Of a stretch of 37,668 nt of DNA, positions 1 to 37,668 are shown one piece after another (position 1 is the first letter of the stretch; each line of letters begins with the position of its first letter). This DNA comes from an uncultured Phocaeicola sp. (GTDB lineage Bacteria > Bacteroidota > Bacteroidia > Bacteroidales > Bacteroidaceae): contig CANQSM010000025.1 of NCBI GenBank assembly GCA_947626525.1, positions 1 to 37,668 of the forward strand. Direction: 5' to 3'. A program made the translations under genes and the position numbers. Under the pieces are notes generated by a model. It was not told the origin of the DNA and searched no databases. It saw only the letters and a list, made by a program, of their open reading frames with translations.

Positions 1-339
1 GATACACATTCCCTCGTGAATGTGCCTAAAGCAGGATATTATGACACACAGAGCAAGCTTAGGGTGTTAAATAGCGAATTAATGACTAAACCTACTCAAC
101 TTTATTCGTATCCAGTACAACCAAATGAACTTGTACACACAGTTGTGCATGATTGCTTTATAGTTGTTGTTGTAGCCGCTGAAGGCATCGTATGGACGTG
201 CAATCTTTTTGGCACTAATCTTGGAAGACACACATTTCTGGGCGTAGCTACGCAGACATGGGTTGGTGTTCCAAAAGGTGCGATTATTACTTCTAATCTG
301 TACATCGGTACAGGCTATGGAGTACTAGAGATTGTATAA
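1..339 (+). CDS. Tail fibre / receptor-binding tip protein, C-terminal part (5' end outside window), currently expressed cassette
   Basis: The frame is open from the first base of the window (reading D-T-H-S-L-V-N-V-P-K-A-G-Y-Y-D) to the stop at 337-339, so this is the C-terminus of a longer protein. Its position just ahead of small late genes and an endolysin fits a tail fibre or baseplate-tip protein, which would bind the host surface. The first 29 or so visible residues are constant region. After the residues LNSELMT, coded inside an inverted repeat (64-87), the remaining 83 or so residues belong to an invertible segment. An alternative cassette of almost equal length lies on the opposite strand at 325-573, tail to tail with this one. 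The tip has hydrophobic beta-type stretches (CFIVVVVAAEGIVWTC) but no family I can name. The fibre assignment is inference from context and architecture. Confidence 0.6.
   Translation, partial: DTHSLVNVPKAGYYDTQSKLRVLNSELMTKPTQLYSYPVQPNELVHTVVHDCFIVVVVAAEGIVWTCNLFGTNLGRHTFLGVATQTWVGVPKGAIITSNLYIGTGYGVLEIV
64..87 (+). repeat. Left inverted repeat of invertible tail-fibre segment (recombination site)
   Basis: It begins GTGTTAAATAGCGAA and ends TTAATGACT. The same two blocks occur in reverse complement at 568-592, where one extra A separates them. In the expressed gene the repeat encodes V-L-N-S-E-L-M-T and is read in frame. Crossover must occur to the cassette side of the one-base indel, in the shared AATTAATGACT, for the alternative cassette to be joined in frame. 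Confidence 0.8.
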
Positions 340-573
340 TCTAATGTGCACTGTCCTAGTTGCATATGCAGCTCCCTCTTGTCCCACCCGAATTTCCTGA
401 CCTGTGTAAGTGCCACCATTAACAACATTATTAGTACTATTATTATTGCCGACATCATATTTCGTGTAGAACCGTGCAAGCCATTTATTTGCAGGCAATG
501 TAAGCCATGAACTAGTAATACCTGTTTGCAATGTCACCGACATGTCAATCATTATTTCGCCAGGAACAGTCAT
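325..573 (-). CDS. Silent alternative C-terminal cassette of the tail fibre
   Basis: The minus-strand frame starts at an ATG inside the right inverted repeat and runs 82 residues to a TAG at 325-327. It has no ribosome binding site of its own and nothing upstream in frame, so it is probably not translated in this orientation. After inversion it would be fused to the constant region as ...LNSELMT followed by VPGEIMIDMSVTLQTG. It has glycine- and asparagine-rich beta-type sequence and ends RTVHIRLYNL. It shows no clear similarity to the expressed cassette beyond the shared MT, which fits two different receptor-binding tips. No homology search was possible. Confidence 0.6.
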   Translation of the reverse strand: MTVPGEIMIDMSVTLQTGITSSWLTLPANKWLARFYTKYDVGNNNSTNNVVNGGTYTGQEIRVGQEGAAYATRTVHIRLYNL

Positions 574-592
574 TAATTTCGCTATTTAACAC
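568..592 (-). repeat. Right inverted repeat of invertible tail-fibre segment
   Basis: On the minus strand it reads GTGTTAAATAGCGAA, then ATTAATGACT: the left repeat with one additional A. It lies 33 bp upstream of the recombinase start codon. It would be the partner crossover site. Confidence 0.8.
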
Positions 593-624
593 ACAAAAAA
601 CCATAAAAGGAGGTCAAGAAAACA

Positions 625-1626
625 ATGAACATAAAAGAAACATTCATAAACAGCGTTACGCTAAAAATGCAGCCAACTCTTGATTGCCACGACTTGTCAA
701 TTCTGCAAAACGCGCTTTCAGACCTCCTTGCGGATTATGACTTAACGCCGCGCAGAGATTTACCTTCGACAGATGTAGCGGACAACATTGAAATACTCAA
801 GCATTTCCTGACGGCAAAGAAAATAGAGGGACTATCGCAGAACACACTAAAGCTTTACCTATACCACATAAACAAATTCTTCAACTACTCAAGGCAGGAC
901 ATAAAAACAGCGGACACTAACGACATACGGCGGTATTTAGGGCATTTAGGGATAAAAGGCTCAAACTCATACGTAGACGACGCGAGGCGCATACTCAACA
1001 GCTTTTTCACATTCTGCGAGAATGAAGAATACATAATCAGAAATCCTTGCAGGAAAATCAGCAGGATAAAGCAGGAAAAGAAAATGGAAAAACCCTATTC
1101 TGATATGGAGATTGAGCTTTTGCGTGAAGCCTGCGTGACGCTTAGGGAAAAAGCACTTGTGAGCTTCCTGCTTAGTACAGGCTGTAGGCGCGACGAGGTA
1201 CGGAAGATAAGGGTTGCGGACATAGATTTTGGCGAAAGGTCAGTGCTGATACATGGCAAAGGCGGTAAAGACAGGGTAGTCTACTTTTCGGCAAAATGTG
1301 AGCTGTGCCTAAAGGATTATCTAAAATCACGCGCCATAAAAAGCAGTTCGGAATATTTGTTCTGCTCCGAAAGAAAGCCATACGGTCAGCTAAGCAACGG
1401 CGGTCTTGCAAGGATAGCAAAAGGCATAGGGCGGCGCGCAAATGTCGGGAATGTCCATTTGCACAGGTTCAGAAAGTGGTTTGGCACGCATATGGCAGAC
1501 AGAGGCGTGCTTTTGCAGGACTTAAAAGAAATGATGGGACACTCAAAACTTGACACCACGAACACGTACTATGTATACGCAAACACTGACAGGATTAGAA
1601 CGGCACACAAAAGAAATGCAGTTTAA
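625..1626 (+). CDS. Tyrosine recombinase (XerC/D-like), probable tail-fibre invertase
   Basis: The 333-residue tyrosine recombinase has an N-terminal SAM-like core-binding domain (about 50-150) and a complete catalytic set: R188 (TGCRRDE), K212 (HGKGGKDR), H280 and R283 (HRFR), H306 (MGHS) and Y315 (TTNTY). It would cut and rejoin DNA through a 3'-phosphotyrosine. The start is set by AAAAGGAGG at about 605-613 ahead of ATG 625. It lies within the late region between the tail-fibre cassette and the lysis genes, 33 bp from an inverted repeat, far from the prophage end where a separate serine recombinase sits. I therefore infer a local invertase analogous to Rci of the R64 shufflon. It could still be a second integrase, but no attachment site is visible nearby. 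Confidence 0.85.
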   Translation: MNIKETFINSVTLKMQPTLDCHDLSILQNALSDLLADYDLTPRRDLPSTDVADNIEILKHFLTAKKIEGLSQNTLKLYLYHINKFFNYSRQDIKTADTNDIRRYLGHLGIKGSNSYVDDARRILNSFFTFCENEEYIIRNPCRKISRIKQEKKMEKPYSDMEIELLREACVTLREKALVSFLLSTGCRRDEVRKIRVADIDFGERSVLIHGKGGKDRVVYFSAKCELCLKDYLKSRAIKSSSEYLFCSERKPYGQLSNGGLARIAKGIGRRANVGNVHLHRFRKWFGTHMADRGVLLQDLKEMMGHSKLDTTNTYYVYANTDRIRTAHKRNAV

Positions 1627-1652
1627 GAAAATTTGAAGGAGGTATATCAAAA

Positions 1653-2021
1653 ATGTATCAAGTAATCATACTTTACAATGAGGAGAACACCCACAGCTAC
1701 TATCAGCACTACTACTTGTCGGACAACACAGAGCTAGGCAACATCACCTGCGACGAGTTACCGCCCTATCAGGACATAAACAAGGCGCGTGCCTGCTATT
1801 GGGACTTTGACAATCAGCAGTGGATTTACGACGAGGAAATGTACCAAAAGATACTTGCGGAAAACGCCCAAAGGGAAGCCGAGGAAGAGGAGCGTCGCAG
1901 GCAGCAGGAAGCCCAGCCGACTATTGAGGAGTTGTCGGAGGCGGTTATGGAGTTGGCAAATGGGCAGTCTGACCTTGAGGACGCAATAACGGAACTTGCA
2001 GGACTGTTGGCAGGAGAATAA
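1653..2021 (+). CDS. Phage late protein of unknown function, charged coiled-coil C-terminus
   Basis: This is a 122-residue protein with an AAGGAGG site before ATG 1653. The first 70 or so residues are rich in Tyr, Asn and Trp (YYQHYYLSDN, CYWDFDNQQWIYDEE). They are followed by a strongly charged Glu/Arg helix (about 70-90) and an acidic helical tail. Proteins of this type commonly sit between tail-fibre and lysis genes in phages of Clostridia and may be tail or fibre accessories. I do not recognise a named domain. It is co-oriented with the downstream 36-residue gene and the endolysin, so it probably belongs to the late transcript. Confidence 0.6.
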   Translation: MYQVIILYNEENTHSYYQHYYLSDNTELGNITCDELPPYQDINKARACYWDFDNQQWIYDEEMYQKILAENAQREAEEEERRRQQEAQPTIEELSEAVMELANGQSDLEDAITELAGLLAGE

Positions 2022-2037
2022 TAAGGAGGGTAAAGCT

Positions 2038-2148
2038 ATGGCAAAGATTTATTACAAGCGCATTATCGCGGAGTTAATGACAATCGACGACGTACCGTCA
2101 AAATGGCGCGCGGCGGTTGAGGCTATGTTAGCAGAAGATGAGAGGTGA
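2038..2148 (+). CDS. Small CD1375-like phage protein (36 aa)
   Basis: The protein begins MAKIYYKRIIAELMTIDDVP and ends in an acidic helix. It has a clear AAGGAGG 7 bases before ATG 2038. The layout M-A-K-I-Y...I-x-x-G/E-L-x-T-I-D-D-V-P matches the small CD1375-type proteins found beside endolysin genes in clostridial prophages; their role is unknown. It ends 4 bases before the endolysin start, suggesting translational coupling. Confidence 0.7.
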   Translation: MAKIYYKRIIAELMTIDDVPSKWRAAVEAMLAEDER

Positions 2149-2152
2149 GAAT

Positions 2153-3070
2153 ATGTCAAAAACAGGCGCAGATGTTTCAAAATGGAACAAAATCAACAAC
2201 TACACAGAAGTTAAAAACGCAGGGCTGGACTTTGCAATCGTCAAGGTAATCAACCAGTCCAACAAAGCGGACAGCCTATTTAACACGCATGTATCAGGCT
2301 TTAACAGCGTCGGCATACCGATTATTGGCGGCTATACATACAGCTATGCGAACACAACGGAGAAAGCCAAGAAATCAGCAGACGCGTTTGTAAGTATCGG
2401 CGCGCCAAAGGGCATTGATACAATGTGGCTTGATTTGGAGGATAACGCAGTTAAGGGGCTTGGCTCAAAGATTGTTGACATAATCAACATTTACCGCGAT
2501 ACGGCAAAGAGTGCAAGTATGGACTTTGGCATATACACAGGCTTATCCTACTATAAACCATATTTAAAGCCCTACATCAAGCAGATTGAGGGCATACCCA
2601 TATGGTGGGCGCGTTACCCGTATGTCAAGGACTTCAAAATCTCAACCGCAGTACCAGACACAAAGTATCTGCCTACAGATTTTGCAGTGAGTGGTTGGCA
2701 ATATACCTCAAAGGGCGTAGTATCGGGCATTAGCGGATATGTTGACCTTAATGTGTGGTATGACAGCGAACCATTCGACAATACGGCAGAGCAGGAAATA
2801 CCTATTGAGAGCAATCCATTCACAGAACCGATAATGACCGTAAGATACGGCGCAAAGGGCAACGACGCAAGCTATGTACAGTGGTATTGTTGGCGGTTTG
2901 GCTGCTTTATGGACAGCAACGGACAGCCGATTATCGACACTAAGGAAATTGACGGTATCTTTGGCGCAAAGACGCAGAACGCCGTCAAGGAAGTACAGCG
3001 CAGGCTTGGAATGGCACAGACAGGTGAAGTGTCTGCCATTGACAGGGCAGTGTGGAAGAAATTGCTCTAA
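2153..3070 (+). CDS. Endolysin: GH25 muramidase with C-terminal peptidoglycan-binding domain
   Basis: This 305-residue lysin would cleave the beta-1,4 bond between N-acetylmuramic acid and N-acetylglucosamine at the end of the lytic cycle. The N-terminal GH25 domain shows GADVSKW with the conserved early Asp (D7), the second-strand region GLDFAIVKV, and the catalytic TMWLDLEDN (D94, E96). The C-terminal 75 or so residues form a peptidoglycan-binding repeat (VRYGAKGNDASYVQWYC, then DGIFGAKTQNAVKEVQRRLG). There is no signal peptide, so export would need a holin; none is visible in the window. I chose ATG 2153 over the in-frame ATG 2138 because AGGTGAG lies just upstream of it. A terminator follows 16 bases after the stop. 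Confidence 0.93.
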   Translation: MSKTGADVSKWNKINNYTEVKNAGLDFAIVKVINQSNKADSLFNTHVSGFNSVGIPIIGGYTYSYANTTEKAKKSADAFVSIGAPKGIDTMWLDLEDNAVKGLGSKIVDIINIYRDTAKSASMDFGIYTGLSYYKPYLKPYIKQIEGIPIWWARYPYVKDFKISTAVPDTKYLPTDFAVSGWQYTSKGVVSGISGYVDLNVWYDSEPFDNTAEQEIPIESNPFTEPIMTVRYGAKGNDASYVQWYCWRFGCFMDSNGQPIIDTKEIDGIFGAKTQNAVKEVQRRLGMAQTGEVSAIDRAVWKKLL

Positions 3071-3086
3071 TCTAAAAATCAAAAGA

Positions 3087-3106
3087 GGGCGGTGCAACAA
3101 CCGCCC
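3087..3106 (+). terminator. Terminator after the lysis gene
   Basis: The stem GGGCGGT / ACCGCCC (7 bp, 6-nt loop) is followed by CTTTAT. It ends the late rightward transcript and separates it from the convergent minus-strand HTH gene at 3119. Confidence 0.75.
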
Positions 3107-3118
3107 CTTTATCTCATA

Positions 3119-3442
3119 TCATCTAATTTTCTCAACGCGGATTTTGTATTTTACGCCGTCTTTTTCAACGATTATCGTACTGATGTAGTCCTCAAATGTA
3201 CGCGGTTCAAATACATCTTCAATATCAAACTCGCTGTTGTCACATATCTTCTTTATGGTGGACAGCTTGACATCATCTTTCTTGCAGTCTATAATATGTC
3301 TTAGTTCATCTCTTGATATTTCACATATATCTGCAAAGTATGTAAAAGTGCAGTTTCTCTTATTCACCTCCCTTAAAATCAGTTCTGACAGCTTTCTAAA
3401 ATATCTTTTCATTTTTGTTTTTGCGCATAATGCACACTCCAA
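3119..3442 (-). CDS. HTH (XRE/lambda-repressor-like) regulator
   Basis: This small DNA-binding protein has a five-helix HTH pattern: TFTYFADICEISRDELRHII, then DDVKLSTIKKICDNSEFDIEDVF. It is followed by a short C-terminal tail that is probably beta strand (FEDYISTIIVEKDGVKYKIRVEKI). The longest reading starts at TTG 3442 after AAGGG. An ATG at 3412 (MKRYFRK) is equally plausible on family resemblance but has no ribosome binding site. It lies convergent to the endolysin and upstream of the repressor region, so it may modulate lysogeny or late expression. The target is unknown. Confidence 0.7.
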   Translation of the reverse strand: MECALCAKTKMKRYFRKLSELILREVNKRNCTFTYFADICEISRDELRHIIDCKKDDVKLSTIKKICDNSEFDIEDVFEPRTFEDYISTIIVEKDGVKYKIRVEKIR

Positions 3443-3504
3443 ACAGCCCTTATTTGAAAAATGCAGTTTGCGCTACTCCTTTCCTTTTGCTCTAAAATAA
3501 TAAT

Positions 3505-3630
3505 TGCCATACACACAAAGCATATGGCACGAGTTCGGGCTTTGGGAGTGGGGTGTTTTTCGCAAATTTCGCCCCACTCCCACACTCAAAAACCAATTTT
3601 AACAAAAGTAAAAAGCTTGTAAAGCCCGAA
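3505..3630. other. Structured non-coding stretch with nested inverted repeats
   Basis: The gap 3443-3652 has no convincing gene but three perfect stems. TGCCATA 3505-3511 pairs with TATGGCA 3523-3529. GGGAGTGGGG 3544-3553 pairs with CCCCACTCCC 3572-3581 (11 bp counting the flanking T-A). TTCGGGCTTT 3534-3543 pairs with AAAGCCCGAA 3621-3630. The last two are coaxial: the outer stem ends exactly where the inner begins. This could be a small RNA, a leader for the short gene at 3653, or a protein-binding site. The strand is undetermined. Confidence 0.5.
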
Positions 3631-3652
3631 AATACCGTATTTTTAAGGGGTT

Positions 3653-3811
3653 ATGCAGAATATGGACAAAAATGTGCAGAATGAGGACAGATTTAATGAA
3701 AAAGAACACTACAGGAAGAAAATAATTGAAATGGTAAACGGAATTAATAACAGAAGTATCTTAGAATACTTGGAAACATTCATAAGGCTATACATAGAAA
3801 AGTGGGGCTAA
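3653..3811 (+). CDS. Small phage protein, 52 aa, next to the repressor
   Basis: The protein begins MQNMDKNVQNEDRFNEKEHY and continues with a helical stretch (KKIIEMVNGINNRSILEYLETFIRLYI). AAGGGG lies just ahead of ATG 3653. Short proteins with the pattern K-K-I-I-E-M-V-x-x-I-N-N-x-x-x-L-E-Y-L are frequent beside repressor genes in clostridial prophages, with no known function. It ends inside a stem-loop shared with the convergent repressor gene. Confidence 0.65.
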   Translation: MQNMDKNVQNEDRFNEKEHYRKKIIEMVNGINNRSILEYLETFIRLYIEKWG

Positions 3812-3821
3812 TCTGCCCCAC
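3802..3821. terminator. Bidirectional terminator between small gene and repressor
   Basis: The stem GTGGGGC / GCCCCAC (7 bp) has loop TAATCT and sits exactly over the overlapping ends of the plus-strand gene (stop 3809-3811) and the minus-strand repressor (stop 3808-3810). CTCTTT follows on the plus strand; the minus strand downstream is AT-rich. Confidence 0.65.
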
Positions 3822-4161
3822 TCTCTTTAATTGAAAGCATTGTGTCGATCAGCGACATAACTATTTTCTTGTCACGCTCTTTTAAAAGCGAAAACTTTTC
3901 CAAATAAGCTATATCTTTCTTAGCACTTTCAGAGGATTGTTCTTTCCGCATTTCTACATCAAAGCCCACTAGCCAAACAGGGTTGACATTCAAAACTTTT
4001 CCCATTTTACCGCTACTAATATTTGACGGTGCGTGAGTGCCGTTTATATACTGGCTTATAGAAGATTTACTTACGCCTGACTTTTCGGACAGCTCTTGTT
4101 GGCTTATGCCTGCATTATCAAGTGCCATTTGTAGCCTTTTTGCGGTTAATTCGTATTTCAT
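3808..4161 (-). CDS. CI-like prophage repressor (XRE family HTH)
   Basis: The 117-residue repressor has an N-terminal HTH (residues about 5-60: RLQMALDNAGISQQELSEKSGVSKSSISQYINGTHAP, then KMGKVLNVNPVWLVGFD), which is the classic lambda-repressor-like fold. The C-terminal helical tail contains LLKERDKKIVMSLIDTML and would serve for oligomerisation. It lacks the Ser/Lys autocleavage domain of LexA-type repressors, so induction probably depends on the antirepressor at 5681 rather than RecA-driven cleavage; that is inference. ATG 4161 is fixed by AGGAGG at about 4167-4172. It is transcribed divergently from the Cro gene, with GTTAAAC operators between them. Confidence 0.9.
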   Translation of the reverse strand: MKYELTAKRLQMALDNAGISQQELSEKSGVSKSSISQYINGTHAPSNISSGKMGKVLNVNPVWLVGFDVEMRKEQSSESAKKDIAYLEKFSLLKERDKKIVMSLIDTMLSIKESGAD

Positions 4162-4191
4162 TTGTAACCTCCTTTCTTGCTTTCTGTCTAC

Positions 4192-4220
4192 ATAATACAC
4201 CAAAATAGTTAAACTTTCAA
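4192..4220 (-). promoter_or_regulatory. Promoter for the repressor gene (PRM-like)
   Basis: On the minus strand, -35 TTGAAA (4215-4220) is followed by 17 bp and -10 TATTAT (4192-4197). One GTTAAAC operator copy (4208-4214) lies within the spacer and a second (4228-4234) lies upstream of the -35, allowing autoregulation. Confidence 0.75.
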
Positions 4221-4278
4221 GCATAAAGTTAAACTTTTTTTAACTTTCCATTGACAACAGAGTTAAACGGTGTTAAAC
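4208..4278. promoter_or_regulatory. Operator cluster of the lysogeny switch (GTTAAAC half-sites)
   Basis: GTTAAAC occurs at 4208-4214, 4228-4234, 4262-4268 and 4272-4278, with an inverted TTAACTT at 4240-4246. Starts are 20 bp apart in the first pair and 10 bp in the second, i.e. on the same helix face. The sites overlap both divergent promoters, as expected for CI/Cro binding. Confidence 0.7.
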
Positions 4279-4279
4279 T
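4251..4279 (+). promoter_or_regulatory. Early rightward promoter (PR-like)
   Basis: TTGACA (4251-4256), 17 bp, TAAACT (4274-4279). Two GTTAAAC operator copies fall in the spacer and on the -10, so repressor binding would exclude RNA polymerase. It would drive cro and at least the first early genes. Confidence 0.8.
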
Positions 4280-4310
4280 GGTAAATAGATAAGGAAAGGA
4301 GGGAAACGAA

Positions 4311-4517
4311 ATGCCTTATACTTACAACAAATTAAGGGGGCGTATTATTGAAATATATGGTACGCAGAGCAAGTTTGCGGAGAAATTAGGGGTTTCCAAG
4401 AACTCCGTTTCTAAGAAGATGAATTGTCAGACCGAGTTTTCACAGGCTGATATTATACGGTGGTCTACGCTGTTAAATGTACAAAAAGATGAGTATGGTG
4501 ATTATTTTTTTACCTAA
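4311..4517 (+). CDS. Cro-like repressor, DUF739 family
   Basis: The 68-residue protein contains YNKLRGRIIEIYGTQSKFAEKLGVSKNSVSKKM followed by FSQADIIRWSTLLNV. This is the DUF739 layout of small phage Cro-type HTH proteins. Recognition-helix residues fall in SKNSVSKKM. AAGGAGGG precedes ATG 4311. It is first in the rightward operon after the operator-laden promoter, opposite CI, which fits a role in the lytic decision by competing for the same operators. Length is normal for the family. Confidence 0.88.
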   Translation: MPYTYNKLRGRIIEIYGTQSKFAEKLGVSKNSVSKKMNCQTEFSQADIIRWSTLLNVQKDEYGDYFFT

Positions 4518-4520
4518 AAA

Positions 4521-4543
4521 GTTAAACGAAGTTAAACTATAAT
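4521..4543 (+). promoter_or_regulatory. Second operator pair, possible internal promoter after cro
   Basis: Two more GTTAAAC copies (4521-4527 and 4531-4537, 10 bp apart) sit just after cro and abut a TATAAT (4538-4543). No good -35 is visible (TAAAAA at 4515-4520). This may be a second repressor-controlled start, or an operator that roadblocks or loops with the main cluster. Confidence 0.5.
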
Positions 4544-4559
4544 TATAGGAGGTGTAACA

Positions 4560-4832
4560 ATGGCAACGAATAATTTTAAAACAGACAAGAAATCTCTTGA
4601 AGATATAGGAATATTTCTTACGGATGAGCAATATGACGATTTATGCAATATAAATATTCTTATGCAGACAGAAGAAAACAAGATACCCGTTTACCATATT
4701 TTGCTTTTACTGAAAACATTAAATCTTTTGCCCGCAACAGCAGAAAAGAGCAAAGGCGACAGTGACAAAAGTGTATTAACCATTGAAGAATATAAGGAAA
4801 TATTCAAAAAGAAATTCGGGTGCGTGGTATGA
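4560..4832 (+). CDS. Early phage protein of unknown function (90 aa)
   Basis: AGGAGG precedes ATG 4560. It is a predicted helical protein (SLEDIGIFLTDEQYDDLCNI, YHILLLLKTLNLL) with a basic C-terminal segment. I recognise no domain. It is the first gene after cro and is flanked by operators, so it is an immediate early gene. Confidence 0.6.
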   Translation: MATNNFKTDKKSLEDIGIFLTDEQYDDLCNINILMQTEENKIPVYHILLLLKTLNLLPATAEKSKGDSDKSVLTIEEYKEIFKKKFGCVV

Positions 4833-4863
4833 GACTTAGGCGTGATATTGCAGGAGGTGTGAA

Positions 4864-5043
4864 ATGAACGATAAAGATGTAAAAGAAATTCTCTACCAAC
4901 AGTTGCAGCTATTGGCAGAGAAATCTAAAGAGTGTGTTCCAGTAAAAGACGGATATTACCCTGGATTAATAGAATATTCTAGGGCGATGAGTGAAATATC
5001 AAATTCTTATTTTCGTCTTTTATCGCTTGAATGCAAAGGCTGA
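4864..5043 (+). CDS. Small early protein (59 aa), unknown
   Basis: The protein begins MNDKDVKEILYQQLQLLAEK; a strong AGGAGG stands before ATG 4864. It is helical and acidic, with no recognised family. Its 3' 65 bases overlap the end of the convergent gene 4979-5164, which could give antisense interference between the two. Confidence 0.55.
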   Translation: MNDKDVKEILYQQLQLLAEKSKECVPVKDGYYPGLIEYSRAMSEISNSYFRLLSLECKG

Positions 5044-5164
5044 TTTCATCAAGGCTTCGGCTAGACCTAGCGAGAAGTGCGACGGCGCAGTAACCTTCAT
5101 TTTTTATGTACCATTCGCATTCGTCGCCGAGGCACGACTGAAAATCATTCAAAGGACATCTCAT
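4979..5164 (-). CDS. Small cysteine protein (MRCPLND type), opposite strand
   Basis: This 61-residue minus-strand protein begins MRCPLNDFQSCLGDECEWYI and contains four Cys in C-x7-C-x4-C-x10-C spacing, resembling small metal-binding phage proteins. GGGAGGTG precedes ATG 5164. Its own extended -10 (TGT-TATAAT on the minus strand, 5190-5198) is followed by a CTCCCTT/AAGGGAG hairpin next to the ribosome binding site. It therefore looks independently expressed, perhaps from the prophage. Function unknown. Confidence 0.65.
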   Translation of the reverse strand: MRCPLNDFQSCLGDECEWYIKNEGYCAVALLARSSRSLDEISLCIQAIKDENKNLIFHSSP

Positions 5165-5186
5165 AGTTACACCTCCCTTCAAGGGA

Positions 5187-5198
5187 GATTATAACACA
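5187..5198 (-). promoter_or_regulatory. Extended -10 promoter for the minus-strand cysteine gene
   Basis: TGTTATAAT on the minus strand (5190-5198) matches an extended -10. There is no convincing -35. Just downstream, CTCCCTT-GA-AAGGGAG forms a hairpin that overlaps the ribosome binding site of the gene. Confidence 0.45.
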
Positions 5199-5240
5199 AA
5201 CGGATTTAACAGGAAATATCAAACGAAAGGGGTTGAGAAG

Positions 5241-5684
5241 ATGAATGATTGGAAACATGTATATGTTTTACTTTCAGAAAATGGGAATGTAAAAATTGGT
5301 GTTAGTAAAAATGTTATGAAAAGGATAAAAGCTATCGAGGGAGCGTCAGGATATAAAATTTGCGATTTTTTTATTACAGAAAAATGTTCCAATGCTTATG
5401 AAATAGAAAATGAATTGCATAAAACTTTTTCTGGAAAAAAGCTTTATGGAGAATGGTTTTACATTGATTTTAAAAAAGCCATTAAAGAAACAAGAGAGGT
5501 ATATGAAAGACTTTCAGAATTTACATATGAAAAAGAGAGTGAGAGTACAAAGACAATAGAATTTTTAAAAAGTCTTTATGGAACTGTACCACTTGAAAAT
5601 GGATTTTTAGAAGAATTTATGGAAATGGCTATTGAGCTAGGCGAAAAGATGAAAATTATTAAGGAGTTGAGGTCAAAGCTATGA
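5241..5684 (+). CDS. T5orf172-type GIY-YIG domain protein
   Basis: The N-terminal half shows the T5orf172 form of the GIY-YIG nuclease fold: HVYVLLSENGNVKIGVSKNVMKRI, then ANAYEIENELH-like (NAYEIENELHKTFSG) and GEWFYIDF. The conserved KIG, the helix Arg and Glu-His positions are present. The C-terminal half is helical. Such proteins often accompany BRO/KilA antirepressors in phages, and the antirepressor gene here overlaps its last 4 bases. It may be a DNA-processing or regulatory protein; nuclease activity is not assured. Confidence 0.75.
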   Translation: MNDWKHVYVLLSENGNVKIGVSKNVMKRIKAIEGASGYKICDFFITEKCSNAYEIENELHKTFSGKKLYGEWFYIDFKKAIKETREVYERLSEFTYEKESESTKTIEFLKSLYGTVPLENGFLEEFMEMAIELGEKMKIIKELRSKL

Positions 5685-6463
5685 ACGATTTGCAGATTTT
5701 TGAAAGTTCAGAATTTGGCAGTATAAGGACTATAGAAATCAATGGCGAGCCTTGGTTTGTAGGGAAAGATGTTGCTGAAATACTTGGATATTCAAATCCG
5801 TCAGAGGCAATTTCAGAACATGTTGACAATGAGGACAAACTCAATAGCAAAACGCTATCGAGTTTTGAATTGAATTTAGGACAGCGTGGCGGTTGGCTTA
5901 TCAATGAAAGCGGACTATATTCATTAATTCTTTCAAGCAAATTGCCAAACGCTAAACAATTTAAACATTGGGTAACAAATGAAGTTTTACCCTCAATCCG
6001 TAAGCACGGTTTATATGCCGTTGATGAATTGCTTAATAATCCTGAATTTGCAATCAAGGCATTTACGGCTTTAAAGGAAGAAAGAGAAAAGAGAGCCATT
6101 GCAGAGCAGAAAATCATAGAGCAAAAGCCCCTAGTAGATTTTGCAATGCATGTATCTCAAGCCAAAGACACTATTGATATGGAAGAAATGGCGAAAGTCG
6201 CAAATGACGAACATATTAATATAGGAAGAAACAGGCTTATCAAGTGGCTTAAAGAAAAGAGGGTATTGCAGGACAACCGAACGCCATACCAAAGCTACAT
6301 TGACCGAGGATATTTTCAAGTCGTTGAGGTAAAGAAAGATACAACATACGGCAAGAGGGCATTCCTAAAGACAGTCGTGACAGGTAAAGGGCAGATATGG
6401 ATTGTGGAAAAGCTAAGGGCTGAATATGGAGGGGCGACAAGAAAGGACGTAAGCAGTCTATGA
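5681..6463 (+). CDS. Antirepressor: BRO-N plus KilAC domains
   Basis: The 260-residue protein has an N-terminal BRO-N domain (FGSIRTIEINGEPWFVGKDV, AEILGYSNPSEAISEHVD, YSLILSSKLPNAKQFKHWV, EVLPSIRKHG) and a C-terminal KilAC domain (about 130-245: KPLVDFAMHV, INIGRNRLIKWLKEKRVL, RGYFQV). This is the standard architecture of phage antirepressors that bind and inactivate CI-type repressors to trigger induction. It overlaps the GIY-YIG gene by ATGA-type coupling and lies in the operon controlled by the operator cluster at 4208-4278. Full length, no visible defect. Confidence 0.92.
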   Translation: MNDLQIFESSEFGSIRTIEINGEPWFVGKDVAEILGYSNPSEAISEHVDNEDKLNSKTLSSFELNLGQRGGWLINESGLYSLILSSKLPNAKQFKHWVTNEVLPSIRKHGLYAVDELLNNPEFAIKAFTALKEEREKRAIAEQKIIEQKPLVDFAMHVSQAKDTIDMEEMAKVANDEHINIGRNRLIKWLKEKRVLQDNRTPYQSYIDRGYFQVVEVKKDTTYGKRAFLKTVVTGKGQIWIVEKLRAEYGGATRKDVSSL

Positions 6464-6876
6464 AAATCAAAAAAACAATAATCGGCATAATGTTGGTAGC
6501 CTTGCTAAATCCGCATACAGTACACGCTGATGAAACGCCTACAGAGCCGTTTGAAATCCTCACGACGGCTTATTATCAAGGAAAGATAACTTGCACAGGC
6601 GTACCAGTCAGAGAGGGCATTTGTGCCGTCAAAAAGTCTTGGGTAGGCAAGACGGCTTTAATCTACGCCGACAATGACGGCGAAATAGGGGAACTGATAG
6701 GTATTTATGAATGCCTTGATACAGGTTTTGGCGGTGACGCGGACGGCGACGGCATAGGGAGTATTCAAGAGGGAAAAGCAGTTGATGTATATTTCCCAAC
6801 ATTAGACAAGTGCAGGGATTATATGAAGTTGACAGGTGGTAAGGTCTTTATACAACTCGTTGACGCGGAGGGCTAA
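6460..6876 (+). CDS. Secreted small 3D-domain-like protein
   Basis: The 138-residue protein has a clear signal peptide (MKIKKTIIGIMLVALLNPHTVHA, cleavage near residue 23). The mature part resembles short 3D-type proteins: ILTTAYYQGKITCTGVPVREG, then DTGFGGDADGDGIG and KAVDVYFPTLDKCRDY. The Asp cluster in DTGFG and KAVDVYF matches the Asp-Asp-Asp core of the 3D domain in cell-wall lytic proteins. It could act on peptidoglycan outside the membrane. Its start overlaps the antirepressor stop. Confidence 0.7.
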   Translation: MKIKKTIIGIMLVALLNPHTVHADETPTEPFEILTTAYYQGKITCTGVPVREGICAVKKSWVGKTALIYADNDGEIGELIGIYECLDTGFGGDADGDGIGSIQEGKAVDVYFPTLDKCRDYMKLTGGKVFIQLVDAEG

Positions 6877-6878
6877 CA

Positions 6879-6980
6879 ATGAAAGTTGCAGTAATTACAA
6901 GCTTGATAATCGCATTATTGTACGGTTTGAGTAAGGCGTTAGAAATGCTGATATGGCGAGGCTTGGACAGATTTTATTGA
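6879..6980 (+). CDS. Very small membrane peptide (33 aa)
   Basis: The peptide begins MKVAVITSLIIALLYGLSKA; a single membrane helix is followed by a basic end. It starts 2 bases after the preceding stop, so coupled translation is likely. Function unknown. Confidence 0.5.
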   Translation: MKVAVITSLIIALLYGLSKALEMLIWRGLDRFY

Positions 6981-6996
6981 AAAGGGGTGATGAGCA

Positions 6997-7095
6997 GTGT
7001 ATGTAAATCCATTTTGGCTAGGCGTAGGGGCTACGCTGTTAGCGGAATTTATCGGATTGACGGTCTACGCCGTTATCAGCAACAAAAAGAAATAG
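6997..7095 (+). CDS. Small membrane protein (32 aa), GTG start
   Basis: The protein begins MYVNPFWLGVGATLLAEFIG, then a short hydrophobic stretch and the basic end SNKKK: one membrane helix with a cytosolic Lys tail. The GTG start at 6997 follows AAAGGGGTGA. The sequence pattern M-Y-V-N-P-F-x-x-G-V is a known small phage protein type of unknown role. Confidence 0.65.
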   Translation: MYVNPFWLGVGATLLAEFIGLTVYAVISNKKK

Positions 7096-7108
7096 GGGGA
7101 TTGCGGTA

Positions 7109-7279
7109 GTGAAACAAGCTAAAAGGCTTACTAGGGCGCAAAAGGAATGTTTGTCAGCACACCACTTAAACCCTGATAATTGGGCGTTGGTTGCTGAAAT
7201 GGAATTTTATTTGAAGATAATCAACAAAGCGAACGGAAAGACCAAAACAGTAGACAAATTCATTAGAGAAAGGAGATGA
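7109..7279 (+). CDS. DUF6906-like small phage protein
   Basis: The 56-residue protein begins KQAKRLTRAQKECLSAHHLNP, then NWALVAEMEFYLKIINKANG and KTKTVDKF. This layout (K-R-L-T-R-x-Q-K-x-x-L, L-N-P-x-x-W, x-x-N-K-x-x-G-K-T) matches the DUF6906 family. It starts at GTG 7109 and lies in the early small-gene run. Function unknown. Confidence 0.7.
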   Translation: MKQAKRLTRAQKECLSAHHLNPDNWALVAEMEFYLKIINKANGKTKTVDKFIRERR

Positions 7280-7284
7280 GAGAA

Positions 7285-7404
7285 ATGAATGTAACGATAC
7301 AGGAGTGCTTAGACAGGTATGAGAATGGCGAAGTAGCCATTATCTATGACGGACAAGTTATCAGTTTTGAAAAAGAAAATGACGCTCTACCCACGGCTAA
7401 ATAG
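7285..7404 (+). CDS. Small early protein (39 aa), unknown
   Basis: The protein begins MNVTIQECLDRYENGEVAII, then a short beta stretch (YDGQVISFEKE). It starts 6 bases after the previous stop, with AAGGAG overlapping that stop. Its 3' end carries one arm of a stem-loop. Confidence 0.5.
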   Translation: MNVTIQECLDRYENGEVAIIYDGQVISFEKENDALPTAK

Positions 7405-7441
7405 GATAGCGTCATTCTCAAATAGCTAGATTAAGCTATTT
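7378..7441 (+). terminator. Two stem-loops between early blocks
   Basis: AATGACGCT (7378-7386) pairs with AGCGTCATT (7408-7416), and AAATAGCT (7420-7427) pairs with AGCTATTT (7434-7441). There is no long T-run, so this could be an attenuator or processing site rather than a strong terminator. It separates the first early block from the recombination genes. Confidence 0.5.
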
Positions 7442-7502
7442 CTATGCTTAGTTTAGCTCAAAACAAAGAAAATGTCAAGAAAAAAGTTAGGAGATAGCAC
7501 AA

Positions 7503-7784
7503 ATGGAAGAAAATATCATAAAAGCAATGGAATGTACTATGGAAGATTTTCTACAGAAGATAAAGAGCGAGCCAATATTCCAAATATACGAAAAAGCCGT
7601 TCTTAAAAATGAAAATGATACAAACAAACTGTTACAAGGTGCTGTAGGGCTGTTATGTTTAGCAGATAGGGAATTAAATATGATGTCAATTCATCTTGGC
7701 GCTGATTTACTGTTTTCTATCGTAGACCAACGGCTAAGAAATGAAATTATGGAAAAGGAGTGTACAAATGGAAAGACTGATTGA
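7503..7784 (+). CDS. Early phage protein of unknown function (93 aa)
   Basis: This is a helical acidic protein beginning MEENIIKAMECTMEDFLQKI, with TNKLLQGAVGLLCLADRELN in the middle. TTAGGAG precedes ATG 7503. Its last 17 bases overlap the next gene's start, whose ribosome binding site lies inside it. No recognised domain. Confidence 0.6.
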   Translation: MEENIIKAMECTMEDFLQKIKSEPIFQIYEKAVLKNENDTNKLLQGAVGLLCLADRELNMMSIHLGADLLFSIVDQRLRNEIMEKECTNGKTD

Positions 7785-8430
7785 GAGTAACCAAATAACA
7801 TTAACAGGCACTATCGACAGTGCTTTTGCCTACAGCCACGACATATACGGCGAGGGCTTTTACCAAACATACATATGCGTGGAGCGAAAAAGCGGAACGA
7901 TAGACCGCTTACCAGTAATCGTATCTGAACGGCTTATAGATGTATCTAAGGACTGGACAGGGGAAGAAGTAAAGGTTGAGGGGCAGATACGGAGTTATAA
8001 CAAACACACTGGACAGCAAACCCGACTTCTTTTGTCAGTGTTTGCTAGAAGTTTTGAGCCGTTATCAGATGATGAGGCTAAAAAGGAAAATATAAATGCC
8101 GTTATCCTTGACGGTTTTGTATGCAAGCAGCCGTTTCTTAGGCAAACGCCGTTAGGCAGGGAAATATCAGATTTGCTTATCGCTGTAAACCGCCCTTATA
8201 GAAAATCGGACTACATTCCTTGCGTATGTTGGGGAAGAAATGCACGATATGCTACAGGGCTTGCGATAGGTGAGCGGATAATCCTTAAAGGGCGTTTCCA
8301 ATCAAGAGAATATCTGAAAAAGATTGATGATGAAACGACAGAGGAGCGGACGGCTTACGAGTTGTCGGTGCAGACCATAAAGGAAGTTGAAAAAGAAGCG
8401 ATGTCGAAGGAGGGAATTTTTGATGAATGA
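7768..8430 (+). CDS. Single-stranded-DNA-binding (SSB/OB-fold) protein
   Basis: The 220-residue protein appears to have two OB-like halves. The second is the clearer SSB-type fold: AVILDGFVCKQPFLRQTPLG, then SDLLIAVNRPYRKSDYIPCV and ARYATGLAIGERIILKGRFQ. ATG 7768 is preferred over the in-frame ATG 7741 because AAAAGGAG lies just upstream and the earlier one has no site. It sits directly before recT, as SSB-like partners do in phage recombination modules. A second, ordinary SSB is encoded at 22582. Confidence 0.78.
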   Translation: MERLIESNQITLTGTIDSAFAYSHDIYGEGFYQTYICVERKSGTIDRLPVIVSERLIDVSKDWTGEEVKVEGQIRSYNKHTGQQTRLLLSVFARSFEPLSDDEAKKENINAVILDGFVCKQPFLRQTPLGREISDLLIAVNRPYRKSDYIPCVCWGRNARYATGLAIGERIILKGRFQSREYLKKIDDETTEERTAYELSVQTIKEVEKEAMSKEGIFDE

Positions 8431-8614
8431 AAATGAACTTATGGTGACTTTACCGCCGAAAAGATATGAGGAACTAATTAAGGCAGAAGAACGGTGCAGG
8501 ACGCTCTTAGACAGGGCTAAGACAGGCGAATATCTGCAAACCGAGGACATAATAATCACGCTTGCAGGATTTGAGGAATTAAAGAAATATAAGGCAAGCA
8601 AAGTTGAAAAATAG
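8423..8614 (+). CDS. Small phage protein, unknown (63 aa)
   Basis: The protein begins MNENELMVTLPPKRYEELIK, then AEERCRTLLDRAKTG: a charged helical protein. AAGGAGGG precedes ATG 8423, which overlaps the SSB-like gene's last 8 bases. Small genes of this type often separate ssb and recT; role unknown. Confidence 0.6.
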   Translation: MNENELMVTLPPKRYEELIKAEERCRTLLDRAKTGEYLQTEDIIITLAGFEELKKYKASKVEK

Positions 8615-8633
8615 AGAAAGAGAGGGTTTTATT

Positions 8634-9452
8634 ATGGCAGGGAATACACAAATTGAAGAAAAAAAAAGTTTTAGTTTGGCACTTACTGAAAAATTGGACA
8701 GCGTACAAGAGGCACTTCCAAAAGATTTTAACAAGGCAAGATTTGTTCAAAATGCAATTGCATTACTGAATGACAATCCTGCATTAAAAAAATACGGTCA
8801 GTCACAGCTTATGGCAGGACTGATGAAAGGCGCGTATCTTGGATTGGATTTTTATTCAAAAGAGTGCTATCTGATACCATACGGAGACCAATTAAATTAT
8901 CAGACAGATTATCGCGGTGCAAAGAAGTTAGCGAAAAAGTATTCAATCAGACCGATTAAGGATATTTACGCAAAGCTTGTCCGCGAAGGCGACGATTTTC
9001 AAGAGAGAATTATGAACGGTGAACAGACGGTATATTTCAACCCTAAACCATTTAATGACGGAAAAATTATTGGTGCTTTTGCGGTATGCCAATATCAGGA
9101 CGGCGGATTAATTTATGACGCAATGAGCCTTGCAGACCTTGAAAATACAAGAAAGTCAAGCAAGGCAAGCAATTCTCCTGCTTGGAAAAATTTTACAGGC
9201 GAGATGTACAAAAAGACCGTACTGCATAGGCTATGCAAGCACATTGAGCTTGATTTTGAAAGTCCTGCACAGCGTTCAGCATTTACAGCAGAAATGGAGA
9301 TTGAAACCGATACTGAAAAGATTGTGGAGGCTGAAATCGCCGAAAACGCAAACCAAGTCGAATTTGAGCCTGCCGAGGGTGAAGTCGTTGAGGCAGAGGC
9401 AAAGGAAGTTCAAGCAGTCGCAGATGAGGATTTACCCGATTTTATGAAGTAA
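8634..9452 (+). CDS. recT: RecT single-strand annealing protein
   Basis: The 272-residue RecT-family recombinase anneals complementary single strands during phage recombination. The core shows FVQNAIALLNDNPALKKYGQ, then LMAGLMKGAYLGLDFYSKEC, YLIPYGDQLNYQTDYRGAKK and EMYKKTVLHRLCKHIELD, the usual order of conserved blocks. The tail is acidic (EAEIAENANQVEFEPAEGEV), as common for protein contact with SSB or nuclease partners. ATG 8634 follows AGAGAGGG. No RecE- or YqaJ-type exonuclease is next to it; the adjacent MBL gene is broken and the SbcC-like ATPase lies 2.3 kb downstream. Confidence 0.93.
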   Translation: MAGNTQIEEKKSFSLALTEKLDSVQEALPKDFNKARFVQNAIALLNDNPALKKYGQSQLMAGLMKGAYLGLDFYSKECYLIPYGDQLNYQTDYRGAKKLAKKYSIRPIKDIYAKLVREGDDFQERIMNGEQTVYFNPKPFNDGKIIGAFAVCQYQDGGLIYDAMSLADLENTRKSSKASNSPAWKNFTGEMYKKTVLHRLCKHIELDFESPAQRSAFTAEMEIETDTEKIVEAEIAENANQVEFEPAEGEVVEAEAKEVQAVADEDLPDFMK

Positions 9453-9466
9453 AGGCGGTGGTGAAA

Positions 9467-9676
9467 ATGAGTTCAAATAAAAATAACAGTAGCGGTGCGG
9501 TTGGCGGTATTGGATTTTGCGGATTGCTTGCGATTGCTTTTATCGTGTTAAAGCTGATTGGAGTTATTAAATGGAGTTGGGTTTGGGTGCTTGCCCCTAT
9601 ATGGCTTCCAGCGGTGGTTACGATTTTAATAGTCATTCTTATATATGCGTGGTGCAAATATTTAGCAGGCAAGTGA
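9467..9676 (+). CDS. Transmembrane Fragile-X-F-type small membrane protein
   Basis: The 69-residue protein has a Ser/Asn/Gly-rich start and two membrane helices: IGFCGLLAIAFIVLKLIGVI and WVWVLAPIWLPAVVTILIVI. The pattern G-F-C-G-L-L-x-I-x-F-I-V-L-K-L-x-G-V-I-x-W-S-W matches proteins annotated as transmembrane Fragile-X-F family in phages of Clostridia. Role unknown. ATG 9467 has GGCGGTGG upstream. Confidence 0.75.
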   Translation: MSSNKNNSSGAVGGIGFCGLLAIAFIVLKLIGVIKWSWVWVLAPIWLPAVVTILIVILIYAWCKYLAGK

Positions 9677-9718
9677 TATGAGGTCAAGTTTTGCGATACG
9701 AAAGCGAGGTGATGAAAG

Positions 9719-10457
9719 ATGATTATGTTAAAAACGATTGCGACAGGAAGTAGCGGAAATTGCCACGCATTAATTTCCGACAAAGAGATTTTGCTCTTGG
9801 ACTTAGGCGTTTCCGCAAAAGAAATCAAGAGAGCAATAGATTTTAGGGTTATGGATATTTCAGGTTGCCTTGTTTCGCATAATCATCTCTGACCTAGACC
9901 ACTCAAAGAGCGTCAAGGACTTTGAGAGAATGGGAATACCTGTTTTCAAGCCGTATGACAGTCAAGAGCCTATGAGTTTTAAGAACGGAAGTCAGTTCAT
10001 GGTGCAAGCATTTGACTTGACAGACTTAAACGGAAATTTCAAACACACAAACACAGACGGTTCAGAATGTCCTTGCTATGGCTTTTACATCTATCACCCC
10101 GATATGGGGCGAATGGTGTATATCACTGATACAGAGTTTATCAAGTGGAAGTTTAAGGACATTAACCATATTCTCGTATCGTGCGACTATCAGAGGAAAT
10201 ACATAGGTGAAGATAACATAAGCAAGCGGACACATATTCTTCGTGGACATATGGAGCTTGAAACCGTTAAGGGATTTGTTAAGGCTAACAAGTCCAATGC
10301 CCTTAGAAACATCATATTGTGCCATATGAGCGACAGTAATAGCAATCCCGATGAATGTGTCGCAGAGGTTAAGAAAGTGGCAGGAGAGGGCGTATGCGTG
10401 CGTTACGCATACAGAGGATTATGTGTTGAATTAAAGGACAGCGATTGTCCGTTTTGA
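9719..10457 (+). pseudogene. Metallo-beta-lactamase-fold hydrolase broken by a 7-bp insertion in its metal-binding motif
   Basis: The 5' frame (ATG 9719 after GCGAGGTG) reads TGSSGNCHALISDKEILLLD, then GCLVSHNHL and stops at 9890. The rest continues in another frame to 10457 (DHSKSVKDFERMGIPVFKPY, VYGFYI-like, ITDTEFIKWKFKDINHILVS, ILCHMSDSNSNP). This is a phage YycJ-like MBL-fold enzyme, expected to be a nuclease or phosphodiesterase in the recombination module. Removing TCTGACC (9888-9894) gives CAT AAT CAT CTA GAC CAC, which is a perfect HNHLDH, so the insertion splits the HxHxDH motif itself. The downstream part could start at ATG 9870 but would lack the first two His. Confidence 0.82.
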
Positions 10458-10473
10458 AAAGGAGATTAGGAAA

Positions 10474-10719
10474 ATGACATTGATTGAACTTCAAAAAATT
10501 TTAGGAGATAGGATAGCTATTCACAGCGATTTGGCTATGGATAGTGAAGAAAGAGAAAAAGAAAATGAAACATCTGATATTATTGCAAGACTGGCAAAAC
10601 AAATGATAAATAACGCTGATGTTGTTTTGAGGACAGACAAATTGATTTCAGAGGGTAAATTACAAAATGCAACAATAAAGAATGTTGTTGGTATAAAAGA
10701 AAATGAAGAAAAAGTATGA
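10474..10719 (+). CDS. Small early protein of unknown function (81 aa)
   Basis: A charged helical protein begins MTLIELQKILGDRIAIHSDL and has a long charged middle (EEREKENETSDIIARLAKQM). AAGGAG precedes ATG 10474. Its end overlaps the next gene by 17 bases. It resembles small accessory proteins found ahead of HNH or SbcC genes in clostridial phages, with no known role. Confidence 0.6.
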   Translation: MTLIELQKILGDRIAIHSDLAMDSEEREKENETSDIIARLAKQMINNADVVLRTDKLISEGKLQNATIKNVVGIKENEEKV

Positions 10720-11722
10720 GTTTACAGATGAAATGATTTCTTTTCTTGTGGGTAATTGTGATATGAACCGAAAAGATTTGTCAATGGTATTTAATGCGAA
10801 GTTTAAAACTGATTATCCACAAGAAAGGATAAGGCAAGAGTTATACAAGCACACAAACGATAGATTATCAAAAAAACACGAATACACGCAAGAGCAAGAA
10901 GATTTTATAAAGGAAAATGCGAACATTTTATCGCGGAAGTCATTGTTATATATGTTCAATCAGAAGTTTAAGACAAAACTTACATATTCAGCGATTACAC
11001 AAAAGATATATAACCTTGGACTTGATAAAAAAATTGAACATATTACAGATGAGCAGAGGGATTTTTTAATTAGTAATTTCAAAGGTATGGACTGGAAGTC
11101 GCTATGTGATTTGTTTAATAGAAAATATGAAACTCATTTTAGCACAAAGAGCCTTAACAGAGTTGTTTATGAAAATGGATATAAAAAATATAAAAGAAAC
11201 CATTTTACGGAAGAACAAAGGATATTTCTTATTGAAAATATTGAAAAATATTCTTATCCAAGATTGACAAAGGAATTTAACAAAAAATTTAATTCAGACT
11301 GTACGCAAGGCTCAATTACGCAACAATGCCTTACATATTTAAAAATCAAAAAAGCAGATAGTTATATACCGCATAATGCCGTGAATATTGGTGAAGAAAC
11401 ATTAAAATACAAAACAACCAAATATAAAACAACTTATATAAAGGTTGAAAAGGGACCGAAAAATAACCAGTCTGAAATGTGGAAGCCAAAACACAGGATA
11501 ATCTGGGAAGAATATAACAGACCTATTGCAAAAGATGAAGTAGTTATTTTCCTTGACGGAGATAAAACAAACTTTGAACTGGACAACCTTTATTGCATAT
11601 CAAAAAAAATAATGTGTGTTATGAACCTTAATAGTTGGTTTACAGATAGTAGAGAGCATACATTAACCGCCGTAAAATGGTGCGAACTATATTACAAATT
11701 GAAAGAAAGCGAGGATAAATAA
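10703..11722 (+). CDS. HNH-endonuclease-like protein with four tandem HTH repeats
   Basis: The 339-residue protein has four tandem units of about 52 residues, each starting with a (F/Y/I)T(D/E)EQ-type helix: EFTDEMISFLVGNC, EYTQEQEDFIKENA, HITDEQRDFLISNF and HFTEEQRIFLIENI. A second helix carries the FN-KF pattern (FNAKFKT, FNQKFKT, FNRKYET, FNKKFNS). These are predicted HTH units. The C-terminal part is a degenerate HNH domain (WKPKHRIIWEEYNRP, VVIFLDGDKTNFELDNLYCI) in which H-H positions are replaced (VIF), as in a common phage subtype. It is probably DNA-binding, with nuclease activity uncertain. ATG is internal to the preceding gene. Confidence 0.75.
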   Translation: MKKKYEFTDEMISFLVGNCDMNRKDLSMVFNAKFKTDYPQERIRQELYKHTNDRLSKKHEYTQEQEDFIKENANILSRKSLLYMFNQKFKTKLTYSAITQKIYNLGLDKKIEHITDEQRDFLISNFKGMDWKSLCDLFNRKYETHFSTKSLNRVVYENGYKKYKRNHFTEEQRIFLIENIEKYSYPRLTKEFNKKFNSDCTQGSITQQCLTYLKIKKADSYIPHNAVNIGEETLKYKTTKYKTTYIKVEKGPKNNQSEMWKPKHRIIWEEYNRPIAKDEVVIFLDGDKTNFELDNLYCISKKIMCVMNLNSWFTDSREHTLTAVKWCELYYKLKESEDK

Positions 11723-13645
11723 ATGAAAGCATTTTTAAAATCCCTAACCCTTGAAAACTTCAAAGGGTGTAAAACATCTACATACAGTTTCAACCAAACA
11801 AGCAAGGTCTTAGGCAAGAATGGAGCAGGAAAAAGTACAATCGCAAGTGCTTTTTATTGGGCATTTGGAAATTGTGATTATGATTTGCACAATAATCCAC
11901 CTATATTTCCGTTAGATGTTGAAGAATGTACGCCTACTGTTAGGATAGTCCTTGACATTGACGGAAAAGAGATAACTGTCGCAAAAATCCAAAAGCGGAC
12001 AGTTAGAAAGTCTAAGGAAGACAACAAAGAAACGGTATCACTTTCAAATACCTACGAGGTAAACAGCGTGGAGTGCGGTGAGCGTGACTTCACAAAGAAG
12101 CTAAAGGAAGAATACGGATTTGATTTAAACCTGTTTCTGCCGTTGTCACACCCTGATGTGTTCACTGGAAAGAAAGCTGATGAAATGCGAAAAATACTGT
12201 TTTCTATGGCGAGCAGTAAAACGGATTTAGAGATTGCCGAGCAGACCGAAAATGCCGTTGAAGTCGCGGAACTTCTGAAAAACTATACCGTTGAAGAAAT
12301 CAAGGCAATGCAGACCGCGACTTTACGGAAAATCAAGGAAGAATACGGCAAAGACGGCGAAATCCTCAAAGCGACAATCAGGGGCTTGGAACAGGCGAAG
12401 GTTGACATTGATGTTGCCGAACTGGAATTACAGCGGAACGCCTTGAAAGAGCAGATTGCCGAGAACAAGGCAAAACAGGAAGATGTTTCAAAACGGTATG
12501 AGGACTATCAACAGCTTTCCGATGAAGTGGCAAATCTGAAAATGAAGTTGTCGGATATGCAGACAAAGGCGAATGTGGATTTAGGCAAAGAGCGGTACGG
12601 AATTGCTTGTGATATGACTAACAAGAAAAATGAGATAGTTGACGCAGGACGGCAGATAAGCCTATGCCAATCAGATATTGAAAGGGCAGAAAAAGCCATT
12701 GAGCGAAACACAATTCTTATAAATGAAATGCGTGATAAGTGGAAAACGGCTAAGAAGCGTGTATTTGACGAAAACATCCTTATTTGCGCCTATTGTGGAC
12801 AAAAATACCCCCAAGAGAGAAAAGACGCTCTACGGGGCGAATTTGAAAGCCACAAGGCTAATGAACTGGCAGACCTTGAAAAGCGTGGAAACGAATTAAA
12901 ATCCGCGATTGAAAAGGACAAGTCCGAGATTGAGCAGATTAAGGCGATGCTTGATGAAAATGCAAAGGTAAAGGCAGAGCTTGAAAGCCAATTACAGGCA
13001 CTTGAAAACCAGTACAAAGAAACGCCACAATCCGCAGACATTTCCGACACAGACGAATACAAGGCACTTGCACAGCAGATAGCCGATAAGGAAAGCTTAT
13101 TGCAGACCTACGCCGAGGACAACTCACAACAGCAGTTAAAATCCGAACTGGAAACGCTGAACGAGCAGTTGACCGCCGTCGAGTGTGAGATTGCCAAGTC
13201 TGAAAACAATATCGCCATTGACAAACAGATAGCCGATTTGAGGGTAAAACAAGTGCAGTACGAGCAGAACAAGGCAGACGCGGAAAAGATACAGTATCAG
13301 CTTGATTTGGTGAGCAGACGGAAAAACGAGTTGCTTACTGATGAGATAAACGCACACTTTGATATTGTGAAATTTATCTTTTTCACATACCAAAAGAACG
13401 GTGATTATAAGGAAATATGCGTGCCGACGGTGGACAATAAGCTTTTTGGCGAAAGCACAAACACAGGTCGGGAAGTGCTTGCGAAACTGGATATAATTAA
13501 CGGCTTACAGCGGTTTTATGGACAAAGTTACCCTGTATTCGTTGACGGCGCGGAATGCCTGTCAAGTGAAACGCTGAAAAGGATTGAAATGGACTGTCAG
13601 ACGGTTTTCTTGTCGGTTGACGAGGGAGAGTTAAGAATTGAGTAA
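11723..13645 (+). CDS. SbcC/Rad50-like coiled-coil ATPase
   Basis: The 640-residue AAA/SMC-type ATPase has Walker A VLGKNGAGKSTIAS (residues about 29-42), long coiled coils (about 195-350 and 370-520), and a CAYCG zinc-hook-like motif near residue 355. The C-terminal head has VFVDGAECLSSETLKRIE near 600 as a Walker B / D-loop region. It corresponds to phage SbcC/RecF-type ATPases that work with a nuclease in recombination or replication fork processing. The usual partner nuclease is not adjacent; the broken MBL gene or the ERCC4-type nuclease at 24325 are candidates. It starts directly after the preceding stop. Confidence 0.88.
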   Translation: MKAFLKSLTLENFKGCKTSTYSFNQTSKVLGKNGAGKSTIASAFYWAFGNCDYDLHNNPPIFPLDVEECTPTVRIVLDIDGKEITVAKIQKRTVRKSKEDNKETVSLSNTYEVNSVECGERDFTKKLKEEYGFDLNLFLPLSHPDVFTGKKADEMRKILFSMASSKTDLEIAEQTENAVEVAELLKNYTVEEIKAMQTATLRKIKEEYGKDGEILKATIRGLEQAKVDIDVAELELQRNALKEQIAENKAKQEDVSKRYEDYQQLSDEVANLKMKLSDMQTKANVDLGKERYGIACDMTNKKNEIVDAGRQISLCQSDIERAEKAIERNTILINEMRDKWKTAKKRVFDENILICAYCGQKYPQERKDALRGEFESHKANELADLEKRGNELKSAIEKDKSEIEQIKAMLDENAKVKAELESQLQALENQYKETPQSADISDTDEYKALAQQIADKESLLQTYAEDNSQQQLKSELETLNEQLTAVECEIAKSENNIAIDKQIADLRVKQVQYEQNKADAEKIQYQLDLVSRRKNELLTDEINAHFDIVKFIFFTYQKNGDYKEICVPTVDNKLFGESTNTGREVLAKLDIINGLQRFYGQSYPVFVDGAECLSSETLKRIEMDCQTVFLSVDEGELRIE

Positions 13646-13698
13646 TGGAAACTACGCCACAAGGCGGTTTCAATAAATTTAGAGAGGTGATGTTATAT

Positions 13699-13860
13699 AT
13701 GAACCCATTATTAATTATCCTGATATTGCTAGGCGGTGCGTTGATATGGCTTATATGCTCATTTTTGTACCGCCCGATAGGCAGGATAGCTAAGAAGTTA
13801 TTTGATGACGCTGTTGAAGCTATGCAAGATGATGACAGCAAGGACAACAAAAAGAAATAA
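13699..13860 (+). CDS. Small membrane protein upstream of the SPFH gene (53 aa)
   Basis: One membrane helix (MNPLLIILILLGGALIWLIC) is followed by an amphipathic basic segment (RPIGRIAKKLFDD) and a Lys/Asp tail. ATG 13699 is chosen because AGAGAGGTGA ends 8 bases before it. It is probably co-expressed with the SPFH protein 16 bases downstream and may form part of the same membrane complex (inference). Confidence 0.65.
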   Translation: MNPLLIILILLGGALIWLICSFLYRPIGRIAKKLFDDAVEAMQDDDSKDNKKK

Positions 13861-13876
13861 GGAGGACAGTTAAACA

Positions 13877-14833
13877 ATGAAAGGAAAATTAGGAGCAATT
13901 ATTTTTGGAGTTTTGATTTTTGGTGCGATAGTATTTAGCCTTATGTGTTTGGAGCGAGTACCAGCAGGGTATGTTGGGGTTGTTTACAACTTTTCGACAG
14001 GCGTATCGGGTGATGTTTTAACACAGGGCTGGCACTTTGTATCACCAACAAAGAAAGTCACTACATATTCAATCGGCATTGAGCAGTCTTACTTGACTTC
14101 CGAGGATAAAGGGGACTCAAAGAAAGATGAGAGTTTCAACATTCCTACATCTGACGGAAAGACAGTAAAAGTAAACCTTGAATTTTCATACCGATTTGAC
14201 ACAGAGAAAGTTGCAGACACATTTGTACAGTTCAAAGGGCGTTCGGGTGAAGAAGTCAAGAATACCTTTATCAAACCCAAAGTAATAGCTTGGACACAGG
14301 AAGTTTCCGCAAAATACCCAGTTACGGACATTTTCGGTGATAAGCGTACAGAGATTAATTCAGAGCTTGACACATACCTTAAAGAGAAGTTTGAGCCATA
14401 CGGCATTATCATTGACACTGTTAATTTTACGGACATAAGCGTTGATGAAGAAACGGCGGCGGCTATTCAAAAGAAAGTAACGGCGCAGCAGGAATTGGAG
14501 CTTGCCAACATTGAGGCACAGACGGCAAAAATACAGGCAGAGAAAGACAAGGAAGTTGCACTTATCGCCGCAGAGCAGGAAAAAGAGGTTGCCCTGATTG
14601 CCGCCGAACAAGAAAAGGAAAAGGCGGCTATTGAGGCAGAAAGAAAGCAGATTGCCGCAGAGGGTGAGGCAGAGGCTTTAAGGATTAAATCAGAGGCAGA
14701 GGCACAGGCTAATCAACGAATATCGGAAACGCTTACGCCACAGCTTATAGAAAAGCAGAAAATTGAAAAGTGGAATGGTGGTGTGCCACAAGTACAGGGC
14801 AATGCTACGCCGATTATTGATATGACGGAATAA
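13877..14833 (+). CDS. SPFH/prohibitin-family membrane protein
   Basis: The 318-residue protein has an N-terminal membrane anchor (about 4-24), then a band-7/SPFH domain (RVPAGYVGVVYNFSTGV, GWHFVSPTKKVTTYSIGIEQ, LEFSYRF, DIFGDKRTEINSELDTYLKE, YGIIIDTVNFTDI). It ends in a long Ala/Glu/Lys coiled coil with the near-repeat KEVALIAAEQE twice. SPFH proteins form large membrane-bound ring or cage assemblies. Homologues recur in phage early regions; proposed roles include membrane organisation and superinfection or protease control, none proven here. AAGGAGG precedes ATG 13877; a stem-loop follows the gene. Confidence 0.88.
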   Translation: MKGKLGAIIFGVLIFGAIVFSLMCLERVPAGYVGVVYNFSTGVSGDVLTQGWHFVSPTKKVTTYSIGIEQSYLTSEDKGDSKKDESFNIPTSDGKTVKVNLEFSYRFDTEKVADTFVQFKGRSGEEVKNTFIKPKVIAWTQEVSAKYPVTDIFGDKRTEINSELDTYLKEKFEPYGIIIDTVNFTDISVDEETAAAIQKKVTAQQELELANIEAQTAKIQAEKDKEVALIAAEQEKEVALIAAEQEKEKAAIEAERKQIAAEGEAEALRIKSEAEAQANQRISETLTPQLIEKQKIEKWNGGVPQVQGNATPIIDMTE

Positions 14834-14839
14834 AAATAT

Positions 14840-14862
14840 GCGGAGAGGTAGTTCCTCTCCGC
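14840..14862 (+). terminator. Strong stem-loop after the SPFH gene
   Basis: GCGGAGAGG and CCTCTCCGC form a perfect 9-bp stem with loop TAGTT; TAAAAGGAG follows, without a T-tract. It may be a partial terminator or an mRNA 3' stabiliser within the operon. Confidence 0.6.
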
Positions 14863-14879
14863 TAAAAGGAGATTGAAAA

Positions 14880-15128
14880 ATGGGTTGCGTAAACAACATA
14901 GCTTATGACAAGTTTCCAAAACAGAAAGATAAAGATTATAAGTACCCCGAATATGCAGTAGGTGCAAGGGTGCAAGTCTGTTTCCATTATGATACATCTA
15001 AATATTGTATGGGAACGGTTGTCCGAGATGACATAGAAGAACCTTATGTGATGATTATAAGGCTTGATGACGGCAGGCATATTCTTAGTACAGAGTGCCA
15101 ATTTAGATATGTCTGCGATAATGATTAA
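14880..15128 (+). CDS. Phage protein of unknown function (82 aa)
   Basis: This beta-rich small protein contains PEYAVGARVQVCFHYDTSKY, then CMGTVVRDDIEEPYVMIIRL. It looks like an SH3-like or KOW-like beta barrel, the sort found in many small phage proteins. AAAAGGAG precedes ATG 14880. No known function. Confidence 0.6.
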   Translation: MGCVNNIAYDKFPKQKDKDYKYPEYAVGARVQVCFHYDTSKYCMGTVVRDDIEEPYVMIIRLDDGRHILSTECQFRYVCDND

Positions 15129-15140
15129 CAGGAGGGCGAA

Positions 15141-15890
15141 ATGAGAAAATATCCGACAGATGAATACGAAAAGGAAGAATTAGACGCATTGAAAGCTGAA
15201 CCTTGGATGATTAAAGCCTTGAAGTGCAATCCCGATTATCCGTATTGGGGAAATTACGAAGATTATATGATTGGCGGTAAAGGTTGGGCAGAACGAGCGG
15301 AAATTGAAAGCGCATCTGATTTGTGGGAGTTAAATGATTTGAATGAAGTCGTCAATTTCTATTTTGAGATTTGCAGAAAACATCACGAATGTGAATATTG
15401 TGACGGAAGCGGATTAAATGCAGGAACAAAACAAATTTCTGATGATTGGTATGATTTTGAAAATACTGGCAGACAATGGTACGACAATATTACGCAAGAT
15501 GAAGTTGACGCTTTATGGGAAAATAAAAGATTGCGTTCAGATTTTAAAGAAAAGCCGACAGCAGAACAAGTAAACGCATTGGAAAAAAGTAAATTTGTTC
15601 ACGACGCTATAAATCGCACGATATGCGTTGAAACAAGGGCAAAACGGCTTGGCGTGTATGGATATTGTGAAAAATGCGAAGGACTTGGATATATTTTCGA
15701 CGAGGAAAAAGCTCATATGGAATTGCAACTATGGGTATTGCACCCAAGAAAAGGCTGTAGTCGCGGATTAAGGGTTAAAAATGTTTTACAGTCCGATATG
15801 CCGAAAGTTATTAACTATTTGCAAGAGGCAAGAAAGAGAAATGATGATAGGTTTTCCAAGATAGAAGGTTTTTTAAATGATAGGAGATGA
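15141..15890 (+). CDS. Phage protein with two DnaJ-type CxxCxGxG motifs
   Basis: The 249-residue protein has two CxxCxGxG elements: CEYCDGSGLN (near residue 90) and CEKCEGLGYI (near residue 177). Together they could form a DnaJ-like zinc finger. The intervening 75 residues contain a helical insert. The N-terminus is acidic and aromatic (PYWGNYEDYMIGG). Phage homologues of this kind are usually annotated as hypothetical. It has no J domain, so a chaperone role is not implied. CAGGAGG precedes ATG 15141; it overlaps no neighbour. Confidence 0.65.
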   Translation: MRKYPTDEYEKEELDALKAEPWMIKALKCNPDYPYWGNYEDYMIGGKGWAERAEIESASDLWELNDLNEVVNFYFEICRKHHECEYCDGSGLNAGTKQISDDWYDFENTGRQWYDNITQDEVDALWENKRLRSDFKEKPTAEQVNALEKSKFVHDAINRTICVETRAKRLGVYGYCEKCEGLGYIFDEEKAHMELQLWVLHPRKGCSRGLRVKNVLQSDMPKVINYLQEARKRNDDRFSKIEGFLNDRR

Positions 15891-15894
15891 TGAG

Positions 15895-16227
15895 ATGAGA
15901 GTTATTTCACAAGACGGAAAATTTGATTGCTCATATGAACATATAGCATTAGGGATAATATCAGAAAATTTAAAAGTATCAAATACGGCAAGTAAGATTA
16001 TAGCTTATCCAATTCCTCAAACACAAGATGATGATTATTACTATATGGCAAAGTATTCCACTGAGGAAAAAGCGAAACGAGTATTGGAAAAGTTACACGA
16101 TAAGTATTTATCTCGAATGGAGTTGGACGGAGGATTTGACACAGTAAATAATTGCTATGTACAGCCTAATTTTTGTGTTCTTCCAAGGATTTTTCAATTC
16201 CCCAGTGATGAAGATGTGGAGGCGTAA
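15895..16227 (+). CDS. Phage protein of unknown function (110 aa)
   Basis: The protein begins MRVISQDGKFDCSYEHIALG and has a central AKYSTEEKAKRVLEKLHDKY helix. The form 'strand - strand - AkYsteekA' resembles small proteins that are widespread in Firmicute phages and plasmids. ATG 15895 is chosen because AGGAGATGATG lies directly upstream. No function is known. Confidence 0.6.
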   Translation: MRVISQDGKFDCSYEHIALGIISENLKVSNTASKIIAYPIPQTQDDDYYYMAKYSTEEKAKRVLEKLHDKYLSRMELDGGFDTVNNCYVQPNFCVLPRIFQFPSDEDVEA

Positions 16228-16229
16228 GA

Positions 16230-16421
16230 ATGGTAAAAGAGTATACTCACAAAGGCTATACCTTGACACAAGCAACTTACAATTACCATTATATGATTTT
16301 TGACAAAAGCGGTCATATGGTAATGCACTGTCCTTATAGCAAGCCGATTACGGAAGATAAAGCAAAAAAGTTTATTGAGCATTATATAAGGCTTACTGAT
16401 ATTTTCAGAAAATGTAATTGA
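16230..16421 (+). CDS. Small phage protein (63 aa), unknown
   Basis: It contains EYTHKGYTLTQATYNYHYMI, then MHCPYSKPITEDKAKKFIEH. It is a short beta-beta-alpha protein starting 2 bases after the preceding stop, so probably coupled. Function unknown. Confidence 0.6.
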   Translation: MVKEYTHKGYTLTQATYNYHYMIFDKSGHMVMHCPYSKPITEDKAKKFIEHYIRLTDIFRKCN

Positions 16422-16465
16422 TTAACTGTTGGAAGATGATGAAGAAGATTTGGAGGTGTAAAAAA

Positions 16466-16579
16466 ATGGTTGTGATAATTCACAATAGGAAAATTGAAGA
16501 TGAAATAAGATTTGAAGTAAAAGAACTATCCGAAGATACAAGAAAAGAAATTCTTTCTGCTATCCATTTAAGAGGTTGA
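16466..16579 (+). CDS. Small phage protein (37 aa), unknown
   Basis: It begins MVVIIHNRKIEDEIRFEVKE. TGGAGGTG lies 10 bases before ATG 16466. No recognised family. Confidence 0.5.
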   Translation: MVVIIHNRKIEDEIRFEVKELSEDTRKEILSAIHLRG

Positions 16580-16613
16580 GAAGATAAGGATTGTTGGAGT
16601 GAGGTTTTATAAT

Positions 16614-17066
16614 ATGCAGACACAAATTAAACCTTGCGAACTTTACACGCTTATACCAAAAGAGAAAATAGACCAAATTTTTCTAAAATCCGAAACGGCA
16701 GGAGCGGAGCTTGACTGCACTTTTCTTGGTTTCGAGGAAGTTTACAAGGCGGTGACGCTGTTTGCCCCTAAAAACAGGGTGATAATTGATTTTGGCTGCG
16801 GATATGCGTTTCAGTCTTGGTATTTTAGGGATTATCGCAAGTACATAGGCGTGGACATCAACATAACGGAAAACGATATTTTGAGGACTGATAATGCGGA
16901 ATTTTATTTTATGAGCATACAGGATTTTATCAGGAATGAGTTTCATAAAACAGGATATTCATTTGATGAAGTGTTTGCAATCTGCTCCTATGTGCCAGAC
17001 ACAGACGCTCAAAGGCTTGCGAGGGAAACATTCCCACATTGCCTTGTGTATTATCCACATAGATGA
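16614..17066 (+). CDS. Small SAM-dependent methyltransferase-like protein
   Basis: The 150-residue protein has a Rossmann-type motif I (NRVIIDFGCGYAFQSWYF) and an acidic motif II (KYIGVDINIT), the SAM-binding signature of class I methyltransferases. It lacks a clear catalytic motif IV such as (D/N)PP(Y/F), so the substrate is unknown. ATG 16614 gives the core; the longer GTG 16599 start is possible but its leader is not conserved-looking. It lies 12 bases before the PAPS-reductase-like gene, a pairing I have seen as a recurrent phage gene order. Confidence 0.65.
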   Translation: MQTQIKPCELYTLIPKEKIDQIFLKSETAGAELDCTFLGFEEVYKAVTLFAPKNRVIIDFGCGYAFQSWYFRDYRKYIGVDINITENDILRTDNAEFYFMSIQDFIRNEFHKTGYSFDEVFAICSYVPDTDAQRLARETFPHCLVYYPHR

Positions 17067-17078
17067 GGTGATTTTGAT

Positions 17079-18170
17079 ATGACAGAAAACAAACATACAG
17101 CAAACGACTTGAAAATGTTGCAGGCACTTCCCCTTGATGTAAAAATCCAGAAAACCCGCCTTAGAATTAAGGAATGGGTTGATGCTTTCGGCGAGGACGG
17201 AGTATATGTATCGTTTTCAGGCGGTAAGGACAGCACAGTATTGCTTGATATAGTCCGCAAGGACTACCCCAATGTTGAGGCTGTATTTGTCAACACTGGG
17301 CTTGAATTTCCGTCGGTCAGGAAGTTTGCTTTGTCAAAGGAGAATGTGACAGAGTTAAGACCGAAAATGAATTTTCGGGAAGTGCTGTGCAAATATGGTT
17401 ATCCGATTATTGGCAAGGAAATATCACTTAAGGTAAAAGAAGTTCGTAAAAATCCTAATGGATATGCCTTGAAATCGTTTAATGGAGATAGAGCAGATAC
17501 GCCATATGACTATTCGGGATATTATTTCCTTATATCTGCACCGTTTGAAATTAGTGATGTGTGTTGCAATGTTATGAAAAAATCTCCGTCAAAATATTTT
17601 GAGAAAAAGCATAAAAAAACAGCAATAACGGCACAAATGGCAGAAGAAAGCCACGCCAGACAAACCGAATGGATTGAAAATGGGTGTAACGCATTTTTGA
17701 AGAAAAGACCAATAAGCAATCCTATGTCGTTTTGGACTGAAAAAGATGTCCTAACATACATACATAATAATCATTTGAATATTGCAGACGCTTACGGTCA
17801 AGTAGTTGTAAAAGGCACAGAGGAAGGACAGATATGTGTAAATGATATATTGGGCGATTATCGAGGTTGTGAATTTACGACAACAGGTTGCAATAGAACG
17901 GGCTGTATATTTTGCGGATTTGGCATTACACAAGACAAAAGCAGATTTATTAGGCTGGCAAAGCAAGAGCCAAAACTTTGCGACTACGTAATGCGTGGCG
18001 GTGGATTTGATGAATGTGGGATGTGGAAACCGACAAATGACGGCTTGGGCTACTGGTTTGTTCTCGAATGGCTGAATGTTTGGGGCAAACTTGGGATTGG
18101 AATACCAAACAGAGAGCATTATTTGAAAGAGTATGGAAACGAGCGGACAAGAAAATATCTGGAGGTGTGA
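17079..18170 (+). CDS. Phosphoadenosine phosphosulfate reductase-family (PP-loop ATPase) protein
   Basis: The 363-residue protein has the PP-loop SGGKDST at residues 47-53, then VFVNTGLEFP. Cys residues are arranged like the iron-sulfur-type members: ISDVCCNVMKK and CEFTTTGCNRTGCIFCGFGI. PP-loop enzymes adenylate their substrates. True PAPS reductase activity is unlikely in a phage; related proteins include DndC-type phosphorothioation enzymes and many uncharacterised phage proteins that may modify DNA or tRNA. No dndB/D/E neighbours are present. AGGTG precedes ATG 17079. Confidence 0.82.
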   Translation: MTENKHTANDLKMLQALPLDVKIQKTRLRIKEWVDAFGEDGVYVSFSGGKDSTVLLDIVRKDYPNVEAVFVNTGLEFPSVRKFALSKENVTELRPKMNFREVLCKYGYPIIGKEISLKVKEVRKNPNGYALKSFNGDRADTPYDYSGYYFLISAPFEISDVCCNVMKKSPSKYFEKKHKKTAITAQMAEESHARQTEWIENGCNAFLKKRPISNPMSFWTEKDVLTYIHNNHLNIADAYGQVVVKGTEEGQICVNDILGDYRGCEFTTTGCNRTGCIFCGFGITQDKSRFIRLAKQEPKLCDYVMRGGGFDECGMWKPTNDGLGYWFVLEWLNVWGKLGIGIPNREHYLKEYGNERTRKYLEV

Positions 18171-18171
18171 T

Positions 18172-18564
18172 ATGAAATACATTTTAGTTTTATTATCAAT
18201 GGTATTTTGCCATATAGTAGATGATTATTATTTGCAAGGCTGGCTTGCGTCGGCAAAACAAAGGGAGTGGTGGGAGAAAAACGCTCCGCAGAAACTTTAC
18301 AGGAATGATTACATAATGGCGTTGCTTATGCACTCTTTCAGTTGGAGCTTTATGACAATGTTGCCGATTATGGGGTTTGCGGTTTTGAGCGGTGGCGGTT
18401 TGAGTGTTGCCTGTGCAATTCCTTATTTTGTGAATATGGCTATACACGCCGTAGTTGACGATTTAAAAGCAAACAAGAAAAAGATAAACCTTATTCAAGA
18501 CCAGTGCGTACATTTATTGCAGATTTTGATTACTTGGGGCGTATGGCTGATATGTGTTTTGTAG
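18172..18564 (+). CDS. DUF3307-like membrane protein
   Basis: The 130-residue protein has about four hydrophobic segments and the signature FCHIVDDYYLQGWLASAKQR near the N-terminus, which resembles the DUF3307 motif (H-x-x-x-D-x-x-L-Q-x-x-W-L-A). A second conserved region is NMAIHAVVDDLKANK. DUF3307 proteins occur in phages and plasmids with unknown function. GGAGGTGTG precedes ATG 18172, directly after the preceding gene. Confidence 0.75.
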   Translation: MKYILVLLSMVFCHIVDDYYLQGWLASAKQREWWEKNAPQKLYRNDYIMALLMHSFSWSFMTMLPIMGFAVLSGGGLSVACAIPYFVNMAIHAVVDDLKANKKKINLIQDQCVHLLQILITWGVWLICVL

Positions 18565-18574
18565 GAGGCGCGGT

Positions 18575-18952
18575 ATGGATTGCGAATTAATAACAAAACT
18601 GATTAACAGTTTTCCAAACAGTTTTATCAACAATGAGGGAGAGTTTATTGCTGAAAAGAAGTCCAACACATATTTCAATCTGAAAAATTGTAAAAACGAG
18701 TTGGAGGTCAAATGTAAGCTGTTGGAATGGTTTTCAAGGTCAGCGTACAAAGGACAGCCCTATGCGACCGAAAAGAAAAACAAGGAATTTAGGAAATTTA
18801 TGCTGAAGGGGATAAACCAGTTCCTAAATACTGAATTTTCACAAGATGATATGGAGCAGATATATACATATCTTGGAAATGCGGTAAACCACGAAAAAAC
18901 GGTTGCATTTGTGATGAGCGGTTATGATATGAGATGTTTGCAGGAGGAATGA
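18575..18952 (+). CDS. Phage protein of unknown function (125 aa)
   Basis: A charged helical protein begins MDCELITKLINSFPNSFINN and has NLKNCKNELEVKCKLLEWFS in the middle. TAGGAGG lies 6 bases before ATG 18575. Homologues with this E-V-K-C-K-L-L-E-W-F-S-R block are widespread in clostridial phages and remain uncharacterised. Confidence 0.65.
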   Translation: MDCELITKLINSFPNSFINNEGEFIAEKKSNTYFNLKNCKNELEVKCKLLEWFSRSAYKGQPYATEKKNKEFRKFMLKGINQFLNTEFSQDDMEQIYTYLGNAVNHEKTVAFVMSGYDMRCLQEE

Positions 18953-18953
18953 T

Positions 18954-19388
18954 ATGAGCCAGTTACTATTTTATAACGACAAAGACGATGAAATGCGTGT
19001 GTATAACTGTTATGTTTCCAAAGTGATACACCACCCTAACATACCCGTTGATTGTTCAATGCTTGAAGATATGACACGAAAAACATTTTATATTCCTAAT
19101 GATGAAGCGACGGCGGTTTTCACAATAAAAGAAGCTGTTGCAGAGTTAGACCCCACGACAATGAAACGAATTGCAAAGTACAACAAGGATAAGAAACTGG
19201 AAGAACTGAATTATAAGATACAGTCGGCAGAGGACAGGCTAAAAGTTCTTAATGACGAAATGAACGAGAAAGAAAAGAAACTTGACTTGATACAAAATTT
19301 AGGACAGCAGATTTGGGAAGATGATTGTTTTAATGAGGACAAATATCTGCATAGTGTAGATGATGATTATGATGATTGGGAGGATTGA
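18954..19388 (+). CDS. Phage protein with C-terminal coiled coil (144 aa)
   Basis: The N-terminal 60 or so residues form an unidentified fold (VYNCYVSKVIHHPNIPVDCS); a coiled coil follows (LEELNYKIQSAEDRLKVLND, about 78-115). The end is very acidic (DDDYDDWED). CAGGAGG precedes ATG 18954, one base after the prior stop. Function unknown. Confidence 0.6.
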   Translation: MSQLLFYNDKDDEMRVYNCYVSKVIHHPNIPVDCSMLEDMTRKTFYIPNDEATAVFTIKEAVAELDPTTMKRIAKYNKDKKLEELNYKIQSAEDRLKVLNDEMNEKEKKLDLIQNLGQQIWEDDCFNEDKYLHSVDDDYDDWED

Positions 19389-19390
19389 CT

Positions 19391-19957
19391 ATGGAACACA
19401 TAGTAGAGCGAGAATTTGAACACGCAGGATATAAATGCGTTGTGGTTTTTACAATTATGGGACACAGGTGCGGATATGTCGGAGTGCCGAAAGAAAGTAA
19501 GTTGTATGGAAAAAACTATACAGACAAGCTGAATGTAAAAATGGAAGAAATGTACGGTAAAACGCTTGGAAAGAGAGGTATTATTCCTTGGTTTTGTGCT
19601 TGTTTTGACGACAAAGAAGAAAGAGTTGGTCTTGACTTGTACTTTGATGTCCATGGTGGTTTGACATATTCGGGCGGCGGTAAAAACTCAAAATACCCGA
19701 TTGAAAGTGATTTATGGTGGTTCGGATTTGACTGTATTCACGCAGGAGATAGAAAAGATTATGAGTACACTATGAAATTGTTTCCACAGGAAGAAAAGAG
19801 ATGTAAAGACCTTATGCGAATTGAAAGAGAAATTTACGGAAAAGACGGAAACACAGATGAAGTTATCCGCTCCGAGGAATATGTCGCAGAGGAATGTAAG
19901 AGATTGGCAGAACAAATAAAGGAGTATGAGGAAAGACATATATGTATCAACAGTTAG
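19391..19957 (+). CDS. Phage protein of unknown function (188 aa)
   Basis: It contains GYKCVVVFTIMGHRCGYVGV, then LDLYFDVHGGLTYSGGG and DLWWFGFDCIHAGD. This pattern (HRCGYVxV, DVHGGxTY, WWxGFDCxHxGD) is a common uncharacterised phage protein type with conserved His, Cys and Asp that could bind metal. GGGAGG precedes ATG 19391. Its end overlaps the methyltransferase start by 16 bases. Confidence 0.65.
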   Translation: MEHIVEREFEHAGYKCVVVFTIMGHRCGYVGVPKESKLYGKNYTDKLNVKMEEMYGKTLGKRGIIPWFCACFDDKEERVGLDLYFDVHGGLTYSGGGKNSKYPIESDLWWFGFDCIHAGDRKDYEYTMKLFPQEEKRCKDLMRIEREIYGKDGNTDEVIRSEEYVAEECKRLAEQIKEYEERHICINS

Positions 19958-20835
19958 ATATATTTGACTTGACAATGCCAAAATTTCAAATAGACAAGCC
20001 CATACGGCTGATAGAGTTATTTGCGGGCGTAGGGTCACAGGCTATGGCGTTGAGGGATTTAGACGCAGATTTTGAGCATTACAGGGTGGTTGAGTTTGAC
20101 GGTTTTGCGATTAAGAGTTACAACGCCATTCACGGCACGAATTTTAAAACAACGGACATACGGAACATAAACGGCAATGACTTAGGCATAACCAACACGG
20201 ACAAATATTGCTACATAATGACATATTCTTTTCCTTGCCAAGATTTATCCGTTGCGGGAAAGCGAAAAGGTATGAAAAAACACAGCGGTACGCGGTCAGG
20301 CTTACTATGGGAAGTAGAAAGACTGTTGAACGAAGTTGAACATCTTCCGCAAGTCTTGCTTATGGAAAATGTTCCTGCGGTTCATTCACAAGCTAATATG
20401 CCAGATTTTCAAAACTGGATAGACTTTTTAGAGAGTAAAGGATATTCCAATTATTGGCAGGACTTGAACGCAAAAGATTATGGCGTGGCACAAAACAGGG
20501 AACGGTGCTTTATGGTTAGTCTGCTTGGCGAATGGAATTATAAGTTTCCACAACCGATACTGCTAAAAAAGACTATGAAGGACTACTTGGAAGATGAAGT
20601 TGATGAGAAGTATTGCATCAACACGGAAAAGGCACAGAAATTGATTGACAAGCTGATAGAGAATGGCACAATCCCTAAGAGCAGAGCAGAGCGATACTGC
20701 GTTGATTTTTCACTCAAAAAGCCAAGAGAGAACAAAGTCGCAAACTGTATTATTGCAAGATACGACAGCGGAATTGGAAACAGAAAAGCAGACGGCTCCT
20801 GCGTTGTTGAAAGAAACGGTGGAGTTGAACAATAA
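19942..20835 (+). CDS. C5-cytosine DNA methyltransferase, N-terminal catalytic part (split/frameshifted)
   Basis: The 297-residue part carries the cytosine-5 methyltransferase catalytic motifs: motif I LIELFAGVGSQAMAL, motif IV YSFPCQDLSVAGKR with the nucleophilic Cys, motif VI LMENVPAV and motif VIII AQNRERCFMVSL. The reading frame stops at 20833 before the target-recognition and C-terminal motifs, which are found in the gene at 20929. Between them, the frame +1 to this one reads KTVGEKIDIAHTLLARNYKG and NQQYGNGVIEW, which looks like the missing linker. Two single-base shifts would restore one protein of about 600 residues. It is either a natural two-chain enzyme or a damaged gene. Confidence 0.82.
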   Translation: MYQQLDIFDLTMPKFQIDKPIRLIELFAGVGSQAMALRDLDADFEHYRVVEFDGFAIKSYNAIHGTNFKTTDIRNINGNDLGITNTDKYCYIMTYSFPCQDLSVAGKRKGMKKHSGTRSGLLWEVERLLNEVEHLPQVLLMENVPAVHSQANMPDFQNWIDFLESKGYSNYWQDLNAKDYGVAQNRERCFMVSLLGEWNYKFPQPILLKKTMKDYLEDEVDEKYCINTEKAQKLIDKLIENGTIPKSRAERYCVDFSLKKPRENKVANCIIARYDSGIGNRKADGSCVVERNGGVEQ

Positions 20836-20928
20836 GACCGTCGGAGAAAAAATTGATATAGCACATACGCTTTTAGCAAGAAATTATAAAGGTTTTGCAA
20901 ATCAGCAGTACGGAAACGGAGTGATTGA

Positions 20929-21738
20929 ATGGAAAAAGAAATCTTAGGAACTATTTACACAGGTATGACGGACGATTTTCAGAGAGGTTTATATCCGATT
21001 GCGAGGACAATAAAGGCAGATCAACACGATTTAGCTGTTGTTGTTAAAGAGAGTAGGGGGGGGGCGAGTGATATGGAAAGTGCGATATTAACGCCGAAAA
21101 GAACGGAATACGGCAAGGCGATAAGAAAGAAGTATGAAAGCGGTGCCATAAAAGAAAGCAGACATAATATGACGGAGTTGGAGCCGAGAAATGATGGAAT
21201 GTCAAACACAATAACAACGGTGCAGAAAGATAACCTTGTTTTAGAGGTAAAGCAGATAGGAAATTTGACGGATAATGCTCAAAGAGAAAATCCGCAAAGA
21301 CGCAGAGTATATGACACGGACGGTTGCTGCCCAACTATCAATACTTGTCAGGGCGGTCAAAGAGAACCCAAAATTATATGTGCTATGCGTGGCAGAAACC
21401 CTGATAATCCGTCAGACCGAACAGCAGGAAGCACAACGGAACAAAGGTTAGAGCCAAACAGTCAAGGCATTTGCAACACTCTGACAAGCGTTCAGAAAGA
21501 TAATATGGTGCTTGAAAAATGCAATCAGTACCGCATACGCAAGCTTACACCGCTTGAGTGTTGGCGTTTAATGGATTTTTCGGACGAGGATTTTCACAAG
21601 GCAGAAAGCGTCAATTCAAACAGCCAACTATACAAACAGGCAGGAAACAGCATTGTAAGAAATGTGCTTGTAGCAATTTTCGGGCAGTTATTTCAAGGTA
21701 AAGAAAATTTATATATGAAAAAGGGGACTAGGCAATGA
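20929..21738 (+). CDS. C5-cytosine DNA methyltransferase, C-terminal target-recognition part
   Basis: This 269-residue part contains the TRD-like region with two related units (RNDGMSNTITTVQKDNLVLE and PNSQGICNTLTSVQKDNMVL) and the closing motifs IX/X: YRIRKLTPLECWRLMDFSDE and QLYKQAGNSIVRNVLVA. It has its own start (ATG 20929 with CGGAG 8 bases upstream), so it could be a separate subunit as in known split enzymes such as M.AquI. Otherwise the missing A in the five-A run 20933-20937 would fuse it to the upstream frame. A nine-G tract (21056-21064) lies within it, in frame as written. Confidence 0.78.
   Translation: MEKEILGTIYTGMTDDFQRGLYPIARTIKADQHDLAVVVKESRGGASDMESAILTPKRTEYGKAIRKKYESGAIKESRHNMTELEPRNDGMSNTITTVQKDNLVLEVKQIGNLTDNAQRENPQRRRVYDTDGCCPTINTCQGGQREPKIICAMRGRNPDNPSDRTAGSTTEQRLEPNSQGICNTLTSVQKDNMVLEKCNQYRIRKLTPLECWRLMDFSDEDFHKAESVNSNSQLYKQAGNSIVRNVLVAIFGQLFQGKENLYMKKGTRQ
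21056..21064 (+). repeat. Poly-G tract (9 G) inside the methyltransferase gene
   Basis: Nine consecutive G in an AT-rich gene, coding for the last two G of an Arg codon and Gly-Gly followed by Ala. Slipped-strand changes of one base here would truncate the target-recognition part, so the tract is a candidate phase-variation switch. Confidence 0.7.
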
Positions 21739-22034
21739 AAGAAAGCAATATTACGAAGGAAAATTCTAAGTCTAAAAAGCCAAAAAGAAACCACAGATTT
21801 TATTTTAGGTTTATGAGCAGGAGAAGGAAACGAAAATTTGAACAATCCTATTACCAAACGGAATGTATGCAAAGAGATTGTCAAATACAAGTTCTCCAAT
21901 TTCAATTACGGAAAGCGGAAGAATTGATAAGGAATTTGATAGAATACTCGCAAATAACAGAAGAAGATGTAAAAAATATTGTTGAGAAAAACAAACATAT
22001 AGAAAAAAATAACGGATTTATTGCAAAGAAATGA
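21735..22034 (+). CDS. Basic phage protein of unknown function (99 aa)
   Basis: The N-terminal 45 residues are very Lys/Arg-rich (SKSKKPKRNHRFYFRFMSRR), followed by a coiled-coil-like helix (CQIQVLQFQLRKAEELIRNL). Possibly nucleic-acid binding. Its start overlaps the end of the methyltransferase part by 4 bases. Confidence 0.55.
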   Translation: MKESNITKENSKSKKPKRNHRFYFRFMSRRRKRKFEQSYYQTECMQRDCQIQVLQFQLRKAEELIRNLIEYSQITEEDVKNIVEKNKHIEKNNGFIAKK

Positions 22035-22060
22035 AGTTGGGGAAAGTGAGGATTAAGACT

Positions 22061-22594
22061 ATGAACAAAATTAATTATGACACGCTATATGAATTGTATG
22101 TAATTAGGGGAAAACCTATGTGGCAGGTGGCAAAAGAAATGGGAGTTTCAGTTGGTTCTGTATATAACTATCTAAATAAATACGGAATACAAACAAGAGA
22201 ACCACACAAAGGCTTTTTAGGCAAAACACATTCTGAAAAAGCAAAAGCTATTATTGGAGAAAGGCATAGAGGGAAAATTGTTTCAGAAGAAACAAGAATT
22301 AAAATGTCAAATGCTAAAAAAGAAGGTGGAATAGGGCATAAAAAGAAAAGGTCAGACGGGTATGTTGCTATATATTTTCCAGACCACCCTAAAAGCAACA
22401 AGGACGGCTATATAATGGAACACGATTTAGTAATGGAGTGCTTGATTGGCAGGCATTTAAACGATGACGAAGTTGTACATCATAAAAATAAAAAGAGAGA
22501 TGACAACAGAAAAGAAAATTTGGAACTTATGACATTTAAAGGGCATGCAAGATTGCATATGAAAGAAAGGTGGAATGACTTATCAATAAGATAG
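22061..22594 (+). CDS. HNH homing-endonuclease-like protein with NUMOD-type motif
   Basis: The 177-residue protein has an N-terminal HTH (PMWQVAKEMGVSVGSVYNYL), a NUMOD3-like segment (LGKTHSEKAKAIIGERHRGK, SEETRIKMSNAKK), and an HNH core (RSDGYVAIYFPDHP, MEHDLVMECLIGRHLNDDEV, VHHKNKKRDDNRKENLELMT). Catalytic His residues are in VHHKN. This is the architecture of phage-borne free-standing homing endonucleases. It sits directly before ssb, and its 3' end overlaps the ssb reading frame, whose normal start codon is missing; insertion of this gene may be the cause. ATG 22061 is chosen for GAGGATT upstream. Confidence 0.82.
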   Translation: MNKINYDTLYELYVIRGKPMWQVAKEMGVSVGSVYNYLNKYGIQTREPHKGFLGKTHSEKAKAIIGERHRGKIVSEETRIKMSNAKKEGGIGHKKKRSDGYVAIYFPDHPKSNKDGYIMEHDLVMECLIGRHLNDDEVVHHKNKKRDDNRKENLELMTFKGHARLHMKERWNDLSIR

Positions 22595-23016
22595 TTTTAA
22601 TCGGAAGATTGACAAAAAATGTAGACATTAGGTATTCACAGGGGCAAAACCAGACGGCTATCGCAAGGTACACGCTTGCCGTAGACCGAAAATTCAAGGA
22701 CAGCAACGGCGACTATACTGCGGACTTCATTAATTGCGTGGCGTTTGGCAAATCAGCGGAGTTTGCGGAGAAATATTTCCACAAGGGGCTAAAGATTGCG
22801 GTTGTCGGGCGGCTTCAAACAGGCAGTTACACAGACAAGGACGGCAGGAAGGTCTACACTACAGATGTTGTCGTTGAGGAACAGGAATTTTGTGAGAGCA
22901 AGGGGAATAACAATCAGCCGAGCGGACAGCAGAGTGCAGGACAGAACACAAGTTCTAGTGACGGCTTTATGAACATTCCTGAGGAATTAGATGATGACAC
23001 ACTTCCTTTTGATTGA
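22582..23016 (+). CDS. ssb: Single-stranded DNA-binding protein (SSB) without a standard start codon
   Basis: The typical SSB OB fold is present: NKIVLIGRLTKNVDIRY, then ARYTLAVDRKF, ADFINCVAFGKSAEFAEKYF, HKGLKIAVVGRLQTGSY and VVVEEQEFCE. It has a Gln/Ser linker and the acidic tip DDDTLPFD that binds partners. The frame is open from 22579, after the stop at 22576, but has no ATG, GTG or TTG before codon TTG 22609, which would remove the essential first strand. I place the start provisionally at ATC 22582, 8 bases after AAGGTGG. Alternatively one extra C in ATGACTTATC (22575-22584) hides an ATG start. It is 144 residues long. Confidence 0.8.
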   Translation: MNKIVLIGRLTKNVDIRYSQGQNQTAIARYTLAVDRKFKDSNGDYTADFINCVAFGKSAEFAEKYFHKGLKIAVVGRLQTGSYTDKDGRKVYTTDVVVEEQEFCESKGNNNQPSGQQSAGQNTSSSDGFMNIPEELDDDTLPFD

Positions 23017-23033
23017 TTGAGAGGGTGACGGAA

Positions 23034-23894
23034 ATGCCTGATACGAACATAAATAAACGCGTTAAGTGCGAATTATATAACGACAGTTATCAAAATTGGA
23101 AGAAGTATCCAATCCAAAAAGCACAGCTCATTATCGCAGATGTGCCATACGCATTAGGCAGTAACGCATACGGTAGTAATCCTATGTGGTACAACGGCGG
23201 TGACAACAAGAACGGCGAGAGCAAGCTTGCAGGAAAACAGTTTTTCCCGTCAGACCAATACTTCAATTTGTACGAGTATTTCCATTTCTGTAATCAGCTT
23301 TTAAAGAAAGAGCCTAAAAGCGGTGGTGAGAGGGGAAGAAGTTCAGACGCTCCTTGTATGATTTTGTTTTGCAGTTTTGAGCAGATACCTACTCTTATCG
23401 CGGCGGCAGAAAAGCATGGATTTAAACACAACATTCCGCTTGTGTTCATAAAGAATTATTCTGCACAGGTCTTAAAGGCTAATATGCGGATTGTTGGGGC
23501 TACGGAATACGGCATTGTGCTTTACAGAGATAAACTTCCTAAATTCAGGAATGACGGCAAGATGATTTTTAACTGGTTTAAGTGGGAGCAGGACGGCAAA
23601 GAAATTCCAAAATGTCACCCTACGCAGAAAACACAACCAATCCTAAGAAAGCTTATTAGCATATTTACTGATGAGGGAGATGTAGTGATAGACCCAGTGG
23701 CAGGAAGTGGAAGCACGCTACGGGCGGCTAAGGACTTGGGAAGAAACTCATACGGTTTTGAGATTTACAAGCCGTTTTACAAAAAGGCTGTAGAGGAAAT
23801 GTTGAGCAACAACTACGGAGAACTGATGTTGAAAAGGCTAAGTGAAGAAACAGGGCAGGCAAATATTTTTGAATTTTTGGGAGATGAAAAATGA
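23034..23894 (+). CDS. DNA N6-adenine/N4-cytosine methyltransferase (beta-type)
   Basis: The 286-residue protein has the catalytic motif ADVPYALG (a DVPY variant of DPPY) near residue 37, HPTQKTQPILRKLI, and the SAM motif DPVAGSGSTLRAAKDLGRNS near residue 225. The order catalytic-then-SAM marks a beta-class MTase. There is no restriction enzyme next to it, so it is an orphan methyltransferase, likely protecting phage DNA against host restriction or regulating packaging or replication. ATG 23034 follows GAGGGTGACGG. It lies downstream of ssb and only 1 kb from the split C5 enzyme. Confidence 0.87.
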   Translation: MPDTNINKRVKCELYNDSYQNWKKYPIQKAQLIIADVPYALGSNAYGSNPMWYNGGDNKNGESKLAGKQFFPSDQYFNLYEYFHFCNQLLKKEPKSGGERGRSSDAPCMILFCSFEQIPTLIAAAEKHGFKHNIPLVFIKNYSAQVLKANMRIVGATEYGIVLYRDKLPKFRNDGKMIFNWFKWEQDGKEIPKCHPTQKTQPILRKLISIFTDEGDVVIDPVAGSGSTLRAAKDLGRNSYGFEIYKPFYKKAVEEMLSNNYGELMLKRLSEETGQANIFEFLGDEK

Positions 23895-24253
23895 AAGAAT
23901 ACGATTTACACTCTGAATTTTCAACAGAAAAACACAAAAATAAGTATATTCACTATCTCGAAGTGGTGATTGATGAGAGTGGAAAAATAATGTACGCAGT
24001 ACCGTCACATCAAGAAAAGTTGATTGCACTTGCTTGTCAAAAATTAGGCGTAAACCGCACAGAATTAAACAAGATGTGTCCCGAAGAATATTATTTTGAC
24101 TTTATCGAATGGTTGTCTAAGGTAAGCGGTGCTTGTGCCGTATGGGAAAATTTTGCAAGAGGTTATAAGTTTACTAAAAAGCAGATACAGTCGCTTGAAA
24201 TGCTTAAAAACTATGGGCTGTATCTTGGCGAAATTCCAAAGGAGAGTGATTAA
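23891..24253 (+). CDS. Phage protein of unknown function (120 aa)
   Basis: It contains HYLEVVIDESGKIMYAVPSH, then CPEEYYFDFIEWLSKVSGAC and LEMLKNYGLYLGEIP. This is a widespread uncharacterised phage protein type, often next to methyltransferases. Its start overlaps the preceding stop by 4 bases. Confidence 0.65.
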   Translation: MKEYDLHSEFSTEKHKNKYIHYLEVVIDESGKIMYAVPSHQEKLIALACQKLGVNRTELNKMCPEEYYFDFIEWLSKVSGACAVWENFARGYKFTKKQIQSLEMLKNYGLYLGEIPKESD

Positions 24254-24324
24254 ATGATACAGAAAGTTAAACAGAGAAAAAATTAGAGAAATTAATAGGA
24301 AAAGTATGGAAAGGAGAAGAAAGC

Positions 24325-24846
24325 ATGTTGATACAAGTAGATACGAGACAAAAGAAAAATCATCATAATGAAAAAGATAAATGGTTTTCAGAACATAATA
24401 TAAAAACAATTTCAAGCAAACTACTTGTGGGAGATTATGCAATACCATCAAAAATGGATATTGCGATTGACACAAAAGCTTCCATACAAGAGCTTATAGG
24501 GGATATATGCGGTAAATCCCACGAACGGTTTAGAAACGAACTTATAAGGGCGCAGGAGAGCAACATAAAGCTGATAATACTGACGGAAGATGACGGCGGT
24601 TATTGCGACAGAAAAAAGACCATTTACAACAATCCTGTGACTTGTATCAAAGACTTATTCAGTTGGAAAAATCCAAGGCTATTTATCTTTCAAGGTGGTA
24701 AACAGAAATATCCGAAAGCGACGCGTGGGCAGACCTTGGCAAAGTGCCTTATTACTTTACAGGAAAAATACGGCTGTGAATTTATGTTTACCAAGAAAGC
24801 GGACAGCGGTGCGGAAATTGTGAGATTGCTGAAAGGGAGTGATTAG
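24325..24846 (+). CDS. ERCC4-type structure-specific nuclease
   Basis: The 173-residue protein has the ERCC4/XPF nuclease core: LIQVDTRQKKNHH (acidic metal site), LLVGDYAIPSKMDIAIDTKA (GDY and D-x-K), then SIQELIGDI and RFRNELIRAQ. The E-R-K of classical ERCC4 is replaced by IDTKAS, with Asp and Lys retained. Such phage proteins may cut branched DNA. It could supply the nuclease activity missing next to RecT and the SbcC-like ATPase. GAAAGGAG precedes ATG 24325. Confidence 0.78.
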   Translation: MLIQVDTRQKKNHHNEKDKWFSEHNIKTISSKLLVGDYAIPSKMDIAIDTKASIQELIGDICGKSHERFRNELIRAQESNIKLIILTEDDGGYCDRKKTIYNNPVTCIKDLFSWKNPRLFIFQGGKQKYPKATRGQTLAKCLITLQEKYGCEFMFTKKADSGAEIVRLLKGSD

Positions 24847-25080
24847 GTGTCGATTATGCAGATTGAGAACAACCTTATCTTGGACAAAGGTTCGGAAGCT
24901 TTAAAGAAACAATTTGATAACTACCATAACTGGTGTTGGTATCACGGTTACGGCGATTGTGATGTATGCAGAAAAATATTCCACAGATATTATATTCCAT
25001 TAAGAAAAAGGGAATTGCAAATTAAAAATGGTCTTATAAAACAAGACAACGAAATTGCTCAAAAAGGGAGTGAAGAATAG
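24847..25080 (+). CDS. Small cysteine/histidine phage protein (77 aa)
   Basis: It contains NYHNWCWYHGYGDCDVCRKI with C-x7-C-x2-C and nearby His, a possible metal site. The start is either GTG 24847 or ATG 24856; AAAGGGAG favours the former. Function unknown. Confidence 0.55.
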   Translation: MSIMQIENNLILDKGSEALKKQFDNYHNWCWYHGYGDCDVCRKIFHRYYIPLRKRELQIKNGLIKQDNEIAQKGSEE

Positions 25081-25292
25081 TGAATATTGGTGACAAGGTT
25101 TTTGAGTTAAAGCAGGAAATGGAGAGGCTTGAGGCAGAAAGAATGATTAAGTACGCCGACAAAGAAATTACACGATTGGAATGTGAACTTTCAAAAATAG
25201 AAGAAGAAAAAGCCGAAATTGAGTGTCAAATTGAGATATTTCTACACTGTAAACAGGCAATCAGAGAACTGGGGTTATGTGAAAAGGAGTGA
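25080..25292 (+). CDS. Small coiled-coil protein (70 aa)
   Basis: Almost wholly a charged coiled coil (MERLEAERMIKYADKEITRL, ELSKIEEEKAEIECQIEIFL). The GTG start shares its first base with the preceding stop codon; AAAGGGAG is upstream. Function unknown. Confidence 0.55.
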   Translation: MNIGDKVFELKQEMERLEAERMIKYADKEITRLECELSKIEEEKAEIECQIEIFLHCKQAIRELGLCEKE

Positions 25293-25304
25293 CAATCAAC
25301 GACA

Positions 25305-25511
25305 ATGGTAGAAGTAGTTCGTGAGATACAATACGAAGCGGAAAAGAGAAAGCTTATAAAAATAAGCAATGACATTGATAGTCTTATTGACCTAGCACAC
25401 AATTTATATATGAACACAGAAAACAAAGAAGAAAAGGCTGTTTTGGACAAGAAAATTAAGGCATATTGGGAAATAAAAAATCTTGTGGAAAATATACTGA
25501 TAAAGGAGTAA
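25305..25511 (+). CDS. Small helical protein (68 aa), unknown
   Basis: Charged helical protein beginning MVEVVREIQYEAEKRKLIKI. A weak ribosome binding site lies in the preceding gene's end (AAAAGGAG at about 25284). No family recognised. Confidence 0.5.
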   Translation: MVEVVREIQYEAEKRKLIKISNDIDSLIDLAHNLYMNTENKEEKAVLDKKIKAYWEIKNLVENILIKE

Positions 25512-25517
25512 TGAAGA

Positions 25518-25700
25518 ATGAAAATAATAACAAATAATGAAAGAAATATGATAGCAGAAAGATTAGCCGAATTATGGGAATTAAGCAAAAAATTTAATAT
25601 TGATGATTTCCAAAAATCTACCGAGTGCATTGTTGAAATTGCTGTAATGTTGGATATTCCACAAAATGGAATTTTTAAGGAAAGTGAGGTATCAGAATGA
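25518..25700 (+). CDS. Small helical protein (60 aa), unknown
   Basis: It begins MKIITNNERNMIAERLAELW. AAAGGAG precedes ATG 25518. It ends GIFKESEVSE and overlaps the next gene by 4 bases. No family recognised. Confidence 0.5.
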   Translation: MKIITNNERNMIAERLAELWELSKKFNIDDFQKSTECIVEIAVMLDIPQNGIFKESEVSE

Positions 25701-25966
25701 GAATATATCATTGTGATTTATGTGGAAAAGAGCTTGGCACTTGCTTTGCAGATTTTCCCAAAACATTTTCAAATGAGCTGAAAATTTCTACTTGGAAAGA
25801 AACTCCAAGACAAAGAGAGCAGATACGATGTGCTTATGATTTATGTGATGATTGCGCCAAGCGAATACACAGAGAATTATTAACAATAGTCAATAATTAT
25901 ACTTGGCGTAGGAAAGACAATAAAAGAGCATTTAGTTGGAATAAGGAAAGCGAGGTATCGGATTAA
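25697..25966 (+). CDS. Small zinc-ribbon-like phage protein (89 aa)
   Basis: Two Cys pairs (HCDLCGKELGTC near the start and AYDLCDDCAKRIH) could bind one zinc. AAGTGAGG lies upstream. Possibly a nucleic-acid or protein adaptor; unknown. Confidence 0.6.
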   Translation: MRIYHCDLCGKELGTCFADFPKTFSNELKISTWKETPRQREQIRCAYDLCDDCAKRIHRELLTIVNNYTWRRKDNKRAFSWNKESEVSD

Positions 25967-26280
25967 TGGAAGAAAAACTGAAAGAATTGCAGGAAAAAGG
26001 GGTTATCAGCTTTTCCGAATGGGAACGCATTTCAAATTACCAATCCAAGACAGAGGTTAAGATAAGGAATACAAAAATTGATATGTTTTTAGATAAAGGG
26101 AGCGTGCATTTCCAAATTGGGGATATGAGATTTTTCCGTTTAAAAGAAGTAATAGTAAAAACAGGAGCGGAACTTTTTGGACTAAATTCAGAAGAAGATG
26201 ACGAACTTTATTTAGCTTTTATCAATTACAAAGATGAACCGATTGCTTACATACCATTGGAAGAAAGCGAGGCAGAATAA
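25966..26280 (+). CDS. Phage protein of unknown function (104 aa)
   Basis: It has an N-terminal helix (EEKLKELQEKGVISFSEWER) and a beta-rich remainder (VHFQIGDMRFFRLKEVIVKT). The start overlaps the previous stop by 1 base. No family recognised. Confidence 0.55.
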   Translation: MEEKLKELQEKGVISFSEWERISNYQSKTEVKIRNTKIDMFLDKGSVHFQIGDMRFFRLKEVIVKTGAELFGLNSEEDDELYLAFINYKDEPIAYIPLEESEAE

Positions 26281-26420
26281 TGATTACAAAAGCAGATAGT
26301 CTTTTCTGACTGCACAGAACCGCTTAAAACGGCTTGAAAGAGCATTGAACGATAATTTATAGGCTGAACGGTGAAAACGGCTTAGAAACGATTTTAGAGT
26401 GTTGAGAAAGGAGGAGTATT
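26280..26420 (+). pseudogene. Decayed small gene (NRLKRLERALNDNL-type)
   Basis: ATG 26280 gives only nine codons. In another frame the DNA reads QNRLKRLERALNDNL, stop, AERx, stop, KRLRNDFRVLRKEEYYE, crossing a TAG and a TGA. This looks like a short helical phage protein inactivated by one frameshift and two stop codons. The reading continues into the ribosome binding site of the next gene. Confidence 0.5.
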
Positions 26421-26676
26421 ATGAGCATAAAAAACAAAGACATAATCAATCTTATTCGAGAAAAGGAAAATCGTGTAGATTGCGAAAATTGTAAATATTG
26501 TCAAAAAGCCATTTATGCATATCGCTGATTTTAGAAATATAACAGCTAACCAACTTTTAAGAGAATTAGATTTTGGATATTTTTTCAGGGAGTGTGTTTT
26601 AAAATTTTGGAAGCAAAACACAATTCCACTGGGTTGGATATACCAGCGTATGCGTGAAATTAAAAAAGGAGATTAA
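26421..26676 (+). pseudogene. Small cysteine-containing phage gene with a one-base frameshift
   Basis: The gene starts at ATG 26421 after AAAGGAGGAG and reads MSIKNKDIINLIREKENRVD, then CENCKYCQKAIYAYR and stops at 26526. The DNA continues open in the +1 frame as DFRNITANQLLRELDFGYFF, then RECVLKFWKQN and PLGWIYQRMREIKKGD to 26676. Removing one C near 26523 would rejoin the halves into one protein of about 84 residues (AYADFRN). Either a natural mutation or an assembly error. Confidence 0.65.
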
Positions 26677-26678
26677 AA

Positions 26679-26978
26679 ATGGATATTGAGAAAGCTATAG
26701 AGTGGCAGGAAAAATTTAAAAAAGCGTACAAAAGTATGTCACAGGAAGCAGATGAGGCTTGCGACTTTACAATTAAGGCATTGGAAGAATTAAATCACCT
26801 AAAAAAGTTATATGAAAAGGTTGACCTTGAAAAAATTGTCAAGTTTTCGCAGACAGAAAATATAGATACTTCTATGGTTAATGTAAGTTTTTCATACAAC
26901 AAACATCTAAGCAGAGATGAAGCAATATATCTGTTGGCTGAAAACCTTATAAATATTTTAAATAAAGAAGCGGAGTGA
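26679..26978 (+). CDS. Phage protein of unknown function (99 aa)
   Basis: Charged helical protein (MDIEKAIEWQEKFKKAYKSM, DEACDFTIKALEELNHLKKL) with a helix-rich C-terminus. AAAAGGAG precedes ATG 26679. No recognised family. Confidence 0.55.
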   Translation: MDIEKAIEWQEKFKKAYKSMSQEADEACDFTIKALEELNHLKKLYEKVDLEKIVKFSQTENIDTSMVNVSFSYNKHLSRDEAIYLLAENLINILNKEAE

Positions 26979-26983
26979 TTGAT

Positions 26984-27187
26984 ATGGTTTACCGCGCAAG
27001 CGAATGTTGCGACTGTCAATCCGAGGGTTATCCCTGCATTGGCAAGTTGTGTCACAGGCGGAACGCACTGCACCTGATATGTGACAAATGTAAACGCCCA
27101 AGTGATGAGCTGTACTACGGGCAGGGTAACGCCGAATTGTGCGCTGAATGTGCTTTAGGTGAATTGGAGAGGGTGGAAGTGGAATGA
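26984..27187 (+). CDS. Small zinc-binding phage protein (67 aa)
   Basis: Cys-rich: CCDCQSEGYPCIGKLCHRRN, then HLICDKCKRPSDELYY and LCAECALGEL, giving several CxxC pairs. GCGGAGTG is upstream of ATG 26984. It is a double zinc ribbon found in clostridial phages, probably a protein or nucleic-acid adaptor; role unknown. Confidence 0.65.
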   Translation: MVYRASECCDCQSEGYPCIGKLCHRRNALHLICDKCKRPSDELYYGQGNAELCAECALGELERVEVE

Positions 27188-27405
27188 AGCAATGGGAGAA
27201 AATGTCCAAGTATAAAGAATATCTTAAATACGGTTTTGACAGGAAGCCTAGTACGGAAGAATTATCAGACAAAACAATTATTGAAATGACTAAATCAATG
27301 GATATAGATACACAAAAAATCCTTGACAAATTAGAAGAAATGAGGGAACGAGAGAATGAGTATGACAACAAATTTGATAGAACAATTAAGGGAATATTCT
27401 GCTGA
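27184..27405 (+). CDS. Small helical phage protein (73 aa), unknown
   Basis: It begins MKQWEKMSKYKEYLKYGFDR and has a charged helix (QKILDKLEEMRERENEYDNK). It overlaps the preceding gene by 4 bases and the following one by 50 bases, so the 3' end may not be essential. No recognised family. Confidence 0.5.
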   Translation: MKQWEKMSKYKEYLKYGFDRKPSTEELSDKTIIEMTKSMDIDTQKILDKLEEMRERENEYDNKFDRTIKGIFC

Positions 27406-27745
27406 ACTTGATAAACTGTGTTCACCAAGTGAGAGTTACCTTGTAAAGCGTGCCGCTGACACAATCGAAGAACTGTCTGCAAAAGTCGCACAGCAGAATA
27501 TGGAAAAGTCGAGCCAGTATTACAATGGTGGGTGGATACCAGTTGAAGAAAGATTGCCGACAAGAGGAGAAAAGGTACTGGTATGGTATGAGTATTATAG
27601 ATGCGGCAACTTAAACGGTATGTTTCAGACTTACGGCATAGGATTTTGGAGTGGTGAAAACTGGGGTGGTGATGTATCGGGAGCAAAAGCAAGATGTATC
27701 GCATGGCGACCGTTACCGACAGTTTATGAACCAAAGGAGGATTAA
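27356..27745 (+). CDS. DUF551-domain protein
   Basis: The 129-residue protein has an N-terminal helical part and a C-terminal DUF551 domain: GGWIPVEERLPTRGEKVLVW, then GFWSGENWGGDV and CIAWRPLPTVYEPKED. DUF551 is very common in phage early regions and has no established function. GAGGGAACGAGAG precedes ATG 27356, which is placed inside the preceding gene. Confidence 0.82.
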   Translation: MSMTTNLIEQLREYSAELDKLCSPSESYLVKRAADTIEELSAKVAQQNMEKSSQYYNGGWIPVEERLPTRGEKVLVWYEYYRCGNLNGMFQTYGIGFWSGENWGGDVSGAKARCIAWRPLPTVYEPKED

Positions 27746-27747
27746 AA

Positions 27748-27984
27748 ATGCGACCAGTTGATGCTGATTTTCTTATAGAATTTTTATCCGATTTACCCAC
27801 AATTGACGCAGAACCTGTGCGACATGGCAAATGGATAAAATCCGAAATACCTTGTGAAGAATATGTATGTTCAGAATGTGGAGGGGCTTGTTGGTATTAT
27901 GATGCAAATAAAAATGTATCAAAAAGTAAATACTGCCCGAATTGTGGGTCTGTTATGAGAGGTGATGATTATGGCAAAAAATAA
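27748..27984 (+). CDS. Phage zinc-ribbon protein (78 aa)
   Basis: It begins MRPVDADFLIEFLSDLPTID, then AEPVRHGKWIKSE and two zinc-binding pairs (CSECGGACWYY and YCPNCGSVM). The sequence RPVDAD...PT-DAEPVRHGKW followed by a ribbon is a recurring phage protein type. Compared with usual members it is shortened between the N-terminal helix and the DAEPV motif. AAAGGAGG precedes ATG 27748. Function unknown. Confidence 0.75.
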   Translation: MRPVDADFLIEFLSDLPTIDAEPVRHGKWIKSEIPCEEYVCSECGGACWYYDANKNVSKSKYCPNCGSVMRGDDYGKK

Positions 27985-28060
27985 ATATGGTGAACTTAGA
28001 AATTTAGCTTTTAAAAAATGCGAACAGCTCATAATAAAAGCTTGGAACAGCCGAAAATAA
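27971..28060 (+). CDS. Very small basic protein (29 aa)
   Basis: Starts at ATG 27971 inside the end of the preceding gene and reads MAKNKYGELRNLAFKKCEQL, then IIKAWNSRK. GAGAGGTGATG lies upstream. It could be a remnant of a larger gene; weak support. Confidence 0.4.
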   Translation: MAKNKYGELRNLAFKKCEQLIIKAWNSRK

Positions 28061-28112
28061 AAATTAAAGCCCGAACTTGATAGGAGATGAGAAATTTGCG
28101 GATTAAAAATAT

Positions 28113-28131
28113 GGGCGGTTATTCGCCGCCC
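28113..28131 (-). terminator. Terminator of the RHH gene
   Basis: GGGCGG / CCGCCC with a 7-nt loop sits over the stop codon. On the minus strand it is followed by ATATTTTTAAT, a proper T-run. This ends the leftward RHH transcript. Confidence 0.75.
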
Positions 28132-28280
28132 TCAAGATATTTTTGCAAAATTGTTATGACTTGCATATTAAGACTTCTGTTTTCTTTCTTGGCAATCACT
28201 TTGATTTGTTCAATTAGAGATTGTGGGAAAGAAATATTTACCCTTATTTTGGGTTCGTCAGTCTTTAAATTTTTTGGCAA
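28119..28280 (-). CDS. Ribbon-helix-helix (Arc/MetJ-type) regulator, 53 aa
   Basis: The minus-strand gene starts at TTG 28280 with AAGGAGGTGG ahead of it. It encodes KIRVNISFPQSLIEQIKVIA (ribbon strand and first helix), then NRSLNMQVITILQKYLEGGE, the classic Arc-type RHH with the strand R-V-N-I-S-F contacting DNA. Its promoter is divergent from the HNH gene at 28416, with shared GTGTAA-type repeats between them, so it probably represses both. It is one of very few leftward genes in the early region. It stands in a plus-strand frame that is open but has no support. Confidence 0.8.
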   Translation of the reverse strand: MPKNLKTDEPKIRVNISFPQSLIEQIKVIAKKENRSLNMQVITILQKYLEGGE

Positions 28281-28306
28281 TAAAACCACCTCCTTGATTG
28301 TTTATT

Positions 28307-28336
28307 ATTGTACCACATAACACCAAAATGTGTCAA
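28307..28336 (-). promoter_or_regulatory. Promoter for the RHH gene
   Basis: Minus strand: -35 TTGACA (28331-28336), 18 bp, -10 TACAAT (28307-28312). The start lies about 30 bases before the TTG start codon region. Confidence 0.75.
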
Positions 28337-28338
28337 TA

Positions 28339-28392
28339 TGGTGTAAAAACTATTTACATAATTACACTATTATGGTATAATTATGGTGTAAA
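28339..28392 (+). promoter_or_regulatory. Promoter for the HNH gene with GTGTAA-type operators
   Basis: Plus strand: -35 TTTACA (28353-28358), 17 bp, -10 TATAAT (28376-28381). TGGTGTAA occurs at about 28339 and about 28385, and the inverted TTACAC at about 28362, so three candidate RHH operator arms flank or overlap the promoter. Confidence 0.7.
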
Positions 28393-28415
28393 AATATAAA
28401 AACGGAGGTAGTGTT

Positions 28416-28745
28416 ATGTCTTTGGGATTAAATACAAGAGCAAGGGTTTTTCAAAAAACTGGTGGAAAATGTTTTTATTGTGGTTGTGATTTAGATTTTA
28501 AAACATACCACATTGACCATTTTATTCCTAAATCTAATAACGGTAAGGGTGGAGATAATTTAGTGCCGTCTTGTTCAGATTGCAATTTGTATAAAGGAAG
28601 ACTATCAGTAGATGAATTTCGAGAGAAAATTGAAAACTCAATTTATTCTTCGATTAAAGGAAGAATGATAAACAAGTATTTCCATTTAAACAACTCTAAA
28701 ATAAAGTTTTATTTTGAGGAGGCTGATAATATTGGCGATTTATAG
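28416..28745 (+). CDS. HNH endonuclease (zinc-linked, Cas9/McrA-like core)
   Basis: The 109-residue protein has the compact HNH core: KCFYCGCDLDFKTYHIDHFI, then PKSNNGKGGDNLVPSCSDCN. Cys pairs FYCGC and CSDCN chelate the structural zinc and H-I-D-H supplies the catalytic His. It is a stand-alone nuclease, perhaps a homing or nicking enzyme acting at packaging or replication sites, or a selfish gene. It has its own promoter and divergent RHH repressor, unlike its neighbours, so it may have been acquired as a module. ACGGAGG precedes ATG 28416. Its end overlaps the next gene's TTG start. Confidence 0.85.
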   Translation: MSLGLNTRARVFQKTGGKCFYCGCDLDFKTYHIDHFIPKSNNGKGGDNLVPSCSDCNLYKGRLSVDEFREKIENSIYSSIKGRMINKYFHLNNSKIKFYFEEADNIGDL

Positions 28746-29568
28746 AAATATACATCTTACTTTTTGGAGCGATACCAAAATTGCAGATGAGTTTACGCCA
28801 GAAGACAAGTATTTTTATTTGTATCTTTTAACAAACCCACATACTAATTTGTGCGGTTGCTATGAGATAAGTGTCAAACAAATTTCAAGGGAAATAGGAT
28901 ATACAGAAGACGCAGTATGCGGACTAATGAAAAGGTTTACAGAAGTGCATAATATCATAAGGTACGATTTAAAAAACAAAGAGATTTTGCTTTTAAATTG
29001 GAGTAAATATAACTGGACTAAATCGTCAAAATTTACAACTGCTTTAGAAAAAGAAATGCAATCAATTAAAACGAAAGAATTTAAAGAATACTTAATTGGA
29101 AAATTATACGGTATAGATACGGTATCTTCTATTGACGAATACGGTATAGATACAACTGATACTGTATCTGATACTGATACTGTTAATAAAGAAATAATAA
29201 AGAGAATTATAAATTATTTAAATAACAAATGTGGAACGAATTATAGATATAATACGAAAAATACAGTTGAGCATATAAACGCAAGACTTTCAGAGCAATA
29301 TACAGAGGAAGATTTTTATACTGTTATTGATAAAAAATGTGGTGAGTGGATAGGAACGGAATTTGAAAAGTTTTTAAGACCTGATACTTTATTCACGCCA
29401 AAACATTTTGAGGCATACCTAAATCAAAAAATAACAAAAAACACTTACCAAAACAAAACAGCCGAGATGTTACAAGACAGCTACAAAATGCTTGCGGAAT
29501 GGGCAGAAGAAGCGGAGGGGAATAACAATGACACAAAAAGAATTTATGGTGATTGCGGCGGCGATTAA
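28732..29568 (+). CDS. Phage replisome organiser (replication initiator) with Phg_2220_C-like C-terminus
   Basis: The 278-residue protein has an N-terminal winged-helix region (YRNIHLTFWSDTKIADEFTP, YFYLYLLTNPHTNLCGCYEI, VKQISREIGYTEDAV), a repetitive linker (residues about 125-150), and a conserved phage C-terminal domain (INYLNNKCGTNYRYNT, INARLSEQYTEEDFYTVIDK, FTPKHFEAYLNQK). Such proteins bind the origin and recruit the helicase via its loader. The start is TTG 28732 (MAIYRNIH), with GAGGAGG 10 bases upstream. The linker DNA has GATAC iteron-like repeats, a likely origin. It overlaps the loader gene. Confidence 0.85.
   Translation: MAIYRNIHLTFWSDTKIADEFTPEDKYFYLYLLTNPHTNLCGCYEISVKQISREIGYTEDAVCGLMKRFTEVHNIIRYDLKNKEILLLNWSKYNWTKSSKFTTALEKEMQSIKTKEFKEYLIGKLYGIDTVSSIDEYGIDTTDTVSDTDTVNKEIIKRIINYLNNKCGTNYRYNTKNTVEHINARLSEQYTEEDFYTVIDKKCGEWIGTEFEKFLRPDTLFTPKHFEAYLNQKITKNTYQNKTAEMLQDSYKMLAEWAEEAEGNNNDTKRIYGDCGGD
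29107..29180. repeat. Iteron-like GATAC repeats, candidate replication origin
   Basis: TACGGTATAGATAC occurs at 29107-29120 and 29140-29153. Perfect odd palindromes GATAC-G-GTATC (29116-29126) and GATAC-T-GTATC (29158-29168) and a direct pair GATACTGATAC (29170-29180) follow. In total five GATAC and two GTATC in about 65 bp, in the linker of the initiator gene, the usual place for the origin in lambda-O-like systems. Confidence 0.6.
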
Positions 29569-30013
29569 AACTTATTATCCGAAAGAGAATATTTTACCTA
29601 CAAAAGAGGCGGTATCGCTATGGTACGACTGTCTGAACGACTTGGAATTTGCAAAGGCACAGGCGGCTTTAAAGAATTACACCAAAAGCAACAGCTATCC
29701 TCCTGCCATAGCCGACATACGCAACGAATACGGAAAAATCATTGACAAAGAGGCAAAAGCTAAAGCAGAACTGCGCAGACTGTACGATATAACCGTTTCA
29801 TATTACCCTTGCGCCAACAGGGAAAAAGATGTTGAAAGTACATACAAGAGCCTTATAAGCAAAATAAAACCGCAGGACAGATTAGAAATGGCAAAGACTA
29901 TACTTCAAAAAGTGCTTGATTTTGTCAAGGAATGGGAAAAAGGCACTGAAAACGACATAATCACTCTTACGGACTTTCTGAAAGGACTTGATGTAAATGA
30001 GTTATGCCATTGA
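29528..30013 (+). CDS. Helicase loader (G40P loader/inhibitor-like)
   Basis: The 161-residue protein is of the 'loader and inhibitor of G40P' type: MTQKEFMVIAAAIKTYYPKE, then PTKEAVSLWYDCLNDLEFAK and YTKSNSYPPAIADIR. These proteins load the DnaB-type helicase on the origin. ATG 29528 lies inside the end of the organiser gene after GGAGGGG. Its stop overlaps the DnaB gene start, so the three replication genes are translationally coupled. Confidence 0.83.
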   Translation: MTQKEFMVIAAAIKTYYPKENILPTKEAVSLWYDCLNDLEFAKAQAALKNYTKSNSYPPAIADIRNEYGKIIDKEAKAKAELRRLYDITVSYYPCANREKDVESTYKSLISKIKPQDRLEMAKTILQKVLDFVKEWEKGTENDIITLTDFLKGLDVNELCH

Positions 30014-31301
30014 GCAGAATGTAATAGGCGCACTTGCCATTGAGGGTGACTGTATTGAGAAGATATACAACATACTCACGCCTGAAATGTTCAGTTCAGA
30101 GGTCTTAGGCAGAATTTACTATGAGTATCTACAGGCATATGACAAAGGGGAAGAAACGAGCAGTGCAATCATAACTGAAAAGCTTGTAAATGACGGCTTT
30201 CCCTTAGAAATGATTAGCAGCGAGTTTAAAGACTGTATAATGGGCGCGGTTACAAGCGCAGGAGTTGAGAGATACGCCGAGATTGTCCGAAAAGAGCATA
30301 AGGCAAAAATGCTTACAAACATTCTCAACACAACACAGGTCAATTCAGATAATGTTGAGGAGCAGATAAGCAACCTTATAAGCGCGGCAGAGGCATTAAA
30401 AGACGGCACTAGCGGTACATCAAAGACCTTGACGGAAATTGTAAGGGAAAACAAGGATAAGTATTTCAAGGAAGATGAACAGCCGAGAATAAATCTAGGT
30501 TTTCCCAAGCTTGACGAAATGCTGTGCGGATTAGAGGGCGGTGATGTTGTAGTGATAAGTGCAAGACCAGCGGTAGGAAAATCGGCATTTGCGGCGCAGA
30601 TTACCTCATATATGGCAAGCGCAGGTAAAAAGGTGGGCTTTTACAACTTAGAGATGAAAGAAAAACAGATATACGAGAGGTTTTTGTCAATGCAAAGCGG
30701 AATGGGGCTTACAAGAATACGCCGAGCGGTAAGGTTTGTGGGAGATGAAGAACAAAGGTTTGACAAGGCAAATGCGGAACTGGAGAAAAAGGACAATATC
30801 ATAATCACGACAGGCAGTAAGACGGTAAGCGAGATAAGGGCAGAGAGCCGACATATGGGCTATGATGTTATAGTCATTGACTATATGCAACTGTTAAAGC
30901 CTGATACGACATACAAGGGAAACAGATATGCGGAAGTCGGGGCTATCAGCAAGGCGGTCAAGGCGTTAGCTATGGAGCTGAATATCCCGATAATAGAGCT
31001 TACGCAGTTAAACAGGGTATCAATGGGGCGCGACAGCAAAGAACCGACAATGGCAGAGATACGAGAGTCGGGCGATATTGAACAGGACGCAAGCGTGATT
31101 ATACTGATATGGAACACGAGCGAAAACGATACATCTCAAAAAGGCGTAAAGGTTGAAAAACAAAGGCAGGGCAAGACGGGGAAAATAAAAATGCGTTTCA
31201 ACGGCGATATGATGAAATTTGAAGAATTGCCCGATAGTGATAACGGCACACAGGCAAACTGGACTTCATCAGACGAAGAAGAAACGCCGTTTGATAACTG
31301 A
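29997..31301 (+). CDS. Replicative DnaB-like helicase
   Basis: The 434-residue helicase has an N-terminal DnaB domain (about 1-105) and a RecA-like core. Walker A is VISARPAVGKSAFAAQ (around residue 187), Walker B is YDVIVIDYMQLL, then IELTQLNRVSMGR and IEQDASVIILIW (motif H4), and KQRQGKTGKIKMRFNG with the arginine finger region. It unwinds phage DNA at the fork and requires the upstream loader. Full length, no defects. ATG 29997 lies inside the loader gene. Confidence 0.95.
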   Translation: MSYAIEQNVIGALAIEGDCIEKIYNILTPEMFSSEVLGRIYYEYLQAYDKGEETSSAIITEKLVNDGFPLEMISSEFKDCIMGAVTSAGVERYAEIVRKEHKAKMLTNILNTTQVNSDNVEEQISNLISAAEALKDGTSGTSKTLTEIVRENKDKYFKEDEQPRINLGFPKLDEMLCGLEGGDVVVISARPAVGKSAFAAQITSYMASAGKKVGFYNLEMKEKQIYERFLSMQSGMGLTRIRRAVRFVGDEEQRFDKANAELEKKDNIIITTGSKTVSEIRAESRHMGYDVIVIDYMQLLKPDTTYKGNRYAEVGAISKAVKALAMELNIPIIELTQLNRVSMGRDSKEPTMAEIRESGDIEQDASVIILIWNTSENDTSQKGVKVEKQRQGKTGKIKMRFNGDMMKFEELPDSDNGTQANWTSSDEEETPFDN

Positions 31302-31315
31302 TTGGAGGCTACATA

Positions 31316-31552
31316 ATGGCAGAGCAAAAGTTTGTTAAGGGTTCGGAAGAATGGCAGATGTTCAATGATTACTGGAAATTATGCCAACATTACTGGAAGC
31401 CCGAAGAAAAAGATGAGTATTGGGAAAGCCTTATAGCTGACATTGATAATTTTTGCAGGAAGTATGGAAACGAGGTTTTCCCAAAGAAAATTAGCCTTGC
31501 ATTTGTTGAAACGCTAGAGGCGAGGTCAAAAGAAATGAGAAAGGGGCAATGA
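31316..31552 (+). CDS. Phage protein of unknown function (78 aa)
   Basis: It contains VKGSEEWQMFNDYWKLCQHY, then WEPE-like (WKPEEKDEYWESLIADID), a Trp- and Glu-rich helical protein often found next to phage DnaB helicases. TTGGAGG precedes ATG 31316. No function known. Confidence 0.65.
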   Translation: MAEQKFVKGSEEWQMFNDYWKLCQHYWKPEEKDEYWESLIADIDNFCRKYGNEVFPKKISLAFVETLEARSKEMRKGQ

Positions 31553-31555
31553 CAT

Positions 31556-31720
31556 ATGGATTTGTTGGAATTTTACGGCACAAACAAGGATTTTAGAGAG
31601 TATGTTGACAAGTATTGCGTAAAGCACAAATTAACAGTCGGGCAGGCGTTAGAGCATAAGCTGATTGGCAATGTGGCAGAGCAGTATTACGAATTATCTT
31701 TAAGGAGGCAAGGGGAATGA
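31556..31720 (+). CDS. Small phage protein (54 aa), unknown
   Basis: The protein begins MDLLEFYGTNKDFREYVDKY, then CVKHKLTVGQALEHKLIGNV. The layout L-L-E-F-Y...F-x-E-Y-V-D-K-Y-C is a recurrent short phage protein beside the replication genes. AAGGGGC lies upstream; it overlaps the next gene by 4 bases. Confidence 0.6.
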   Translation: MDLLEFYGTNKDFREYVDKYCVKHKLTVGQALEHKLIGNVAEQYYELSLRRQGE

Positions 31721-31977
31721 ACAAGAATAAAGCTTTTATTAATCAGTGGAAAAGGATTGAGCAGCAGGCAAGCCTGATAACGCCAAAAGTCTACGCGAGT
31801 GTTGCACTTGCACTGCACAGGAAATGCGGGTGGGGATATCAGCGGATTAACGACCTGTTTGTTGTGTCACAGCACATTTGGAATGAGTGCGTAGACACAG
31901 GCGCGGATATGATAAAAATGTGTGAGGCAGAAACGGGGATTACGGTTGCAAATGAGGTTAATAGAAAGGAGATTTAA
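31717..31977 (+). CDS. Phage protein of unknown function (86 aa)
   Basis: It contains FINQWKRIEQQASLITPKVY, then LHRKCGWGYQRINDLFVVSQ and IWNECVDTGADMIKMCE. A helical protein of a type seen in many phages (G-W-G-x-x-R-I...W-x-E-C). AAGGAGG is upstream. Function unknown. Confidence 0.65.
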   Translation: MNKNKAFINQWKRIEQQASLITPKVYASVALALHRKCGWGYQRINDLFVVSQHIWNECVDTGADMIKMCEAETGITVANEVNRKEI

Positions 31978-31979
31978 AA

Positions 31980-32747
31980 ATGGGCGATAAAACCAAAATA
32001 GATTGGTGTGACAGCACTTGGAACCCAGTTACAGGTTGCTATCACGATTGCCAATATTGCTATGCGAGGAATATAGCACATAGATTTTCGGGCGGTGGTG
32101 AGAATTGGACTGATGATAAAATCATTGTACTTGACGAAAGAAAATATGATGAATTTGAAGAAAATAGGGCTTTGGCATATCCATATGGCTTTAAACCGAC
32201 ATTACATCGCTATAAGCTTGACGAATATGCCACTAAGAAAGGCAGAAACATCTTTGTATGTTCAATGGCGGATTTGTTTGGAAATTGGGTGCCTGATAGT
32301 TGGCTTGATGAAGTGTTTGAAGCTTGCGAGAAAGCACCACAGCATAATTATTTGTTTTTGACGAAAAACCCCAAACGCTACATAGATTATGATGTTTCTT
32401 GCGATAGAAATAAGTGGTACGGAACAAGCATTTGTAAAAATACTGATATGAAAAAGTGTGAACATCTTCCCTTGAGGGCGAATAAATTTATCAGTATTGA
32501 GCCTATTTTAGAATGTTTGGATATTATAAGCAGTCCGATTATTAATTGGGTTGATTGGGTAATTGTCGGTGCAGAAACAGGCAGACGCAAAGACAAGGTT
32601 ATTCCCCAAAGAAAATGGATTGAGGATATTGTCAATGAGTGTAAGGCAAATGAAAAACCTGTATTTATGAAGTCAAGCCTTGCGGACATTTGGGGTGAAC
32701 CATTGATACAGAAATTTCCGAGAGAATTAAAACATAAGGAGGATTAA
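31980..32747 (+). CDS. DUF5131 (Gp37-like) radical-SAM-like protein
   Basis: The 255-residue protein begins TKIDWCDSTWNPVTGCYHDC, QYCYARNIAHRF, which is the DUF5131/phage Gp37 signature with a C-x3-C-x2-C cluster resembling a radical-SAM iron-sulfur site. Later blocks FVCSMADLFGNWVPDSWLDE and YLFLTKNPKRY, FISIEPILEC, DWVIVGAETGRRK also match. Such proteins are common in phages; their reaction is not known. AAAGGAG precedes ATG 31980. Full length. Confidence 0.88.
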   Translation: MGDKTKIDWCDSTWNPVTGCYHDCQYCYARNIAHRFSGGGENWTDDKIIVLDERKYDEFEENRALAYPYGFKPTLHRYKLDEYATKKGRNIFVCSMADLFGNWVPDSWLDEVFEACEKAPQHNYLFLTKNPKRYIDYDVSCDRNKWYGTSICKNTDMKKCEHLPLRANKFISIEPILECLDIISSPIINWVDWVIVGAETGRRKDKVIPQRKWIEDIVNECKANEKPVFMKSSLADIWGEPLIQKFPRELKHKED

Positions 32748-32750
32748 GGT

Positions 32751-33179
32751 ATGGATAGGCTAACGACAAGGATAGACGGCATTGCATACGGCAAAAGCGG
32801 TATCAAACGACTATCGAAAGAATATCATAGGGGAATATTTGAGTGTACGGCATTGGTAGAGCGACTAGCAGAGTACGAGGACGCAGAAGAACAGGGATTG
32901 CTTGTGCGTCTGCCTTGCAAATTTGGGAGTGAAGTATGGTATATAGATGACGGATACGGAGCATATAAAAAAAGAGTAGTAAAAGGTGTTGCAAATAACA
33001 CTTTAAGTTTTCACAATCAAAAACATACATTAGATATATCGTGGGACAAACCTATAATGGGGTATTTTTCATACATAAGATGCCCTATGCCGATTAGTGA
33101 TTTTGGAAAAACCATATTTCTAACTCGTGAGGAAGCCGAGCAAAAGCTGAAGGAAATGGAGGGAACGCAGAATGTTTGA
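32751..33179 (+). CDS. Phage protein of unknown function (142 aa)
   Basis: It has the recurrent phage start MDRLTTRIDGIAYGKSG, then ALVERLAEYEDAEEQGLLVR and LPCKFGSEVWYID, followed by a beta-rich region and FLTREEAEQKLKEM. Members of this type are common in clostridial phages and remain uncharacterised. AAGGAGG precedes ATG 32751; its end overlaps the next gene by 8 bases. Confidence 0.7.
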   Translation: MDRLTTRIDGIAYGKSGIKRLSKEYHRGIFECTALVERLAEYEDAEEQGLLVRLPCKFGSEVWYIDDGYGAYKKRVVKGVANNTLSFHNQKHTLDISWDKPIMGYFSYIRCPMPISDFGKTIFLTREEAEQKLKEMEGTQNV

Positions 33180-33336
33180 ATTAACGCCGATTAACATTAT
33201 ACATCTTGTTTCTTCTTTCTGTATGGCTTTTTTCCTCGGATTGTCCTATAAGACAAATGAAAGAGTTAGAAGTATTGCAAGAATAATATGGTTCATATCT
33301 GTATGCATTGTTTTTATATGTGCATTGGTTAGGTAG
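33172..33336 (+). CDS. Small membrane protein (54 aa)
   Basis: Two hydrophobic helices: INIIHLVSSFCMAFFLGLSY and IIWFISVCIVFICALV, with a short basic loop. GGAGGG is upstream of ATG 33172. No family known. Confidence 0.6.
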   Translation: MFELTPINIIHLVSSFCMAFFLGLSYKTNERVRSIARIIWFISVCIVFICALVR

Positions 33337-33348
33337 TGGAGGCTGATT

Positions 33349-33555
33349 ATGCAGAGGGAAACGATTGATAAGGCAAATGAAATTTTAAACAGGATTGCGC
33401 AGGAGAGAAAATATTTAGAAGAATTAGAGAAAATCGAAAAAGCTACAGTCCCAGTTTGTATTGAAATATGGACAGACAAGGGCGAGAGAGAAGAAATAAG
33501 GCAGATGAAGTTGAGAAAAATTCAAAGACTTGAAAAGGAATTGGAGGAATTGTGA
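33349..33555 (+). CDS. Small coiled-coil protein (68 aa)
   Basis: Charged helices (MQRETIDKANEILNRIAQER, and IRQMKLRKIQRLEKELEEL) flank a short strand (VPVCIEIW). GGAGG precedes ATG 33349. Unknown. Confidence 0.55.
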   Translation: MQRETIDKANEILNRIAQERKYLEELEKIEKATVPVCIEIWTDKGEREEIRQMKLRKIQRLEKELEEL

Positions 33556-33728
33556 TGACAAACGCAGACAAAATTAGAAATATGTCAGATGAGGAATTGG
33601 CAGAGTTTTTATATGATTTATCTTCACATTGTTATGAGTGTGGAGATTTCAACGGTTGCGGTTGCTATTACGGCAACAAAGAATGTCAAAATTTTACGGA
33701 ATGGCTACAGCAGGAGGTAAAACAATGA
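33555..33728 (+). CDS. Small cysteine-rich phage protein (57 aa)
   Basis: It contains TNADKIRNMSDEELAEFLYD, then SSHCYECGDFNGCGCYYGNK and a final Cys, five cysteines likely coordinating zinc. The MTNADKIR-MSDEELA start is a widespread small phage protein type. TTGGAGG lies upstream; the start shares a base with the previous stop. Confidence 0.7.
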   Translation: MTNADKIRNMSDEELAEFLYDLSSHCYECGDFNGCGCYYGNKECQNFTEWLQQEVKQ

Positions 33729-34105
33729 AAAAGGAAGATTTTAAAGTTGGTCAAACAGTATGGATATATCTTATTGGCGACGCCGCGAGAGGCAAGAATA
33801 CAGATGAAGAACGGATTGAGGAATGGGAAGTTTACTCCATTGGCAGGAAGTACATACAGGTAAAAAAGAAAAATTGGAGTTTTAGTAAAATAAAATTTGA
33901 TATGACAAATAATTTTAGACAGTGGAATAATGGTTATTCGCCAGACTATGAATTATACCCCACTAAAGAAGAACTATTAAAAAGTCTTTGGAAAAGAATG
34001 GTTAAACGTGAAATACAAACGTCTATGTACACATCAAAAATACTTAATAAACTAAATGATGAAGAATTGAAAACAATACACAACATCTTAAAAAAGCATA
34101 TGTAG
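33725..34105 (+). CDS. Phage protein of unknown function (126 aa)
   Basis: It contains DFKVGQTVWIYLIGDAARGK, then EWEVYSIGRKYIQVKKKNW and YELYPTKEELLKSLWKR, an SH3-like beta barrel followed by a helical tail. This FKVGQTVW...V-x-x-I-G-R-K-Y-I pattern is common in small phage proteins. ATG 33725 is chosen because the upstream frame belongs to the previous gene; AGGAGG lies 8 bases before. Confidence 0.68.
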   Translation: MKKEDFKVGQTVWIYLIGDAARGKNTDEERIEEWEVYSIGRKYIQVKKKNWSFSKIKFDMTNNFRQWNNGYSPDYELYPTKEELLKSLWKRMVKREIQTSMYTSKILNKLNDEELKTIHNILKKHM

Positions 34106-34119
34106 GAGGCGAGCCAAAG

Positions 34120-34533
34120 TTGACAGCAGAAAAATCTAAAGACTGTAAATATCCCGACTGTGAGCATTGCGGATTTGACGATTGCGTTATGGAACAAAAT
34201 GACATTCACTCAATGCTCAAACGCAGACGGTGGAGGGCAAACCCGACGGCATATCGGCAAAAGCAGAGGGACTACAGGATAAAGATAAAGGCAAATCTGC
34301 CACATTGTGACGAATGTGCAAATTGCGTACTTGTGAAGAAAGAAAAAGATGACGGTTTTAGACGGCTTTGCTTAGCGGAAATGCGCCTGATTGAGCAGAA
34401 AGTTTCAAACTGTCCCCAATGGTGCAGGAAGCGCACGCCGAGCAAAGACTATCTGAAACGGCGCGAAAATATACTAAGGCAGAAGAAAGAAAAATATAGG
34501 GAAAGAGAGGCAAAGGTAAATGAGGCTTATTGA
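34120..34533 (+). CDS. Cysteine-rich phage protein (137 aa), TTG start
   Basis: Three Cys blocks: CKYPDCEHCGFDDCVM, then CDECANCVLVKK and CLAEM...CPQWCRKR. The C-terminus is a long basic helix (KDYLKRRENILRQKKEKYRE). Start TTG 34120 follows TAGGAGG. Metal-binding is likely; function unknown. Confidence 0.65.
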   Translation: MTAEKSKDCKYPDCEHCGFDDCVMEQNDIHSMLKRRRWRANPTAYRQKQRDYRIKIKANLPHCDECANCVLVKKEKDDGFRRLCLAEMRLIEQKVSNCPQWCRKRTPSKDYLKRRENILRQKKEKYREREAKVNEAY

Positions 34534-34699
34534 CGCGGACAAGCTGATTGAGGATTTAAAAGACTTTACCACATCGGCAGATGACGGAGTTGTTGAAAGC
34601 CCTATGGCACTGTCGATAGTCAGTTATTGCAAGGGCAGATTTATTGAAAAGGTAAATGCGCAGTCAACAGTCGGCTTGGGAATGGAGGTAGTAGAATGA
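34520..34699 (+). CDS. Small phage protein (59 aa), IDADKL-type
   Basis: It begins MRLIDADKLIEDLKDFTTSA and continues with a helical part. The MRLIDADKL start is shared with a large class of small phage proteins that usually have a C-terminal zinc ribbon; here it is short and lacks the ribbon. It overlaps the preceding gene by 14 bases. Confidence 0.6.
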   Translation: MRLIDADKLIEDLKDFTTSADDGVVESPMALSIVSYCKGRFIEKVNAQSTVGLGMEVVE

Positions 34700-34755
34700 A
34701 CAGGGAAATATTGTTTAGGGCAAAATTTAGACGATTTTTAAAGTGGGGTGATTGA
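34696..34755 (+). pseudogene. Remnant with YopX-like start (19 codons)
   Basis: The start ATG 34696 reads MNREILFRAKFRRFLKWGD and stops. The first eight residues match the typical beginning of YopX-type phage proteins, but the rest of that domain is absent. Probably a truncated relic; it may be merely a leader for the next gene. Confidence 0.35.
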
Positions 34756-34757
34756 TT

Positions 34758-35051
34758 ATGGAGGATAAACTTATTAGAAACGAGCAAGAAGCCATAGAAG
34801 CAATTCAGTCAAATTATCCGACAAGCGGATATTATATGTTGAGAGAGGCGTTAGATATGGCTGTATCTGCATTAGAAAAACAGATACCCCAAATTCCAAA
34901 CTATGAGGGCGACGGCTATTCAGAGGGCAAATTAGTCTATGATACTTGGATATGCCCGAACTGTTGGGAAGAATACGAGGTAAGCTATCATAATTATGAT
35001 TATTGTCCAAAATGTGGACAGCGTATTCAACACGCGGATTGGGAAAGGTAA
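34758..35051 (+). CDS. Zinc-ribbon phage protein (97 aa)
   Basis: The N-terminal helical half is EEAIEAIQS-like (NEQEAIEAIQSNYPTSGYYM, LDMAVSALEKQ), and a C-terminal zinc ribbon follows (CPNCWEEYEV...YCPKCGQRI). Helix-plus-ribbon proteins of this type are frequent in phages of Clostridia. ATG 34758 has GGGGTGATTGATT upstream. Function unknown. Confidence 0.72.
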   Translation: MEDKLIRNEQEAIEAIQSNYPTSGYYMLREALDMAVSALEKQIPQIPNYEGDGYSEGKLVYDTWICPNCWEEYEVSYHNYDYCPKCGQRIQHADWER

Positions 35052-35055
35052 AAAA

Positions 35056-35139
35056 ATGAATAAGTATCAAATTTGCGGAACAATGATAATATTTTTAATC
35101 GCCTTTGTCGGACAGATGTTCTGCTCTGATGAGGACTGA
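35056..35139 (+). CDS. Very small membrane peptide (27 aa)
   Basis: It begins MNKYQICGTMIIFLIAFVGQ, then MFCSDED: a single hydrophobic helix. AAAGGTAAAA is upstream. Weak support. Confidence 0.4.
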   Translation: MNKYQICGTMIIFLIAFVGQMFCSDED

Positions 35140-35158
35140 TTAAAGGAAAGGTGGGCTT

Positions 35159-35494
35159 ATGAGGTATAATTTTAACAAGCTTAGTAAGCCCGAACTCGAT
35201 TTTTTATTAGATAATTGTAATTTTACGAATGATGAGAGCATATTATTAAATATGGCAAACAGAGAATATACAAACATTCAGATTGCGGAAAAGTTGAATG
35301 TGACGGTAAGCACAATAGAGAAAAAGAAAAAGGTGGTATATGGAAAAATAAAGGATTTTATGGAGGTAATCGAGGATATGACTACAATTTATGTTAATGG
35401 CGAGCGTGTCACGAAAGAGCAGTTAAAGGAAATGGAAATACGCATAGAAAGCGTTAAACGCATACTAGCGGAGAAATTGACTGAAAAGAAGTAA
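35159..35494 (+). CDS. Sigma-70 region-4-like / HTH regulator, possible late-gene activator
   Basis: The 111-residue protein has an HTH segment (DESILLNMANREYTNIQIAE, KLNVTVSTIEKKKKVVYGKI) similar to sigma region 4 and LuxR-type HTH, followed by a helical tail (VTKEQLKEMEIRIESVKRIL). Proteins of this type at the end of the early operon often activate late genes (ArpU-like), which is inference. AAAGGTGG precedes ATG 35159. The promoter of the serine recombinase lies within its last codons. Confidence 0.68.
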   Translation: MRYNFNKLSKPELDFLLDNCNFTNDESILLNMANREYTNIQIAEKLNVTVSTIEKKKKVVYGKIKDFMEVIEDMTTIYVNGERVTKEQLKEMEIRIESVKRILAEKLTEKK

Positions 35495-35528
35495 TGTGTT
35501 AGAATGGCTAGTGTAAAATCTAGCCATT
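35477..35528 (+). promoter_or_regulatory. Recombinase promoter with overlapping palindrome
   Basis: TTGACT (35477-35482), 17 bp, TAGAAT (35500-35505) preceded by TGT (extended -10). The palindrome AATGGCTA (35503-35510) / TAGCCATT (35521-35528) begins inside the -10 and covers the start site. It could be an operator or a terminator of the upstream operon; TTCTTTC follows it. This gives the recombinase independent expression. Confidence 0.6.
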
Positions 35529-35557
35529 TCTTTCACCAAAAGAAAGGAGTGGCACTG

Positions 35558-36901
35558 ATGAAAAAAATGAATGTAGCATATCTTCGAGTTTCCACCGAGG
35601 CGCAGACCGAGAAATACGGTCTTGATATGCAGAAGCAAAAGATAATGGACTATTGCGAGCGAAACAAGGTTGTGATAGATAAATGGTATGTAGACGGAGG
35701 CTACAGCGGAAGCAAGCTTGACCGTCCGCAAATCCAAGAGCTGTTAAATGACGCAGAGAACGGTCTTATAGCGAGGGTATTTATCTATAAGCTTGACAGG
35801 GTGAGCCGAGATGTCATAGACACGCTTACATTGCTTTACAGGGTGCTTAATAAATACGGCATTGAGGTAATCTCAATGACCGAGGACTTGAAATTTGACA
35901 ATCCTATGGACAAGGTTGTTATCGGCGTAAATGCTCTAGTGGGACAGTATGAACGCGAAACAATAAGAATGAGAATGTCGGCAGGTATGCTTGAAAGAGT
36001 TAAGCGCGGTTATTGGATGGGCGGCGGCAGAATACCATACGGCTACTACTACGACAGGAACGACGGCATTTTACACCCTAAAGAAGATGAGGCGAAGAAT
36101 GTCCGCGAGGCATACAAGATGTACATACAGGGTTATTCCTGCGATAGAATTTCAAAAATCCTTGGATTTAAGGGCGAGCGGATAGTAATTCAGATTTTAA
36201 AGCGCAAGTCGAACTTAGGCTATATTGAGTTTAAGGGCAACACATACAAGGGACTGCACGAGCCTATTGTTGATGAAAAAACCTTTTATGAGGCGCAGGA
36301 ATGTATGGAAAAACGCCACACTAATACATATGTGGCAAATGACCATATACTTAGCGGATTATGCTACTGCGGCGTGTGCGGCGCACGAATGCGCTATCAA
36401 AAGTGGGGTAAATATCACAAGATTATATGTTACTCACAGCAGAAGAGCAAGGAATATATGGTAAAAAATCCCAATTGTGATAACATAAAGGCATTTGCTG
36501 ACAAGGTGGAAAGCGAAGTAGAAGACAGTTTCAAAAATTTTATAATAAGAGTGGATAAGGCACAGAAAGCGTACAGCAATGTTGATAGCATCGAGGCATC
36601 TATCAAAAAAACAAATGCCAAGATAAAAAAGTTTTACACGCTGTATGCTGAAAACGAGAGTGACAACCTCTTGGAGCTGATAAAGGAAGAAGAAGAAAAG
36701 GTTATAGAATTAAAGAAACAGCTTGACTACGAAAAAAAAGCACATAATAATTCAAAAGCTGAAAAGCTTAATCAGATTAAAAGGGTATCTGACGTATGGA
36801 ACGAACTTACAGACATTCAAAAAAACAAAATTCTCAAGGATTGCGTCGAAAAGATTGTTATTACGGGAAATGACATAGAGATACGCTTTGTTACATTTTA
36901 G
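35558..36901 (+). CDS. Large serine recombinase (prophage integrase/excisionase)
   Basis: The 447-residue serine recombinase has a resolvase-type catalytic domain with nucleophile S12 (NVAYLRVSTEAQ), DRPQIQELLNDAENG, and IYKLDRVSRD. It continues with a recombinase domain (GGGRIPYGYYYD, ...SNLGYIEFKGNTYKG), a zinc-ribbon domain (CYCGVCGARMRYQKWGKY, HKIICY), and a coiled-coil region (KKQLDYEKKAHNNSKAEKLN). It would integrate the phage between attP and attB and, with a directionality factor, excise it. It ends 28 bp before sigG coding sequence resumes. ATG 35558 follows AAAGGAG. It is relatively compact for the family, similar to SpoIVCA of skin. Confidence 0.95.
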   Translation: MKKMNVAYLRVSTEAQTEKYGLDMQKQKIMDYCERNKVVIDKWYVDGGYSGSKLDRPQIQELLNDAENGLIARVFIYKLDRVSRDVIDTLTLLYRVLNKYGIEVISMTEDLKFDNPMDKVVIGVNALVGQYERETIRMRMSAGMLERVKRGYWMGGGRIPYGYYYDRNDGILHPKEDEAKNVREAYKMYIQGYSCDRISKILGFKGERIVIQILKRKSNLGYIEFKGNTYKGLHEPIVDEKTFYEAQECMEKRHTNTYVANDHILSGLCYCGVCGARMRYQKWGKYHKIICYSQQKSKEYMVKNPNCDNIKAFADKVESEVEDSFKNFIIRVDKAQKAYSNVDSIEASIKKTNAKIKKFYTLYAENESDNLLELIKEEEEKVIELKKQLDYEKKAHNNSKAEKLNQIKRVSDVWNELTDIQKNKILKDCVEKIVITGNDIEIRFVTF

Positions 36902-36928
36902 TCTGATTTTTCCCAAGCTATAATCACT

Positions 36929-36942
36929 CCTATGATCATAGG
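36929..36942. other. Prophage/host junction (attR), palindromic core CCTATGATCATAGG
   Basis: The perfect 14-bp palindrome CCTATGATCATAGG encodes P-M-I-I-G of SigG. Host SigG homology is convincing from here rightward (PMIIGEIRRFL). To the left the sequence (F-S-Q-A-I-I-T) departs from the conserved FSTYAV, so it is the phage arm. The exact crossover dinucleotide cannot be placed without attL. Confidence 0.7.
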
Positions 36943-37426
36943 AGAGATCAGACGCTTCCTACGCGACTCAAGCAACCCCATACGTGTCAGCCGTTCACTG
37001 AAAGATACGGCGTACAAGGCGATTTATGCCAAGGAAAACCTCACAAAGAAAAATTTAAGGGAACCGACGATAATGGAAATATCAGAGGAGATAGGCATAT
37101 CAAAAGAAGATATAGTATACGCGCTTGACGCCATACAAAACCCTATGAGCCTGTATGAACCTGTATACACGGAAGGCGGCGATACTTTGTATGTGATGGA
37201 TCAGATAAGCGATAAGAAATGCAGGGAGGAGAACTGGGTCGAGAATATTTCACTGAGCGAAGCTATGAAACGCCTCGACGAGAGAGAGAATGAAATCATC
37301 ACTTTAAGATTTTTTGAGGGAAAGACACAGATGGAAGTGGCGGAATATATAGGAATTTCACAGGCGCAGGTGTCGCGTCTTGAAAAAAATGCGCTTCATA
37401 CCATGAAAAAGTATCTTATGTTCTAA
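36932..37426 (+). pseudogene. sigG: 3' part of sigG (forespore sigma factor G), separated from its 5' part by the prophage
   Basis: The last 164 residues of SigG are present and intact: MIIGEIRRFLRDSSNPIRVS, RSLKDTAYKAI, EPTIMEISEEIGISKEDIVY, ALDAIQNPMSLYEPVYTEGG, DTLYVMDQISD, ITLRFFEGKTQMEVAEYIGI, SQAQVSRLEKNALHTMKKYL. IRVSRSL and GGD-x-x-x-VMDQISD separate SigG from SigF. SigG is about 260 residues; roughly the first 95, including regions 1.2 and most of 2, are missing here and should lie at the far left of the prophage. It is not a decayed gene: excision would rebuild it. Start 36932 is just the first Met and has no ribosome binding site. Confidence 0.93.
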
Positions 37427-37435
37427 TTTAATCTA

Positions 37436-37464
37436 TTGACGAAAAACAAGAAACAATTTACAAT
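37436..37464 (+). promoter_or_regulatory. Promoter for the chemoreceptor gene
   Basis: TTGACG (37436-37441), 17 bp, TACAAT (37459-37464), about 44 bases before ATG 37508. A normal housekeeping-type promoter in the host DNA after sigG. Confidence 0.7.
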
Positions 37465-37507
37465 AGAAGTTAAAGTAGTCTAAAGATTATGAAAGGAATT
37501 GTTACTT

Positions 37508-37668
37508 ATGGAAAATGAAATTAAAAATGGCACACAGAAAACACAACGCCGCTTCAGCGTAAAGATGCTGATACTGACAATTGCAACGATGCCGCTTTTG
37601 ATTGCGTGCGCGCTCATAGTATTTTTTTCCGCCCTTACCATTGAAGCAGGAATGGAGAGAGAGACGCT
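37508..37668 (+). CDS. Methyl-accepting chemotaxis protein, N-terminus (runs off the window)
   Basis: The visible 53 residues are a hydrophilic basic leader (MENEIKNGTQKTQRRFSVKM), one membrane helix (LILTIATMPLLIACALIVFF) and the start of an extracellular helix (SALTIEAGMERET). This arrangement is typical of the beginning of chemoreceptors with a Cache-type sensor. The family call rests on the helix boundaries and the GMExE-T end only, so another membrane sensor is possible. GAAAGGAA lies upstream of ATG 37508. Host gene, not phage. Confidence 0.55.
   Translation, partial: MENEIKNGTQKTQRRFSVKMLILTIATMPLLIACALIVFFSALTIEAGMERET

Follow-up and report, generated by a model that had tools for sequence, protein, structure and literature searches.

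A probable temperate-phage attachment site within the sporulation gene sigG and a related integrase clade found at split sigma genes

The window studied here, i.e., the entire contig C25 (37668 bp) of assembly G000, very likely carries the attR of a temperate phage within sigG and represents a clade of integrases that repeatedly splits this gene (once sigF), including a phage-free form with inverted gene halves. The features of the window are collected in Table 1.

Table 1. Features of the window (positions refer to C25).
Feature	Position	Strand	Remarks
Temperate phage genome, right-hand part (prophage body)	1..36931	+	PHROGs matches; left end beyond contig
Endolysin	2138-3070		PHROGs
SbcC-like protein	11723-13645		PHROGs
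Replisome organizer	28714-29568		PHROGs
DnaB-like helicase	29997-31301		PHROGs
Small ORF directly upstream of integrase	35159..35494	+	111 aa; 62% identical to the ORF at the same place in Dulem virus 39
Large serine integrase	35558..36901	+	ORF of 447 aa; Pfam domains; 69% identity to the sigG-adjoining integrase of G316
attR phage-side arm	36902..36931	+	between integrase stop and sigG codon 97; break at CC-N/ATG in all displayed 3'-side relatives
sigG 3' part, codon 97 to stop, open	36932..37426	+	starts with ATG; 164 aa
Bacterial flank, gene start truncated by contig end	37508..37668	+	

The preliminary description of this DNA had reported that SigG starts abruptly at PMIIGEIRR directly after a large serine recombinase and stays open to its stop, which we could confirm. 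The gap between the integrase stop and the sigG part is 30 nt, the codon preceding the ATG at 36932 encodes P (the frame there reads TPMIIGEIRR), and the SigG part corresponds to positions 90-253 of the NCBIfam model spore_sigG (E 3.6e-74). The integrase shows the Pfam domains Resolvase, Recombinase and Zn_ribbon_recom; PF00239, PF07508 and PF13408 are above cut-off in the integrases P0001 and P0004, i.e., both have the domain set of large serine integrases.

It had also been stated that homologous SigG proteins have about 95 more residues upstream. This agrees with the closest locus to the window SigG among the best 80 named loci (L054, uncultured Lachnospiraceae; 98% protein identity), whose unbroken sigG of 260 codons has 96 residues upstream of the matching part, ending in FSTYAVP. 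The DNA alignment between window and L054 starts at 36928, shortly ahead of codon 97. In all of the best 80 named sigG loci, FSTYAVP runs directly into the 3' part, i.e., the gene is uninterrupted at this point. Within the bacterial flank, positions 37418-37665 are 85% identical to positions 15641-15887 of L054, which are located about 5 kb past its sigG. From reading its sequence, we take the truncated gene of the flank to resemble a chemotaxis receptor. The window shows the 3' side of the split only, since C25 starts within the phage such that the left junction and the sigG 5' half are absent from the contig.

With regard to the host, a profile search of G000 yielded neither a second SigG piece nor a 5' half, and G000 is probably not the host. 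No SigG-grade match was found in 40 relatives of G000 (best 127 bits vs. 250 bits for the window fragment), and the best SigG protein identities elsewhere in G000 and its relatives are 22-31%. On contig C26 of G000, we find a sigma factor adjoining Kdo-synthesis genes, which we take to be a Bacteroidota-type RpoD. Given this RpoD and the lack of SigG-grade matches in G000 and its relatives, C25 most likely stems from a Lachnospiraceae genome and is probably a mis-binned prophage end inside a Bacteroidota-looking bin.

The phage body was annotated by a PHROGs scan of 10 window proteins. In addition, a comparison with 36.5 of the 59.8 kb of Dulem virus 39, whose phage record is complete and circular, gave matches for 13 window proteins at 30-83% identity. 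Short proteins of similar pattern to the 111-aa ORF precede most of the related integrases, and we consider the ORF a candidate regulator or directionality factor. Pfam provides no match for two of these small upstream proteins and none above cut-off for that of the window; PHROGs gives no match for the two tested, which include the window's.

Some further observations concern the phage itself. At the contig start, about 500 nt are enclosed by a 20-nt inverted repeat (90%; 59-78 and 578-597), next to a phage-type tyrosine recombinase (625-1626). This may be a tail-fibre segment that the phage can invert, and the contig break at the left end could be due to it. Furthermore, a single methyltransferase profile (phrog_116) is covered in different parts by the consecutive ORFs 19942-20835 and 20929-21738; one gene spans both in Dulem virus 39, such that the window copy looks broken in two. 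Finally, 17079-18170 matches phosphoadenosine phosphosulfate reductase (phrog_424), with a 62% identical counterpart in Dulem virus 39.

The split recurs in other phages. In three near-identical viral contigs (L134-L136), sigG sets in at the same codon behind an integrase of 37% identity. In viral contig L161, an integrase in opposite orientation comes after sigG codons 1-96. In the human-gut phage record MT839977, an integrase is followed by sigG from about residue 93, where the exact junction is not displayed by the motif search.

We surveyed 397 genomes from the family of G042 (a Roseburia bin) for P0001-like integrases (E≤1e-60, at most 4 candidates scored per genome). Such an integrase is present in 8/397 genomes, 7 of which have a split sigG and one a split sigF, another forespore sigma gene. 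In the latter genome (G074; L230, L231), whose sigG is intact, sigF is split after STYAVP, i.e., at the codon homologous to the sigG break; its parts are located on two contigs, and a related integrase adjoins the sigF 3' half. By hand count, sigG is full-length in about 245 of the 397 genomes; the best match is partial in 19, while 124 have weaker matches only and 9 have none. Both sigG halves, broken at the codon 96/97 site, were found in 9 of the 19 partial-match genomes. We left the other 10 out of the split count: contig ends truncate the match in G195, G258, G406 and G194, G288 has a 5' piece only (at a contig end), the gap in G294 is a run of N, and G090, G218, G275 and G276 show no clean sigG (with internal stops in G275).

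The complete case is G316, where the sigG halves (C9:196164-196448 and 241277-241774) enclose a 44.8-kb prophage. Its integrase is located next to the sigG 3' part, and the DNA between both halves encodes major head, head-tail adaptor and tape-measure proteins. In G303, a mini-element of about 2.5 kb is found instead, which consists of an integrase, a small ORF and a gene with a BMC domain. This microcompartment-shell-type gene (L211 3647-4360) adjoins the integrase inside sigG. In both genomes, the two halves are open and flank a recombinase-carrying element, as known for intervening elements. The earlier proposal that a prophage occupies sigG by site-specific integration is thus supported by complete elements in relatives.

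Two of the 9 genomes with both halves (G198, G324) show no P0001-like integrase. In G324, the sigG break coincides with the ends of two contigs (L225, L226), which overlap by 11 nt and carry no foreign DNA there; this could be due to chance or to a mixture of joined and split forms in the sample. We consider this split doubtful, because the site is simply where these contigs stop.

At class level, 391 genomes were surveyed, 13 of which have a P0004-like integrase (E≤1e-70). Nine of these 13 integrases show at least 46% identity, and a sigG half adjoins in G825 and G460; within the examined stretches of 3-18 kb, no sigG half is found near the other 7/9 (G498, G526, G625, G557, G502, G813 and G729). 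The related integrases of G625 and G557 (L302, L303) share a chromosomal neighbour with no sigG nearby; perhaps these two genomes represent a second resident integrase lineage.

Next, we consider the attachment sites. The break is located at CC-N/ATG, after FSTYAVP, and affects the same sigG codon in all displayed junctions; the 5' side of G317 departs from the ATG pattern. When the outer arms of the split genes are set side by side, they form near-palindromes centred on the break in 11/13 genomes, the exceptions being G316 (weak) and G324 (no arms). Among 15 phage/viral loci, 4 (L316, L317, L318, L325) show an intact attP palindrome adjoining the integrase when tested in a fixed register with a threshold of 13/20 or better, which is passed by 2/2763 CCNATG sites of control loci. 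In Dulem virus 39, the integrase (64% identity to that of the window) is followed by GTGCCAATGATTATA, which resembles the sigG site and sits between the arms TTTCCCCTAA and TTAGGGGAAA. This locus fails the fixed-register palindrome test, and its attP assignment is based on the core and a 10-nt inverted repeat. After the integrases of six viral contigs (L322, L323, L324, L327, L328, L329), the sigG core is absent and other sequence is found, i.e., not every related integrase targets sigG. Taken by their sites, the sigG-associated integrases thus show a specific attB and an attP with symmetric arms, as is typical for large serine integrases.

Joining the sigG halves results in a SigG of 258-259 residues in 12/13 genomes of all kinds. 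Along with the sigG core in the attP of free relatives, this is in accordance with the earlier suggestion that removal of the element can restore the sigG frame.

A tree of 49 integrases places the sigG-associated members within one set of 36 rows (98/98), which also includes members without known site. TP901-1, a Listeria phage, BL3 and phiFC1 fall outside this set. The sigG label requires several changes on this tree.

The main rival to a link with sporulation is ordinary lysogeny. Here, sigG is merely a conserved landing site, lysogens sporulate only when induction or chance has removed the phage, and the host gains nothing from the arrangement. We consider this a strong contender, although with slightly less than an even chance. 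The window, G316 and the viral records fit it equally well, and the target is a strongly conserved motif. Furthermore, a simple scan for promoter-like sites upstream of 11 integrases detected only two SigA-like sites (window and L135) and no sites of SigF/G, SigE/K, SigH or Spo0A type. What ordinary lysogeny leaves unexplained is a phage-free lineage, in which halves, arms and integrase are retained together and the halves show purifying selection.

This resident lineage comprises 8 genomes with no phage left, all of which have a split sigG and none a joined form. Genus searches added G445 and G446 (3/3 genomes of that genus) as well as G449, G450 and G451, where G446 provides the 5' half only; G217 is the sole genome examined of its genus. 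In the genus of G372, sigF- and sigG-grade matches (E≤1e-38) are present in 4/11 genomes, all 4 of them split, while the other 7 are without both. The lineage integrase is found in 8/8 split genomes vs. 0/7 of the congeners without sigF and sigG, and the eight integrases form one clade (98/93). A small ORF of the common pattern precedes the integrase in 6/8 genomes and was not recognised in G445 and G446.

The halves are inverted in all three genomes in which their arrangement can be resolved. They are located on one contig 26-30 kb apart in G358 and G217 and 41 kb apart in G450 (i.e., 26-41 kb overall). We thus find inverted sites on one chromosome together with a recombinase in the genome, as in inversion switches. 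The integrase is encoded elsewhere on the chromosome and has two neighbouring genes in common in G358, G217 and G372. We read the DNA between the halves of G358 and G217 as bacterial (a cell-wall and division cluster with, presumably, ftsZ, spoIIGA and sigE), and this segment is partly syntenic with G303. Misassembly as source of the inverted halves in G358 and G217 was rejected, because G450 repeats the layout and the neighbouring genes are common across the lineage. For most outer neighbours of the split halves, a check of ancestral gene order found no match among the best 80 named loci. We also note a gene with RelA_SpoT domain inside the inverted segment of G358 next to the 3' half (L241 6625-7422); homologs are located close to this half in the lineage's other genomes.

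The arms adjoining the break are kept, with a mean pairwise identity of 0.79 vs. 0.31 and 0.30 just outside, and in seven genomes 15-18 of the 20 positions of the 20-nt att arms are paired. For close pairs, we computed dN values of 0-0.03 and dS values of 0.3-0.8 on both halves, substitution patterns that show purifying selection on either half.

These values also bear on decay, i.e., the explanation that lineages on their way to losing sporulation carry sigG as a split pseudogene with relic halves. Many family genomes are indeed without SigG-grade match (about 124/397 with weak matches only, 9 with none), sigF and sigG are missing in 7/11 congeners of G372, and the 3' half of G449 carries an in-frame stop (1 of 7 3' halves). 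However, the joined halves are open over the full 258-259 residues in all but one of 13 genomes, replacement changes are rare compared to silent ones, and the integrase is lost where sigF and sigG are lost, which makes decay improbable.

Finally, that the integrase was falsely joined to sigG by assembly or binning is hardly credible: while the window contig is in the bin of another phylum, the same break is found in independent assemblies and records, and both halves are on a single contig in G316, G303, G358, G217 and G450.

We return to phage integration at a specific sigG site as the preferred reading and describe how it could operate. The large serine integrase would insert the phage at attB between sigG codons 96 and 97, i.e., within the motif FSTYAVP|MIIGEIRR. 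The lysogen would then hold two sigG halves and would produce no sigma-G while the phage stays. Precise excision by the integrase and a directionality factor, the putative role of the small upstream protein, would restore sigG. Junctions, recurrence, open halves, att arms and co-retention are read directly from the sequences; that recombination at these sites occurs is what we infer. There is about an even chance that excision of the window phage is tied to sporulation.

The integrase clade takes three forms: full prophages, a mini-element, and a phage-free resident recombinase with inverted att sites. For the latter, recombination between the inverted sites would cause an inversion that rebuilds sigG and joins the arms into attP, which the integrase alone would reverse. 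Both inversion between inverted sites and its reversal by the integrase alone follow from general serine-integrase chemistry. We thus consider it likely, judged from sequence comparison, that a phage integrase was domesticated in the resident lineage, such that integrase and small partner would rebuild sigG by inverting a segment of 26-41 kb during sporulation, to be flipped back by the integrase alone after germination.

The preliminary description had raised the objection that excision in the forespore removes the prophage from the spore lineage. This objection is real, and the inverted layout of the related lineage suggests a way round it, because inversion loses no DNA from the future spore. 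The mini-element of G303, on the other hand, would be lost from the spore if excised in the forespore without re-entry.

How does this compare to known systems? The skin element in sigK (B. subtilis; C. difficile with CD1231 and CD1234) likewise splits a sporulation sigma gene by means of a large serine recombinase. It differs in that sigK acts in the terminal mother cell, while the sigG split here is a forespore gene. A changed mother-cell genome is discarded. According to excerpts of the respective paper, a separate directionality factor controls excision of the C. difficile skin (PMC5025042). For SPbeta in spsM (SprA/SprB), the consulted parts of two papers describe a large serine integrase that puts the phage into a spore gene, which is rebuilt by excision (PMC4191935, PMC8270828). 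The placement is thus shared with the window; in the SPbeta case, however, mother-cell-confined excision spares the spore genome and the target is an envelope gene rather than a sigma factor. The same source, as excerpted, names sigma-G as forespore factor (PMC4191935), i.e., the window's target lies outside the mother-cell genes hit by skin- and SPbeta-type elements.

Partial texts of further papers provide three more comparisons. The gin element in gerE (B. cereus ATCC10987) is a non-phage element with serine recombinases that splits a spore regulator (PMC5595907); it is comparable to the G303 mini-element but comprises 28.6 kb and three recombinase genes vs. about 2.5 kb and one in G303. 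The yin element is a prophage-like insertion within the spore-associated gene yabG of C. botulinum (PMC10747680) and thus concerns another gene than the sigG split. In the RecV flagellar switch, a recombinase reversibly inverts chromosomal DNA and thereby switches genes (PMC7446863). As excerpted, this switch is located upstream of the flgB operon and is phase-variable, whereas in the resident lineage a coding sequence would be rebuilt from integrase-type att sites that are 26-41 kb apart. No described sigG-interrupting element had been known to the preliminary description, and our literature search, covering open-access PubMed Central papers in the parts accessible to it, likewise found no interruption of sigG or spoIIIG. 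The window may represent the intervening-element kind with sigG as target, while the inversion layout may deserve to be classed separately.

The consulted part of the SPbeta work (PMC4191935) deals with the reconstitution of mother-cell genes. Splitting of sigG would shift the rearrangement into the future spore cell. This would leave three possibilities: the excised phage survives and re-enters, the phage is cured during spore formation, or the rearrangement requires a different topology, of which the layout with inverted halves in the resident lineage is an example. If true, a bacterial germline would here assemble a developmental gene in a programmed manner through inversion, and sporulation genes of gut genomes that are counted as broken or absent may in fact work.
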